DNA of 64,000 nucleotides from Bolinopsis microptera. Its lineage: Eukaryota > Ctenophora > Tentaculata > Lobata > Bolinopsidae. Under the pieces are notes generated by a model. It ran no database searches. It was given only the letters and a program-made list of their open reading frames with translations, and was not told the DNA's origin. Location: assembly GCF_026151205.1 (NCBI RefSeq), contig NC_087082.1, positions 17,639,401 through 17,703,400 on the forward strand, written 5' to 3'. Made by a program: the position numbers and the translations under genes. Positions 1 through 64,000 of this stretch are shown one piece after another (within the stretch, counting starts at the first letter, position 1; each line of letters begins with the position of its first letter).

Positions 1-623
1 AAGTATTTACACAAAGTATTTACACAAACCAATTCAAATCATGGCCCACTGCCAATCCAGCATTGTGTTTCCCTATTTCACTCAACATGAGTAATTCGCC
101 CAATTCGTTTTCCTACTTGAATCACCACATTTCACCCCACCCCAGGCTCATTGACCATGTCTGATGCTTCACTTCTCGACTACAAGATGTCGGATGGAGT
201 GTTAGTCGAGGCTCTCTCACTCACAGGTCTCTCAAATATTCTGTTAATCATGTTTTCTTCGCCTTGTGGGTGCTACCTCAGCTCGGCTGTACTTTCACAG
301 CATTCCGTACTATTGTCAGCACTTGAGGTCACTCAATAAATTTTGCAAGGGAATCTTGCCCGTCTTGTGAAACTGAGAGGTAGCACCCTTTCAGACGTTA
401 AAAATCACTTAGAATGTCTTCAATCATAACTTATTTAAAATTAAATTAAAACTGTTTTATACGACTGGGCTTTAATCCTAGATCAAATTCCGCCTGTCAT
501 TCCAAAGGAAGGCCTTTTCATTGAGCCGAGTAATATACCAGGTGCGTGTTTTCAGCCCTGAGATTGAAATCTTTTAATTTGAATCCACGATATTTAACCG
601 TGATTATATGTCCTGATTTCTAG
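1..623. other. Left edge and NACA upstream region
   Basis: No convincing coding sequence is seen. The first bases carry a short direct duplication of an AAGTATTTACACA-like string. A splice-donor-like ATACCAG|GTGCGT at about 540 and the acceptor TTTCTAG at 621-623, directly before the NACA ATG, suggest a non-coding first exon ending near 540. The 62-codon open frame at 151-339 has no supporting features and I do not call it. Confidence 0.4.
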
Positions 624-4082
<3,459 letters not shown>

Positions 4083-4539
4083 CGACGCCACATTGTGGCA
4101 CGATGGCGTCAGAGATGACGTTGTCATGGAGCTTCGTAGAGAAGTTCCAACGCGGACAGTTCCTAAATTATTTGAAATCGACTGGTATTTATTTGTACTG
4201 TTTAAGATTTTTATTTTTTAACAAACGTCAATTTAATGATTGTATTATTTCTGGTTCGAATCCTCAATGTTTCTAAAAATTAAATGCAACAGTCTACGAT
4301 TTTACATACTCAGCTTTAAAAAATCCTGTGATAAGAAGTAAATTTCACGGTATTACACACTTGACACTGCACTGCGAGTCTATTATTAGCTATTATTCGC
4401 GGTCTGATTTAGCTATGAAAGCCGGCGCGGCTTTCATATACAAATACTTTTAAATTTCAAAAGCCGTGCATTTTAATTTTGCACTAATAAGTGAAATATG
4501 AAACTAATACAAAGAAAATAAAATTATAACATTGTGTTA
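4083..4539. other. NACA downstream region
   Basis: 3' flank of NACA. No further coding frame is seen. The nearest AATAAA-type signal on this strand is near 4515, far from the stop codon, so the polyadenylation site is not clear. Confidence 0.35.
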
Positions 4540-4696
4540 ACGGGTGATACTCGTGACTTTGCTCTAACCAGAGCCCTGATCTCGCTTGCAGTAGCGCGCA
4601 ACAAGTGCGTCCGCGTCACGCAGTATGCGTATACACATGGCTATATTTGTTTCAAAGACTGTCGGCGAGTCCAACTCGGCGCGCGTCTTGGTAGGC
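4540..4696 (+). repeat. Dispersed repeat, copy 1
   Basis: Begins with TTAACGGGTGATACTCGT and ends with GAGTCCAACTCGGCGCGCG followed by TCTTGGTAGGCT. Related copies lie at 8503-8600 (same strand) and 56510-56610 (opposite strand). The edges shared by the three copies define the repeat; no target duplication was identified. Confidence 0.6.
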
Positions 4697-4790
4697 TAAT
4701 ATAATAATATAAAACTATGAACTACAAAGCATTGTGCTGTGTTTATTGAAGGATGTTACTCGTCTAAATTTCTTCGAAGTAGCGCGCGCC

Positions 4791-4876
4791 TTGTCATACG
4801 TTGTATGACCCGCCGCGCACGAAGTGCGCGGCTCCCCCTGTAGTGAAGCGACAGTGGGGGTCACCACGTGATACAA
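4791..4876 (+). mobile_element. hAT-like MITE, copy 1
   Basis: An 86-bp element starting TTGTCATACG and ending CGTGATACAA, with an internal GCGCACGAAGTGCGC hairpin. It is flanked by perfect 8-bp direct repeats CGCGCGCC (4783-4790 and 4877-4884). An 8-bp target duplication with short inverted termini is the hallmark of hAT-superfamily insertion. Two more copies with their own 8-bp duplications lie at 13160 and 54763. Confidence 0.85.
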
Positions 4877-5107
4877 CGCGCGCCGCTTTCTTCTCGAAAT
4901 GTTGGCCCGATGGCAAGTGCTAGGAAGTATCGCACGCCGGGCTAGACCATTAACAATGGTCAATATGTTTACAGTACACAGGTATATTTGGAATGAGCAG
5001 ACCTAATCTTAATCTAGTGCTAAATAGTAAATGCAATATCCGTCCAAGACAGCCTAGTACGTACAAGTATGATTAATAAAGCAACAGCGATTTCTTTAAA
5101 CAAATTT

Positions 5108-8100
5108 ACCCAGGAACCCTGACCGGATGGGGCTTAACTTTGAAAGTAAAAGAGTTGGAGACTTCCAGTTTTTTGTAACATGTTCCTCTTTTAAAAGTAA
5201 CGTTACCTCTCCAGGAGGAAAATTCAAGACAACGTAATTGTTGAGTTATATCAAAATCTCCAGAAAAGTCCCCTTTCGGGCCGATCAAAAGTTTGCAACT
5301 TTAACTTTGCGGATTCCTGTACTCTGGTTGGCTGAATTGTGTCACGTGGTAGCTGCCTGAACATTGGAATACGCCACGCGTGCAAATCATATTGCTTGTT
5401 GTCGCGCGCGAGGTCAAGCCGTCTGTTTAAATTAAACCAACTCTAGTACCACCACCAGCCGGTAACTTTTCATGGGTACAAAGTAACCAATTAGGGCTAT
5501 TAAATGCCGAACTCAAGGATATTTCGTATTCGGATCATATGCCTGCAGGCTGTCTGTCGCTTAAGACCATGGTCGCTCTTAACTGAGCGATAAGTGACGT
5601 TAAGTGAGACCGTGAGCACCACTTCTTGCCAATTTGCTTTTGAACTACGGCCCAATCATGAAGTTAAACAGTTCAAGTTGTGTTTTAACGGCAAAATACA
5701 GCGAATTCTAGCCCTTGAAAGTTGTAGGTTTGGAAGATCAATACGGCTGCTTTAATTCTTAAAAGTCTTAAGTTAGAACGGCCAAAAACACCCTATTCGG
5801 CGTCAGCCAGCTGCACCCAGGAACCCTGACCGGATGGGGCTTAACTTTGAAAGTAAAAGAGTTGGAGACTTCCGGTTTTTTGTAACATGTTCCTCTTTTA
5901 AAAGTAACGTTACCTCTCCAGGAGGAAAATTCAAGACAACGTAATTGTTGAGTTATATCAAAATCTCCAGAAAAGTCCCCTTTCGGGCCGATCAAAAGTT
6001 TGCAACTTTAACTTTGCGGATTCCTGTACTCTGGTTGGCTGAATTGTGTCACGTGGTAGCTGCCTGAACATTGGAATACGCCACGCGTGCAAATCATTGC
6101 TTGTTGTCGCGCGCGAGGTCAAGCCGTCTGTTTAAATTAAACCAACTCTAGTACCACCACCAGCCGGTAACTTTTCATGGGTACGAAGTAACCAATTAGG
6201 GCTATTAAATGCCGAACACAAGGATATTTCGTATTCGGATCATATGCCTGCAGGCTGTCTGTCGCTTAAGACCATGGTCGCTCTTAACTGAGCGATAAGT
6301 GACGTTAAGTGAGACCGTGAGCACCACTTCTTGCCAATTTGCTTTTGAACTACGGCCCAATCATGAAGTTAAACAGTTCAAGTTGTGTTTTAACGGCAAA
6401 ATACAGCGAATTCTAGCCCTTGAAAGTTGTAGGTTTGGAAGATCAATACGGCTGCTTTAATTCTTAAAAGTCTTAAGTTAGAACGGCCAAAAACACCCTA
6501 TTCGGCGTCAGCCAGCTGCACCCAGGAACCCTGACCGGATGGGGCTTAACTTTGAAAGTAAAAGAGTTGGAGACTTCCGGTTTTTTGTAACATGTTCCTC
6601 TTTTAAAAGTAACGTTACCTCTCCAGGAGGAAAATTCAAGACAACGTAATTGTTGAGTTATATCAAAATCTCCAGAAAAGTCCCCTTTCGGGCCGATCAA
6701 AAGTTTGCAACTTTAACTTTGCGGATTCCTGTACTCTGGTTGGCTGAATTGTGTCACGTGGTAGCTGCCTGAACATTGGAATACGCCACGCGTGCAAATC
6801 ATTGCTTGTTGTCGCGCGCGAGGTCAAGCCGTCTGTTTAAATTAAACCAACTCTAGTACCACCACCAGCCGGTAACTTTTCATGGGTACGAAGTAACCAA
6901 TTAGGGCTATTAAATGCCGAACACAAGGATATTTCGTATTCGGATCATATGCCTGCAGGCTGTCTGTCGCTTAAGACCATGGTCGCTCTTAACTGAGCGA
7001 TAAGTGACGTTAAGTGAGACCGTGAGCACCACTTCTTGCCAATTTGCTTTTGAACTACGGCCCAATCATGAAGTTAAACAGTTCAAGTTGTGTTTTAACG
7101 GCAAAATACAGCGAATTCTAGCCCTTGAAAGTTGTAGGTTTGGAAGATCAATACGGCTGCTTTAATTCTTAAAAGTCTTAAGTTAGAACGGCCAAAAACA
7201 CCCTATTCGGCGTCAGCCAGCTGCACCCAGGAACCCTGACCGGATGGGGCTTAACTTTGAAAGTAAAAGAGTTGGAGACTTCCGGTTTTTTGTAACATGT
7301 TCCTCTTTTAAAAGTAACGTTACCTCTCCAGGAGGAAAATTCAAGACAACGTAATTGTTGAGTTATATCAAAATCTCCAGAAAAGTCCCCTTTCGGGCCG
7401 ATCAAAAGTTTGCAACTTTAACTTTGCGGATTCCTGTACTCTGGTTGGCTGAATTGTGTCACGTGGTAGCTGCCTGAACATTGGAATACGCCACGCGTGC
7501 AAATCATTGCTTGTTGTCGCGCGCGAGGTCAAGCCGTCTGTTTAAATTAAACCAACTCTAGTACCACCACCAGCCGGTAACTTTTCCTGGGTACAAAGCA
7601 ACCAATTAGGGCTATTAAATGCCGAACACAAGGATATTTCGTATTCGGATCATATGCCTGCAGGCTGTCTGTCGCTTAAGACCATGGTCGCTCTTAACTG
7701 AGCGATAAGTGACGTTAAGTGAGACCGTGAGCACCACTTCTTGCCAATTTGCTTTTGAACTACGGCCCAATCATGAAGTTAAACAGTTCAAGTTGTGTTT
7801 TAACGGCAAAATACAGCGAATTCTAGCCCTTGAAAGTTGTAGGTTTGGAAGATCAATACGGCTGCTTTAATTCTTAAAAGTCTTAAGTTAGAACGGCCAA
7901 AATAAACACCCTATTCGGCGTCAGCCAGCTGCACCCAGGAACCCTGACCGGATGGGGCTTAACTTTGAAAGTAAAAGAGTTGGAGACTTCCGGTTTTTTG
8001 TAACATGTTCCTCTTTTAAAAGTAACGTTACCTCTCCAGGAGGAAAATTCAAGACAACGTAATTGTTGAGTTATATCAAAATCTCCAGAAAAGTCCCCTT

Positions 8101-8303
8101 TCGGGCCGATCAAAAGTTTGCAACTTTAACTTTGCGGATTCCTGTACTCTGGTTGGCTGAATTGTGTCACGTGGTAGCTGCCTGAACATTGGAATACGCC
8201 ACGCGTGCAAATCATATTGCTTGTTGTCGCGCGCGAGGTCCAGCCGTCTGTTTAAATTAAACCAACTCTAGTACCACCACCAGCCGGTAACTTTTCATGG
8301 GTA
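5108..8303. repeat. Tandem array of ~705-bp units (4.5 copies)
   Basis: Units start at 5108, 5815, 6520, 7225 and 7933 with ACCCAGGAACCCTGACC; the fifth is cut after about 371 bp. Spacings are 707, 705, 705 and 708 bp and the copies are nearly identical. Copies 1 and 5 share a two-base AT insertion (AAATCATATTGC) that the middle copies lack, as expected if inner units are homogenised by unequal exchange. Each unit yields a 60-76 codon minus-strand open frame, which I treat as a shadow because the repeat has no coding signature. Confidence 0.93.
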
Positions 8304-8502
8304 TTCCTTAAGTTCCTCAAGTCTTGATTATACAAAAATAAGTCAAAGCAGAAATTATAAACTACAACGAAAAAACGTTTCATAAATAGTTAATTGACAA
8401 TGTCAATTCATCGCAGCTTGGCGCGGTACATTAGCGCATTTTGCCGATCTAGCGAGAAGCCTTATTGAGTGCGCGGCGCAGCACAGTAACGCATCGCGCT
8501 AC

Positions 8503-8600
8503 TTAACAGGTGATATACGTAAAATATCTGTTCCATATATTAGGACCGTTGACGAGTCCAACTCGGTGCGCGTCCTGGTAGGTTGTAAACCTACAACGCG
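8503..8600 (+). repeat. Dispersed repeat, copy 2
   Basis: CTTAACAGGTGATATACGT through GAGTCCAACTCGGTGCGCG and CCTGGTAGGTTGTAAACCTAC. Related to 4540-4696, so both flanks of the 705-bp array carry this family. Confidence 0.6.
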
Positions 8601-8832
8601 CTACAACATAAATAGCCAAACGATGTTCTGAAGCAACTCAAAAAAGGGAGCATCTTTATGATATACTACCTTGCCACTTAAATAACGTGGGTTCATTTTA
8701 AATAAACAAAAATGTTGACATGTGATCGCTTTACTAAAATACAAATAAAATGGTTGCGGTTAAAATAACGGATAAAATAACGAAATTCGTATATAATTTT
8801 ATTTACAAAAAGGGATTACAAATTGTCCAATA

Positions 8833-8857
8833 GGTGATTACTAAATGTGAACGACCC
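8833..8857. mobile_element. Terminal fragment of Harbinger-like MITE
   Basis: GGTGATTACTAAATGTGAAC followed by GACCCC and TTA matches the right end of the elements at 41616-41787 and 53549-53727. The left part is missing. Confidence 0.5.
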
Positions 8858-9255
8858 CTTATTATATTTGTTTATTATAGTAATTATAAAATTATTCAAA
8901 CCCCTTATTATATGCATACTAGTAGTGGTTGTCAAACAGAGAATGTCAAAATGCTCTAGAACTTGCAACAAAATGAAAGAATGTAGTAGTTGTACAGCTA
9001 TCAATACTAAGGTAATGGGACTACTATATATAGTATATATACTGCGGACCCTCTACCGGCCAAACCTTGTTAACAAAGCCGCAGTCAAGGTTTGGTGAAC
9101 GGTAGTTAAAAGCGCTTAATGGACATAAGTCAAAGTGGTAGAGCAACATCATGTAGCTTAGTGGACATCTTTAGAAATGAGTAATAGGTAGAATGTGAGG
9201 TTACTCCTTCATAAATCGTCATTTTCTCCGATAATAAATTGACATCAAGTCTTGA

Positions 9256-9285
9256 AAATTATTCGAGGAGAATCTCGAATAATTT
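9256..9285. other. Perfect 12-bp stem hairpin
   Basis: AAATTATTCGAG, six-base loop, CTCGAATAATTT. It lies about 320 bp before the SUOX start codon. No function can be assigned. Confidence 0.5.
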
Positions 9286-9608
9286 AGTTAGAGAATAGTT
9301 AGATCTCTCTCAGGTGCCAATCCAAAAAATGTCGGTGTCCCAGGATAGAACTTCCCTCTGACTTATGCTATGATTTTATTGGCAGATGCAGTGCCGATTA
9401 TTACAAATGTTGCCCTAATTTCCTTACAGTCAATAGATAAAAACAAAATATAGTTTAATTAAAACTAATTACAACACTACAAATCTACTGCATTTATTGA
9501 GAATGTTACAGAGGGAATTTATTTAATGTAGAGTATATCATATACTCTTTTGATTTGCATTAAACATGAATACTTTTATGATATGTTAATATTTTAGGTG
9601 GATGTTAC

Positions 9609-12600
9609 ATGGCAAGTGTATCCGTTCGTCTCTGTTTAGCCTGCACTACACGGGCCTTGCCTAGATACTTAGCATCTCATCGATTTAGCACCAGGGGCCA
9701 GTACTGCGTAAGAAATGAGACCTATAAAAGTGGCAACAACTCAAAAGAGGCAGGTGGTGGATCAAGAAAGATAAATATCCTCGCTGCAGCTGTAGGAGTA
9801 GCCATTATATCAAGTATGTGATGAACTGCAGTGAGTTTTCATGATGATTGATAATTCAAGAACTTTGTTTTATGTTTGGTTTTCTGTACATTCCTTCATA
9901 ATATTATATCTACTTTTTGAATAATTATTTAAGTAGTTTACTGACATTTGAAAATATTGTAGGTAATTCTGAAGAGGATAATGCTGGCAACTACATTGAG
10001 GGTTTACCTACATACACAGCTCAAGATGTAATGCTGCGTGATGGAAGTGATCATGAAAACAAAGATTCGATCCCGTCTAGAGTTTGGATTTCATATAAAG
10101 AAGGTGATTTATATAACCTTATTCTAATCCAGTAGTAAATAATATTACAGCAGACCTTATCTAGAAAATTTGCAAGGTAGTAATAATGGCAAATCTATGG
10201 AAGCAATATTGAAGAAATCTTGCAAACGTTGTATTTCAGGGGTTTATGATGTGACGGACTTTATAAGTCAGCATCCTGGTGGGGAGAAACTACTGATCGG
10301 TGCGGGAGGTCCTATTGAACCTTTCTGGGCTCTTTACGCTGTGCACAAGAAACCATATGTAGGTTTGATTCATTTTACCTGCTTTATTTTATAAATATCA
10401 TGAATCATCTTTTACTCTCTTAGGCAAGCCAGTGGTTCGAAAAACTTAATCCTAAACTTACCTTACTTTAAATAATGATCACTATTTGCTTTGCTCACTG
10501 TATAATATATTGTAATCAGGTGTACAAATTGCTTGCGGAGTACAGAATAGGTAACCTATCCAAAGCTGACATAGTTAAAGAGGATAGTGAAGACCCGTAT
10601 GCCAACGACCCAGTACGACACCCAGCCTTCAACATAAACAATGCTCGACCGTACAATGCGGAACCTCCTTTAAATATACTAGCTGATAACTTTATCACTC
10701 CCAAGTGAGTGTGGGGACAGTTAAACTCTGATTAACTCTGTTAGTTGAAATTAATTAAAGTGAACTGTTAAGTGAGACTATTTAATTAATATTTATAATT
10801 AAAACTCTGATCACTTTTCAGTGATCTGTTCTACGTGAGGAACCACCATCCAGTACCGGAAATTGAACCAGAGGATTACGAACTTCAGGTAACATTAAAG
10901 CTATTCCTGAGTTATCCATAATACAGATATATAAATTTAAATACGCAGGGGACACGCTAAATGTCATAAAATATGACTACAAGTGACTACAAGTAGTACT
11001 AGAAACATAGATAATGCGAGTAGTCATGATATAACTATAATTATTCATCTGTTAAATTCTTACATGCCTCAAGTTTCGAGTTAAAAAAGTTTGAGAATGT
11101 TTCGTTGAATTATGCTAGTTAGTCCTATTCGATCCTGACGTAACAATTGTTCTAGTGATGTTGAAATCTTGGGGATCTAGACGTTTTAAATTATGATCAC
11201 TCTCTGTCAGCAGATTTTACGCTAACAGCCGTATATAATTGTAACAGCTATCAGCTATCAGGAGCACTGACATGCCCTCCTCAGATAGAAGGAGTCGGAT
11301 TTGAGGAGCCAGTAAACCTGACCTTATCAGACTTACAGGAGATGGAGCAACACACAGTTACAGCTGCTATCCAGTGTGCTGGCAACAGGCGAGCTGACAT
11401 GTTGCAGGTGATCTGATATTATACTTCTTTGTGGTGTGATTTTACAAAAGTAGGCTAATCAAATCTGCAGTATCTTTTACAATGCTGTGGTTGCGGTTTT
11501 ATTTCTTGATAAACTGGTATTTCCTGTAACAATGGGTATTCAGTACAGTACAGATTATGAATATTAAGAATTAGAAGAGATATTGTGGTCAGTGATAAGG
11601 TTTTACTGTTTTAATCGGTTATTGTTCTCCTTTACAGACTTGGTATGTGGAACAGTAGGGCCTGTCGTGATATCATGGATCGCTTAGGTTCCACCAGGAT
11701 CTGGTAGTCCTCATAATTCTGCAGCCTCTATGTGTCGTCATCTCGCACAACTCCGAAAAACCGTTGTGAGTTTGGCATGTGAAAATTTCCAGACATCGAT
11801 TGGGTTAACGAGTTGTCGTACGTCACCTCAAGATCGGGTGACAGGGGGCTGAACAGGCCAGAACCCAATTGATTGGGTCTGAGGTCACGTGATTATGAGC
11901 CTGAGGTCACGTGACTATGACGTCACCAGAGCTCGTTCTCCGTTTCCCGCTCTTTGGACCAGGTCAGCTTGCATGCTTGTGAAAGTTGGTGTAAGTACAG
12001 CTGTACTGTAGTTACATCCAATTACCCCTAATAGAATGAAGATTTATTTTCTGACAGAAAGCTAGAAATTTACCAAAATATCGACTTAGTTCAAAATTTA
12101 TTTTGATGAACACTCCTGACCAAAAATTGCACGAGAAATCGATTAAACTTGGTTTCAGAACTCAACAATGCTTCCTTATGCCTTAAATTCCATTTTTATC
12201 GATACAATAAACATTTTGATCCTGTGGATTAATTAGTAACAGGTAACAAATGCACAAAAAAACCATCGCACTTACATTGCATTCTTAACGGGTCGATTTC
12301 GAGTGACCAATAATCGTCGTGATGATATTTATACGTCATGCGTTCCTGATCATCATCAGCAATCAAGAGACAGGAGCGGCGATTGCTTTAAATCAACGGT
12401 TTACGTTATTTTTGTGAATTCGACCCCTGTTTTAACGGTTATCACACTTTGTCATTGAATGTATTGAGGATAGCTTTACAAATAAGAGGACCAGTAAATA
12501 AAATTGTCACAAGTGTTTCTCTCATTCACTTTCGATAAGACACAATGAAAATTCTAAATTCTTACTTAACCATAAGATTCGGAATTTTTCAACATTTGAA

Positions 12601-15600
12601 GAATATCGGCATTTTATAAAATGTAAGTTCAATTTTTACAAAAAATCAACGAATCGTATGGTCGACAGGTTCAAGTCTACTAGCAGGAACCCGTCTAACC
12701 CATTTTGACAGGTCACGGGACCACCACGAATTGAATTATAAAGATCTATCCAAATTCCACGAAGACTACGGACCAAGTTTAAATACTTCATTATAGTTGG
12801 ATTCGGGAAGCAGTTCAATTGTGCTTTGCACGGAACAACTTATATCACGAGACCGCCATTTCTGTTGAACCGAGAGATTGCAAATCAAACTAGTTTCAAT
12901 TTCAGATCACCTTTTATGTGTTCATTTGTGGTGGACTGGTCAGTATACAAACGTGGCACGTGCGGGCATATTTCTCAGTTTGAGTTACGAATTGCTTCAT
13001 GCCTGAGTTAAGTAATTCTTTGTGGTCGACTTGCTTTCGATTAAAACTTCATTAAATGAAATCGCTTTACTTGCTGGACAACAAACGCAGCCACGTCGTA
13101 ATTCTCCCAATAACTGCTGTGTAGAAGAGCTGTGTTCATTTGTGGTGGACTGGTCAGTATTGTCATACGTTGTATGACCCGCCGCGCACGAAGTGCGCGG
13201 CTTCCCCACTATAGTGAAGCGACCGTGGGGGTCACCACGTGATAAAAGGTCAGTATACAAACGTGGCACGTGCGGGCATATTTCTCAGTTTGAGTTACGA
13301 ATTGCTTCATGCCTGAGTTAAGTAATTCTTTGTGGTCGACTTGCTTTCGATTAAAACTTCATTAAATGAAATCGCTTTAGGGACATGTGTCAAAACTTTA
13401 TTACTACCAACGCGCACCAATTAGACACTACCCTTGCAGTTGCTCTATGTAGTCGAGTTTTTCTCAGTCAGATTTGGTTGACTGTTATTTCTTTTTGAGG
13501 TCTCGACAATCAGCTGATCATACGGTAGGCGTCTCTCTCTCTCTCTCTGTTTTGGTCAACGGTTTCTGGCCTCCTAGTGAAGAGGGAGGCCTTCTCGCCG
13601 TGCCCACAGAGTGTGACTCCTGCTAGCCACACTCCAGGACTCCCTAAGTATATACAAAAACATAGAAAAATAGATATCAACGCAACAGACCTCTGGAGTC
13701 TCGAAGCTGTTACTACCTTGCTCAGAGCAAACCCACTTCATATGTTCTTCTTTGGCGGGCAGGCGAGGGACTTCCGAGCATGGTCCACACCTGAATATGT
13801 GTCACTATCTGGGATAGTCCTGTGTGGGTCTAGTGTATGATTGTTTATGAACCTTGGTGTATGTCCTAGATGCTTATCCAAATAGATCGTCTCTGTCAAA
13901 CCTTGTTGACTGTTCCACGAATTTGATAATGTGGTCGAGTTTACTATTGATGAGTTCCTCAATTGTTAGGATGGGTTTACCAAATATCCTCATTCTAGTT
14001 GTCATCAGCTGGATGCATTCACATAGGAAGTGTTGTGATGTTTCTGCTTCCCCTGGGCAGTGTTCACAGTCTTGTGTTTCGAAATTGGAGTTGTTTGCTA
14101 CCGTCTGGAAGTATGCTAGTGGGCTGTGTCCTGATAGTAGCCATGTTAGCCATCTGATGTGAGTGCCTGTGATGTTAATTTTCTTGTACCTGTTTTTGTT
14201 GAGGAAAAATGTTAGTGGGGTTTTTCCTTTATCACTGAGTGCCACCTGTTTATACTTCTTGATATGGAGATTGAAGAGGTAATCTTTTATTTGGGTGTTG
14301 ATTATAGTTCTTTACCGTATACTCCTTCATGTCCTGGAACAAAGTTCTACTCGATGCGAAAACCTAGCGAGTTGAGTTGGTCTGAGATGTTCAGAACGAA
14401 CCTGGAGTTAAAATTGGTGCTGTTAAGGGCTTTAAATGCAGCCTGCGAATCTGAGAGGAATTTATGATTGATTGAGATCCTAAGTTATCATTAGTCCAGA
14501 AACTTGCCATGTATAACGCAAATAGCGGGTACGATTTCCTCAATGAACCTGAAGAAGGAATATCTGTCCTGAATTGATACCATGTAACGTCGAGCTTAAA
14601 AATGAATCAAAAGTTCGAGTAAATCGTTAAACGTTGTATGTCCTATTTGCATCCCCTAAGCATTGCATTGATGTTTATTCCTGGTCCGGTTAGCTTTGCG
14701 TCTCAGAAATAAAGAGGTCCACTATGCTTAAAGAGCTAAGCTGTCCACCAGGGTACTGTAGATCTAAGGGTTCCCCGTGTAATGGGGCAGGCTGTGATAA
14801 AGCATCTTTGCAGGATGTCCGAGATGAACTGATTCGAGTGTTGAGAACTTCCGCTGTAGAAACTGAATACTTGAATAGAACCAGTAAGGATGTCAGTCAA
14901 ACTCTGCTGCTACTAGATGATTGTAGAGCGTCCAGTCACACTTCAATAAAGAGTGTGGCAAAGCTAACCCGGTCCCCTGAAAAGTGGTTACTGGAGGAAG
15001 AAGTTCCAGGAATTCTCGTTATCAGTGTGTTCTCGTAGTCAGAGTTGAAATCCCTAATTTTGTCTTATCACGAGCCTGTGTCTAGCGTGTGTCAGCCCTT
15101 ACGCATTAGCTGTCTTAACTGAAAAGACCTGAAAAGTGGTTACTGGAGGGAGGAAGTGCCAAGACTACTCATTATCAGTGTGTCCTTGTAGTCAGGATGA
15201 GCGAATTGGAATCCCTAGCTCTGTGGTGGGTGACTTCGATGGGACCTGAAAGCTGAAAGAGAATTTCCTGGTGATTTAATAGCTCTTAGAGCTAGGTATC
15301 TGTGTCTAACGTATCGTCATTTGTGTGTGTACTATCTTGTAACCTGATATCTGAAAGAGAAATTTCCTGGTGCTTGGTAGCTGTTATTGTTGACTTCCTG
15401 GTTCCCATGGGAACTTTGAGTTGGCAAGTCCCAACCTTAGTACTCAACAAGAGAGCACACCACCCGTTAGTGCCAACCAGGCCACACCACGTGGAGGTTC
15501 GGAGAGGATTTCGTGACCCATACGGTAGGCGTATGCGCGCTATATCTACGCCTTTGGCAAGATCATAGGACATAGAAGTTCAAGGATATTTAACAACCAT

Positions 15601-18600
15601 AACTTTAAACTTACTTGCTGGACAACAAACGCAGCCACGTCGTAATTCTCACAATAACTGCTGTGTAGAAGAGCTGGCAGGATGAGAGAAGGAAAAGAGC
15701 GCAGAGCTTCAGGATAGCTTTACAAATAAGAGGACCAGTAAATAAAATTGTCACAAGTGTTTCTCTCATTCACTTTCGATAAGACACAATGAAAATTCTT
15801 ACTTAACCATACGATTCGGAATTTTTCAACCGTTGAAGAATATCGGGCATTTTTCAGAATTTGGCCGCCAAATTTTGTTAAAGGCCTAACTTAAAATTCT
15901 AATACAAAACTTAAGGTCATGAGGCGATTCTACGTCGATTCTGAAAATTTCATGAAAAAATATTGAAACCCTATTGAGTTCTATTGTTTTGAGCGAAGTC
16001 AGTTTTGCAAATATCGCGAACTGATATATGGGCGATTTTGTTCATTTTTTGCAACTATTTGAACACAGAATCCACAGTTAGGTAGATATTGAGCTGATAA
16101 TCATAGAGAATGTGTAGTATAGGCTTACCTTCCATATAAAGTTGGTTTCATTCAAAAATATTGATATTTGACCAATTTATGGGCCAAAATCGATCAAATT
16201 TGGTGCGTATGCCCAAATATGGTCATATGGTTTTTGGCTCATAACTCAGTCATTTTTTGTCCAATCTTGATGAAAATTCATATACGAGTTCAGGGGACCA
16301 CTAGCTACAAAAAGAGCACCTAAAATTTGGGTTTTGGGCATGTTAAGGGTATTTGGCTAAATTGGGCCTGATTTGGACCAAATATGGGCGTGGCTGCCCC
16401 GCGGGCACCGTTTGGCGGTTGGGGTCCGGGACCCCCTCAAAAGTTCGGTCACCGGTCCTAGTTTGTTGGTTAACTGACTGCTATCTCGAAACTAAGTTTC
16501 ACAAAAAATCAGGGTGAACCCCCCCCCCCCCTTAAGGCATAAGGAAGCATTGTTGAGTTCTGAAACCAAGTTTAATCGATTTCTCGTGCAATTTTAGGTT
16601 AGGAGTGATCATCAAAATAAATTTTGAACAAAGTCGATATTTTGGTAAATTTCTAGCTTTCTGTCAGAAAATAAATCTTCATTCTATTAGGGGTAATTGG
16701 ATGTAACTACAGTACAGCTGTACTTACACCCACTTTCACAAGCATGCAAGCTCACCTGGTCCAAAGAGCGGGAAACGGAGAACGAGCTCTGGTGACGTCA
16801 TAGTCACGTGACCTCAGGCTCATAATCACGTGACCTCAGACCCAATCAATTGGGTTCTGGCCTGTTCAGCCCCCTGTCACCCGATCTTGAGGTGACGTAC
16901 GACAACTCGTTAACCCGATCGATGTCTGGAGGGCTGCAAATTTTCACATGCCAAACTCACAACGGTTTTTCGGAGTTGTGCGAGATGAAGACACATAGAG
17001 GCCGCAGAATTATGAGGACTACCAGATCCTGGTGGAACCTAAGCGATCCATGATATCACGACAGGCCCTAGTGGAACAGGAATGTAAAAACACGAGATTA
17101 GATCAGGAATATGAGTTAAGTTAGATTGGTAAGTCTCGGATACTTTCAAAGAAAAAGTATCATAGACTTAAAACGTATTATAGACTTAATTAAGTCACTG
17201 TGACGTTCGAGCACATAGATGTGATAGGTGCTTTGTTTTACACAGCGGAGAAAGATGTGTAGCATTATCTCGCCGAATATTTGCAGTTAATATAATTATT
17301 TTCTGAAATGTTTACAAATTTTTCAGGGGCATACCCAATACCCATTTACTCCACTGCCTTTTAGACTCTTAAAACACTTTGAGAAGTTGTTTGTAATTGA
17401 AATGTATTGAAACAAGAATCTTCAAATTCAAATATATATCCTAAGATTTACACACCTAAAATCCAAAAATGTATCCTTAACAAGAAACAATTACTATTTT
17501 TAATGGTCTTGCCCACTCTTAATTAAACTAGACGAAAATAATCTCATACTCAAACTTTAAAATTCCAGAAATACCAACATTCCAATGTCTCACAGCACAA
17601 GCCAGTACCAACATTCCAATATCTCACAGCACAAGCCAGTACGAGGTATGAACTGGGGAGGAGCTGCCATATCTAACGCTACCTGGTCAGGTCCCAAACT
17701 GTGTGACCTTCTCAACCACCTCGGCTGGGATGAGGAGAAGTACCCTGCTGTCAAACACGTCTGGGCTGACGGTTCGTACATTTAATTAGCTTTTAATTAG
17801 CTTTAATTAGCTTTTAACTAGCTTTTAAAATGTTTAGTTTCAATTTGACTTCATAGTATTTACACTTTTCAGTTTTGTGATATAGATATAGATTAATTTA
17901 TATTTCTGTTAAATATTAACTGCTGTTAATTAAATTTACGATCTTCATACGCCACTTTTGATGTGTAACAACAGTTTTAAAGTAAAAAAACGTCTAAGAC
18001 TTTCTCAAATCATAGGATTCCATAATTATAACGACATTCACAAAAATAACAACAACCAGTTAAGTGTCCACTTAAAACCAAATTATAAAAAGTGGCATTT
18101 TCTGTTTCATTTTAAATCATGTGAAATGCCTTCTGCCGAACAAGCAGTTTCTTAACTTCCTAAGAGTTCCTCTGATATACTTCATGTCTTATTTTTCACC
18201 TGAAATAACATACATAGATTCTTCATGATTGAACTAAAATATATCTTAAATGTTATTGGATTTTTACTCGGCAGAGTGAATAAAGCCCTCTCAGTAAAAA
18301 TTAAGTCCGTCCAAATTATAAATATAGAACAAAAATACCAAACTTACAAGACAAAACTCAATTTCTACCTACCTTATATTATAAGGAATCGATTAGCTGT
18401 AAATCTTTTTATCTGCCCCTCCAATTGTCTCCTCTTTGTATAGAGTATTCATCTGGAGTATCGTACAGACCCTCCACATCGTCATCCCAATCCTCTGTAT
18501 CCTTGTTACCCTCTTCAGCAACACTAGAAATGAGGTTCAGAGACGCCAGAGAGTGTAGCTGCAAGTGGTTGCTGTACGTTTTCTGGAGTTGGTTCTTCTG

Positions 18601-21600
18601 GGGTTGCAATTGAGTGCTGTACGTTTTCTCTAGTTTTTTCTTCTGAGGTTGGAGTTGAGTGCTGTATGTCATCTCTAGTTCTTTCTTATGGGGTTGGAGT
18701 TGAGTGCTGTAAGTCATCTCTAGTTCCTTCTTCTGGGGTTGGTTGTTAGCTAATTTATATATTGGAACATCCTCATCAGGTCCATTAGACTCAATTTGTA
18801 CAGAGAAGCGTTTGTTAAGCGCTGCTTTAAGTGCACCCGCATTTAAGTGAGTCTGCATTTTGGATAGGAGCTCCAAGTGAACACTCTTTCTCTTGTCACC
18901 TTGAGATAGGTTCTGTTCGGATGAAGAAGGTAGGTTGATTGGTTTGTTGTTACTTTGTCGCCTTTTTATGGGCTCCTCAGCTGTCACTAAGAACATTCTT
19001 CCTTGGAACTCTGTTATGTCATCATAGTGGCCTTGACTAAATCTCTCTTCTTCTTCTTCTTTATTTTGAGGTATGGGGATTTTATGCAGGAGAGAATAAG
19101 TCTCTTCCTCTTCTTCTTCATGGTTTCCTGACGAGCTGTTCTTTCTATCAACAGTATCATACATGGGTTCTAACTCTATCCGAGGGCGAGGGGTGACAGG
19201 GGGTTGTTTCTTCTTGTGACCACTACCAGTGCTGAAACGTCTATCCAGCCTAGCATAACTGTACTCAAACTCCTCGTCATCTTCTCTCTGGGTCTCTTCA
19301 TCACCTTCTCCCTGGCTCTCCTCGTCAATCTTGCTACCTTCATCAACTGACATGTTAATCTCGTCATAGAACGGATCAAGTCCGGGTGGTTCCTCTGAAG
19401 TAGACGGTGCAGACTCGCGAGGCTGTAGTCCCAGATGGAGGATCTCTGGTTTCTTCCGGACGGGTGCTTCCTCCGGGGGGATGTCTCCAGGGTTGGAGAG
19501 CAGTCTCTTCATCCGCTGGTAAGAGGATACTATCCCCTTTTTCATCGATAAGACGAACCCGAAACTGCTTAATAGATGCCTGTTCTTTTAATAGATGCGT
19601 TAGGACGGATTGTCTTTCTATCAAGTATGTTGCCTATCACCAGAAGCGATCATCCCAATAATACCTATCACTGTGATGGTTTGAAATCGCAAATAAAACA
19701 GAACGCTACTAATATGGCAACTCCACAATAAAATGTACAAAGAAAAGAACACGTGTACCTATACTACTGAAGATCAAGGGAAGGTACAGAGAAAGTACAA
19801 TCAGTCGGGATCAGGGTTTCATGTTATCTACTCAACGGATTATTTCGTAACATAACTTTGTTCTGATGCTGAGTGGCCGAGTGAATCATCAATACACCCT
19901 TCTAACTTCAAACACGTTACTTGTTGTCAAAAACAAAAGTTGTTATAGATATTATATAAAATGTGATTTGTATATAAAAAGATATTGTAAGTCTCGTGAA
20001 ACTGAAAGGTGAAGCAATCTGCAATTCTAATACAACCTTTCGTATCAGCTATATGTTTCCATAAATTCACTAGCCTTCAGTTTGATATAATATATTTGCT
20101 TATTGGCTGATTTAACATTGTACGACATGGTCCAAGTTTTAAATGTTAGATTATAATTTTTAAGATCCACCTTCTACGGCACACTGTGCCGGGCACAGTT
20201 CCACTTGGCCAGAATTAAAGATGTGATTTTTTGCAAATCGTTTTTCCTGTACAACCCAAAGTAATCAAAATTGATTATAGAAGGTTTTAAGAGGATAAAA
20301 CTTTCATCATCGGTTTTTTAGAATGTCACAACAAGTTACAAGCTTATTAATTTTCAAGAATTATTTTAACAAACAATAGATAACAATAATATGATGTACG
20401 ATACTTGTGACACTCATTAATAATCCAAATCTCAGATAACTAAGAATTAGTCATTTAAAAAAAAATCAAAAACAAAAAAGTCAAGCAGTCTCTCTAATTA
20501 ATGATTATTACAAAATTTCTTGCACGATTTGACGTAAAAAATATCGAAGAAATAAAATAATTAGCAGGCTCTAAAACTGATCAATATGTCTACTTTAATC
20601 TGTATGATTAATTAGATTAATTATTAGTATAATAGATATATTAGCATTAATATACGAAATTATCAAAAATAACGCTCAAACGTTCACTATTACTATATAA
20701 ACTCGAACATATCGTTTTTAGCCGTCAAATGTGTGTTTATTTATAAAGCTAAAACTTGTTACAGGAATAAACCATTACAGGAATAAACCATTACATATCA
20801 AAATCAGTAGTATAGGTAGCAAATCACAAAGATAAATGTTAGTTTGTAAAGGCTTCTTTCTTTCCGAAATTAAATCTGATATAAACCGTCCTTATCATCC
20901 GCATCTTCTTCTAAGATCTATCACTCCGTGTCAGATGGGTTCCTGGAATTATTATCGAAATTATGGAAATTATTCTTTCTGTTCATGACTCTTATAAGCT
21001 TCATACTTATGTCCAAAGACCAACATGTTTAATTGTAGTGAAGTTGTAAACATTAACAGTCCCCTAGTAAAAACATGCTAAATTTATAACCGCGATATTA
21101 TACAAGTCCTACCTCAGTCCCAAGTTCATCTTGAAGCAAATACCCCCATCCTCCCCTGCTTCAAGTTCCTTATCTACCAGTGCTGTTCCTCTTATCACCG
21201 TCAACTCATCTGGTATTTCGTACGGATCCTCCTCACTGCTTTCCTCCTCACTGCTTTCCTCCTCTGGAGTGTTGTCAGGACCTCCACTTCTGTTCAATAC
21301 AGAGTAGCAGTCTTCTTCAGATGGTGTTTTATCTGAACTGGAGTTGATGTGGTTTATCATATTGTACTCCTCATCAGCAGTATCCCTGAAATGTTACAGA
21401 GTTAAAGTTGTTGTTTAGGCTTTAGAACATTGACAATCCTGAATGGATCATCCAGATCTGACATCGCCGCATTAAAGTGATAATTCTACTAAATTTATAA
21501 AACTTAATTGATCTCCCACCTCAGTTCATCTGGAACTTCGTAGATCTTATCTTCACTCCTCAGTGTCTCTGTCTCCTCAGAGTCTCCAATCACAGCGAGC

Positions 21601-24600
21601 TCGTCTGGCACTTGGTACGGATCTTCAACATCCTCACTAACACTTAGCTCCAGAGGTTTGGTGATACGTTTTGATAGGGTCTCCAGCTCTAGATGGGTAC
21701 TATATCTTTGCAGGTTGGAGCAGGTATTCATTGTGGTGTGGTACCGTGGAGCATCTTCTCCTTGTGCAGTTAAACTGATACTTTTATTGTATGGGGGGTT
21801 TGTCAGGTTTTGAACTGATTGCTTGTTCTGGTTGAGCTCTAAAATGCAACTGTTCCGCTTTTTCGATGCCTCCCTTATGTTTCTTTTACGCAGATCTTCT
21901 TTTTCACTTGACATTTTGTTTCCGTGCAGCAGCGAATAATTATTTTCCTCGTTCTCCATGTCAATTATGGCTGCACCCTGGCTTTGCTCGATTGTACTGT
22001 ACTCCCCACTAATTTCAGTACTGGATTGCCCTACGAGAAACTTCAGATTATGAGAAGGTTGCTGGATCGAAGTCTGGTTCAACTGTAGTGTACAACTATA
22101 AGTGGAAAGATCTCCCAAAGATCTTTGTGTAGCCGGTTCAGGATTCCTCAACATTCCATCATCATTTCCAGCTCCACATTGTTTCACTTTGTGTACGACA
22201 ATGTTACTTTGTGCTGCATGAGAATTAATCATTCCTTTGAGCTCTGTCAGATCATCATAATGGCTGTCACTATCTTCATCATCAATCAGATTGCTTGGTT
22301 TAGTGTTCTGAAGAGTGTTCTGAAGAGTGATGACGTCTGAAAAGTTAGCATCCTCTGGGCATGGTGGTTCACTGATCCTAGTCTCAACAACACAGATTGT
22401 GTCGTACGTACCATCTGCTTCAAGATCAGTCTTTGGAGGTGCAGATGGCTCCGATCCCTTGCAACTGCTTGCTTTTTCTAGAATTGTGTCATGGTTAGCT
22501 GGTTTGTATTTATTGTACTGATTGTTTTGGTGCTTTGAAGGATTCTTTATACTAGCTATATCATCATACATATCGTCAGTTTCTGCGTCAGAATATGACT
22601 CAGCAGCTTTTTCTTTACTCTGAAAATGTACACTAATTTTCTTGTCATCTTCAGTGCAAGGAAACGTCTCTTTGACTGTGCAGCGTTTTTGTACTTTATT
22701 CTTTACGATTATAAGCACTATAACAGCAGCGACTAATGCAGATACCGATATTCCTATTACGATCTTCCATTTTTTGGGTCTTTTATCATCCTGGTGACTA
22801 GCATTAGCAATTAATGGATTTACCATATTATTTGATAAAGCCATGTCTGACGAAACTGCCCCTTTCGTATCTTTACCTGTCGTATTCTCTGCTGTTGTGC
22901 TCTTTTCTGTCGCATTTTCTGCTGTTGTGTTCTTTTCTGTCGCATTTTCTGCTGTTGTGCTCTTTTCTGTCGTATTCTCTGCTGTTGTGCTCTTTTCTGT
23001 CGTATTCTCTGCTGTAGTGCTCTTTTCTGTCGTATTCTCTGCTGTTGTGCTCTTTTCTGTCGTATTCTCTGCTGTTGTGCTCTTTTCTGTCGTATTCTCT
23101 GCTGTTGTGCTCTTTTCTGTCGTATTCTCTGCTGTTGTGCTCTTTTCTGTCGCATTTTCTGCTGTTGTGCTCTTTTCTGTCGCATTCCATGCTGTAGTGC
23201 TCTTTTCTGTCGTATTTTCTGCTGTTGCGATCCTATCTGTCGTATTATTTCCAATACATTCGAGTCGGTGATTTATCTCTTTACGGAGGTTCTGATAAAT
23301 GTTCCAATCTTCATTGTACACGTCCCACGCGTTCTTCTCATTTCTTTGCAATGCAATGATCGCACGATTCCCAAAGTCATAATTAGACTTGCACTTTTCA
23401 TCTGTTAGCTGAAGGAATGCCTGAACAAACTCCCTTTGTATTATCATCCAGTCTACCTGAACACCTATCATGGCTCTGATACTTCTGTCATTTGACGTTA
23501 CGTCCAGTTGTTGCAGATTTATTATTTTGTTTAATTCCTTTTCAAGCTGATCCGCCATTACGTTATCTGATAAGAGTGTTTCAACTTTCTTTACGATGTT
23601 CTTCTGATCTTCAATCATCTCATTTGCTCTCAACCTCAAAGTGTTCTTTCTGTCGGTAGCAATAACGAGCTGACCACTACCACCATCTTTTGATCCACCA
23701 TTATCTTTTCGTTCATAGCTCTCAGTCACTATTACTAAAACTAAAAACCACAAAAATGGACAACTCATACGAAACAAAATCAAAGCCCGGATAAAAATTA
23801 GCGCGCCTCGGCCTCAATTAACCTTGAAGGTAGAACTGCTTCCGTAAAAGAAAGACGTGTAAATGTGTAAAGGTACTTTACTACTGAACCTTTCCCTAGT
23901 ATTTCATTTATAAAAGTATTGAACATGTTGTACTTATCAACTCATCGTCAAATTTCGATCCTGCGAGTTAATATGTTACTTGTTACCAACTCCTCAACGT
24001 AAGTTCGATATATTATTATTATTAAAGCATTTGGCCCAGTCAAAAACGTTTCAGTTGTATATCTTTTACGGTTTTTGCGGAAAGTCGCGTTAAAGTTGAT
24101 GCCGTTGTGTCAGTAAAGGGGTACGGAACCCTCCATATTTATCGTCTCGCTTTATATATAGTAAGATAGTAAGATTATTAAATACCTTGTATAGAAAATA
24201 TAAAGTGTTCAGACTGTGAGTCTGTGGTTCAGTATTTGACTACTGAGTCAGGTTCATATTATTTGTTCTTTGTTCACAGATCTGAGAAGCGCAGTGATCC
24301 GAGACACACTGCTTTTGATAACTGCACTCAAAATAGGACAAAGGTATAAGAAGACTTTTTTTTTGAGAACAAAAGATGAGAATGAAATAATTTCTTTGAA
24401 ATAAAATGGCAATCACAAATTGTGATTCACAAATTGTGATTCACAATTATACAATCACCTCTAAAATAGTGGAAGACAATAGATATTCGTTGCACGAGCA
24501 GAGTTTCATTTTGAAAGTTCAGATAAAACATTCCCACACGACACATTAATAAACAATTAAAATGCTAATTCATACGTAATAATTCATATTTCCTGCCCTA

Positions 24601-27600
24601 ACTCAAATCAATAAAAGTGATCTAACAAAAAATTCTCTACATTGTCCCTTGTTACAGAAACATATTTCAACGTTCAACTTTACGTAAGTTGTTGAGAATG
24701 CAATGGAGTGCTGTTTGCTCACTTTTTTAGTGTAATAGATACACACTCACAGATTAGATTTCACCTGAAACATGATTATAATATTTCATTATTTTGTGAT
24801 TAAATCATATCCATTAGGCCGACGATTAATTACACAGATCTCACTCTGATATAAAAACCTAAGTTTAAAACATATTTCACAGCTGGGCAATTCGCGATTC
24901 CTCATTTGTATTGTCCTAACTTACCTCCAAGTTAAGTTTTAGCTCCCCCTAGCTTCTCAATTCTTCCTCTATTTGGTATTGATCTTCAGCACCCTCTCCT
25001 TCACCTAAAGCGTCACCGTTACCGTCTGTTGTATCCCAGTCTAGCCCTAACAATACTGTTGTCATCATGTTCCGAGTAGATTGTTTCGTCAGGGTCTGAT
25101 TCAAGTCCAGATTGCTGCTGTATATTGAAGATCCTTCTTTGGGTGGCGTGTCACTCTTTATCAGATTAATTTCCCCTCTTTCATCCAGGTCGGTATCTTT
25201 AGTTACAATCTTTTTCTTGTCTGAATCCTCAGTAACTGCCTCCTCGCTTAAATAAAGTTTATGATCTGGACTAGATGTGCTGCACTTTTCCTCCGATGTG
25301 CTGCACTTTTCCTCAGATGTGCTGCACTTTTCCTCAAATGTGCTGCACTTTTCCTCAGATGTGCTGCACTTTTCCTCAGATGTGCTGCACTTTTCCTCAG
25401 ATGTGCTGTTTTGGTGCTTTGAAGGATTCTTCATACTAGCTATGTCATCATATTCATACATATCAGACTCGGTTTCATCGTCAGAATATGACTCAGCAGC
25501 TTTTTCTTTACTTGGACAATGTACGTCTATTTTCTTGTCAGCTACGCTGATTGACATGCTTGTGATGTAATCGTTTCGGTTCTCTGACTTTTTCATGGAA
25601 TCGTCAATGGTTATTGGATCGCTCTTACTGTTTTTCGGATCTTCAGTGCAAGGCAACGTCTCTTTGACAGTGAAGCGTTTCTGTGTTTTAATCTTAACGA
25701 TTATAAACACTATAACAGCAGCAATTAATACAGATACCGATATTCCTATTACGATCTTCAATTTTTTGGACCTTCTTTCATCTTTAAGATCTTGACGACT
25801 AGCATTATTTATCACTTGCAGTGCATTTACGCTTCCCATCTCTGTCGGAGCCATATGTACTGTATCGTTTTCTGTTCTATCCATTCCTTGTAAATTCTCG
25901 ACATGTTTGCTATCCGGATATTGTTCTTTAACACAGTTATGGTTTAAACGATGTTTTATCTCTTTGCGAAGGTTCTGATAGATTTTCCATCTTTTTTCAT
26001 ACACGTTCCAAGGGTTCTCATTTGGCGATGAAATGAAATCTGTATTCTCAAAGTCATTAGACTTGCACTTTTCATCTGTTAGCTCAAGGAATGCCTGAAC
26101 AACCTCCCGTTGTATTATCATCCAGTCTACCTGAACACCTATCATGGCTCTGATACTTCTGTCATTTGACGTTATGTTCGGTTGGTGCAGATTCTTTATT
26201 TTGTCTAATTCCTTTTCAAGCTGATTTTCCATTACGTTATCTGATAAGAGTGTTTCAACTTTCTTTACGGTGTTCTTCTGATCTTCAATCATCTCATTTG
26301 CTCTCAACCTCAAAGTGTTCCTTTTAATATCGAGCTGACTACTAACATTATCTTTTCGTTCATAGCTCTCAGTCACTATTACTAAAGCAAAAAACCACAA
26401 AAGTGTTCTACTCATACGAAACGAAATCAAAGCTCGGATAAAAATTAGCGCTCCTCAATTTATGTTGAAGGTACAACTGCTTCCATAAAAGAAAGACGTG
26501 CAAATGTGTAAAGATTCGTTACTACTGAACCTTTACCTAGTATTTCATTTATAAAAGTATTGAACATGCTGTACTTATCGTTAAATTTCGATCTTGCGAG
26601 TTAATATGTTACTTGTTACTAAATTCTCAACGTAAGTTCGATATAATAACTTACCCATCTTAATTAGAAGCTCAGTAGATAGTGCTACATATGAGGGATC
26701 CTCTTGCGCAATATGAATTCCCCCTCAGCATGTTAGTGGCTTATTGCTACTATTAAGTAGTAATAGCACATTGTGTAGAAAATATAAAGTGTTCAGACTG
26801 TGAGTCTGTGGTTCAGTATTTAACTACTGAGTCAGGTTCATATTATTTGTTCTTTGTTCACAGAACTAAGGAGCGCAGTGATCCGAGACACACTGCTTTT
26901 GATAACTGCACTAAAGATAGGACAAAGGTATAAGAAGATTTGAGAACAAAAAATGAGAATGAAATAATTTCTTTGAAATAATAATGGCAATCATTACATA
27001 GAATCATCTCTAAAACAATTAAATGCTCTATGGATATTCGTTACACGAGCGGAGATAAATCGTTTCCATATTATAATCAACAATCTAATTTTTTCTTCAT
27101 ACTGCAAGTTTTTATATCTGCCCTGACGCAAATCGATAAATGTGATCCAACAAAAAATTCTTTACATTGTCCCTTGTTACAGAAACATATTTCAACGTTC
27201 AACTTTTCGTAAGTTGTTGAGAATGCAAAGGAGTGCTGTTTGCTCACTTCTTTATGGTAATAGATACACACAGAGATTACATGCTGATTTTGGCCTGAAA
27301 CATAGTTTTGACATTCATTATTTGTGATTAAATCATTATATCCATTAGGTCGACGATTAATTACACAGATCTCACTCTGATATAAAAACCTAAGTTTGAA
27401 ACGTAGTTCACAGCTCTGCAATTCGCAATTCCTCATTTGTATTGTCTTTACTTACCTCCAAGTGAAGTTTTAGCCTCCCCTAGCTTCTCAATTCTCCCTC
27501 GATTTGGTATTGATCTTCAGCACCCTCTCCTTCACCTAAATCGTCACGGTTACCGTCTGTTGTATCACAGTCTAGCCCAGAGTCTGTTTCTAACAATACT

Positions 27601-30600
27601 GTCGTCATCATGTTCCGAGTAGGTTGGTTCATCAGGGTCTGATTCAAGTCCAGATTGCAACTGTATCTTTTGCTGATCGGTCTCTCTTTAGGTGGTCTTT
27701 TTATCATAAGCGTGTTTAGTGCTCCTTTTTCTAGATCTTTCTCCGTGGATTTGCTGCTCCTGTTTAAGACAGTGTAGCTTCCCTCCGCATAGTCACCATT
27801 AGCTGCTGCTTCACTTGACTCTAGCTTTACTTTATCAATCGTGCTGTTATGGATAGAAGTCATGTTCCGAGTAGGTTGGTTCGTCAGGGTCTGATTCAAG
27901 TCCAGATTACTGCTGTATATTGAAGATCCTTCTTTGGGTGGCGTGTCACTCTTTATCAGATTAATTTCCCCTCTTCTATCCAGGTCAGTATCTTTAGGTA
28001 CAATCTTTTTCTTGTCTGACTCCTCAGTAACTGCTTCCTCGCTTAAATCAAGTTTATCTTGACTAGATGTGCTGCACTTTTCCTCAGATGTGCTGTACTT
28101 TTCCTCAAATGTGCTGCACTTTCCTTCAGATGTGCTGCACTTTTCCTCAGATGTGCTACACTTTTCCTCAGATGTGCTGCACTTTTCCTCAGATGTGCTG
28201 CACTTTTCCTCAGATGTGCTGCACTTTTCCTCAGATGTGCTGCACTTTTCCTCAGATGTGCTGCACTTTTCCTCAGATGTGCTGCACTTTTCCTCAGATG
28301 TGCTGTACTTTTCCTCAGATGTGCTGCACTTTTCCTCAGATGTGCTGCACTTTTCCTCAGATGTGCTGTACTTTTCCTCAGATGTGCTGCACTTTTCCTC
28401 AGATGTGCTGCACTTTTCCTCAGATGTGCTGCACTTTTCCTCAGATGTGCTGTACTTTTCGTCAGATGTGCTGTTTTGGTGCTTTGAAGGATTCTTCAAA
28501 CTAGCTATGTCATCATATTCATACATATCGGACTTGGTTTCATCGTCAGAATATGTTTCAGCAGCTTTTTCTTTACTCGGACAATGTACGTCTATTTTCT
28601 TGTCAGCTACGCTGATTGACATGCTCGTGATGTAATGGTTTCGGTTCTCTGACTTTTTCATGGATTCGTCTATGGTTACTGGATTTTCCCTACTATTTTT
28701 CGGATTTTCAGTGCAAGGAAACGTCTCTTTGACAGTGCAGCGTTTCTGCGCTTTAATCTTAACGATTATAAACACTATAACAGCAGCAATTAATGCAGAT
28801 ACCGATATTCCTATTACGATCTTCAATTTTTTGGACCTTCTTTCATCTTTAAGATCTTGACGACTAGCATTATTTATCACTTGCAGTGAATCTACGATTT
28901 CCATCTCTGTGGGAGCCATCTGTACTGTATCGTTTTCTGTTCTATCCATTCCTTGTAAATTCTCGACATGTTTGCTATCCGGATATTGTTCTTTAACACA
29001 TTTATAGTTTAAACGATGTTTTATCTCTTTGCGAAGGTTCTGATAGATTTTCCATCTTTTTTCATACACGTTCCAAGGGTTCTCATTTGGCGATGGAATG
29101 AAATCTATATTCTCAAAGTCATTAGACTTACACTCATCTGTTAGCTCAAGGAATGCCTGAACAACCTCCCTTTGTCTTATCATCCAGTCTACCTGAACAC
29201 CTATCATGGCTCTGATACTTCTGTCATTTGACGTTACGTCCAGTTGTTGCAGATTCTTTATTTTGTCTAATTCCTTTTCAAGCTGATTCGCCATTACGTT
29301 ATCTGATAAGAGTGTTTCAACTTTCGTTACAATGTTCTTCTGATCTCCAATCATCTCATTTGCTCTCAACCTCAAAGTGTTCCTTGCGATATCGAGCTGA
29401 CCACTACCATTATCTTCTCGTTCATAGCTCTCAGTCACTATTACTAAAGCAAAAAACCACAAAAGTGTACTACTCATACGAAACGAAATCAAAGCCCGGA
29501 TAAAAATTATCGTTCCTCAGTTAACGTTGAAGGTACAACTGCTTCCGTAAAATAAAGACGTGTAAATGTGTAAAGGTACGTTACTGCTGAACCTTTACCT
29601 AGTATTTCATTTATAAAAGTATTGAACATGCTGTACTTATCGTTAAATTTCGATCTTGCGAGTTAATATGTTACTTGTTACTAAATTCTCAAGGTAAGTT
29701 CGATATAATTAGTTACACATCTTAACTAGAAGCTCAGTAGATAGTGCTACATATGAGGGAGTCTCTTGCGCAATATGAATTCCCCAGCATGTTAGTGAAT
29801 AGTGGCTTATTACTACTATTAGAAAATACCTCGTGTAGAAAATGTAAATTGTTCAGACTGTCAGTCTGTGGTTCAGTATTTAACTACTGAGTAAGGTTTA
29901 TATTATTTGTATGTTCTTTGTTCACAGAACTGAGAAGCGCAGTGATCCGAGACACACTGCTTTTGATAACTGCACTCAAAATAGGACAAAGGTATAAGAC
30001 AATTTGAGAACAAAAAATGAGAATGAAATAATTTCTTTGAAATAATAATGGCAATCATAGAATCATCTCTAAAACAATTAAATACTCTATGGATATTCGT
30101 TACACGAGCGGAGATAAATCGTTCCCGTATTATAATCAACAATCTAATTTTTTCTTCATACTGCAAGTTTTTATTTCTGCCCTGACACAAATCGATAAAT
30201 GTGATCCAACAAAAATTTCTCTACATTGTCCCTTGTTACAGAAACATATTTCAACATTCAACTTTTCGTAAGTTGTTGAGAATGCAAAGGAGTGCTGTTT
30301 GCTCACTTCTTTATCGTAATAGATACACACAGAGATTACATGCTGATTTTTGCCTGAAACATGATTTTGACATTCATTATTTTGTGATTAAATCATTATA
30401 TCCATTAGGTCGACGATTATTTACACAGATCTCACTCTGATATAAAAACCTAAGTTTGAAACATATTTCACAGCTCTGCAATTCGCAATTCTTCATTTGT
30501 ATTGTCCTTACTTACCTCCAACTCTCCAAGTGAAGTTGTAGCCTCCCCCTAGCTTCTCAATTCTCCCTCTATTTGGTATTGATCTTCAGCACCCTCTCCT

Positions 30601-33600
30601 TCACCTAAAGCGTCACTGTTACTGTCTGTTGTATCATAGTCTAGTCCAGAGTCTGTTTCTAGCAAAACTGTCGTCATCATGTTCCGAGTAGGTTGGTTCG
30701 TCAGGGTCTGATTCAAGTCCAGATTGCAACTGTATCTTTTGCTGATCGGTCTCTCTTTAGGCGGTCGTTTTATCATAAGCGTGTTTAATACTCCTTTTTT
30801 TAGATCTTTCTCTGTGGATTTGCTGTTCCTGTTTAAGACAGTGTAGCTTCCCTCCGCACAGTCATCATTAGCTGCTGCTTCACTTGACTCTAGCTTTACT
30901 TTATCAATCGTGCTGTACTCTTCCACGAGGATCTCCTCGATAGAAGTCATGTTCCGAGTAGGTTGGTTCGTCAGGGTCTGATTCAAGTCCAGATTACTGC
31001 TGTATATTGAAGATCCTTCTTTGGGTGGCGTGTCACTCGTTATCAGATTCATTTCCCCTGTTTTATCCAGGTCGGTATCTTTAGGTACAATCCTGTTCTT
31101 GTCTGACTCCTCAGTAACTGCTTCCTCGCTTAAATCAAGTTTATCTTGACTAGATGTGCTGCACTTTTCCTCAGATGTGCTGCACTTTTCCTCAGATGTG
31201 CTGCACTTTTCCTCAGATGTGCTGCACTTTTCCTCAAATGTGCTGTACTTTTCCTCAGATGTGCTGCAATTTTCCTCAGATGTGCTGCACTTTTCCTCAG
31301 ATGTGCTGCACTTTTCCTCAAATGTGCTGCACTTTTCCTCAGATGTGTTGCACTTTTCCTCAAATGTGTTGTCATCTTTGTCTGCAACAGAGGTCTTTGT
31401 TGATCCCTGCTTAGGTTGTAATTTCACTATAGCTAGATGACAGCTGTATTGTGTTTCTAGCGGCCTCTCTTCCTCCCCTTTTAAGTCAGTATCTACTTTC
31501 GAATAATTTGTATCTTCTTTCTTTAGATCTTGATCTTTGTCAGCTTGTATTTTGTGTAGGTTCCTCTGATGTTCTAAGATTTTGAGAGGGGTTTTGGGAT
31601 AGATTTCATCGTAGAGAGGTTCTCCCTCCTCGTTATCTTCAGAAATCCAGACTTCATATTTTCTGAGAGGAGAAGTTGATGATTTTTTGTCTAGTCGCTG
31701 TATCAAGGTTTGGTTCAGATCTACATTGCAACTGTATTGTCTTTCCAGTCCGGGTCTTTCTTTTGATTGTCTGGTTAGGTCCAGTCTGGTTGTTGCAAAT
31801 GTCGAGTACCTTCCATCTTCTTCCTTATCAACTGATCCTAATGCGCCTCTTTGCTTGGCTTTACTAATTGTGTCATACTCACAGTTAGTTTCATCCGCTG
31901 GTACGACAGTATTTCTGTCCACGGGTATGACTGTTGTATAAGTGTAACTCACTTTACTGCTACATGGTTTGTGAAGGACACAACAGTTTCCTTCCTCATC
32001 TGTTGCCTGATCTTTGTTGGACAGAGTATTGCACTGTAAATCACTTCCATTTTTTCCGCCAGTTTTAGGAGGTTCTTTAATGTCTAGTTCTTCGTAGAGA
32101 GGACACTCTTCATCTTCTTTGGCATTTTGCTTTGCATTTTCAACAGACACTACATTTTTAAAGTTAACTTTCTTCGTTGGGGGTCTTTTGCCTTTGTTAC
32201 GGCTCCCAGACGACGCATCTCCTACTCCAGTAGGTTCTGCACTGGGTGCCGCTGATTTAGGTGGAACACTTTGATGACGAGAGGACCGTTTGACTATGTT
32301 TATGTGATACCTTGATCTCAGGATAAAGTAAAGAGCGAGAGACAATAATATGAAGATGGTCAATGTGGTCACTGAGGTTGCCATTATTATTGGTAATTTG
32401 TCTGTCGAAACTGAAGATGATGCGTTGTGATCCCTTTCTTCTGCCATGTTGCTTGCATCTCCATCACAGATGATCTCATTCAGTTTCAGCACGTTTGCTG
32501 TGAACTGAAGATAGAAGTTCCAACATTTCTCATAATCGGTCCATGGAAAATTCGGTGTATCATCTTTACAATCTTTGAAGTCACTGTCATTGAGGTAGTT
32601 CTGGCTGATATTGAGATAAAGAACATTTTCAACTGTACGATGTTGATAGATCATCCAGTCTACGTGCTTTTTCATCACAGCGACCAAATTTCTTTTGTCG
32701 GAATTTTTTATTGTCTGTATTTTTGCCCTCATTTCCTCCCTTTTATTTATTAAAATGCGCAAGGTGCTATTTTGCTCGTCTATCAAAGCTGCCCAAGCAA
32801 TTATCTTATTTTGGATGCCTAATATCTCTTCTGTCCTGTCGATGAGAGCACCTTTACCATTGTCTAAAGAAGAAGCAAAACTCACCAGCACCACTAAAAG
32901 CAAGGCCACAACAAACATTCGGTTACAATTACACATATTTACGAAACGTATACGGAGTAGCTCGAACTGCTTCCTCTGCCCCGACTGAGAGTTATGTTGT
33001 AATGTTGGTCACTCAGCTCATTATACAGTTTGACTTGCTGTACCCTGCTTAGTTCAACAGAGTTATACACATGAAGTGACATCATTATAGTGGTTTACTG
33101 GTATCCTACTCATTTACTACTAACTCTGTGATTCTGTAGTAAACTACGTGACGGTACGATGACACCCTGACTGCTGACATTAGCAGCTTTAGATTGTAGT
33201 GTGGTATTCTTCTGTTTCTGGATGTCACTGCGTTTACTATTGTTTAATAACAGCGAGAGGGTATAAACTGGGTGTAAAGTGAATTGTATGGAAATTGGAA
33301 ATCGGGATATTCAGAATACGGTATCAAAACTTGGCCAAAGAGTGTGATATATATTGAATTTTTAGTAAGAATCTCGTATGTCAATGACACTTGATAATTT
33401 GTAAAGTTCTAAGCTGAAAAAAGCTGAATAGTCAATTGTTATATTGATTGAGCCTGTCAATAGAATGCACGGAGTAAATTTTTGAATACCTATTTTAAAG
33501 AATTTTTAACAATTTAGGTAGTGTTCGTAATTTCCTTGTTATTTGTGATACTTTTATAGAAGAAATGATAGGAACAAAGTTAGGCAAAACTGTAAAAATC

Positions 33601-36600
33601 ATTTAAAAACATCCAAAATTCAATCCATTTAATTATTTATCACACAAGCGAAATAATACTATAATACGAAGTATGGCATCAGATTTATAAAAAGTAAGCA
33701 CACGATACTGTCTTTAATGATTGACATTCTCTATCAAATATCTGTTCCTATCTCAATCAAATCAAAAAAATATATGATTTACATCGTCCCTTTTTAATTA
33801 TGCATAGCAAAACTTCAATTTCCAAATTGTTGTAGGTTTATTGGGATTCAAATGAGTGCTGTTTGCTTTCTTCTGTATAGTAATCAACTCGCAGATCCGA
33901 TTTTGATATTCGCCTGAAACATGAACGGTTCATTACTATGTGATCAAATTTCAAACTTAAATTTCAACTGATTTATGAACTTATCTACTGAAGTTCCAAA
34001 CAAATTTTACACTCTAGTCTCCACTCAAACAATGTTGATGATTGTTACTGATTCAAATTATCCCTACTTACCTTCTGTTAAACTCTGACATAACTTCTGC
34101 TCAATTCGTCTGGTCTCCAGCACCCTCCTCCTCAATTAAAGCGTCACCGTCTGTTGTATCACAGTCTAGTCCGGTGTCTGTTTCTAGCAAAACTCTCGTT
34201 ATCATGTTCAAAGTAGGTTGGTTCGTCAGGGTCTGATTCAAGTCCAGATTGCAACTGTATCTTTTGCTGATCGGTCTCTCTTTAGGCGGTCGTGTTATCA
34301 TAAGCGTGTTAAGTACTCCTGTTTCTATATCTTTCTCTGTGGATTTACTGTTCCTGTTTAAGACTGCGTAGCTTCCCTCCGCATAGTCACCATTAGCTGC
34401 TGCTTCACTTGACTCTAGCTTTACTTTATCAATCGTGCTGTACTCTTCCACGAGGATCTCCTCTATAGAAGTCCTCATCAATTCTTGGTCAGGTTGCAGT
34501 TTCAAGGTGTGGTTCAGTGCTAGATTACAAGTGTATTGTGTTTCTAGTGGTTTCTTGTCTGCTATTAATATTCCAGTCTCGTTCATTAATGATAGACTAG
34601 ACTGTCCTACTTCTAATTCTCCCTTCTCATCCACAGCACTACCACCTTCTTCAGTCAGACAGAATGTGTCGTACTCTCCCTCAATCTCCCTCCCCTCTTC
34701 TGGTGCTACTTCTTCAGCCAGGCAGAACGTGTCGTACTCTCCCTCCTCCTCCTCTGCAGGCTGATCTTCGTGAGCTAGAGTGTTGTACACATTGCTCTGA
34801 TCTTGTTTGGGAGGTTCTTTGAGGCACATTTCGTCGTAGAGAGGATCCTCTTCTTGGTCATGGGTGTAATCAACTGTGTTGGTTAATGGTCCTGTCTTCT
34901 GACTTCCGCTCGCTATCCCTTCAACTCCAGTAGGTTCTGTTTCTCTTTTAGCAGAAAGACTTTTGAGCCGAAAAGATCGTCTGACTATGCGGTATCTTGA
35001 TCTCATGATGAGGTAGAGGGCGAGAGAGGCTATGAGGATGAGAAATACGGGAACGGAGATTCCCAGTATGATAACTAATGATTTATCAAATATATTATCT
35101 GTCGAATCATCTTCTGAGCTATCTTCGTCGTCCTCATCGTTTGAATCATTTTCATCGTCACTATCCTCTGTTTCACTGTCATCTGTTCCATTTTTATCAT
35201 TCATTTGCTCGAGTTGCGAGATACAGCAGCTCTGATAATAATCCCAATATGTAACGTATGTAGACCACATATCTTGGCTCCATTTCGATAAATCAGAGGG
35301 AAGTTCAGCCAAAACCTTCTGATAGCAAGTTGAAATATTGCTACTATGATTTTGTGAAAGATTTTCTATATGTTGGCACTGTTCTTTCATATATCCTTGG
35401 TGATCCAACATAATCTCTCCTGCCCTTCTTAGCTGCCTTATCTGGGTTCCACCTATGAGATATCCATTATCCAGATATATCTTTGTAGCCCCTATCTTAG
35501 TCCTTGATGTGTAGATTCCACTGTTCATGTCTTTTTCTTTTGTAAGGTAGATTAAATTGTCTTGTGCCAAAATCATCTCTTTTGAATTTATCTTTAATAC
35601 ATCTTTTGCATCATCAAAGGTTATTACTGCCGATCGACCGATAATTGTCTCAGCTGCAATTACCATAATTATAAACAAGAAGTTTATAAGCATTTCGTAA
35701 TACTAACACTGTAACCAGCAAACAAACAGAGAAAGTGCAATGTAACGTATTCCAACATGCTATCCTTTTTACTCATCTCACAGTTCAGTTTGGGATCACA
35801 TGGTGTCTACCTGGTTACTCCGACAACACTGCACCCTGATGTACTAACCCTGGTGTATTTATACTTCTCAATACATGACACGTTGTGTGGGCAGTATTGT
35901 TAGTGATTACTCACGTTGTTATGGTGATGTGTTACTCACTCACGTTGTTATGTAATCTACTTCAGCATTACTTCATCTGATTGCAGGTAACTGTGTTACG
36001 TGGGGTGTACACTGTTTTGTATTATGAACACTGATAGTAATTATTATATTTTTCGGTTGATTTGTAATTTAAGATGTACAGGTACCAAGCACTAAGTCGG
36101 AAATAAAACAGGCATTTTTCAAATTCAAATGTAATCAACCTACTGCTTGAGTATTCACAAATAAAATATTTCTCATCTAAATTGGGACGGGAAATATCGG
36201 GAATGTAAGATTTAAATTGGTCAGTGCTAATGTTGATTTGCCTTGCGTGCCCAGTTATAATGCAGTTATTAAATTGAAATTAGAATCGTTATTGATATCT
36301 AGAGAAACCGCAATATTTCATTATTGCTCCCTCAAATGTAATGTAAATTAATATAAATTGCTACAATCATGTATAAATAATAGGTACACAAAACAATCTT
36401 TTGGAATTTCATCAGTTCTTTTCATACGTAAATCAAGGAAAATTAAGAACTGTCTCTTGAACACATGATAATTTCTACATGAGAGTTAATACTCTAATAC
36501 TCTAATAATACTCTAATGTTTGTAGAGCTAAAAAGAGCTTCTTCTCGTATTATGTTGTTGATTTGCACTGATAGAGTGTTGCATCAGTCACAGCCGTTCA

Positions 36601-39600
36601 TCTGGAAGAAAGATCGTCTTACTACGCGATATCTTGATCTCATGATAAAGTAAAGAGTTAGAGACGTTACGAGGATGAAACATATCGGAACGGAGATTCC
36701 AAGTATCATTGATAATTTATCTGATTTTGGCCCTTTATCCGTATCACGGATATAATCTTTGAGCTCTGTTTCTTTGAAATGAAGATACAGATCCCAACTC
36801 TTATCATAGTTGATCCAGGTACCTTGCTCATCTGTTATCTTATCTCTGAAGTTCTGCCATTTCTCAGCATATCTCAGATACATATCCCTGTCCTGATCCC
36901 CTGATATGTTTTTGATGTGATCATTTTGATGTATCATCCAAAGTATTTGCTTCTTCATCGCGATTCTGATAAAGGAATTGTTGGTTCTATCGTTATTGGC
37001 TCCCTCAATCATCTTCGCCATTTCATCTCCCTTTGATCTTAGTTGGTTCAAATTGATCCTCGATGCATCCAACATTTTCTTTTGGATATCCAAGATTTCT
37101 TCCGTCCTGTTGACGAGTGTTTCTTTAGCATTTTCTAAAGAAATAGAACTAAAAACATATCTACAGACTGAAATTCTCGCCAGAACCACAAATAGAAAGC
37201 TTAGAACTAACATCCAGTTTCAACTAGTAGACACACATACAATACTCGAATACAATACGGTATAACAAGAACTACCCTATCTTTAGACTAAAGACTAATG
37301 ATGTAATCTTACTGTTATACAGTGTAACACCCCTGTTTTCAGTACTTTCAAATTAAATCACACCCAGGTTTAGATTACGGACCAGATGGAACTAGCTACG
37401 GTGCTTCAATCCTGATAGAAAAGGCCATGGATCCCAGACAAGATGTTATACTTGCTCTAAAAATGAACGGTGAGAACCTGTTAATGTACACTTAATACCC
37501 ATGTATACGAAGTAGTGGGTATAGTGTGAAGGTAGACTAATCCATATTCATATTTTACCAACACAGTTATGTAACCCAGGAAGATACAACGTGTCTATTT
37601 AGTATAATTACTAATCATATTTTAATTAACTAATTAATTGGTTTTACAGGAGAGGAGCTGCCACGAGACCACGGTTACCCAGTCAGACTGGTAGCCCCGG
37701 GAGTGGTGGGAGCTCGTAACGTGAAGTGGGTAGGCAGTATTACTCTGAGTGAGGTGGAGAGTTTTAGTCACTGGCAGAGGAGAGACTACAAGGGTGGGTA
37801 ATGAGTGTAGTGTTGGTAAAGGTGTAGTAAAGGTGTAGTAAAGGTGTAGTAAAGGTGTAGTAAAGGTGTAGTGTTGGTAAAGGTGTAGTAAAGGTGTAGT
37901 AAAGGTGTAGTGTTGGTAAAGGTGTAGTAAAGGTGTAGTAAAGGTGTAGTGTTGGTAAAGGTGTAGTAAAGGTGTAGTGTTGGTAAAGGTGTAGTAAAGG
38001 TAAAGGTGTAGTAAAGGTGTAGTAAAGGTGTAGTAAAGGTGTAGTAAAGGTGTAGTAAAGGTGTAGTAAAGGTGTAGTAAAGGTGTAGTAAAGGTGTAGT
38101 AAAGGTGTAGTGTTGGTAAAGGTGTAGTAAATGTGTAGTATTGGTAAAGGTGTAGTAAGGTGTAGTGTTGGTTAAGGTGTAGTAAAGGTGTAGTAAAGTG
38201 TAGTAAGGTGTAGTAAGGGTGTAGTAAAGGTGTAGTAAAGGTGTAGTAAAGGTGTAGTAAAGGTGTAGTAAAGGTGTAGTAAAGGTGTAGTGTTGGTAAA
38301 GGTGTAGTAAATGTGTAGTTTAGTAAGGTTGTAGTGTTGGTAAAGGTGTTTGTAGTAAGGTGTAGTGTTGGTAAAGGTGTAGTAAAGGTGTAGTAAAGGT
38401 GTAGTAAAGGTGTAGTGTTGGTAAAGGTGTAGTCAAGGTGTAGTAAAGGTGTAGTAAAGGTGTAGTAAAGGTGTAGTATTGGTAAAGGTGTAGTAAAGGT
38501 GTAGTAAAGGTGTAGTATTGGTAAAGGTGTAGTAAAGGTGTAGTAAAGGTGTAGTGTTGGTAAAGGTGTAGTAAAGGTGTAGTAAAGGTGTAGCATTGGT
38601 GTAGTATTGGTAAAGGTGTAGTAAAGGTGTAGTAAAGGTGTAGTGTTGGTAAAGGTGTAGTAAAGGTGTAGTAAAGGTGTAGCATTGGTTAAGGTGTAGT
38701 AAGGTGTAGTGTTGGTTAAGGTGTAGTAAAGGTGTAGTAAAGGTGTAGTAAAGGTGTAGTAAGGGTGTAGTAAAGGTGTAGTAAAGGTGTAGTATTGGTA
38801 AAGGTGTAGTAAGGTGTAGTGTTGGTTAAGGTGTAGTAAGTATTACATTGATAGACAGTTGTATACAGGTGTGTTACAATTGTAAAAACTGCAGCTGTGT
38901 GTTTGGTAAGGTTGAGTGCATTGTTGAGTTAAAGGTGTAGTCTATTTGGTAAATTCGTAATAGGTTGTATTTTCGTGTTAATTGTTGTATAAAGTGTTAT
39001 AAGTTTAGTAAGTTGTAGTAACATGTTAGTATTGGAAAGTGTAGTATAAAGGTTAATAGTATTGGTTAGTTATAATAGGTAGTAGTACAGGTTAAGTAAA
39101 AGTTGTAGTAAAAGGTTGTGTTATGTAAAGTGTAGTGAATGTTGTAGTTAAAGGTGTAGTATTGGTAAAGGAGTAGATGAAGTGTTAGTGATTGTTAAGG
39201 TGTTAGTAAAGGTGTAGTAAAGGTGTAGTAAGGTGTAGTAAAGGTGTAGTAAGGGTTGTAGTAAAGGTGTAGTAAGGGTGTAGTAAAGGTGTAGTAAAGG
39301 TGTAGTGTTGGTAAAGGTGTAGTGAATGTGTAGTAAAGGTGTAGTATTGGTAAAGGTGTAGTAAGGTGTAGTGTTGGTTAAGGTGTAGTAAAGGTGTAGT
39401 AAAGGTGTAGTAAAGGTGCAGTAAAGGTGTAGTAAAAGTGTAGTAAGGTGTAGTGTTGGTAAAGGTGTGTAGTAAAGGTGTGGAGTCTGGTGGGGAGGTG
39501 AGTCATATTGTTATTCTTGACACGTGATAGTGATTCTGGAGTTGATTGATTTATAGCTGTCACGTAAGTAATAATAATATACCTCATCTCTCCACCAGAA

Positions 39601-42600
39601 TCCACATCTTTAGTGCTTTTAATTATGTGATGTTCGTTGTTTTAAATCATCATATTGTTTTAAATCATTTATAAACTGAACAACACTTTAAGCGATTTTC
39701 GGATGTTTAGAAAGTTAGTAGCGTTGACTTGCAGAATTAATGGAATATTTAAACTTTCAAAGTGGGCCATTGAACATTTTTGAGTGAATTCAAGGAGTTT
39801 TGGAACGGCAATCCCACTCAAAACGTGATAAATATTAAAATTCTAAAGAATAGCATTGAAACATTGCCAAGGAGGCAAGTTTTTGACACGTAAATGTTAT
39901 AAAATATCCGGTGGTTAGCAAATTTATGCTATATTTCTGTAAATATTCCGTTCTTTGGGACTGCAAAGTTCAAAACTTTTTAATCTCATTCCAATTTCCA
40001 CACGTTGTTGCGGTCGGCTGGACTGGGAGTTTCAGACTTATTTGTGTTTGAAGCCAGCTTACCGCTGCAATTTCTCCAGAAGATGATAATTGGGCATATA
40101 ATAGTAACATCTCTATTTCCGCACGTTCGTTTCAGTTTTTTAATTTAATTTCTTGATTTATTTGAATGGTTCGAATATCAAGACTTCCTTTTCTCTAGAT
40201 TATATTAGTAACTTACATTTCACTCCGCCCAGTTTATCTCCACCATGAGATGCTGCTCAATCATTTAAAAACTGCAGCTAGTCCGCTAGTCTTTTCTGAT
40301 TTGCTCGGTTCATTCCCGTTGCGCTTAAAGTTAGTTCTATTTTCTAGAGACCCTCCAAAATTCCGTCAAATAATTTTGCTCATCTCTTCAGTTCGTTCAC
40401 TTAATATTATAGTTCACCCGGATTAATCATTCTGTTCAACTCTATATAATATTGTACTCCTTGTTGTTGAACCCAAGTTACTGATTAGACTGACTGACAG
40501 TCCTTGAGATATAAGAAACAGGTCTCCCTACCAAATCCCTCGCGAACCTCTGAAACCTCTTGTTAAAAACCAGGTAGATAACAGGGTTAAGGAACACATT
40601 AGCAGACAACAGGTACTGCTGTGTTATCTGAAATGTGTAGGATACAGGATACCCTGATATCACCAGTGCCAGCTTCACAAAGATCGGGATGTAGGAGAGG
40701 GTGAAGAGCCAGGAGACGACCATCAGAGAGACGATTGTTCTGGAGAAACCCTTCCCAGCTGATGACGCGCTGGCTCTGCACAGGATAAGGAGTATACCCA
40801 GGTTCAGCAGTATAAGCAGAGTTACAGGAGCTACCAGATACACTCCTACTACTATTAGAGAGGGAAGGGGGTAGTCTCGGTAGTTGCTTGAGGTGCACAG
40901 GAGAGTGTGAGGTGCGAAGAACACCCCGCACCCCAGCGCCATGTAGCACACAGAGGGAGCTGCTGCCAACACAAACAGTCCCGCTAACACCAACATTGTT
41001 ACTCTGTAACTCATCCTACCGTTCCTTCTAGCTACCTCACTTACCAGCCCTAATCTCCGTGCTGTAAGCAACACAGTCAGTAATATCTCGTAGAAGAAGA
41101 AGATACTGGAGGTGAAGGAGACAAAGTAACAGATCTCAGGACCAAGCACCCACCGGTGATGGAGTATTGTGGTGAGAGTGGGTAGGAATGTAGTGAGAAG
41201 GATGAGCACATCACACACCGCTATGTGCTCTATTATCAGTCTGGTTACTAACTCCACGTTGAGTGCTTTGTGAGCATTGGAGGCGTAGAGGAGAAGGGTG
41301 TTACCGGGGATACCGAGGAGGAGGAGGAGGAGGTTGTAGGTGAAGATCAGGTGACGGGAGGTGGGGGTTAGGTGCTGGAAGTCGGCTGTGTAGTTCACCA
41401 TCCTGGCTGGGAGGGTGGTGTTATGTACTGGGACTCAACTGGGGGCTTGGCAACAACTAGATACATAATATAAGGTAGATCAATAAAACATTCTACTATC
41501 CCTATGTTCTATGATATCTAGATTGCTAATGGTAAATTAAAAGAAGCAAGATATGAAACTCACAACATGCAACATGAACACCGAGAAATAAGGAAATGAT
41601 GGAACAAGTTAATTAGGGATCGTTCACATATTATAACGTAATCAGCTGAGGGGGGGGGGGGGTTCCAAATGATTACGCTAGTGCTCTAGTGTAATTTTGA
41701 CACAATAGCGATGTGTAAAACTGATTACGGAGGGGGGGGGGGATAAAAATGTTCCAAAAAATGATTACGTAATATGTGAACGACCCCTTAACGGCCCTTA
41801 ACGGCCCTTGTACGACCCCTTAACGGCCCTTGTACACAACTGGATGAAAAGTCTAGGGCGGGCCTGTAATTACCGTTACTACCAGGCACATTAGTACAGG
41901 AATATTCCAAGCACGTGTTCTATTGCTCTAGTTAAGTATATTTATTGCGAAATTAGGAATAAGTTTTAGCAGTTGTTGCTAACAACTATGAACGAGCACA
42001 ACTATATAATATATATTATATTAATATAAGAATATAGATAATGATTAGACTGGTATAGGTCTATTAATTAATAATTAATGATAGTAAAGCTGACTGCCCT
42101 TGACTGGAGGCTTTTGATTGGGCGACTCGGACTTGAGTCGTTGTCGGTCGAAAGTCATGTTAAGAGGCTTTTATGTGCCCAAAAATATGATATATACTGT
42201 TTTCGAAAATATCTGATTTTAACCTGTTTTAAGATTATTTGATAATCAATAGAACAATTTTGGTAACCAAGTCTTCGATAGCCAAAGCTAGGCAATACAC
42301 AGAACTTTCATGAGAGTAGAAGATCATGTCAGGGGAATCCTTCATACTCAGCACTCAAAATGGACATAGAATTAGTATGTTTTGACAATAAAACGAAGCT
42401 CAGACATATTTTCAATTCTTAAGGTTCGTCCTTTAGTCTTGAGAAGGCAGTTTTTATTTTGAAACCAAGCAGATTGAAGGTGTGTGTATTAAAGCGAGGT
42501 TGTTTTTGATATTATTGTCAGCAGTTTTTAGCACAGTACAGTAGGCACTGCACATTCCACAAACATTAATGCGAGCAGAAAATGTACCAAAGCAAAAGTT

Positions 42601-45600
42601 TGGAGAAATGTTTCATACCTAGCACAAAAAAAACAAGACTTGCTTTCCTCTCCTTTGCAGAAAACATACAAGATATGTTTGAACAATTAAACGGAACAAG
42701 CGAATACTCTGTATTTTGAAAGTGCGACATTTAGAGGCCATGACTTAATGTCTGAGAGAAGAGAAAGTATATCATATCACTATCTGCGTGACAGCTCGAC
42801 AGGGGTGATTTCTGCCGAACTTTAGTTATCGAACTAGGGTACGTGTCAAACTAGAGTAAGTGAATCTCTGTGCGCGTAACTTTGTAAAACTAGGTACACA
42901 AATAGTGTGTTATTAACGAATATCAATGTTGAATGGTGATCTAGAACGCTTTGATATATTATGCAAAGTGTAGTACAACGCATAATGAAACATCTGGTCA
43001 ACGTTTTTAACATCTGGTCAAGAGTCAGGTTTTTGGAAAAATACTGGTCAAGTGAAATCATACTGTCTTACTTGACACTTAAAATCATGACGTGACGGAT
43101 TGAAATGTCGTAATTTGAAAGGAAATTCGCAATTTTCCGCAAAAAACGAGACACCAAAAGATTAGCCACCGCACATTTCCTCAAAAACTTTCTGTCCCTG
43201 CTAGAAATCTGCCACAACACATAACGGTCATAGATCAGACAAGGCTGGTCGGTCGGAGGTCGGTCGGAGGTCGGTCGGGCGCCGGTCGGCGGTAGGTGAA
43301 CGCCGGTCGGAGGTCGGTCGGAGGTTGGTCGGAGGTTGGTCGGAGGTTGGTCGGAGGTCGGTCGGCGGTAGGTGAACGCCGGTCGGAGGTCGGCCGGTCG
43401 GAGGTCGGCCGGTCATAACATCATTGTACATACATGCTACATACATGCTCATAATTATATAATAAAAATATCTGCCCGTGCTTTAATTCATCTCCCGTTA
43501 ACAAAGGGACTTAGGTTGCGATTCACTTATTCAAAACGTAAGATAACTTTCATACCATTATATTACCAAATCTTGGAAAAGATAACGCGAGTCTACTTTC
43601 TACATGTACTAGCTTTGTGTAAATTTACGGAGCGGGGAAGGAGGGTTTGAAATGGCCAAAATCCAGCTGTTTCTTACCCACACAATATCTTTCTACTTCT
43701 TCGTCCTCCTTCCTCCTAATAGTCTTGTTAACAAAACTAACAAGACTATTATAGTATTATTAGTCAACAAAACTAACAAGACTATTATTAATCAACAAAA
43801 CTAACAAGACTATTATTAGTCAACAAAACTAACAAGACTATTATTAGTCAACAAAACTAACAAGACTATTATTAGTCAAAAAAACTAACAAGACTATTAT
43901 TAGTCAACAAAACTAACAAGACTATTATTAGTCAACAAAACTAACAAGACTATTATTAGTCAACAAAACTAACAAGACTATTATTAGTCAACAAAACTAA
44001 CAAGACTATATAGCTATAGCCAGTGATGATTGATTAACGCTCAATTACACCTTTGCATGTGTAAATACTATACACTATACAGTTCGTTTCTTCGGAACAT
44101 TCCAGAAACTACCAATCTCTGAAAGCTACCTTAGCTAGAATTAGAATTAGAATTACACGGCAATACAATAAGATTATTAGATAGCTTAAACAAGCAAAGT
44201 TCAGCTGCACCAGCACACCATCGGCGAGAAAATTGTTCTGAATGATCGTCACTAGATTTAAGTGCTACCTACGGTTAGTATTTAAAACTGGTGGGGACTA
44301 AAAGCTAGCATATTACAATACCTTTGAATGGGGGACCAGAAAATCTACTGGAATATTTTCAGTTTTCACTGATTTGTACTAGCATATGAACACCTGCTTG
44401 TAATTTTGGCAACCGATAAATGATAAAATTATCCCGTCGATTACTGATGATATTATGTGATTAGCATTTTTACCTTATCTAGTGCAGTCACAGTGCAGTC
44501 ACAGGTGAAACTGGACCAATGTTAAAACAATTATGATATGCCACTGGAAGACTCACATTAGTTTAAAATCTAGAAACAATATAACATAACCATAATATTT
44601 TTCTTTCCAGCCCCCGAATAAGCTTGATTCCGAAAGTGCTCAAATTATTTAATAGTTTCTATGGCAGATGTTAAGTCTTTTCTCAACATTGAATGTTATC
44701 GACTAGACTACTGGAACAAGGAAAATACTTTGTCGGGTTGTGATGGCTGTTGACTTGTTAAAATTTCGGTAATTTGAAGATTTTGTGGGCCTAATATTCC
44801 TGAACTGTGGACTAAATATTTATATGGGTAGTCTTTAAGTCTTTAGACATTTTATTTGGGATGATATATTATTTAATTGGGAGGGCCAGGGGGGGTCTAT
44901 TTATTCCTCAATGTTAGGTCAATTGGAATTTTGTTCACTCTAATTTAATGATCAATATCTTATTAAAGGGAAATGATTGTCAAGGCAAGGTTGCAAGTTG
45001 GTTCTAGGTAATTAAATATTTTAAACAACATAACATGGGATCAAAGCAAAATGGCTTTAAATACTGTACATTAAAATTTTAGAGCTCGTTCACGACAACG
45101 AAATCTTCAGAACCTTCAAAGGATTATTCAAGAACATCTGAATTTAAAAGCAGTTTTTTAAATTGAGACAAATGATGCTGAATAAAGTAAAGCTAAGGTA
45201 ACGAGGGAGTGAGCATTATAATGAACAAAATGTGTTCACTATAAAAATATGAATGAAACTAGTTAGTTAAATTACCTTTTACTGTGAGTTATTAACTATT
45301 TATGTAGATAAATGATTAAGTTAATAGTTACGGACTATGAAGGTGTCACAATCAGAAAATACTGGTTAATTAAATATTATCACTGCACCTTGTAATATAA
45401 TTTCAAGGGGACAACATGAACATTCGAAGTGAAAATAGCATATTAGCTGCCAAAAACAAGGGTGGATAGCACAAAAATAACCTTATTGTTAACATATAAT
45501 ACATGTAATAATACTAGATACATGTAATAATACTAGATCGATCAGACCATTTACTCCTCAATTATATCGCGACAATAGTTTTGTTGGTATACCAGCACCT

Positions 45601-48600
45601 GGCTCGCCAGATATGGTACATCTAGTATTGATATGGTGTATTATTGCACGAGCAATGAGCACTACTGATAGCTTGATAGTGATCCAACCTCATTACCTGT
45701 AATACAGCACCTTAATAGCTCCCATCAATGAAGAGTGTGGCCTTGTTTACCTCATTACCTGTAATACAGCACCTTAATAGCTCCCATCAATGAAGAGTGT
45801 GGCCTTGTTTACCTCATTACCTGTAATACAGCACCTTAATAGCTCTCAGCAATGAAGAGTGTGGCCTTGTTTGGAAAACGAGATTTAGGTGCTAAAACAG
45901 CAGACGTAACAATCGGTTAACCTTAGGGCTAATCTGGATGATTGTGATATAACATCGTAGGTACATCTTACTGTTTAAGGTAAACATGAGATAACTGTAC
46001 ATAATATTATCTTTTGCGGTGCAGATTGCAGATGTAAGAGCGGCTCTCCAATACATGACCATTATTGACCCCAAAAAACGTTCAGTTTGTTGCATTTGTA
46101 CAGTTGCTTTGCAAAGTGAAGTCATCTTTTCCTAGTCTTTACGATGACTGTCATTAAAGAGGGGGGGGGGGGGGGGCGAAAAATTCTCATAATGTTTGTC
46201 CGTTAATGTCCGTCAATGTCCGCTAATGTCCCAAAAAGCACGCCCGTTGTCTCATAGAATCCAAAAAGGACAGGACATAGGCGGACATGTCACACCCCCC
46301 ATAATTGTTTCTCCAAAACTCTGGACCGGGTTGTCAGGCTAGGATTGTTTTAAACTTTTAAAGGAATCTTTATTCAAACCACTTTGAAAGAGATTGGAAG
46401 AGAAAACTATTGAATATAATTTTGCAGGCAACTTAATCGCAGGTAAATTCTGTGATATGCATTAGTTTCTTATGATTAGTTTTACGATCCAATAAGTGCC
46501 ATCTTCATTAAAAAGTATAACCTCTTCCTCTTCAGGATTCAACCCAAGTATAGACTGGCACAATGTAGACTTTGACGACAAGTATGCAGTTTCCATACAG
46601 AATCAGCCAATCACCAGCATGGTAGGTTAAATATGTAAAATATGTAAAATATAGTGAAAATAGTATTCACTATTCATTCAATGAAAACAAATAGATCACG
46701 AAGACAATACGTAAATGTTCCAGAGATAAAATTCCAACCATCATCTCCAAATGTTTTACACTATGAAATTTCTTAAATTTATTTTTAAAAGGCCCAGGGG
46801 TAAATATAGGTTAAGCTACGCTTTTCTCAAGACAATCAGATTCAGTTAGCAAATCAAATCATTATCGATGAGACGAAATAATTATGCGCTGCCGCTAGAA
46901 ATTCAATATGAAAAATAAATACAAAATACAAAAATACAAAAATACAAAAATACAAAAATACAAAAATACAAAAATACAAAAATACAAAAATACAAATGAA
47001 AAATTAAATTTAAAACGATCATAATTAACAATCTCAGTTTGGCTGTATCAATTGTAATGCGAGTGCTCTTCAAAATGTTTCGTTTCTTTTCTAATCAACC
47101 CACCTGAAATAATGTATAATTCTCATATTAGTTTTCAGCTTGTTTCATCAGAAATGCCGCGTTCAATTTAGTTGGTAAATTATAAAATCAAATTGTTCAG
47201 TTTAAATCACATTTTTGTGGTTAATTAGAATTGATTCTAGTTCCAGTCATATATTACCCAAACTTACTAAGATACCTCCACCTTGGACTGCTATTCACTC
47301 AAAGAGCGTATCTTTTTTCCGATTCTCGATGAACACTTACCTTACATGTGATATGATTTAAGTTTTAACCAACCTTATCACGCCTTGTCACACCTTATCA
47401 CACCTTATCACACTGGGCACTCTAAAATGTTGCTGAACCCTGAATCTCATAATCTGAATCTATACAACCTTATAAATTATGATCATAAAATGGCATGACT
47501 CTGAGCTGCAACGTCAAAACTATACACTGGGAATTGTGGATATATCAAGTAAATATCAGTTTGTTAGTACTTTTTTGGGAATTAATAGTACTTTATAAAA
47601 TGTAGGTTTATTAAATGTAAGAATTGCTCCAACCATACCCTATATAGCTAGGAAAACAGTTCTTACATTTAATAATGTTGCAGTTGAATAAATAAAAACT
47701 AGTCTGAAATACACGTTACCTATGTTCGGGCAGGGTGATGATTCAATGGTCTGGCAACTAACTGAAATTGTTATGTTGTTTTAGGTTGAGTTTATGATTC
47801 CTAGTGGTAACACTTAGACCATTATATATCTGAATACGCAGTGAATAGCACAATATATTGATATCTAGGCGGCCTAGACTAGGCCTCACCACGACAATCA
47901 GGAGGTCCGTTTGTAGGAACAATAACTCCGTTCTGACAAGTTGCTCCATCACCTCCCTGGTTGGTGTGACCTGCATCACAGTTCAGGGTTACCTCCACTC
48001 CGGGGCCGACTGGTAGTTGTGGTCTCGTCACTACACTCTCCCATGTTGAGTCGAGTGTTGCGCAATCAACAGGTGCTGAAGTGATCAAGGGAGCAAGAGT
48101 TAGTTATTCCATCTGTAATATTACGTCTTTTAAGTGGCGTTATGGAAATTTGATTTTTTATCGATTTGAAGTTCAAATTGATTACACCCTTGAATTATTA
48201 AAGGTGTTTTAAATGTGAAATTTATAACTAGAAGGAAAGTAAAAGTAAAAGTTTATTGTATGAACAAAGCAATGTTTACCTTTTCTGCCGGTAATCACAA
48301 TCTCGTACACAGAAAACAATCCTGCGACATTACGCTTTATCTTAACCCTGTCTCCGTTTTTACAGCCGGAAAGAGTGTTGTGGGTAATTTCTCCCTCAGT
48401 GTACACTGTGGTAGTGTACTTTCCGCAGAAGGTGCCACCCTCACAGGTACTGCAGTCAGTCATAGAGCAGGTCCAGGTGGGGTAAGGATTATCAGTGCGT
48501 CCAATCCATATCACTTGTTCAACACAGTACACCTGGTCTAGAGTCAACTTTAACCAGACAGCACCGTCAGCACCACGCTTTGTCCGGGAATAAGTCTCCA

Positions 48601-51600
48601 GGTTCAGGTCTATAGAGCAGTAAGCACCGTATTTCTCCTCGTTATCTTGGAATGTGTGGGAGGTCTCAGCACTGACTGGGACTATCTCACCATCCAGTCT
48701 TTCTCTCTTAGCTGCGATTTCGAGGATAAGATTTATTGAAAATGTTATAGAGGACCAATGGTAGTAAGATCAGTTATTTTAGGCAAACCATTGAACAATT
48801 TGAGTGACTTTTGGAATGTCAAAAGTGATTAGGTTTTTACGTTAAAGAAATCGTTCTTCTCAACCGGTCCGAAAGTTTTAGAAGTTGAAAGTGCAAATAA
48901 AGTTTGTGGGTGGAAATTACAGTTACAAAATATAACTTACCGCATAGAGAAATTGAGATGACTTTCAGGAAAACCAATAAAAACATTGAGCTTGTTTCTG
49001 AAGGAGTGCAAGTGTAAGGTCAGATATTATATTTGCATTCTTTTGATTTAATTGCAATACTACAATTAATACAATCACGGTGACACTCATTATGATTATT
49101 TGGCACAGCCTTTTCAAAATTACTAGTGAGCGAAAGAAAGTCAATATTTACGGGTGGGTCTAAAGATTATGTCTTTAATCAGAAATAAGGGATACGACCT
49201 GCAGCTCTCAACTAACGAATAGGATTCCCACAGTGATGTTATTAAAGAGATAAGCCGGGAGAGTTTTTGGGCGCAATTCGAGGGCAATCTCAATAATCAT
49301 AGTGGTGAGGGACGTACAGACTACAGAGTCTAAAAGTTTCTTTTTGACGGCAAAGGAGCTCGTTCAATTATGGGACTTATTCATGCGTTAACTTACATCT
49401 TTAATGAAAGTCTTGCATTAAGGACTAGGATCTAAGGCTTAGTCAACCTAAATGCTAATTTTCAGGGCGTTAGAATAATAGATTGCAGTCAAGAAACCTA
49501 TCGTGGATGGAGCTTCTTTTATGAGATGGCCAGATGAATTTTAAAGATATGCTCATGTCCTTAGCTTGCCGTGCTGACCTAAATTTATGAAAGGATCATT
49601 TGAGCTGAGTGGTGTCAGTGGGAGCCAAGGAGCTGAAAAAGTTCCCACTGTTAAAATCCGGGTGGTGGTGGTTGTTGTTAAGCAGCTACATTGTACTGTT
49701 ACAGGGACGTAGCCAGGATTTTTCTTTGAGGGGGACTGTCGGCGAGCGAAGCGATCCGACGTGTCCAATCCAGCTGCGCAGCGAGGAAGCTGTGGCAGGG
49801 GTCTGGGGGCGCAGCCCCCATCGGGGTCCAGGGGCGGAGCCCCTTGGCGGGGGCTAGGGGGGCGCAGCCCCCCGGAAAATTTTTGCGAAACAGGGTGTTT
49901 TAGACGACATTTGGCATTAAAGAAATTTGTAGGACAGCGCAATAAACTGGGATTGAAAAGAATCAAGTACTCACGTAAATTTGGTAACTTCACAACAGCA
50001 ATCTGCATTCTCCAATCAGAATTTACGACTTACTCAGGCCTCATCGTCTTAAGATTTTTACATTTCCTACGGTCTAGGGGACACTATTGACTATTTATAG
50101 AAGTCTTCTAGAATGTTTGCTTGGATGTTATGACAGATATTTACTAATCCACAGTTCAAATCTTTGACTGACTGCAGTCATAAACACAGCCCCCCTAGCC
50201 CCCCCCCCCCCCCCCCTGTCTACGTGCCTGTACTGTTATAGCCTCATACCATCAAAGTAGAACAGTCGCATAAAGGAGCTGTAATGAGAAACCAAGTGTT
50301 ATCAGTTTTACACTTTCAGGTGTGTGATCCGCTTGATGGAGGAACTGTGGAGATTATTGATAACAAGATACATTTGAAGGGTTATGCGTTCAGTGGTGCG
50401 GGCGCTAAGGTAAATCTCCCCATTGCATTGCTGCTGATAATTAATGTGAATTATCTTTGAATCATTTACATATTGCACTCTTGTTAAAATATCTAACAAA
50501 TATGAAATGTGTTATCTTTATGCTCTACATTTACAGGTGATAAGGGTGGACGTTACATTAGACGACGGTGTTACGTGGCAGACTGCTGAGCTGGTACAAG
50601 ACGACAGTCCTCTTAACCGGTGTTGGTCTTGGTCGCTCTGGGAGGTTCGTATGTTATTCTGATTGCCGAAATTCCTAGCCTTATTACGGAATCTCGGTCT
50701 AAGAAGCCCTAATGATCTAGTCCCAAAAGTTGTCCAGAGTTTATTCGACGGTTATGTATGGCGTCGCGACCAATAAAGAACCAAATAATGAAATCTTCCT
50801 AACAATTACCGCGCGCGCGTCCGATAATTGCTGATTGGAATGAAATATAATTTTCCACATGTTAGTGTCGTGAAGTAAACAAGAAATGCGGCCACTTTTC
50901 TTTTGTGGATGGCCCGCTCAATTTCCCGGTCTGTGATGGCGTATTTTATCATATTCCATACACACTCAAACCTGGGGAGTGGCACAGTGGGCTACCATGC
51001 TAGCATAGGCCTAAAATCGACTTTCTTAAATTACTTTGAAAATAAGCTTTCCTTATTGTAAAACGCTAGCCCGATTTCATGCAAAAAACCGTAATTAAAA
51101 ACTTCGCAAGATGCCAAAATGGCGTCGCGTGAAAAAATAGCATTTTTCACTGTCAAGAAATTTTGCCTTTTTTAGCCAAAAATTGCCTAATATTTATTAT
51201 TTTGGGCTAAAATGCCTGATCAAGGCAGTTTTTAATAATTGAAATACAGTATAGTACTTAAGAATACTCAGCCATCTAAAAAAAACTGTGTGACTTTAAC
51301 ATTTTCACCTGATTTTTGACCGCGCCTTTTTTATGGCGTGTATTTTAGGCAATTTTTGGGGTATTTAACGACAGAAATCGTTGTTGGTTTGCAATAGTTC
51401 GGTATAATGCATGGTATCATCAGAAAGCTTAGACAATTCCCTATCAGATGCAATAAGAATCACTTTGGGAACTTTTGGGGGAATTCTGTTTACAAAATTA
51501 AGAAACTCAAAAATTGGGTAAAATTTGCTGCATTTTTAGATAATTTATGAGCTCAATTTTGCTATTAAATTGACATATTTTAGTTATTCTCCATGTTTGT

Positions 51601-52913
51601 GGCATTTTTTGCATCCTAGACCAGATGCATATGGATGAAAAATCAAAATATCACAATTATTATAGTTAAAATTAATAAAAATCCAAAAAAATCGTGATTT
51701 TAAACGAAATTTTTGAAAATAACAGGAACAATTTTGGCGTTTCAGAAAATTTTGGTCATACAAATGGGCACAACTTTTGTTCTGATCTATATTTTTTCAT
51801 AATTCAAAAAGATTTGAGTTCCTAAGATAGCTGTCCTTCGTTTACAGTTCATAAAAGAGCTTTAAAATTGATTAAACCTCTAAAAAAACAACTTTTTCTG
51901 GGATCAGCCTCCTATTTTTGGACGACAAGATTGCTCAAAATCGGCCCAAAAATTTTTTTCTGGGACATTTTCGGCCCTGTAAATGATTGGAATCGTATTT
52001 TTGTACCCAAATTACCTTAAAAACAAAGTTAGGGGCATGTGTGATGGTCTAAAATACCCTATGCTAGCATGACCCCCACTCACAGCCCACTGTGAGTGGG
52101 GACCCCAGGCTTTACTGTTTATACTTTATAAGCATGCAGATTGACACACGCTGCAACCCCTTTTGATCGCGCCGGCTGGTGTGCAACGAGAGGTGTGCAA
52201 CGTGAAGCAACATGCAGATATGGCGGAGTGATAGGCCGAGCGCCGCCCAGTTAATTCCATATTAAATTTCAAAATACATTTCTATGTAACACTAACCTGA
52301 ACCATATGTTTATTGTTTATGCAACCTGATATGACACGGATCTGTGCAAAATTGTAATACTATAATACTAACTCGAAATAATATGCTATCAATTAGTGCC
52401 TAGCTAGTTGGATACGTACATGGTGAGATTAACGATTATCTTGATCGGTTCAGCGTCGCGCGCCGATACCAATTTAATTCAGATTTCAGAATATTGCGCA
52501 AAATAACTTTGCGGAGTGACAAACTCCGCAAAGTTATAACTAATATGGCACGTACGTTCGCTCGCAGGCACGCTCGCACGACGTCGCAAAGCTACCATAT
52601 ACAAAAAAAACCTCGTTCGCTAACCCTGGCCTTGTCATTGACTCTTTTGTGCCTTCGGCACTTTGAGTCATGGATCTGGAAAAAATAGTTTCGTAAATCT
52701 AAACTACGTGATGCATGCAGGTACTAACGTCCAGGACTATTTTAGGGTGATATTGAGTTACCGGAGGGATCAAAACCTGGAGACGAGGTGAAGGTGACGT
52801 GTTGTGCTGTGGACTCCAACTACAACAGACAGCCGGAAAAAGTGAAGAATATCTGGAATTTAAGGGGATGTCTCAGCAACTCCTGGCATTTCATTAGTGT
52901 CAAACTGAAGTAA
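9609..52913 (+). CDS. SUOX: Sulfite oxidase, mitochondrial (complete, 13 coding exons)
   Basis: Molybdenum-cofactor and heme enzyme oxidising sulfite to sulfate in the mitochondrial intermembrane space, with electrons passed to cytochrome c. Exons: 9609-9813, 9963-10103, 10240-10358, 10520-10704, 10822-10888, 11285-11407, 17630-17771, 37368-37469, 37650-37793, 46536-46621, 50320-50409, 50537-50644, 52746-52913. Every junction phase agrees; total 559 codons, close to the vertebrate length (about 545). The Arg-rich N-terminus with a hydrophobic segment ([14 protein letters not shown]) fits a bipartite intermembrane-space signal. The cytochrome b5 domain has both heme histidines (QHPGGEK and YAVHKK). 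The Moco domain has the ligand cysteine in IQCAGNRR, the active-site Arg in VRNHHPVP, and [10 protein letters not shown]. The C-terminal dimerisation domain ends with [12 protein letters not shown]. Introns 6, 7 and 9 are 6.2, 19.6 and 8.7 kb. Nine opposite-strand genes lie inside introns 7, 9 and 10. No inactivating change was seen. Confidence 0.97.
13160..13247 (+). mobile_element. hAT-like MITE, copy 2 (nested)
   Basis: An 88-bp copy of the 4791 element, TTGTCATACG to CGTGATAAAA, flanked by perfect 8-bp duplications GGTCAGTA (13152-13159, 13248-13255). It lies inside the Mutator-like foldback, so it inserted after the surrounding repeat formed. Confidence 0.85.
13874..14245 (-). pseudogene. 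Remnant of non-LTR retrotransposon C-terminus
   Basis: The minus-strand frame of about 120 codons ends with a pattern seen after the RNase H region of Jockey/R1-type elements: [12 protein letters not shown], then [18 protein letters not shown], a Cys/His knuckle. No reverse transcriptase or endonuclease domain is seen nearby, so this is a truncated remnant carried inside the foldback element. The assignment to a clade is inference. Confidence 0.55.
14246..16531. other. Interior of the foldback element, no recognised gene
   Basis: Contains imperfect internal duplications, for example GAAAAGTGGTTACTGGAGG at about 14978 and 15130, and a copy near 15710 of the segment at 12467. A 104-codon open frame at 14724-15038 has no recognised motif. 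A poly-C run ends just before the right arm. Confidence 0.4.
17573..17640 (+). repeat. 34-bp tandem duplication spanning the SUOX exon 7 acceptor
   Basis: Two copies, 17573-17606 and 17607-17640, differ at one base, so the acceptor ATCTCACAG|CACAAGCCAGT occurs twice, 34 nt apart. Only the second acceptor (exon from 17630) keeps the SUOX frame. The first would add 34 nt and shift it. Confidence 0.85.
17772..18408. other. Start of SUOX intron 7
   Basis: AT-rich and without a gene. A short CTTTTAATTAG-like string is repeated just after the donor. Confidence 0.35.
18409..19545 (-). CDS. Tail-only paralogue of the intron-7 receptor family
   Basis: A 378-residue acidic protein with no signal peptide and no membrane helix in this exon. 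It resembles the cytoplasmic tails of its neighbours: YDEI, YARL, YDTV, YSLL, YDDI and a final [10 protein letters not shown], Glu runs, and four tandem units of the form [15 protein letters not shown] (roughly residues 265-330). The latter recall the YSxxLxL modules of the other members. YSTQ also matches the YxxQ consensus bound by the STAT3 SH2 domain, but the role is unknown. The first ATG (19543-19545) is used. An upstream exon encoding an ectodomain cannot be excluded; a short hydrophobic run occurs on this strand near 19650-19760, with no clear in-frame junction. It is the family member nearest SUOX exon 7. Confidence 0.65.
   Translation of the reverse strand: MKKGIVSSYQRMKRLLSNPGDIPPEEAPVRKKPEILHLGLQPRESAPSTSEEPPGLDPFYDEINMSVDEGSKIDEESQGEGDEETQREDDEEFEYSYARLDRRFSTGSGHKKKQPPVTPRPRIELEPMYDTVDRKNSSSGNHEEEEEETYSLLHKIPIPQNKEEEEERFSQGHYDDITEFQGRMFLVTAEEPIKRRQSNNKPINLPSSSEQNLSQGDKRKSVHLELLSKMQTHLNAGALKAALNKRFSVQIESNGPDEDVPIYKLANNQPQKKELEMTYSTQLQPHKKELEMTYSTQLQPQKKKLEKTYSTQLQPQKNQLQKTYSNHLQLHSLASLNLISSVAEEGNKDTEDWDDDVEGLYDTPDEYSIQRGDNWRGR
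19546..21108. other. Gap between first and second family genes
   Basis: Very AT-rich. No exon with the family ectodomain motifs was found, so the 18409-19545 gene has no visible receptor part. No other gene is seen. Confidence 0.35.
21109..23768 (-). CDS. Putative type I membrane receptor with sequon-rich stalk (family gene 2)
   Basis: Two exons: 21520-23768 and 21109-21385, joined in phase 2, about 841 residues. The start is the internal [14 protein letters not shown]; the upstream in-frame TTG is not a eukaryotic start. Order: signal peptide (1-~19); helical ectodomain (~20-180) with the family motifs [20 protein letters not shown] and [12 protein letters not shown]; a stalk of ~11 decapeptides [10 protein letters not shown], each with an N-glycosylation sequon (~181-294); membrane helix [20 protein letters not shown] (~333-354); and a cytoplasmic tail. 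The tail has YDDI, YDTI, YDDL, YSTI, YSLL, YNMI, YSVL, three Y-[EQ]-[VI]-PDEL motifs and [11 protein letters not shown]. The ectodomain is not recognised. The ACTGAG|GTAGGA at the last stop codon resembles another splice donor, so a further 3' exon is possible. A signalling receptor role is inferred from architecture only. Confidence 0.75.
22885..23225 (-). repeat. 30-bp coding minisatellite in receptor stalk
   Basis: About eleven 30-bp units encode [14 protein letters not shown] decapeptides with Asn-Thr-Thr or Asn-Ala-Thr sequons. The repeat lies between the helical ectodomain and the membrane segment and should form an extended glycosylated stalk. Confidence 0.85.
23784..24948. repeat. Intergenic duplication unit, copy 1
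   Basis: The segment between family genes 2 and 3. It shares long stretches with 26431-27479 and 29493-30548, including the TATA region, CAGTGATCCGAGACACACTG at about 24292, and a 3' part ending with ACTTACCTCC, a splice donor on the minus strand just after the neighbour's stop codon. This shows the genes were duplicated with their flanks. Confidence 0.75.
23906..23916 (-). promoter_or_regulatory. TATA-like box of family gene 2
   Basis: CTTTTATAAAT on the minus strand, about 140 bp before the start codon, conserved at the same position before family genes 3 and 4. Confidence 0.5.
24949..26415 (-). CDS. Putative type I membrane receptor (family gene 3)
   Basis: 488 residues in one exon, from the ATG of [19 protein letters not shown] (signal peptide). 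The ectodomain has [20 protein letters not shown] and [12 protein letters not shown]. The membrane helix is at ~217-238 ([20 protein letters not shown]). The cytoplasmic tail has YSDDE, YEYDDI, six or seven CSTSEEK heptads (~336-380), the module [12 protein letters not shown] and a final [11 protein letters not shown]. It is the shortest of the full-length members: the block around [10 protein letters not shown] present in genes 4-6 is missing, which fits loss by unequal exchange. About 25 nt after the stop, GGAG|GTAAGT is a consensus splice donor, so a 3' untranslated exon is likely. Function is unknown. Confidence 0.72.
   Translation of the reverse strand: MSRTLLWFFALVIVTESYERKDNVSSQLDIKRNTLRLRANEMIEDQKNTVKKVETLLSDNVMENQLEKELDKIKNLHQPNITSNDRSIRAMIGVQVDWMIIQREVVQAFLELTDEKCKSNDFENTDFISSPNENPWNVYEKRWKIYQNLRKEIKHRLNHNCVKEQYPDSKHVENLQGMDRTENDTVHMAPTEMGSVNALQVINNASRQDLKDERRSKKLKIVIGISVSVLIAAVIVFIIVKIKTQKRFTVKETLPCTEDPKNSKSDPITIDDSMKKSENRNDYITSMSISVADKKIDVHCPSKEKAAESYSDDETESDMYEYDDIASMKNPSKHQNSTSEEKCSTSEEKCSTSEEKCSTFEEKCSTSEEKCSTSEEKCSTSSPDHKLYLSEEAVTEDSDKKKIVTKDTDLDERGEINLIKSDTPPKEGSSIYSSNLDLNQTLTKQSTRNMMTTVLLGLDWDTTDGNGDALGEGEGAEDQYQIEEELRS
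25275..25408 (-). repeat. 21-bp coding repeat (CSTSEEK), gene 3
   Basis: Six to seven 21-bp units encode the heptad CSTSEEK (one CSTFEEK) in the predicted cytoplasmic tail. Confidence 0.85.
26431..27479. repeat. Intergenic duplication unit, copy 2
   Basis: Between family genes 3 and 4. Shares the TATA region, CAGTGATCCGAGACACACTG (about 26877) and the 3' ACTTACCTCC donor motif with the units at 23784 and 29493. Confidence 0.75.
26546..26556 (-). promoter_or_regulatory. TATA-like box of family gene 3
   Basis: CTTTTATAAAT on the minus strand, about 135 bp before the start codon, within the duplicated 5' flank. Confidence 0.5.
27480..29477 (-). CDS. Putative type I membrane receptor with long CSTSEEK array (family gene 4)
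   Basis: 665 residues in one exon, very close to gene 3. Signal peptide [19 protein letters not shown]; ectodomain with [20 protein letters not shown] and [12 protein letters not shown]; membrane helix at ~217-239; tail with YEYDDI, about 19 CSTSEEK or YSTSEEK heptads (~335-470), [16 protein letters not shown], and [12 protein letters not shown] after a KERPISK lead. It ends [11 protein letters not shown]. It differs from gene 3 mainly in the heptad number and in an extra tail block with [12 protein letters not shown] splice donor GGAG|GTAAGT follows the stop by about 30 nt. Recent duplication with gene 3 is inferred from near-identical ectodomains and flanks. Confidence 0.73.
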   Translation of the reverse strand: MSSTLLWFFALVIVTESYEREDNGSGQLDIARNTLRLRANEMIGDQKNIVTKVETLLSDNVMANQLEKELDKIKNLQQLDVTSNDRSIRAMIGVQVDWMIRQREVVQAFLELTDECKSNDFENIDFIPSPNENPWNVYEKRWKIYQNLRKEIKHRLNYKCVKEQYPDSKHVENLQGMDRTENDTVQMAPTEMEIVDSLQVINNASRQDLKDERRSKKLKIVIGISVSALIAAVIVFIIVKIKAQKRCTVKETFPCTENPKNSRENPVTIDESMKKSENRNHYITSMSISVADKKIDVHCPSKEKAAETYSDDETKSDMYEYDDIASLKNPSKHQNSTSDEKYSTSEEKCSTSEEKCSTSEEKCSTSEEKYSTSEEKCSTSEEKCSTSEEKYSTSEEKCSTSEEKCSTSEEKCSTSEEKCSTSEEKCSTSEEKCSTSEEKCSTSEEKCSTSEGKCSTFEEKYSTSEEKCSTSSQDKLDLSEEAVTEESDKKKIVPKDTDLDRRGEINLIKSDTPPKEGSSIYSSNLDLNQTLTNQPTRNMTSIHNSTIDKVKLESSEAAANGDYAEGSYTVLNRSSKSTEKDLEKGALNTLMIKRPPKERPISKRYSCNLDLNQTLMNQPTRNMMTTVLLETDSGLDCDTTDGNRDDLGEGEGAEDQYQIEGELRS
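28066..28472 (-). repeat. 21-bp coding repeat (CSTSEEK), gene 4
   Basis: About 19 units, the longest array of the cluster. Some units read YSTSEEK (Cys to Tyr) and one CSTSEGK. Because the period is a multiple of three, all plus-strand frames are open here; those are artefacts. Confidence 0.88.
29493..30548. repeat. Intergenic duplication unit, copy 3
   Basis: Between family genes 4 and 5. Shares the TATA region, CAGTGATCCGAGACACACTG (about 29940) and the 3' donor-like motif with the units at 23784 and 26431. Confidence 0.75.
29609..29619 (-). promoter_or_regulatory. TATA-like box of family gene 4
   Basis: CTTTTATAAAT on the minus strand, about 135 bp before the start codon, in the same context as those of genes 2 and 3. 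Confidence 0.5.
30549..32936 (-). CDS. Putative type I membrane receptor, chimeric member (family gene 5)
   Basis: 795 residues, one exon, true ATG. The signal peptide ([17 protein letters not shown]) and ectodomain are diverged from genes 2-4 but keep the motifs: [21 protein letters not shown] and [11 protein letters not shown], with several sequons. The membrane helix is at ~180-204, followed by FILRSRY and basic residues. The tail has [44 protein letters not shown], about ten CSTSEEK or CSTFEEK heptads (~522-594), [20 protein letters not shown] and [12 protein letters not shown]. The last third is almost the same as gene 4, while the ectodomain and proximal tail resemble genes 6 and 7. This mosaic suggests recombination between subtypes. 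Function is unknown. Confidence 0.73.
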   Translation of the reverse strand: MCNCNRMFVVALLLVVLVSFASSLDNGKGALIDRTEEILGIQNKIIAWAALIDEQNSTLRILINKREEMRAKIQTIKNSDKRNLVAVMKKHVDWMIYQHRTVENVLYLNISQNYLNDSDFKDCKDDTPNFPWTDYEKCWNFYLQFTANVLKLNEIICDGDASNMAEERDHNASSSVSTDKLPIIMATSVTTLTIFILLSLALYFILRSRYHINIVKRSSRHQSVPPKSAAPSAEPTGVGDASSGSRNKGKRPPTKKVNFKNVVSVENAKQNAKEDEECPLYEELDIKEPPKTGGKNGSDLQCNTLSNKDQATDEEGNCCVLHKPCSSKVSYTYTTVIPVDRNTVVPADETNCEYDTISKAKQRGALGSVDKEEDGRYSTFATTRLDLTRQSKERPGLERQYSCNVDLNQTLIQRLDKKSSTSPLRKYEVWISEDNEEGEPLYDEIYPKTPLKILEHQRNLHKIQADKDQDLKKEDTNYSKVDTDLKGEEERPLETQYSCHLAIVKLQPKQGSTKTSVADKDDNTFEEKCNTSEEKCSTFEEKCSTSEEKCSTSEENCSTSEEKYSTFEEKCSTSEEKCSTSEEKCSTSEEKCSTSSQDKLDLSEEAVTEESDKNRIVPKDTDLDKTGEMNLITSDTPPKEGSSIYSSNLDLNQTLTNQPTRNMTSIEEILVEEYSTIDKVKLESSEAAANDDCAEGSYTVLNRNSKSTEKDLKKGVLNTLMIKRPPKERPISKRYSCNLDLNQTLTNQPTRNMMTTVLLETDSGLDYDTTDSNSDALGEGEGAEDQYQIEGELRS
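31155..31372 (-). repeat. 21-bp coding repeat (CSTSEEK), gene 5
   Basis: About ten units with Ser/Phe and Cys/Tyr variants at fixed positions, in the predicted cytoplasmic tail. Confidence 0.85.
32937..34100. other. Gap upstream of family gene 5
   Basis: Not closely similar to the triplicated intergenic units, except for a region near 33780-33900 that weakly resembles their 3' parts. A minus-strand donor-like CTTACCTTC motif (AAGGTAAG) lies at about 34067, just after the stop of gene 6. No gene is seen. Confidence 0.35.
34101..35693 (-). CDS. Putative type I membrane receptor with acidic stalk (family gene 6)
   Basis: 530 residues, one exon. N-terminal hydrophobic signal [15 protein letters not shown]; ectodomain with diverged motifs ([31 protein letters not shown]); a strongly acidic Asp/Glu/Ser stalk (~175-200); membrane helix (~201-229), then [13 protein letters not shown]. 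The tail has YDEM, YNTL, YDTF twice in the setting [36 protein letters not shown] and [12 protein letters not shown]. It lacks the CSTSEEK array. The C-terminus ends early (GDQTN) where genes 3-5 continue to a QIEGELRS ending, which looks like a small deletion and frame change. The YxxL/I pairs are spaced more widely than in classical ITAMs. Confidence 0.72.
   Translation of the reverse strand: MLINFLFIIMVIAAETIIGRSAVITFDDAKDVLKINSKEMILAQDNLIYLTKEKDMNSGIYTSRTKIGATKIYLDNGYLIGGTQIRQLRRAGEIMLDHQGYMKEQCQHIENLSQNHSSNISTCYQKVLAELPSDLSKWSQDMWSTYVTYWDYYQSCCISQLEQMNDKNGTDDSETEDSDDENDSNDEDDEDSSEDDSTDNIFDKSLVIILGISVPVFLILIASLALYLIMRSRYRIVRRSFRLKSLSAKRETEPTGVEGIASGSQKTGPLTNTVDYTHDQEEDPLYDEMCLKEPPKQDQSNVYNTLAHEDQPAEEEEGEYDTFCLAEEVAPEEGREIEGEYDTFCLTEEGGSAVDEKGELEVGQSSLSLMNETGILIADKKPLETQYTCNLALNHTLKLQPDQELMRTSIEEILVEEYSTIDKVKLESSEAAANGDYAEGSYAVLNRNSKSTEKDIETGVLNTLMITRPPKERPISKRYSCNLDLNQTLTNQPTLNMITRVLLETDTGLDCDTTDGDALIEEEGAGDQTN
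35694..36583. other. Gap between family genes 6 and 7
   Basis: AT-rich; short repeated strings such as CTCACGTTGTTATG near 35910-35950. No gene or tail exon for gene 7 was recognised. Confidence 0.35.
36584..37213 (-). CDS. Tail-less membrane paralogue (family gene 7)
   Basis: 209 residues. Signal peptide [17 protein letters not shown]; ectodomain with [21 protein letters not shown] and [14 protein letters not shown]; membrane helix at ~166-190 ([19 protein letters not shown]), then [11 protein letters not shown] as in gene 6. The frame stops eleven codons after this basic anchor, so no signalling tail is encoded. It may be a decoy or adaptor-dependent member, as in paired receptor families, or a truncated pseudogene. 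No splice donor after the membrane segment was obvious. It lies about 150 bp from SUOX exon 8 on the opposite strand. Confidence 0.68.
   Translation of the reverse strand: MLVLSFLFVVLARISVCRYVFSSISLENAKETLVNRTEEILDIQKKMLDASRINLNQLRSKGDEMAKMIEGANNDRTNNSFIRIAMKKQILWMIHQNDHIKNISGDQDRDMYLRYAEKWQNFRDKITDEQGTWINYDKSWDLYLHFKETELKDYIRDTDKGPKSDKLSMILGISVPICFILVTSLTLYFIMRSRYRVVRRSFFQMNGCD
37806..38840. repeat. 11-bp minisatellite in SUOX intron 9
   Basis: About 1 kb of GTAGTAAAGGT units, regularly interrupted by GTGTTGGTAAAGG. It begins about 12 bp after the exon 9 donor. The strand bias (purine/GT-rich on +) is strong. The long minus-strand open frame across it (Thr/Leu/Tyr/His repeats) is an artefact. 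Confidence 0.92.
39180..39481. repeat. 11-bp minisatellite, second block
   Basis: Same unit as 37806-38840, separated by about 340 bp of degenerate copies. Confidence 0.85.
39482..40477. other. Intron 9 between minisatellite and GPCR
   Basis: No gene is seen. A minus-strand AATAAA (TTTATT on + near 40158) could serve the GPCR transcript. Confidence 0.35.
40478..41401 (-). CDS. Class A (rhodopsin-like) orphan GPCR, intronless, nested in SUOX intron 9
   Basis: 307 residues with seven hydrophobic segments. TM1 has [10 protein letters not shown] (conserved GN), TM2 IAVCDVL (conserved Asp), ECL1/TM3 the disulfide Cys in GPEICYF, and ECL2 Cys in TLLCTSS. TM3 ends TARRLGLV instead of E/DRY, keeping the Arg. 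TM6 has [12 protein letters not shown], and TM7 LNPVIYLVF, the NPxxY motif. N-glycosylation is possible at MVNYTAD. The C-terminal tail is short, with [12 protein letters not shown] forming helix 8. The ligand is unknown. The single-exon form could come from an old retroposition, or be the usual state for this receptor group. Confidence 0.85.
   Translation of the reverse strand: MVNYTADFQHLTPTSRHLIFTYNLLLLLLGIPGNTLLLYASNAHKALNVELVTRLIIEHIAVCDVLILLTTFLPTLTTILHHRWVLGPEICYFVSFTSSIFFFYEILLTVLLTARRLGLVSEVARRNGRMSYRVTMLVLAGLFVLAAAPSVCYMALGCGVFFAPHTLLCTSSNYRDYPLPSLIVVGVYLVAPVTLLILLNLGILLILCRASASSAGKGFSRTIVSLMVVSWLFTLSYIPIFVKLALVISGYPVSYTFQITQQYLLSANVFLNPVIYLVFNKRFQRFARDLVGRPVSYISRTVSQSNQ
41616..41787. 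mobile_element. Harbinger-like MITE, copy 1
   Basis: GGGATCGTTCACATATTA at the left and ATTACGTAATATGTGAACG then ACCCC at the right form inverted termini; TTA is duplicated at both sides. A 3-bp TWA target duplication is typical of PIF/Harbinger. Internal G-runs of variable length are present. Confidence 0.75.
41788..43242. other. SUOX intron 9, no gene seen
   Basis: After the MITE there is a short GACCCCTTAACGGCCCTT duplication (41783-41830). The rest is AT-rich with no recognised feature. Confidence 0.35.
43243..43420. repeat. GC-rich GGTCGGAGGTC minisatellite
   Basis: Tandem GGTCGGAGGTC units with a higher-order GGCGGTAGGTGAACGCC insert occurring twice (about 43290 and 43366). Confidence 0.85.
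43721..44009. repeat. 28-bp tandem repeat
   Basis: About nine units of AACAAGACTATTATTAGTCA plus ACAAAACT. The first half-unit is inverted (GTCTTGTTAAC), so a hairpin is possible at the left edge. Confidence 0.88.
44010..45687. other. SUOX intron 9, no gene seen
   Basis: AT-rich, with no open frame or family motif that I can support. Confidence 0.35.
45688..45873. repeat. 62-bp tandem triplication
   Basis: Three units starting CCTCATTACCTGTAATACAG. The third differs at two to three bases (CTCTCAGCAATG for CTCCCATCAATG). Confidence 0.88.
46915..46996. repeat. AAAAATAC microsatellite
   Basis: Eight-base unit repeated about nine times in SUOX intron 10. Confidence 0.85.
46997..47878. other. 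SUOX intron 10, before the nested sushi gene
   Basis: Contains a short triplication of CACCTTATCA near 47390-47410. The downstream flank of the minus-strand sushi gene lies here. No other gene is seen. Confidence 0.35.
47879..48986 (-). CDS. Secreted discoidin/fucolectin-like plus sushi-domain protein
   Basis: Three exons (48941-48986, 48280-48711, 47879-48075), both junctions in phase 1, giving 224 residues. Exon 1 is a signal peptide ([15 protein letters not shown]). Exon 2 is a galactose-binding-like fold of the F5/8C or fucolectin type: [34 protein letters not shown], then a Cys-rich [11 protein letters not shown] loop and a GDRVKIKRN strand. Exon 3 is one CCP/sushi module with its cysteines ([28 protein letters not shown]). 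One domain per exon with symmetric phase-1 boundaries is typical of extracellular modules. It lies opposite to SUOX in intron 10. A role in carbohydrate recognition or adhesion is inferred from the domain types, not shown. Confidence 0.8.
48987..49701. other. SUOX intron 10, upstream of the sushi gene
   Basis: Presumed promoter region of the minus-strand sushi gene. No feature is recognised. Confidence 0.3.
49702..50230. mobile_element. hAT-like non-autonomous element
   Basis: Starts CAGGGACGTAGCCAGG and ends CCTGTCTACGTGCCTG, imperfect inverted termini, flanked by perfect 8-bp duplications TACTGTTA (49694-49701, 50231-50238). The GC-rich left part carries a GGGGCGCAGCCCC-type repeat, and a long poly-C run lies near the right end. 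No transposase frame is seen. Confidence 0.8.
50971..52109. mobile_element. Foldback-ended repeat in SUOX intron 12
   Basis: CCTGGGGAGTGGCACAGTGG and CATGCTAGCATAGG at the left match, inverted, CCTATGCTAGCATG and a CAGCCCACTGTGAGTGGGG block followed by ACCCCAGG at the right. The 1.1-kb interior is A/T-rich with many AAAATTTTTGG-like strings and no coding frame. No clear target duplication was found. Confidence 0.55.
52503..52537. other. Perfect 15-bp stem hairpin
   Basis: ATAACTTTGCGGAGT, five-base loop GACAA, ACTCCGCAAAGTTAT. It lies in SUOX intron 12, about 200 bp before the last exon. A smaller GTGCC-TTC-GGCAC hairpin follows at about 52649. Probably part of a repeat. Confidence 0.55.
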
Positions 52914-53548
52914 ATTATTATAAGGTTTAGAAAAGTTAAAGCAGCGAATTACGCTAATTTAAAAAGACTTCGGTTTTAAATGTATGCATCCGTACGGATG
53001 ATGATTAATCACTCTACACTCGACTGTCACTTGACTTTTTCAACCCGTTCTCTAGCTGGCCGGGCCAGCCTGGTCCTGAACGACTATTCGAAACCCTAAC
53101 CCTCTAATCTGATCCCATCCCTAACCCTACCCCAATCCCTGACGAAAGCATATGCCGAAACCCTAAACCCAACGAGAAATTAGACCAACTTCCTTATACG
53201 GTCATATCACGTGATCGAAACAGTTTTTCGCCAATATCTCGGTAGGGGATCATTTTAACCCTATAGATTAGTATTACTTATGTCATGGGGGTGATTAGGA
53301 ATCAGCGTCCGAAAATACATCGATTTTTAAAAGAAAAATCTCGAAGGTCGAGTGTAAAGTGATTTAGCACGCTCGCATCGGTACTGCATGGTTACCGTTT
53401 TTTGCCGATTTTTACTTACTCATTATGTTAATACATAGTAAAACTGATTAGATTTAAATTTTGGGACCTAGTAAACTTTAAGTAATTAGAATTAACTTAT
53501 CGCATTTTTGTAATTGGTTACAGTTTGTATCATGTTCTTACTTCATAA

Positions 53549-53727
53549 GGGGTCGTTCACATATTACGTAATCAATTTTTGAACAGTTTTTACCCCCCCC
53601 CCCCCCCCTCCGTAATCAGTTTTACACATAGCTATTATGTCAAAATTACACTAGCGTAATCATTTGGAAACCCCCCTCCCCCCTCGGCTGATTACGTAAT
53701 ACTAATATGTGAATTGTGAACGACCCC
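53549..53727. mobile_element. Harbinger-like MITE, copy 2
   Basis: GGGGTCGTTCACATATTACG at the left, inverted at the right end, flanked by a TAA duplication (53546-53548, 53728-53730). Related to 41616-41787. Confidence 0.78.
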
Positions 53728-54616
53728 TAATGCTGTATAAAATATAGTTTTCGGTAATCTATATTAAATTAAGCCCTTCGATTTAATCTTTAACGTATGT
53801 TGCGAGACAAAAAGCCATATGTTCTCATCCACACTTGACACTAGATAACTGAGGTTTCGGCTGTGGTTAAATTTAAATTATTGATATTTGGCTGTTTAGT
53901 TAACGCTCGCTTACAACATTTTAACTCTTATTCTAAACTTAGCACTAACACAGGCCCTATCCAATCTATAGAAGGTAACGTATAAGGGTGGGGAGAAAAC
54001 TTGTGTTTATTATTTTCACTCTGTCCAATAATTTATGATGTTAGATTTACCGCAAACTCCGATTTACCATTTTATTTCCCACACTCCGCAGTAAATCGGG
54101 GTTTTACTAACTAATTTGTGTAATACATAAGTGTGATACATAAGTGCTAGCCTATTTTGTAACAGTGTTACTGTTCAATGTTGATATAATTTATAGTTAT
54201 TTTATCTGTATGTACACATACAGCATAGGCAAATTAATTAAAAATTACGATTTTTAAACCGTGTGTTTTATTTTAAAAATAACTGTATCATTTATTTTGT
54301 AGCCTTGGCAACGCGAGCTGCGTTTTAATTTTATATGTTTCGTGCGCGGCGCGGCCCAGAATGCATGTGACATGAACATTAAACAATTAAATTTAAAGGA
54401 CACTCCTGAATCCCACAAATCAAAACACAAAATGTATTTAAAATTTATGTGCTGCGCCCCCGCTAATTTTTTAATGTCTTCTTCATTCTTAAAATTCACA
54501 ATTCTGAATTCAGGTTTCCTTTTTCGCCACCCCTACTATGCAGTTTTCCCACTCTATTACTATACACTATAGCAATCCGAAATATTTTTTTCCCGTCAGC
54601 CGTCTGATCTAGTCAC

Positions 54617-54742
54617 TTGTCACACGATGTAGACCTACCGCGCACGAGTGCACGGCTGTATCGTGGCTTTCGCCACAATACTACTACTAGTGTGTAGTGA
54701 ACTTAAAGTTAATGAAACGACAATGGGCCTGGGGGTCACGAC
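54617..54742 (+). mobile_element. hAT-like MITE, decayed copy
   Basis: TTGTCACACGATGTAGACC through CCGCGCACGAGTGCACGGC to GGTCACGACGTGATACAT. Related to copies at 4791, 13160 and 54763, but without a recognisable target duplication. Confidence 0.55.
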
Positions 54743-54762
54743 GTGATACATAAGTGCTAGCC

Positions 54763-54885
54763 TTGTATCACGTTGCGACCCCCACGGTCGTTTCACTATA
54801 GTGAACTATAGTCCCCCTTTATCGTCCTGACGATACAGGGGGAGCCGCGCACTTCGTGCGCGGCGGGTCAAACAACGTATGACAA
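54763..54885 (-). mobile_element. hAT-like MITE, copy 3
   Basis: A 123-bp element, TTGTATCACG to CGTATGACAA, flanked by perfect 8-bp duplications TGCTAGCC (54755-54762, 54886-54893). It is longer than copies 1 and 2 by an internal CCTTTATCGTCCTGACGATA-type segment. It is nested in the foldback element. Confidence 0.85.
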
Positions 54886-55470
54886 TGCTAGCCTATTTTG
54901 TAATTGTTGCTCGCTCCTCAAAAATACGTCGAAAAGAATCCAGGGTGATGCAGGATAGGAGAGTGCAGACCATAAAGTTTACGCACCCACCCTTGCCTCC
55001 TGAATTCTTGGTTGGATAGACAATTATGCAAAATTTGTCGTTTATACTCCAAGTCCCTTTGTTAATAGAAGTAGTCGAGCGTGCTAAATCACTCTACAGT
55101 CGATCTTCGAGATTGTTCTAAAAGGGCCCCCCGACAGTTGAAACCAACTACAATTGATGTATTTTTGGGCGCTGATTCCGAATCACCCCCCATAGCATAG
55201 GGTTAAAATGCTCCCCTGACGAGATATTGGCGAAAAATTGTCTCGATCACGTGATATGACCGTATAAGGAAGTTAGTCTAATTTCTCGTTAGAGTTAGGG
55301 TTTCAGCATATGGTTTTGTTAAGGATTGGGTTAGGTTTAGGGTTGGGATCAGATTATAGGGTTAAAGTTTCGAATAGTCGTTCAGGACCAGCTAGACTTA
55401 GTGCTTAGAGAACGGGTTGAAAAAGTCACGTGACAGTTGTATTTGAGTGTAAAGTGATTAATTATCATCC

Positions 55471-56108
55471 AGAAGTAGTATTATTTATGTCTGGAGTTAG
55501 CTTCATTCAATAATAACAATATCAATATATATAATCAATATCAATATCAATATCAGACTAAACTATCAAATAAATAAATTATCAAATATAAATTATTAAT
55601 TCACTCTGATTAAAAAGTTATAAATTAGGATATTTAATATTTAAGAATTACAACTACAAGTGGTTAAAAACGCCCAAACTCGATCTGAGAGATTTTCAGT
55701 CTATACTAGTACAATAATGAAAGCAATTGGCAATAGTTTAAATTATGTGCCACTGCAATTAGATTGAATTACTGTTACTTAAAATTGTTTGGAGTCCAAG
55801 TATCTTTTAAGTCAGTTATATCATATATCAATATGCGAAGAGCTAGAAAAGCTCGAAAAGATCGCCGTGCATTGTTCATTGTAATTGCATTGCATTGTTA
55901 TGGGACTGGCGTGCCAGGTAAACAAATCGAACGTTATATTTATAAAAAACAAACCCAAAATTAAATTCGTGAAAATTGAAAATGCCGCCCGCCCTGCATA
56001 CATCATAGCGAGTGTATCGAGGGCAGTCGTTTCGCCACTGAGTTAAGCATTATCAATTATAATATATGTAAGGGTAGAAGAACTTTTAAACGAGCAGGTT
56101 GCAAATGT
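55471..56108. other. Intergenic, no gene seen
   Basis: Starts with short AATATCAATATCAAT repeats (55515-55560). A 66-codon open frame at 55764-55964 has no support. Confidence 0.35.
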
Positions 56109-56319
56109 TACCTGGGGCTGGGGACCCAAGCTATTATGCTCATAAATAGAGATTCGGCAGAATGACAGGCTGAGCGCCGCCCAGTAAAGCAGGTAATACT
56201 GCGAATGTTCAACACGACGGGAAATGCAATGGGCTCTTACTAATTCGCTCGCCCAAAAATCACGTAATTGGAGGACTTCGCCGCTTCGACGCGCCGCGCG
56301 AACTAGCATTCTTGCTTCG

Positions 56320-56437
56320 CATCGAAGCAACGTCGAAGCAACGTCGAAGCAACGTCGAAGCAACGTCGAAGCAACGTCGAAGCAACGTCGAAGCAACGTC
56401 GAAGCAACGTCGAAGCAACGTCGAAGCAACGTCGATC
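56320..56437. repeat. 12-bp minisatellite
   Basis: About ten units of AACGTCGAAGCA. Open frames on both strands are by-products of the period. Confidence 0.9.
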
Positions 56438-56509
56438 GTTGCTCTGCTTCGCAGAGCAACGATCTCGATGGGTTGACATCGTCAACCAAATCACGTAACT
56501 GTGGTTATA

Positions 56510-56610
56510 GGTTTATAACCTACCAAGTGCCAACTGCCAAGACGCGCGCCGACGGTCTTATATTTTGTATTTGAAATTGAAACAAATATTTTACGAGTAT
56601 CACCCGTTAA
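56510..56610 (-). repeat. Dispersed repeat, copy 3
   Basis: Inverted relative of 4540-4696 and 8503-8600: on the minus strand CTTAACGGGTGATACTCGT, then GACCGTCGGCGCGCGTCTTGG, ending with the palindrome GGTTATAAACCTATAACC. Confidence 0.6.
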
Positions 56611-57329
56611 GATTTTGGTTTTTATGGTTGAAATGGCTTTGCAGCCAAACAAAACGGTTTTACATAAACCCTAAATCTAATTCCAATCATAACCCCGAAG
56701 CTATTCATAACCCTAATTCTAAATAAAACAATAAAATTCGTGTTTTACTAGTCCATAGCCTGTCACGTGACCAAAACAGGTGTTTGCCCATAACTCCCTA
56801 GAGAAGCATTTGTACTCTACGCACTACGCCTGTCATTCCGCCGAATGACAGGCTATTATGTTTATGAACATAATATCCTGGGATCCCCAGGTAAGGCCAA
56901 CAGTAGTATATATAGTTAATAGTGAACCGACGACTCTACAATCGCGCGCATTGTCACGTGTGTGATATATTATGCCAGTGGATTGCACAATAACTTTGCA
57001 GAGGGTCGGATGCAGGTTTAACTAGCAGATACATGTGTAGTACGATAGTTATTCCATTCCGTGATTTTACTTTCGCTTTTCTTTAATTTCTGCAATTTCT
57101 TGCAACAAGACACTAAAATAACAAGTGAGTTTTGAAAATTGAATCATAATTGTTTTGCAGTTGAACAACAAGACTTATCAGATTTTGGACGAAAGCTAAC
57201 AGTGTTTACTGTTTATCAATATATCAACCGATACCAATTGATTTATTGGAACTTTCAAATTAATTAGAAATCATCATATTCCTTTCCTATACTTGGTGTG
57301 TCAGAAGCCATTATTTCAGATCTGAAAAT

Positions 57330-58214
57330 ATGGCAGAAGAGGGACTTCAATCTCCAAAACCTGGCTGGTACGTCTACGAGAAGCCTTATGGCTGGGAGGA
57401 AGAGGGCGATCTTACAAAAATAGAAAAGGATTTCAGGAAGGAGATGGGTAGAATGAATCCCGAGGACTACGACTATTCGGAAGATCCAGTTTTAAAGGCG
57501 ATGAGGCTGGAAGCTGAGGCCGAACACGCAAAAAAGAATTTCCAGACTGGACGCAAACATGCTAAGATGATCAAAGACCACATCGTTGCATCAAGGAAAC
57601 TTAACTTTGAAAGGAGATCGTCAAAAGCCTCCGTCAGTTCTTATGATACCGAAGACTTCATGAGCCAGCCCGATGAAAGGATTTGGGACGAACAGGGCGA
57701 AAAAGCTTGGATGGCAGCTTACAAAAGTAAGGCAAAGAGAAACAAGAAATTGAGGAAAATGCTCGCCAGTGCTCCTGGTCATTCTCCCGTAAAAGCAAAG
57801 GTACCATCACCAATAAAAATAGCACAAGCATACGCACAACAAAGCCCCGCTGTGCAAAAAGCTGTAGCAGCAGTACTTGCTGCCAGCCCTCCCCCACCTA
57901 TCAGCCCCAAGAAGTTTGGAGACATTAACTTAGACAGCAGCGATGATGAGGTTCCTATGCCAACAAACTTCGCCAAAAAGATGTCCATGGCGGGCAAGAA
58001 ATCTTTCTTTGCTTCTCCATCGAAAGGCAAATCTCCAAGCCCTTACAAGCCATTGCCTCCTGCCATCAAAAAAGCCTTCTTTGCACCACCTGATCTTGAT
58101 TCAGACTCAGACTCTGATGACATAGATATACCCGGATTCTCGAAAGTTCCTAGCCCCACCAAAAAGTTTAGTGTCAGTAAGAAAGCTTTCTTTGATAGTC
58201 CCTCAAAGCAGTAA
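57330..58214 (+). CDS. Unrecognised charged, Ser/Pro-rich protein
   Basis: 294 residues, one coding exon. A 5' untranslated intron is likely: donor ACAA|GTGAGT at about 57124 and acceptor TATTTCAG at about 57320. The N-terminal third is charged and rich in aromatic residues (GWYVYEKPYGWEEEGD, then NPEDYDYSEDPVLKAMRLEA). The middle is basic (KAWMAAYKSKAKRNKKLRKM) with an Ala/Gln segment. The C-terminal third has repeated short motifs KKSFFASPSK, KKAFFAPPD and KKAFFDSPSK separated by acidic SDSDSDD clusters, and many SP sites. These would suit proline-directed kinases and CK2. No domain is recognised; no signal peptide or membrane segment is present. The neighbour on the right is convergent. 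Confidence 0.8.
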   Translation: MAEEGLQSPKPGWYVYEKPYGWEEEGDLTKIEKDFRKEMGRMNPEDYDYSEDPVLKAMRLEAEAEHAKKNFQTGRKHAKMIKDHIVASRKLNFERRSSKASVSSYDTEDFMSQPDERIWDEQGEKAWMAAYKSKAKRNKKLRKMLASAPGHSPVKAKVPSPIKIAQAYAQQSPAVQKAVAAVLAASPPPPISPKKFGDINLDSSDDEVPMPTNFAKKMSMAGKKSFFASPSKGKSPSPYKPLPPAIKKAFFAPPDLDSDSDSDDIDIPGFSKVPSPTKKFSVSKKAFFDSPSKQ

Positions 58215-58341
58215 TTGATGGATTAAACGACACCCAAACTGATGTGATTTTAAATTTTTTTAGAGACATAATTATATTACCGATGATGCATTATTGAATT
58301 TGACCTTTGATACTTAAAACACTCTTTTATTCTTTCCGTTC

Positions 58342-58347
58342 AATAAA
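58342..58347 (+). terminator. Polyadenylation signal of the 57330 gene
   Basis: AATAAA about 130 nt after the stop codon. Confidence 0.55.
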
Positions 58348-58696
58348 TCATAAATCAATACTATAAGTTTCCAAAGTAAAGTTACTATTTACAACATCAC
58401 AAAATACATTTTCTTAATATATAAAGTTGAAAGCTTGTCATGAGCACTTAACGATATTCCATAAATTAACGAAATTATAACAAACTTAAAGTTAAACTTA
58501 AATGTTAGAGCGTATAACTATATTTATACTAAAACTTCAAAACTCAACGCAACGTATAAAGTTCAGATATACGCATTACTGTTACTATACGTAACGAGGA
58601 GGTTGTGGACTTAACTAATAAGTTTAACAGAGGTACCCTCTGCCCCAGTCGATGGTGATACATCAGCGTCAGAGATCAACGGTTTCTTTATAGGTC

Positions 58697-61600
58697 CTAG
58701 TAAAGTGAAACATTTTTCTTCAATGTAGCTTGTTTCCAAGGTGCTAGCTTGTTGAATTCCTCCTTAGGCATTTTAAGCACGTCCACGAATTCTGTGTCAC
58801 TCAGGTATTTCTGAAAGCGCAATGATTGTCAGTAACAATTTATTTCGAAGGATCACATCAAAATTGAAGTGTTTATAAATTGTGAACTTGTTCTTACAGA
58901 TAGATTTACCAAAATTCTGCAAATAATGAGATATTTAAGGCCTAAACATTCCCAGTGCAGACTAGACGAATAACTTAAGTGCCGATATATAGATAATTTG
59001 ATAATTTGTAATGAACAGTTAACAAGAGCTCAATCGGCTATTTCGGTACGGGAGCATTATCTCGAATGCTCTTTACAAATTAGGTCACAATGCCTCGCTG
59101 TACAGTTTGATTAAAAACTAGTTTAGTCCTTATATTGATTGCCGTGGAATCATATGGTGTTCAATCGATGCAATGGTTTGTATAGATAAAATATAACAAA
59201 ACAACCATATAAAATTGTTATTATCGTCTAAAAAGTTCGCCATTTTAGTGGAACACCAATTTGTAATGAACGAGACCTAACAGTCATTACGTTTCCAATC
59301 TACAAATAGAGGGTCTGTAACTGACCTGAAGTTGCAACTTGTCTACATGAGCCGGCAACTTGTTTCTGGGGCACCTGACCAAGTCTTGGTAAGAGATAAC
59401 TTGCGCGTCTTTCAGCTTCTCCTGCAGTTTTAACACTTCTCTGTAAGTCGCGGTCGCTTTTTTGGCCTTCATTGGTTGACCAACTCCTGGAATGGTTAAT
59501 AATAATAGTTAATTGTTGAAGTAATTTGGTACATAATTTCAAGATTTTAATTATATTAAATACAGGATTGACAATAATTATAAAGAGAATGCCCGGAAGA
59601 TGATCAGGCCTTATAGTCAGATGGCTTCGAAGGTATATTTCATTGAATACCCAGTCAAACAGATAATCAAATCAAAAGTCTATCATAGTTTTTTAAATGT
59701 GCTGTACCCTGAAAGTATGCCATAAATGAGAATCGAGTAAAAATGCCGCCGAATAAATAAGACGCATGCGACGTTCTTTAGAGTTCAATGCAGGGTTCCG
59801 TCGTACCGTCCTCCGCTTCAGTTTCTTTCACCGCAGCATCCTCTGCCTGGCCATTCTCTGCTGGGGTGTCATCAGCTGTACTGTCCTCGACTGTAGCCTC
59901 GTCTACTGTACTGTCGACCGCCGCAGTGTCTTCCAGTTCCACTGAAGTGTCCTCCACCGTAGTGTCCTCCACCGCGTCCATGAATGTACTAATACCGAAA
60001 ACAAAAATAATAATAACTATCAATTATGTAGATTTCTATTCATCATTTTTAAGATAATGCTAACGCTATCGAATTTATACAGAGAGATTAGGAAATAATT
60101 TGAACTTAAAAACTGTTCTCGCGGAAAAAAAGAAGAAAAAAGAATTAAACTGCGAGTCTTACCATGAGCAATTACATCACCCCCTCATTCTATATTCACG
60201 TTTAAATTAAAATGGTGAAATGATGATATAGCATGTTTAAAATTATAATTGGAAAATTTAATTCTTATTTTGATGAATTTAAACAAAGTGGAAAACTAAT
60301 GTAAATTGATTAGGTTCATTAGGCAATGCACGTTTGCAATTAAGTCTGCAATTACGAGATGAATATATCTTCTATAGAGCCACAACAAACTTGAAAATAA
60401 GGTCGAGAAAAGAGGGACAGATGTCTCAAAATAAATTAAATCAATAGAAAACGCGCCGTGCTGTCTTACTCAGGAACTGAACCAATAATAGCAAATTCAC
60501 AGTATCGAATTGTGCCAACAAAATAGAGCTTTGAACATTCAGTTCGACAGCTGTAAGAATGCACGCAAATTAACTGATTGGGTGGACAATAATGATATGC
60601 GCGTGCGTCCTCAGCATGGATATTAATCCAGCGGTTAGTGACCAATAGAGCAACATCTCAGACTATGATGAAGGGCAGAAGTCTGGGTAGTTTGTCAAAA
60701 ATGAGCCGTAGATTCGCGATATAGCTCGCTGAGTAATGTACTGTGGTGATGATAAAGTTGACAGCCAGCTAATAGCTCAATAGAATTAATTATCGATCTG
60801 ACGAAATAGGGCTAACTTGACTCACTGTTTTCGGGAGTTGTCCTAAGCCTTATACCAGTGGAGGTGTTGCTCCGGTTAAAGTAGATGGGACGAGACGACC
60901 GCTTCGCTTCCGAGTTGTGGATCACGTCAATGCCAGAGTTGACAGATCGGCTTCGTGTTAGATTTACCCCCTACAAAAAGTAAGACGTTACAGAAATATG
61001 TGTGTTTACCGTGCATGCAGCTCTATTATGCGAAGAATGCAATCAGCTATCCTAGAAAACGGGGAACCGGGCAAAAATATGGATCAGTGTGGCACCAAGT
61101 TGATATAAGGATTCACGAGCAAGGTCCGTCGTATGGGCACAACTTGATCATCCTCAATTACTGGGAAGTTTTGGAGCTTCCCAAGAGAAACTTAGATAGC
61201 GGGATAGCAATTAAACATGCTCAAAAAATCCCGAATATGGGAATAAACGTCAACGTACGCAAGATGTGACGTCGCTTTGACTGTTGCTCAGCGATTTGCA
61301 AACTTGGCTGATCTTTGCGGCGGTTCCGGCCAAGTCGAAGTTAGGATCGCCTCCGTTAGGAAATGTACTTGCCATCACTGAAAATGGGGTGAAATTCAAC
61401 ATTCTGTCTAGTAATTTAACTGAAATTGAAGTTTAAAACTTACTAAAACACAGACGCCAAAACACTGTCACACTCTCTATTAGTGGAATGAAGCTATACC
61501 AGGGACAAAGGGAACATTCCGCTGAGAACAAATAACTAGTAGTAATCTCTAGAGACGAATGAGTTTAAACATGAGCTAGAGAGCCGGTAGCACAGCCCTA

Positions 61601-63706
61601 GTCTTATGTGTGCTAAACGGGGCTAACACAGATACCTTATACACTAGTAGTAGATCTCTGTGAACATGTTATATTACTAACATGAGCTGAAATCTCCAGG
61701 CTGCACAAAACTCAATAATGTAAGAGATTACGACCACATAATACACACAACTTTCCCAACTTTGTAGATAAGTCGTATAAATACTGACTTGAAAGCTTAG
61801 TGAACTGTACATTGTACATACACAACGATAAGGCCGTATCCCATCCATGAAGAAATGGTGAACTGTTGCGTTGTGAAAATACAGTGATTGTCAAAGAAAC
61901 TATACAATGATGAATTTTATGCGGAAACTGATAATTGCTACATTGGTTTACCCGCTTGGTTCACTACTCACTAGTCATTATAAGTATAAAGATCTCTACG
62001 ATACGGATTAGCAACACCATTCGTACAAATGACTGACAGAGTTGTCAAATTGAGCGAAAATAGTAGACATAACCAGACAGGTTTTAAATGATTATAAATA
62101 TAGGTCTGCAACCAGAGATTGTCATTAAATAGACAAAACATGAAGTTCACTAATCGGTCTTTGCTATCCAAGAGCATTACTTTCCCTTCTCTAATAGCTC
62201 AGATTGGACACAAATTTGACTGACAGTATCTATAAACTGACCGCTTACATTTTAGTTTTTAACTAATTAATTACAACAGTAAAAATCTATTACATTTATG
62301 GAGTATTATGTATCGTGATGGAAACGTTTTATGCGGGTAAAATCCAGCCTAAACCCTGGTTCCATAACATGAAGGCCTAGTTTTAATTTGAAAAGCATAC
62401 TGACCGACAGCAAGGCTGGCAGCTGATCCGGATCTAGCAAGTCTGTCCACGTGGGTATTAGTCTGGGAACCAATGCTGCTCTGAACCATCTTATTCTCTC
62501 TGTTACTGTCACTGCTTAGGTTCCTCGCTCTGCTTGGGTGTCTGGAGATTGAGAGGTGGGGATCAGAGAATTTACAGGACTAGACGGTGTTGGGGACAAT
62601 ATTTGGAAACTGTCATGGTGAACACGCGAGTTTGACATTCGGGTTCGGAAGATTCTCAGAATTCAGATGTATTTTGAGACTTCAATTTATAAAGATATTT
62701 GTGGGCCAATTACCTGACACTGTCGGGCACGTGGTTGTCCACGTAGTTTCCATTGACTCCGAATGCGGCCTCACTGAAGGACTGACAGTAGGGGGAGGTG
62801 GAGCGTGGACGGTCTTCCACTGGGTCGGGGGAGGTCTTCTTCCACGTTGGCTGGAACATTTCTGGGGTTTTTCTTGCACTCACTGTAGAATGTAGATGGT
62901 ATTAAGTTACACGCGGTTTTCCCTCTACTTGTCTCTAGCAGTTCTATCACATATGTTAAAACTAGAAAAATGGTTTTTAAACCACCCCTCCCACCCTCTG
63001 ACGTTAAGATCGTTAATCCTGTCAAAACTTCCCAGTCTAATCACGATATGGAGTACCAGCACCCTTCAAACAGCCGCCGACATTTGCCTTAAATTAAATT
63101 ATCGACAGTTTCTTTGAGATCATTTTAATTTCCGATGAACTTGTAAACCTGGTTTGAGAGTTCCATCATACAGGCCAGAATCTGTTGAAACCCAACTTCT
63201 GCTCTGTTTTGTTAGTTTGCCAGGGTGAGTTGCACACTCGCAGTCATGGCTGAAATATATTGTTTCAAGTTCCCGCACATCAAGTAGTTAGTGTTTAGTG
63301 GCTGGAAAGTGGACGTTTATGAGTATGATTGTAAATATATTCGGGCATGTTCCTGTAGAAATAACAAAACAATTCTAGTAGTTACAGAACTGCCGGAATT
63401 AAGAGATTTAGCAACAACTCAGTCGAACAGAAATGAAGAACGTATGTTAATGAGTAATGGTTAAAGCCAAAGAGAATGGACATTGGACAGCAGGACAGGG
63501 AGGACGCTGTGTAAGCCAGTATATGGAACGAAGTGTGTGTTATATATACAAACAAAGCTAACAGACCAGGTAGCCGGCCCCCCTATAGAGATTCTAATTA
63601 ACCAGTCTAATTTATTACCTTTCTCCTCCTGGATCAGCTAGATTCTCTACACTCCCTAGGTACTTTGACTCAGGTCCCGGAGAGATGGGTCTTCTTCTGC
63701 TGTCAA
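58697..63706 (-). CDS. Villin-headpiece protein, dematin/abLIM-like (3' part; continues past right edge)
   Basis: Seven exons read from the right: 63619-63706, 62714-62872, 62405-62541, 61259-61377, 60826-60970, 59326-59486, 58697-58810. All phases agree, giving 306 residues and a stop. The last two exons form a complete C-terminal headpiece: VISYQDLVR, LPAHVDK, then KYLSDTEFVDVLKM, LAPWKQATLKK, ending NVSLY where villin has the -KGLF type. The PxWK motif and Lys-Lys needed for F-actin binding are present. Upstream exons are Ser/Arg/Pro-rich and probably disordered (RPISPGPESKYLGS, RPRSTSPYCQS, HPSRARNLSSDSNREN), like the linkers of dematin and abLIM. LIM or gelsolin domains, if any, would lie to the right. 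The acceptor at 62872 (GCAAG) is chosen because the nearby CTACAG acceptor (exon from 62882) breaks the frame. Likely an actin-binding cytoskeletal protein. Confidence 0.82.
59778..59981 (-). CDS. Acidic 67-residue frame inside the headpiece gene, possible alternative last exon
   Basis: Starts MDAVEDTTVEDTSVELEDTA, is almost entirely Glu/Asp/Thr/Ala with repeats of the form VEDTT and VEDST, and ends TEPCIEL. An acceptor-like TATTAG precedes it at about 59992. It lies in the intron between headpiece-gene exons 60826-60970 and 59326-59486. Its frame does not fit the phase of the preceding exon, so it would need another donor or its own ATG. It may be an alternative end without the headpiece, a small separate gene, or a chance low-complexity frame. 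Confidence 0.35.
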   Translation of the reverse strand: MDAVEDTTVEDTSVELEDTAAVDSTVDEATVEDSTADDTPAENGQAEDAAVKETEAEDGTTEPCIEL

Positions 63707-64000
63707 CTGAAATGATACCAGGGTTACGGAATGCGAGTCTTGGCGGGCAGCTCTTTGGTCATAACTCTAGTGAGAGTTTTTCGGCAAAACTATAAATCGT
63801 AGATTGCACATGCCAGTCTTAGTATGTGTCATGGTAAATTGTAAGTTATGCATGTCAACAGTTTCAAATGTCGCAGTTAATTGCTAGGCGCAAAAATAAC
63901 TCTAACTTATAAGATTTAATATTTATGGGTATCGATCACTTAGTACTCAATTTTATGAATTATGCATTAAGGGTGGCACATTGAATTGATTAATATTTAC
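63707..64000. other. Right edge, intron of the headpiece gene
   Basis: Directly upstream of the first visible headpiece-gene exon, so presumably intronic. No further exon is recognised. Confidence 0.35.

Follow-up and report, generated by a model that had tools for sequence, protein, structure and literature searches.

The analysed window, 64 kb of a chromosome of Bolinopsis microptera (Ctenophora), contains a SUOX intron that holds seven long open reading frames on the minus strand. Sulfite-oxidase-type exons on the plus strand bracket this array: Oxidored_molyb (PF00174) matches lie at 17561-17782 on one flank (E 1.8e-8) and at 37652-37795 on the other (E 4e-14), where an exon at 37373-37468 gives a weaker Oxidored_molyb match under the cut-off. 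All seven frames are open, and all features of the array given below are on the minus strand: 18409-19587 (gene 1, 392 codons), 21504-23813 (gene 2, 769), 24949-26454 (gene 3, 501), 27480-29516 (gene 4, 678), 30549-33008 (gene 5, 819), 34101-35702 (gene 6, 533) and 36584-37219 (gene 7, 211). The original prediction, of seven minus-strand genes within one SUOX intron, is borne out by these frames and the exons that flank them.

Genes 2-6 follow a common order: a signal-like segment leads into a helical head, and a membrane helix then connects to a long acidic tail. This is the architecture that had been predicted for them, as confirmed by hydropathy and a motif scan. By hydropathy, an N-terminal hydrophobic segment and a single membrane helix are present in genes 2-7 and both are absent from gene 1; the N-terminal segment is called signal-peptide-like on the evidence of hydropathy. 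Gene 2 is spliced. Its exon 1 (21520..23768) encodes the signal-like segment and the head, followed by a stalk rich in Thr and Asn, the membrane helix (22704-22763) and tail; exon 2 (21113..21385) adds more tail with YNMI, YSVL and YEIP, and is placed by the sequence of P0002 and by AG/GT junctions; exon 3 (20921..20942), based on P0002, contributes the last codons, NPSDTE and a stop. P0002, the NCBI model LOC134823186, matches the gene 2 frame from Met66, with exon 2 joined at 21520. Gene 3 (24949..26415) has a head, a membrane helix at 25696-25755 and a 248-residue tail, and its head is 88-91% identical to that of gene 4 (27480..29477), which has a membrane helix at 28761-28820 and a 426-residue tail. 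Gene 5 (30549..32936) has a head, a membrane helix at 32319-32390 and a chimeric tail of 589 residues, which resembles gene 6 close to the membrane and genes 3/4 past a minisatellite. Gene 6 (34101..35693; membrane helix 35004-35072, 300-residue tail) has the most diverged head, related to the others only weakly by profile; we count it in the family because of its motif order, the similarity of its membrane and juxtamembrane region and its shared tail.

The two end genes depart from this plan. Gene 7 (36584..37213) has a head and a membrane helix (36641-36709) followed by a basic tail of 18 residues; P0003 has the same short tail, and a short-tailed relative of gene 7 outside the window has a head 91% identical to it. 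Gene 1 (18409..19545) is tail-like, with 378 residues from the first Met and neither head nor membrane helix. It carries YDEI, YSLL, YDDI, YDTP and a repeated YSTQLQP, and shows weak similarity (E about 0.005) to tail sequence of gene 2 and of P0005. Genes 2-6, which had been singled out as the family, do form a coherent set, but gene 7 shares the family head.

The head spans ~135 residues plus a variable stalk, so that the membrane helix comes after 168-335 residues, counting the signal. The predicted ectodomain length of ~150-200 residues fails for gene 2, whose 335 residues result from a Thr/Asn repeat stalk encoded by a minisatellite (22877..23246, 12.3 copies of a 30-bp unit, with N-x-T sequons). 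Three shared head motifs had also been described, and these are found: L-x-x-[RN]-x-x-E-[MI]-[IL]-x-x-Q and W-x-x-Y-x-x-x-W-x-x-Y each occur in six of the seven genes (2-7), and W-M-I-x-Q in five (2-5 and 7), missing from gene 6 as claimed. Head sequences otherwise diverge, with a few Trp, Tyr, Glu, Gln and Met positions fixed across very diverged copies. Structure models of heads are all-helical except for isolated bridge residues, although both are weak predictions (mean pLDDT 64.8 and 56.3), and the fold-comparison list (engineered bundles, lyases, She2p and others) stays within the helical background.

Searches for a characterised relative agree with the earlier failure to recognise the ectodomain as any known fold. 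Pfam gave no match above cut-off for any of the seven proteins, nor below E 0.001 for six heads searched alone; NCBIfam gave none above cut-off for five of the seven proteins, and PDB sequences none for gene 3 and the head profile. A strong profile match to a known family was thus looked for in these three collections and not found. PADLOC returned only sub-cut-off or low-complexity matches for four of the seven proteins. Three candidates were set aside: HC2, which at E 9.7e-5 and 23 of 40 bits stays below cut-off and falls on the low-complexity repeat of gene 2, an MSP1a-type match on membrane stretches, and PD-T4-6 on gene 3 (E 2.4e-4), from a library that lacks curated cut-offs. Genome searches with gene 7, the heads of genes 5 and 3 and the whole of gene 6 otherwise returned, among the best-scoring candidates, only this locus. 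A further match, C1, elsewhere in the genome (E 0.006, 51 residues over a membrane stretch) was rejected, since its frame lacks W-x-x-Y-x-x-x-W and its neighbours look Ig-like by eye. The relatives found are the annotated gene 2 of B. microptera and five ENA proteins close in sequence to window genes, and the family appears so far to be known only from B. microptera and ENA sequences. No paper joining ctenophores with ITIM was found, and among the matches listed no title or abstract opening describes such a family. A published survey of ctenophore immune receptors searched 20 Pfam domains (PMC11797021); being based on Pfam domains, it would not list a family that has none.

The six tails (the whole of gene 1 taken as tail, gene 2 spliced, gene 7 excluded) contain 81 tyrosines. 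At 36 of them position +3 is hydrophobic or Pro (2,000 shuffles: mean 18.2, maximum 33), and 27 of those also have at least two acidic residues among the five preceding (shuffles: mean 4.72, maximum 13). The tails share blocks, so these counts are not independent, and the enrichment is absent when the tails of genes 3 and 4 are taken singly (p 0.34 and 0.44). Many YxxI/L and YxxP motifs had been reported in the tails. Yxx[ILV] is indeed present in all of them, with 5, 7, 1, 2, 7 and 4 sites in genes 1-6 (26 in total), but YxxP is limited to gene 1 (one site) and gene 2 (three), with none in genes 3-6. Nine sites have the form Y[DE][DE][ILM], which resembles pYEEI, the ligand of the Src SH2 domain. 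Neither the strict ITAM, Yxx[LI]-x(6-12)-Yxx[LI], nor hemITAM occurs in any of the six tails, and the strict ITIM pattern occurs twice, once beside the membrane. Tail tyrosines show no extra conservation over other tail residues in any of six comparisons (for example 8/11 versus 191/242). In the B. microptera genome, 33 exon-level SH2 matches exceed the cut-off, and one locus combines SH3, two SH2 and tyrosine-kinase exons. The earlier suggestion of a signalling receptor is strengthened by the tyrosine-motif enrichment over shuffles and by the SH2 domains and the SH3-SH2-kinase locus, and weakened by the lack of ITAM and hemITAM in the tails and of extra conservation of their tyrosines; the recognition role is an inference.

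The AP-2 sorting signal likewise has the form YxxPhi, and with so many Yxx[ILV] sites the motifs might be endocytic sorting signals and the proteins cargo or scavenger receptors. Such signals, however, commonly need one site, and acidic context, YxxP and YDEI are unusual for them; up to seven sites per tail in these forms and this context are atypical, and we consider this explanation very unlikely.

By sequence comparison, heads and tails have different histories, a feature that the original prediction missed. The heads of genes 4 and 5 are 27% identical (dS 2.6), whereas three hand-picked tail blocks of the same pair are 90-91% identical (dS 0.025-0.12); across the full tails, aligned identity is 273/418, or 65%. 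A stretch of the gene 5 tail (30602..30956) is 87-98% identical, in 60-bp steps over segments picked by hand, to a tract of the gene 6 tail (34133..34487), with flanks at 39-73%, marking a putative conversion tract of ~350 bp. A tandem duplication of 3,051 bp (93%) ends inside 21-bp arrays. These coding minisatellites, with the unit CSTSEEK in gene 3, lie in the tails of gene 3 (25273..25408, 6.5 copies), gene 4 (28065..28473, 19.5 copies) and gene 5 (31152..31368, 10.3 copies, at the edge of the similarity to gene 4). The repeat arrays sit at module boundaries, and copies seem to have exchanged their inner halves. P0001, a relative outside the window, is a mosaic of gene-2-, gene-4- and gene-5-like segments, its tail having been compared after removal of CSTSEEK-type repeats; with repeats kept, its tail is 77% identical to that of gene 3, 63% to gene 4 and 48% to gene 2. 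P0005 and P0006 are 63% identical in their heads and 94% in their tails. The tail is more conserved than the head in four of five pairs of a window gene and a near relative (gene 6 with P0005 and P0006, genes 3 and 4 with P0001), the exception being gene 2 with P0001.

This excess of tail over head conservation would also be expected if the proteins were transmembrane scaffolds or adhesion proteins, whose head would serve as an anchor or spacer and whose tail would act, under the control of other receptors, as a docking platform like those of LAT, PAG or Cas. LAT/PAG adaptors and Cas-type YxxP scaffolds similarly carry several possible SH2-docking tyrosines on a long tail; the multivalent sites, the YxxP motifs of genes 1 and 2 and the existence of gene 1 as a tail lacking a head all fit. 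LAT-type membrane adaptors, however, have very short ectodomains, unlike the 168-335 residues here, which begin with a signal-like segment, and the E, Q, M, W and Y residues invariant in very diverged heads suggest a folded function. We regard the scaffold explanation as unlikely.

On relaxed dN/dS, named beforehand together with absent transcripts as a sign of decaying copies, the evidence is mixed. Across segments picked by hand, dN/dS is 0.53-0.73 in three young head pairs, about 1.1 in the STID block of genes 5 and 6, 1.6 in the mid-tail of genes 3 and 5 (two synonymous changes), 1.7 in that of genes 4 and 5 (one synonymous change) and 1.25 in the membrane segment of genes 3 and 4 (one synonymous change). 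The frames are open and the young head pairs stay below 1, whereas several tail or membrane segments reach about 1 or more, from small numbers of changes. These ratios, the varying copy numbers of the tail arrays and the unremarkable conservation of tail tyrosines relative to adjacent residues could point to young, weakly constrained, lineage-specific genes of no important function, with tails homogenised only through their minisatellites. That view is quite unlikely in our judgement: it has to contend with seven stop-free frames of 211-819 codons, core head residues retained although synonymous sites are saturated, the annotation of gene 2 as a spliced model and the outside relative of gene 7 with its closely similar head.

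We lean, by a narrow measure, towards a recombining tandem family of single-pass cell-surface receptors that dock SH2 proteins. In such receptors the head would bind a ligand or the surface of another cell, Src/Abl-type kinases would phosphorylate the acidic-Y-x-x-hydrophobic sites of the tail, and SH2 proteins would dock on the phosphorylated sites. Gene 5 and spliced gene 2 would be multivalent signallers and genes 3 and 4 weak ones; gene 7 would be a head-only form and gene 1 possibly a soluble scaffold. Tail swapping would change the signalling output.

Several known systems are built along similar lines. Vertebrate paired receptors of the KIR/CEACAM type have related heads and differing tails, with Ig domains and canonical ITIM/ITAM. 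The ctenophore family likewise places long-tailed beside tail-less members and related heads on different tails; the Ig domains and canonical ITIM/ITAM of the vertebrate receptors set the two apart. Hydractinia Alr genes encode, in tandem, single-pass proteins with tyrosine-motif tails and Ig-superfamily-like ectodomains. Tandem arrangement, a single membrane pass, tyrosine-motif tails and an early-branching host are common to both, whereas the ctenophore heads are predicted to be helical (with moderate model confidence) and have no Pfam Ig match; sequence-database searches with the family returned no Alr relative. PMC12065747 treats the Alr genes as candidate allorecognition genes, and describes in Botryllus the FcoR proteins of the fuhc locus, which are alike in forming a polygenic cluster, in having a signal, an ectodomain, one membrane helix and a long Y-x-x-I/L/V tail, and in being encoded alongside related short-tailed partners, as in the ctenophore array. 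The core of this plan, a Yxx[ILV] tail and one membrane helix, is present in genes 2-6. On the same account (PMC12065747), FcoR ectodomains comprise V/C2 Ig and sushi domains and the tails contain canonical ITIM or hemITAM, whereas the ctenophore heads are predicted to be helical with no Pfam match and the tails lack hemITAM. FcoR polymorphism and function have been studied.

A broader proposal, that a reported pattern, in which unrelated recognition receptors signal through tyrosine motifs, extends to ctenophores and that the coding minisatellites serve as points of recombination between head and tail, is tentative and, on balance, unlikely. If these genes do encode tyrosine-signalling receptors, ctenophores would contribute one more unrelated type of head and, at one compact locus, a test case; the swapping of tails would then show how an animal re-wires the output of its receptors.

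Seven minus-strand open frames (genes 1-7) were identified by an open-frame scan between positions 18409 and 37219 of the window (C11:17639401-17703400; C11 comprises 20,825,282 bases of the 264.65 Mb genome). A domain search placed plus-strand Oxidored_molyb (PF00174) exons on both sides of the cluster, consistent with these exons belonging to SUOX. As originally observed, genes 2-6 share the order of signal-like segment, helical ectodomain (head), membrane helix and acidic tail, all within a single open frame. Gene 2, one of the seven, has an NCBI model, P0002 (‘uncharacterized protein LOC134823186 [Bolinopsis microptera]’), which is identical to the frame from Met66 to residue 763 and continues with an AG/GT-bounded exon and a short last exon. 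The signal-like segment opens at a Met at frame residue 16, 50 residues before the start of P0002. Because the model begins at Met66 (window 23619-23768 affected), the deposited protein lacks this segment and would therefore not be recognised as a receptor.

The surrounding region has features of its own. Upstream of the cluster, in the SUOX region, is a 5.4-kb element (11653-17073), by form a DNA transposon, whose long inverted ends comprise one pair of arms of 399 nt (98% identity) and another of 145 nt (96%). A 1.6-kb minisatellite of GTAAAGGTGTA-type (37816-39454) adjoins the SUOX exon at 37652-37795, GC skew is extreme (0.74) at 38-40 kb, and a rhodopsin-type GPCR occupies a single minus-strand frame at 40481-41434 (PF00001, E 2.3e-13).

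The three motif positions described for the heads are common to genes 2-7 in the same order, with W-M-I-x-Q absent from gene 6, and an 11-row alignment including the ENA proteins P0001 and P0003-P0006 has E, Q, M, W, Y, W and Y invariant. Comparisons of head-only profiles (60 shuffles each) matched gene 5 to the genes 2-4 group (probability 93.6%, E 2e-7) and to the gene 7 group (97.9%, E 4e-13), whereas the latter two groups match each other at 37% (E 3.5e-4). Against all three of these, the head of the gene 6 group scores weakly (7-18%, E 0.001-0.005; scores 22.6-25.6 versus shuffled maxima of 19.1-23.9), and the membership of gene 6 therefore rests mainly on motif order, membrane and juxtamembrane similarity, and the tail. 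AlphaFold models are helical for gene 7 (pLDDT 64.8, pTM 0.51) and gene 3 (pLDDT 56.3, pTM 0.50). For the gene 7 model, none of 176 Foldseek matches reached E <= 0.001 and a further fold comparison gave no credible relative; PDB sequence searches, one with gene 3 and one with the head profile, returned no match at E <= 1.

Three protein searches of 5.8 billion sequences returned relatives as 2 of 1,039, 2 of 3,408 and 2 of 7,996 scored candidates: P0001 and P0004, whose heads are gene-2-like, P0002, which is gene 2 itself, P0003, a gene 7 relative (head identity 91%), and P0005 and P0006, which are gene 6-like. P0001 and P0006 each lie on a contig of 25,154 bases, an equality suggesting that they share one contig, which would then carry a cluster as well. 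Within the 264.65 Mb Bolinopsis genome, four query proteins matched this locus only, apart from one match confined to a membrane stretch, which was rejected as a family member.

Heads and tails differ in their relationships. Nei-Gojobori comparisons, with hand-chosen tail blocks, gave 27% identity (dS 2.6) for the heads of genes 4 and 5 versus 90-91% (dS 0.025-0.117) for three tail blocks; their whole tails are 65% identical. For genes 5 and 6 the heads are 27% identical with saturated dS, and a tail block is 85% identical (dS 0.072). Identity is 87-98% along the genes 5/6 tract (30956-30602 / 34487-34133), compared with 39-61% in the stretch that precedes it and 44-73% in what follows, namely the end of the coding sequence and the 3' flank, a pattern explained better by gene conversion than by constraint alone. 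A direct duplication of 3,051 bp at 93% (25273-28284 versus 28338-31371) ends at the 21-bp CSTSEEK coding arrays of genes 3, 4 and 5. It brings together one gene's head, the spacer and the next gene's tail end, as would result from unequal crossing-over at these arrays. The P0001 head is nearest gene 2 (73%, versus 63% for gene 3 and 62% for gene 4) and its tail nearest genes 3-4 (77-79%, versus 48% for gene 2); in successive windows along P0001 the closest counterpart is, in outline, gene 2, gene 4, gene 2, gene 5, the array and then genes 3/4/5. P0005 and P0006, possibly from different source species, have heads 63% and tails 94% identical. These sequence relationships argue that heads and tails have separate histories. 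In gene 4 (27480-28064) two LDLNQTL copies enclose a block that is missing from gene 3 (24949-25272), and P0001 has the same short form as gene 3.

dN/dS for the young head pairs is 0.69 (genes 3-4), 0.73 (genes 2-3) and 0.53 (genes 2-4). The STID tail block gave 0.33 (genes 4-5), 0.36 (genes 4-6) and about 1.1 (genes 5-6), the mid-tail block 0.63 (genes 3-4) and, resting on 2 and 1 synonymous changes, 1.6 (genes 3-5) and 1.7 (genes 4-5), and the genes 3-4 membrane segment 1.25 on 1 synonymous change. Strong constraint is therefore not shown, and with change counts this small relaxed and positive selection would look alike.

The tails of genes 1-6 (gene 1, which is tail-like only, taken whole) contain 81 Tyr; position +3 is hydrophobic or Pro for 36 of them (2,000 shuffles: mean 18.2, maximum 33), and 27 also have preceding acidic residues (mean 4.72, maximum 13), totals that are non-independent because the tails share homologous blocks. 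Gene by gene, the combined pattern is over-represented in genes 1, 2, 5 and 6 (p <= 0.0085) but not in genes 3 and 4. Of the motifs said to abound in the tails, Yxx[ILV] varies in number, with 5, 7, 1, 2, 7 and 4 sites in genes 1-6, and YxxP occurs 4 times, in genes 1-2 only. A motif scan of the six tails found nine Y[DE][DE][ILM] sites, two strict ITIMs, and no ITAM or hemITAM. In none of six pairs does the conservation of tail Tyr exceed that of the remaining residues, which counts against a tyrosine-signalling reading.

The genome yielded 33 exon-level SH2 matches above cut-off, some of which probably represent copies or split exons. On contig C102 two neighbouring SH2 exons are accompanied by an SH3 exon and by tyrosine-kinase exons, so reading machinery exists. 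The C102 catalytic-loop kinase exon is closest to Abl, then Src, among PDB chains (best 60 of 388 matches). The two similar SH2 exons (L023:6963-7602 = C102:25462-26101, minus strand) lie between the SH3 and kinase exons and are possibly alternative SH2 exons of a Src/Abl-type kinase; a similar adjacent pair is present on C107. Eph receptor tyrosine kinases are reported from ctenophores (PMC6485061).

The architecture and the sequence discordance are observed directly, and we infer all steps from phosphorylation onward. Most likely, heads would be clustered by ligand or cell contact; acidic YxxPhi sites would then be phosphorylated by a Src/Abl-type kinase, and SH2 proteins would dock at them. 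Gene 7, with a tail of 18 residues, may be a tail-less partner or decoy, and gene 1 a soluble scaffold. The literature searched contained no published description of this gene family. Polygenic single-pass receptors with tyrosine tails are a plan described for Botryllus FcoR and Hydractinia Alr (PMC12065747). The plan itself is already known, the head is unrecognised, and the gene family is well-defined and testable.
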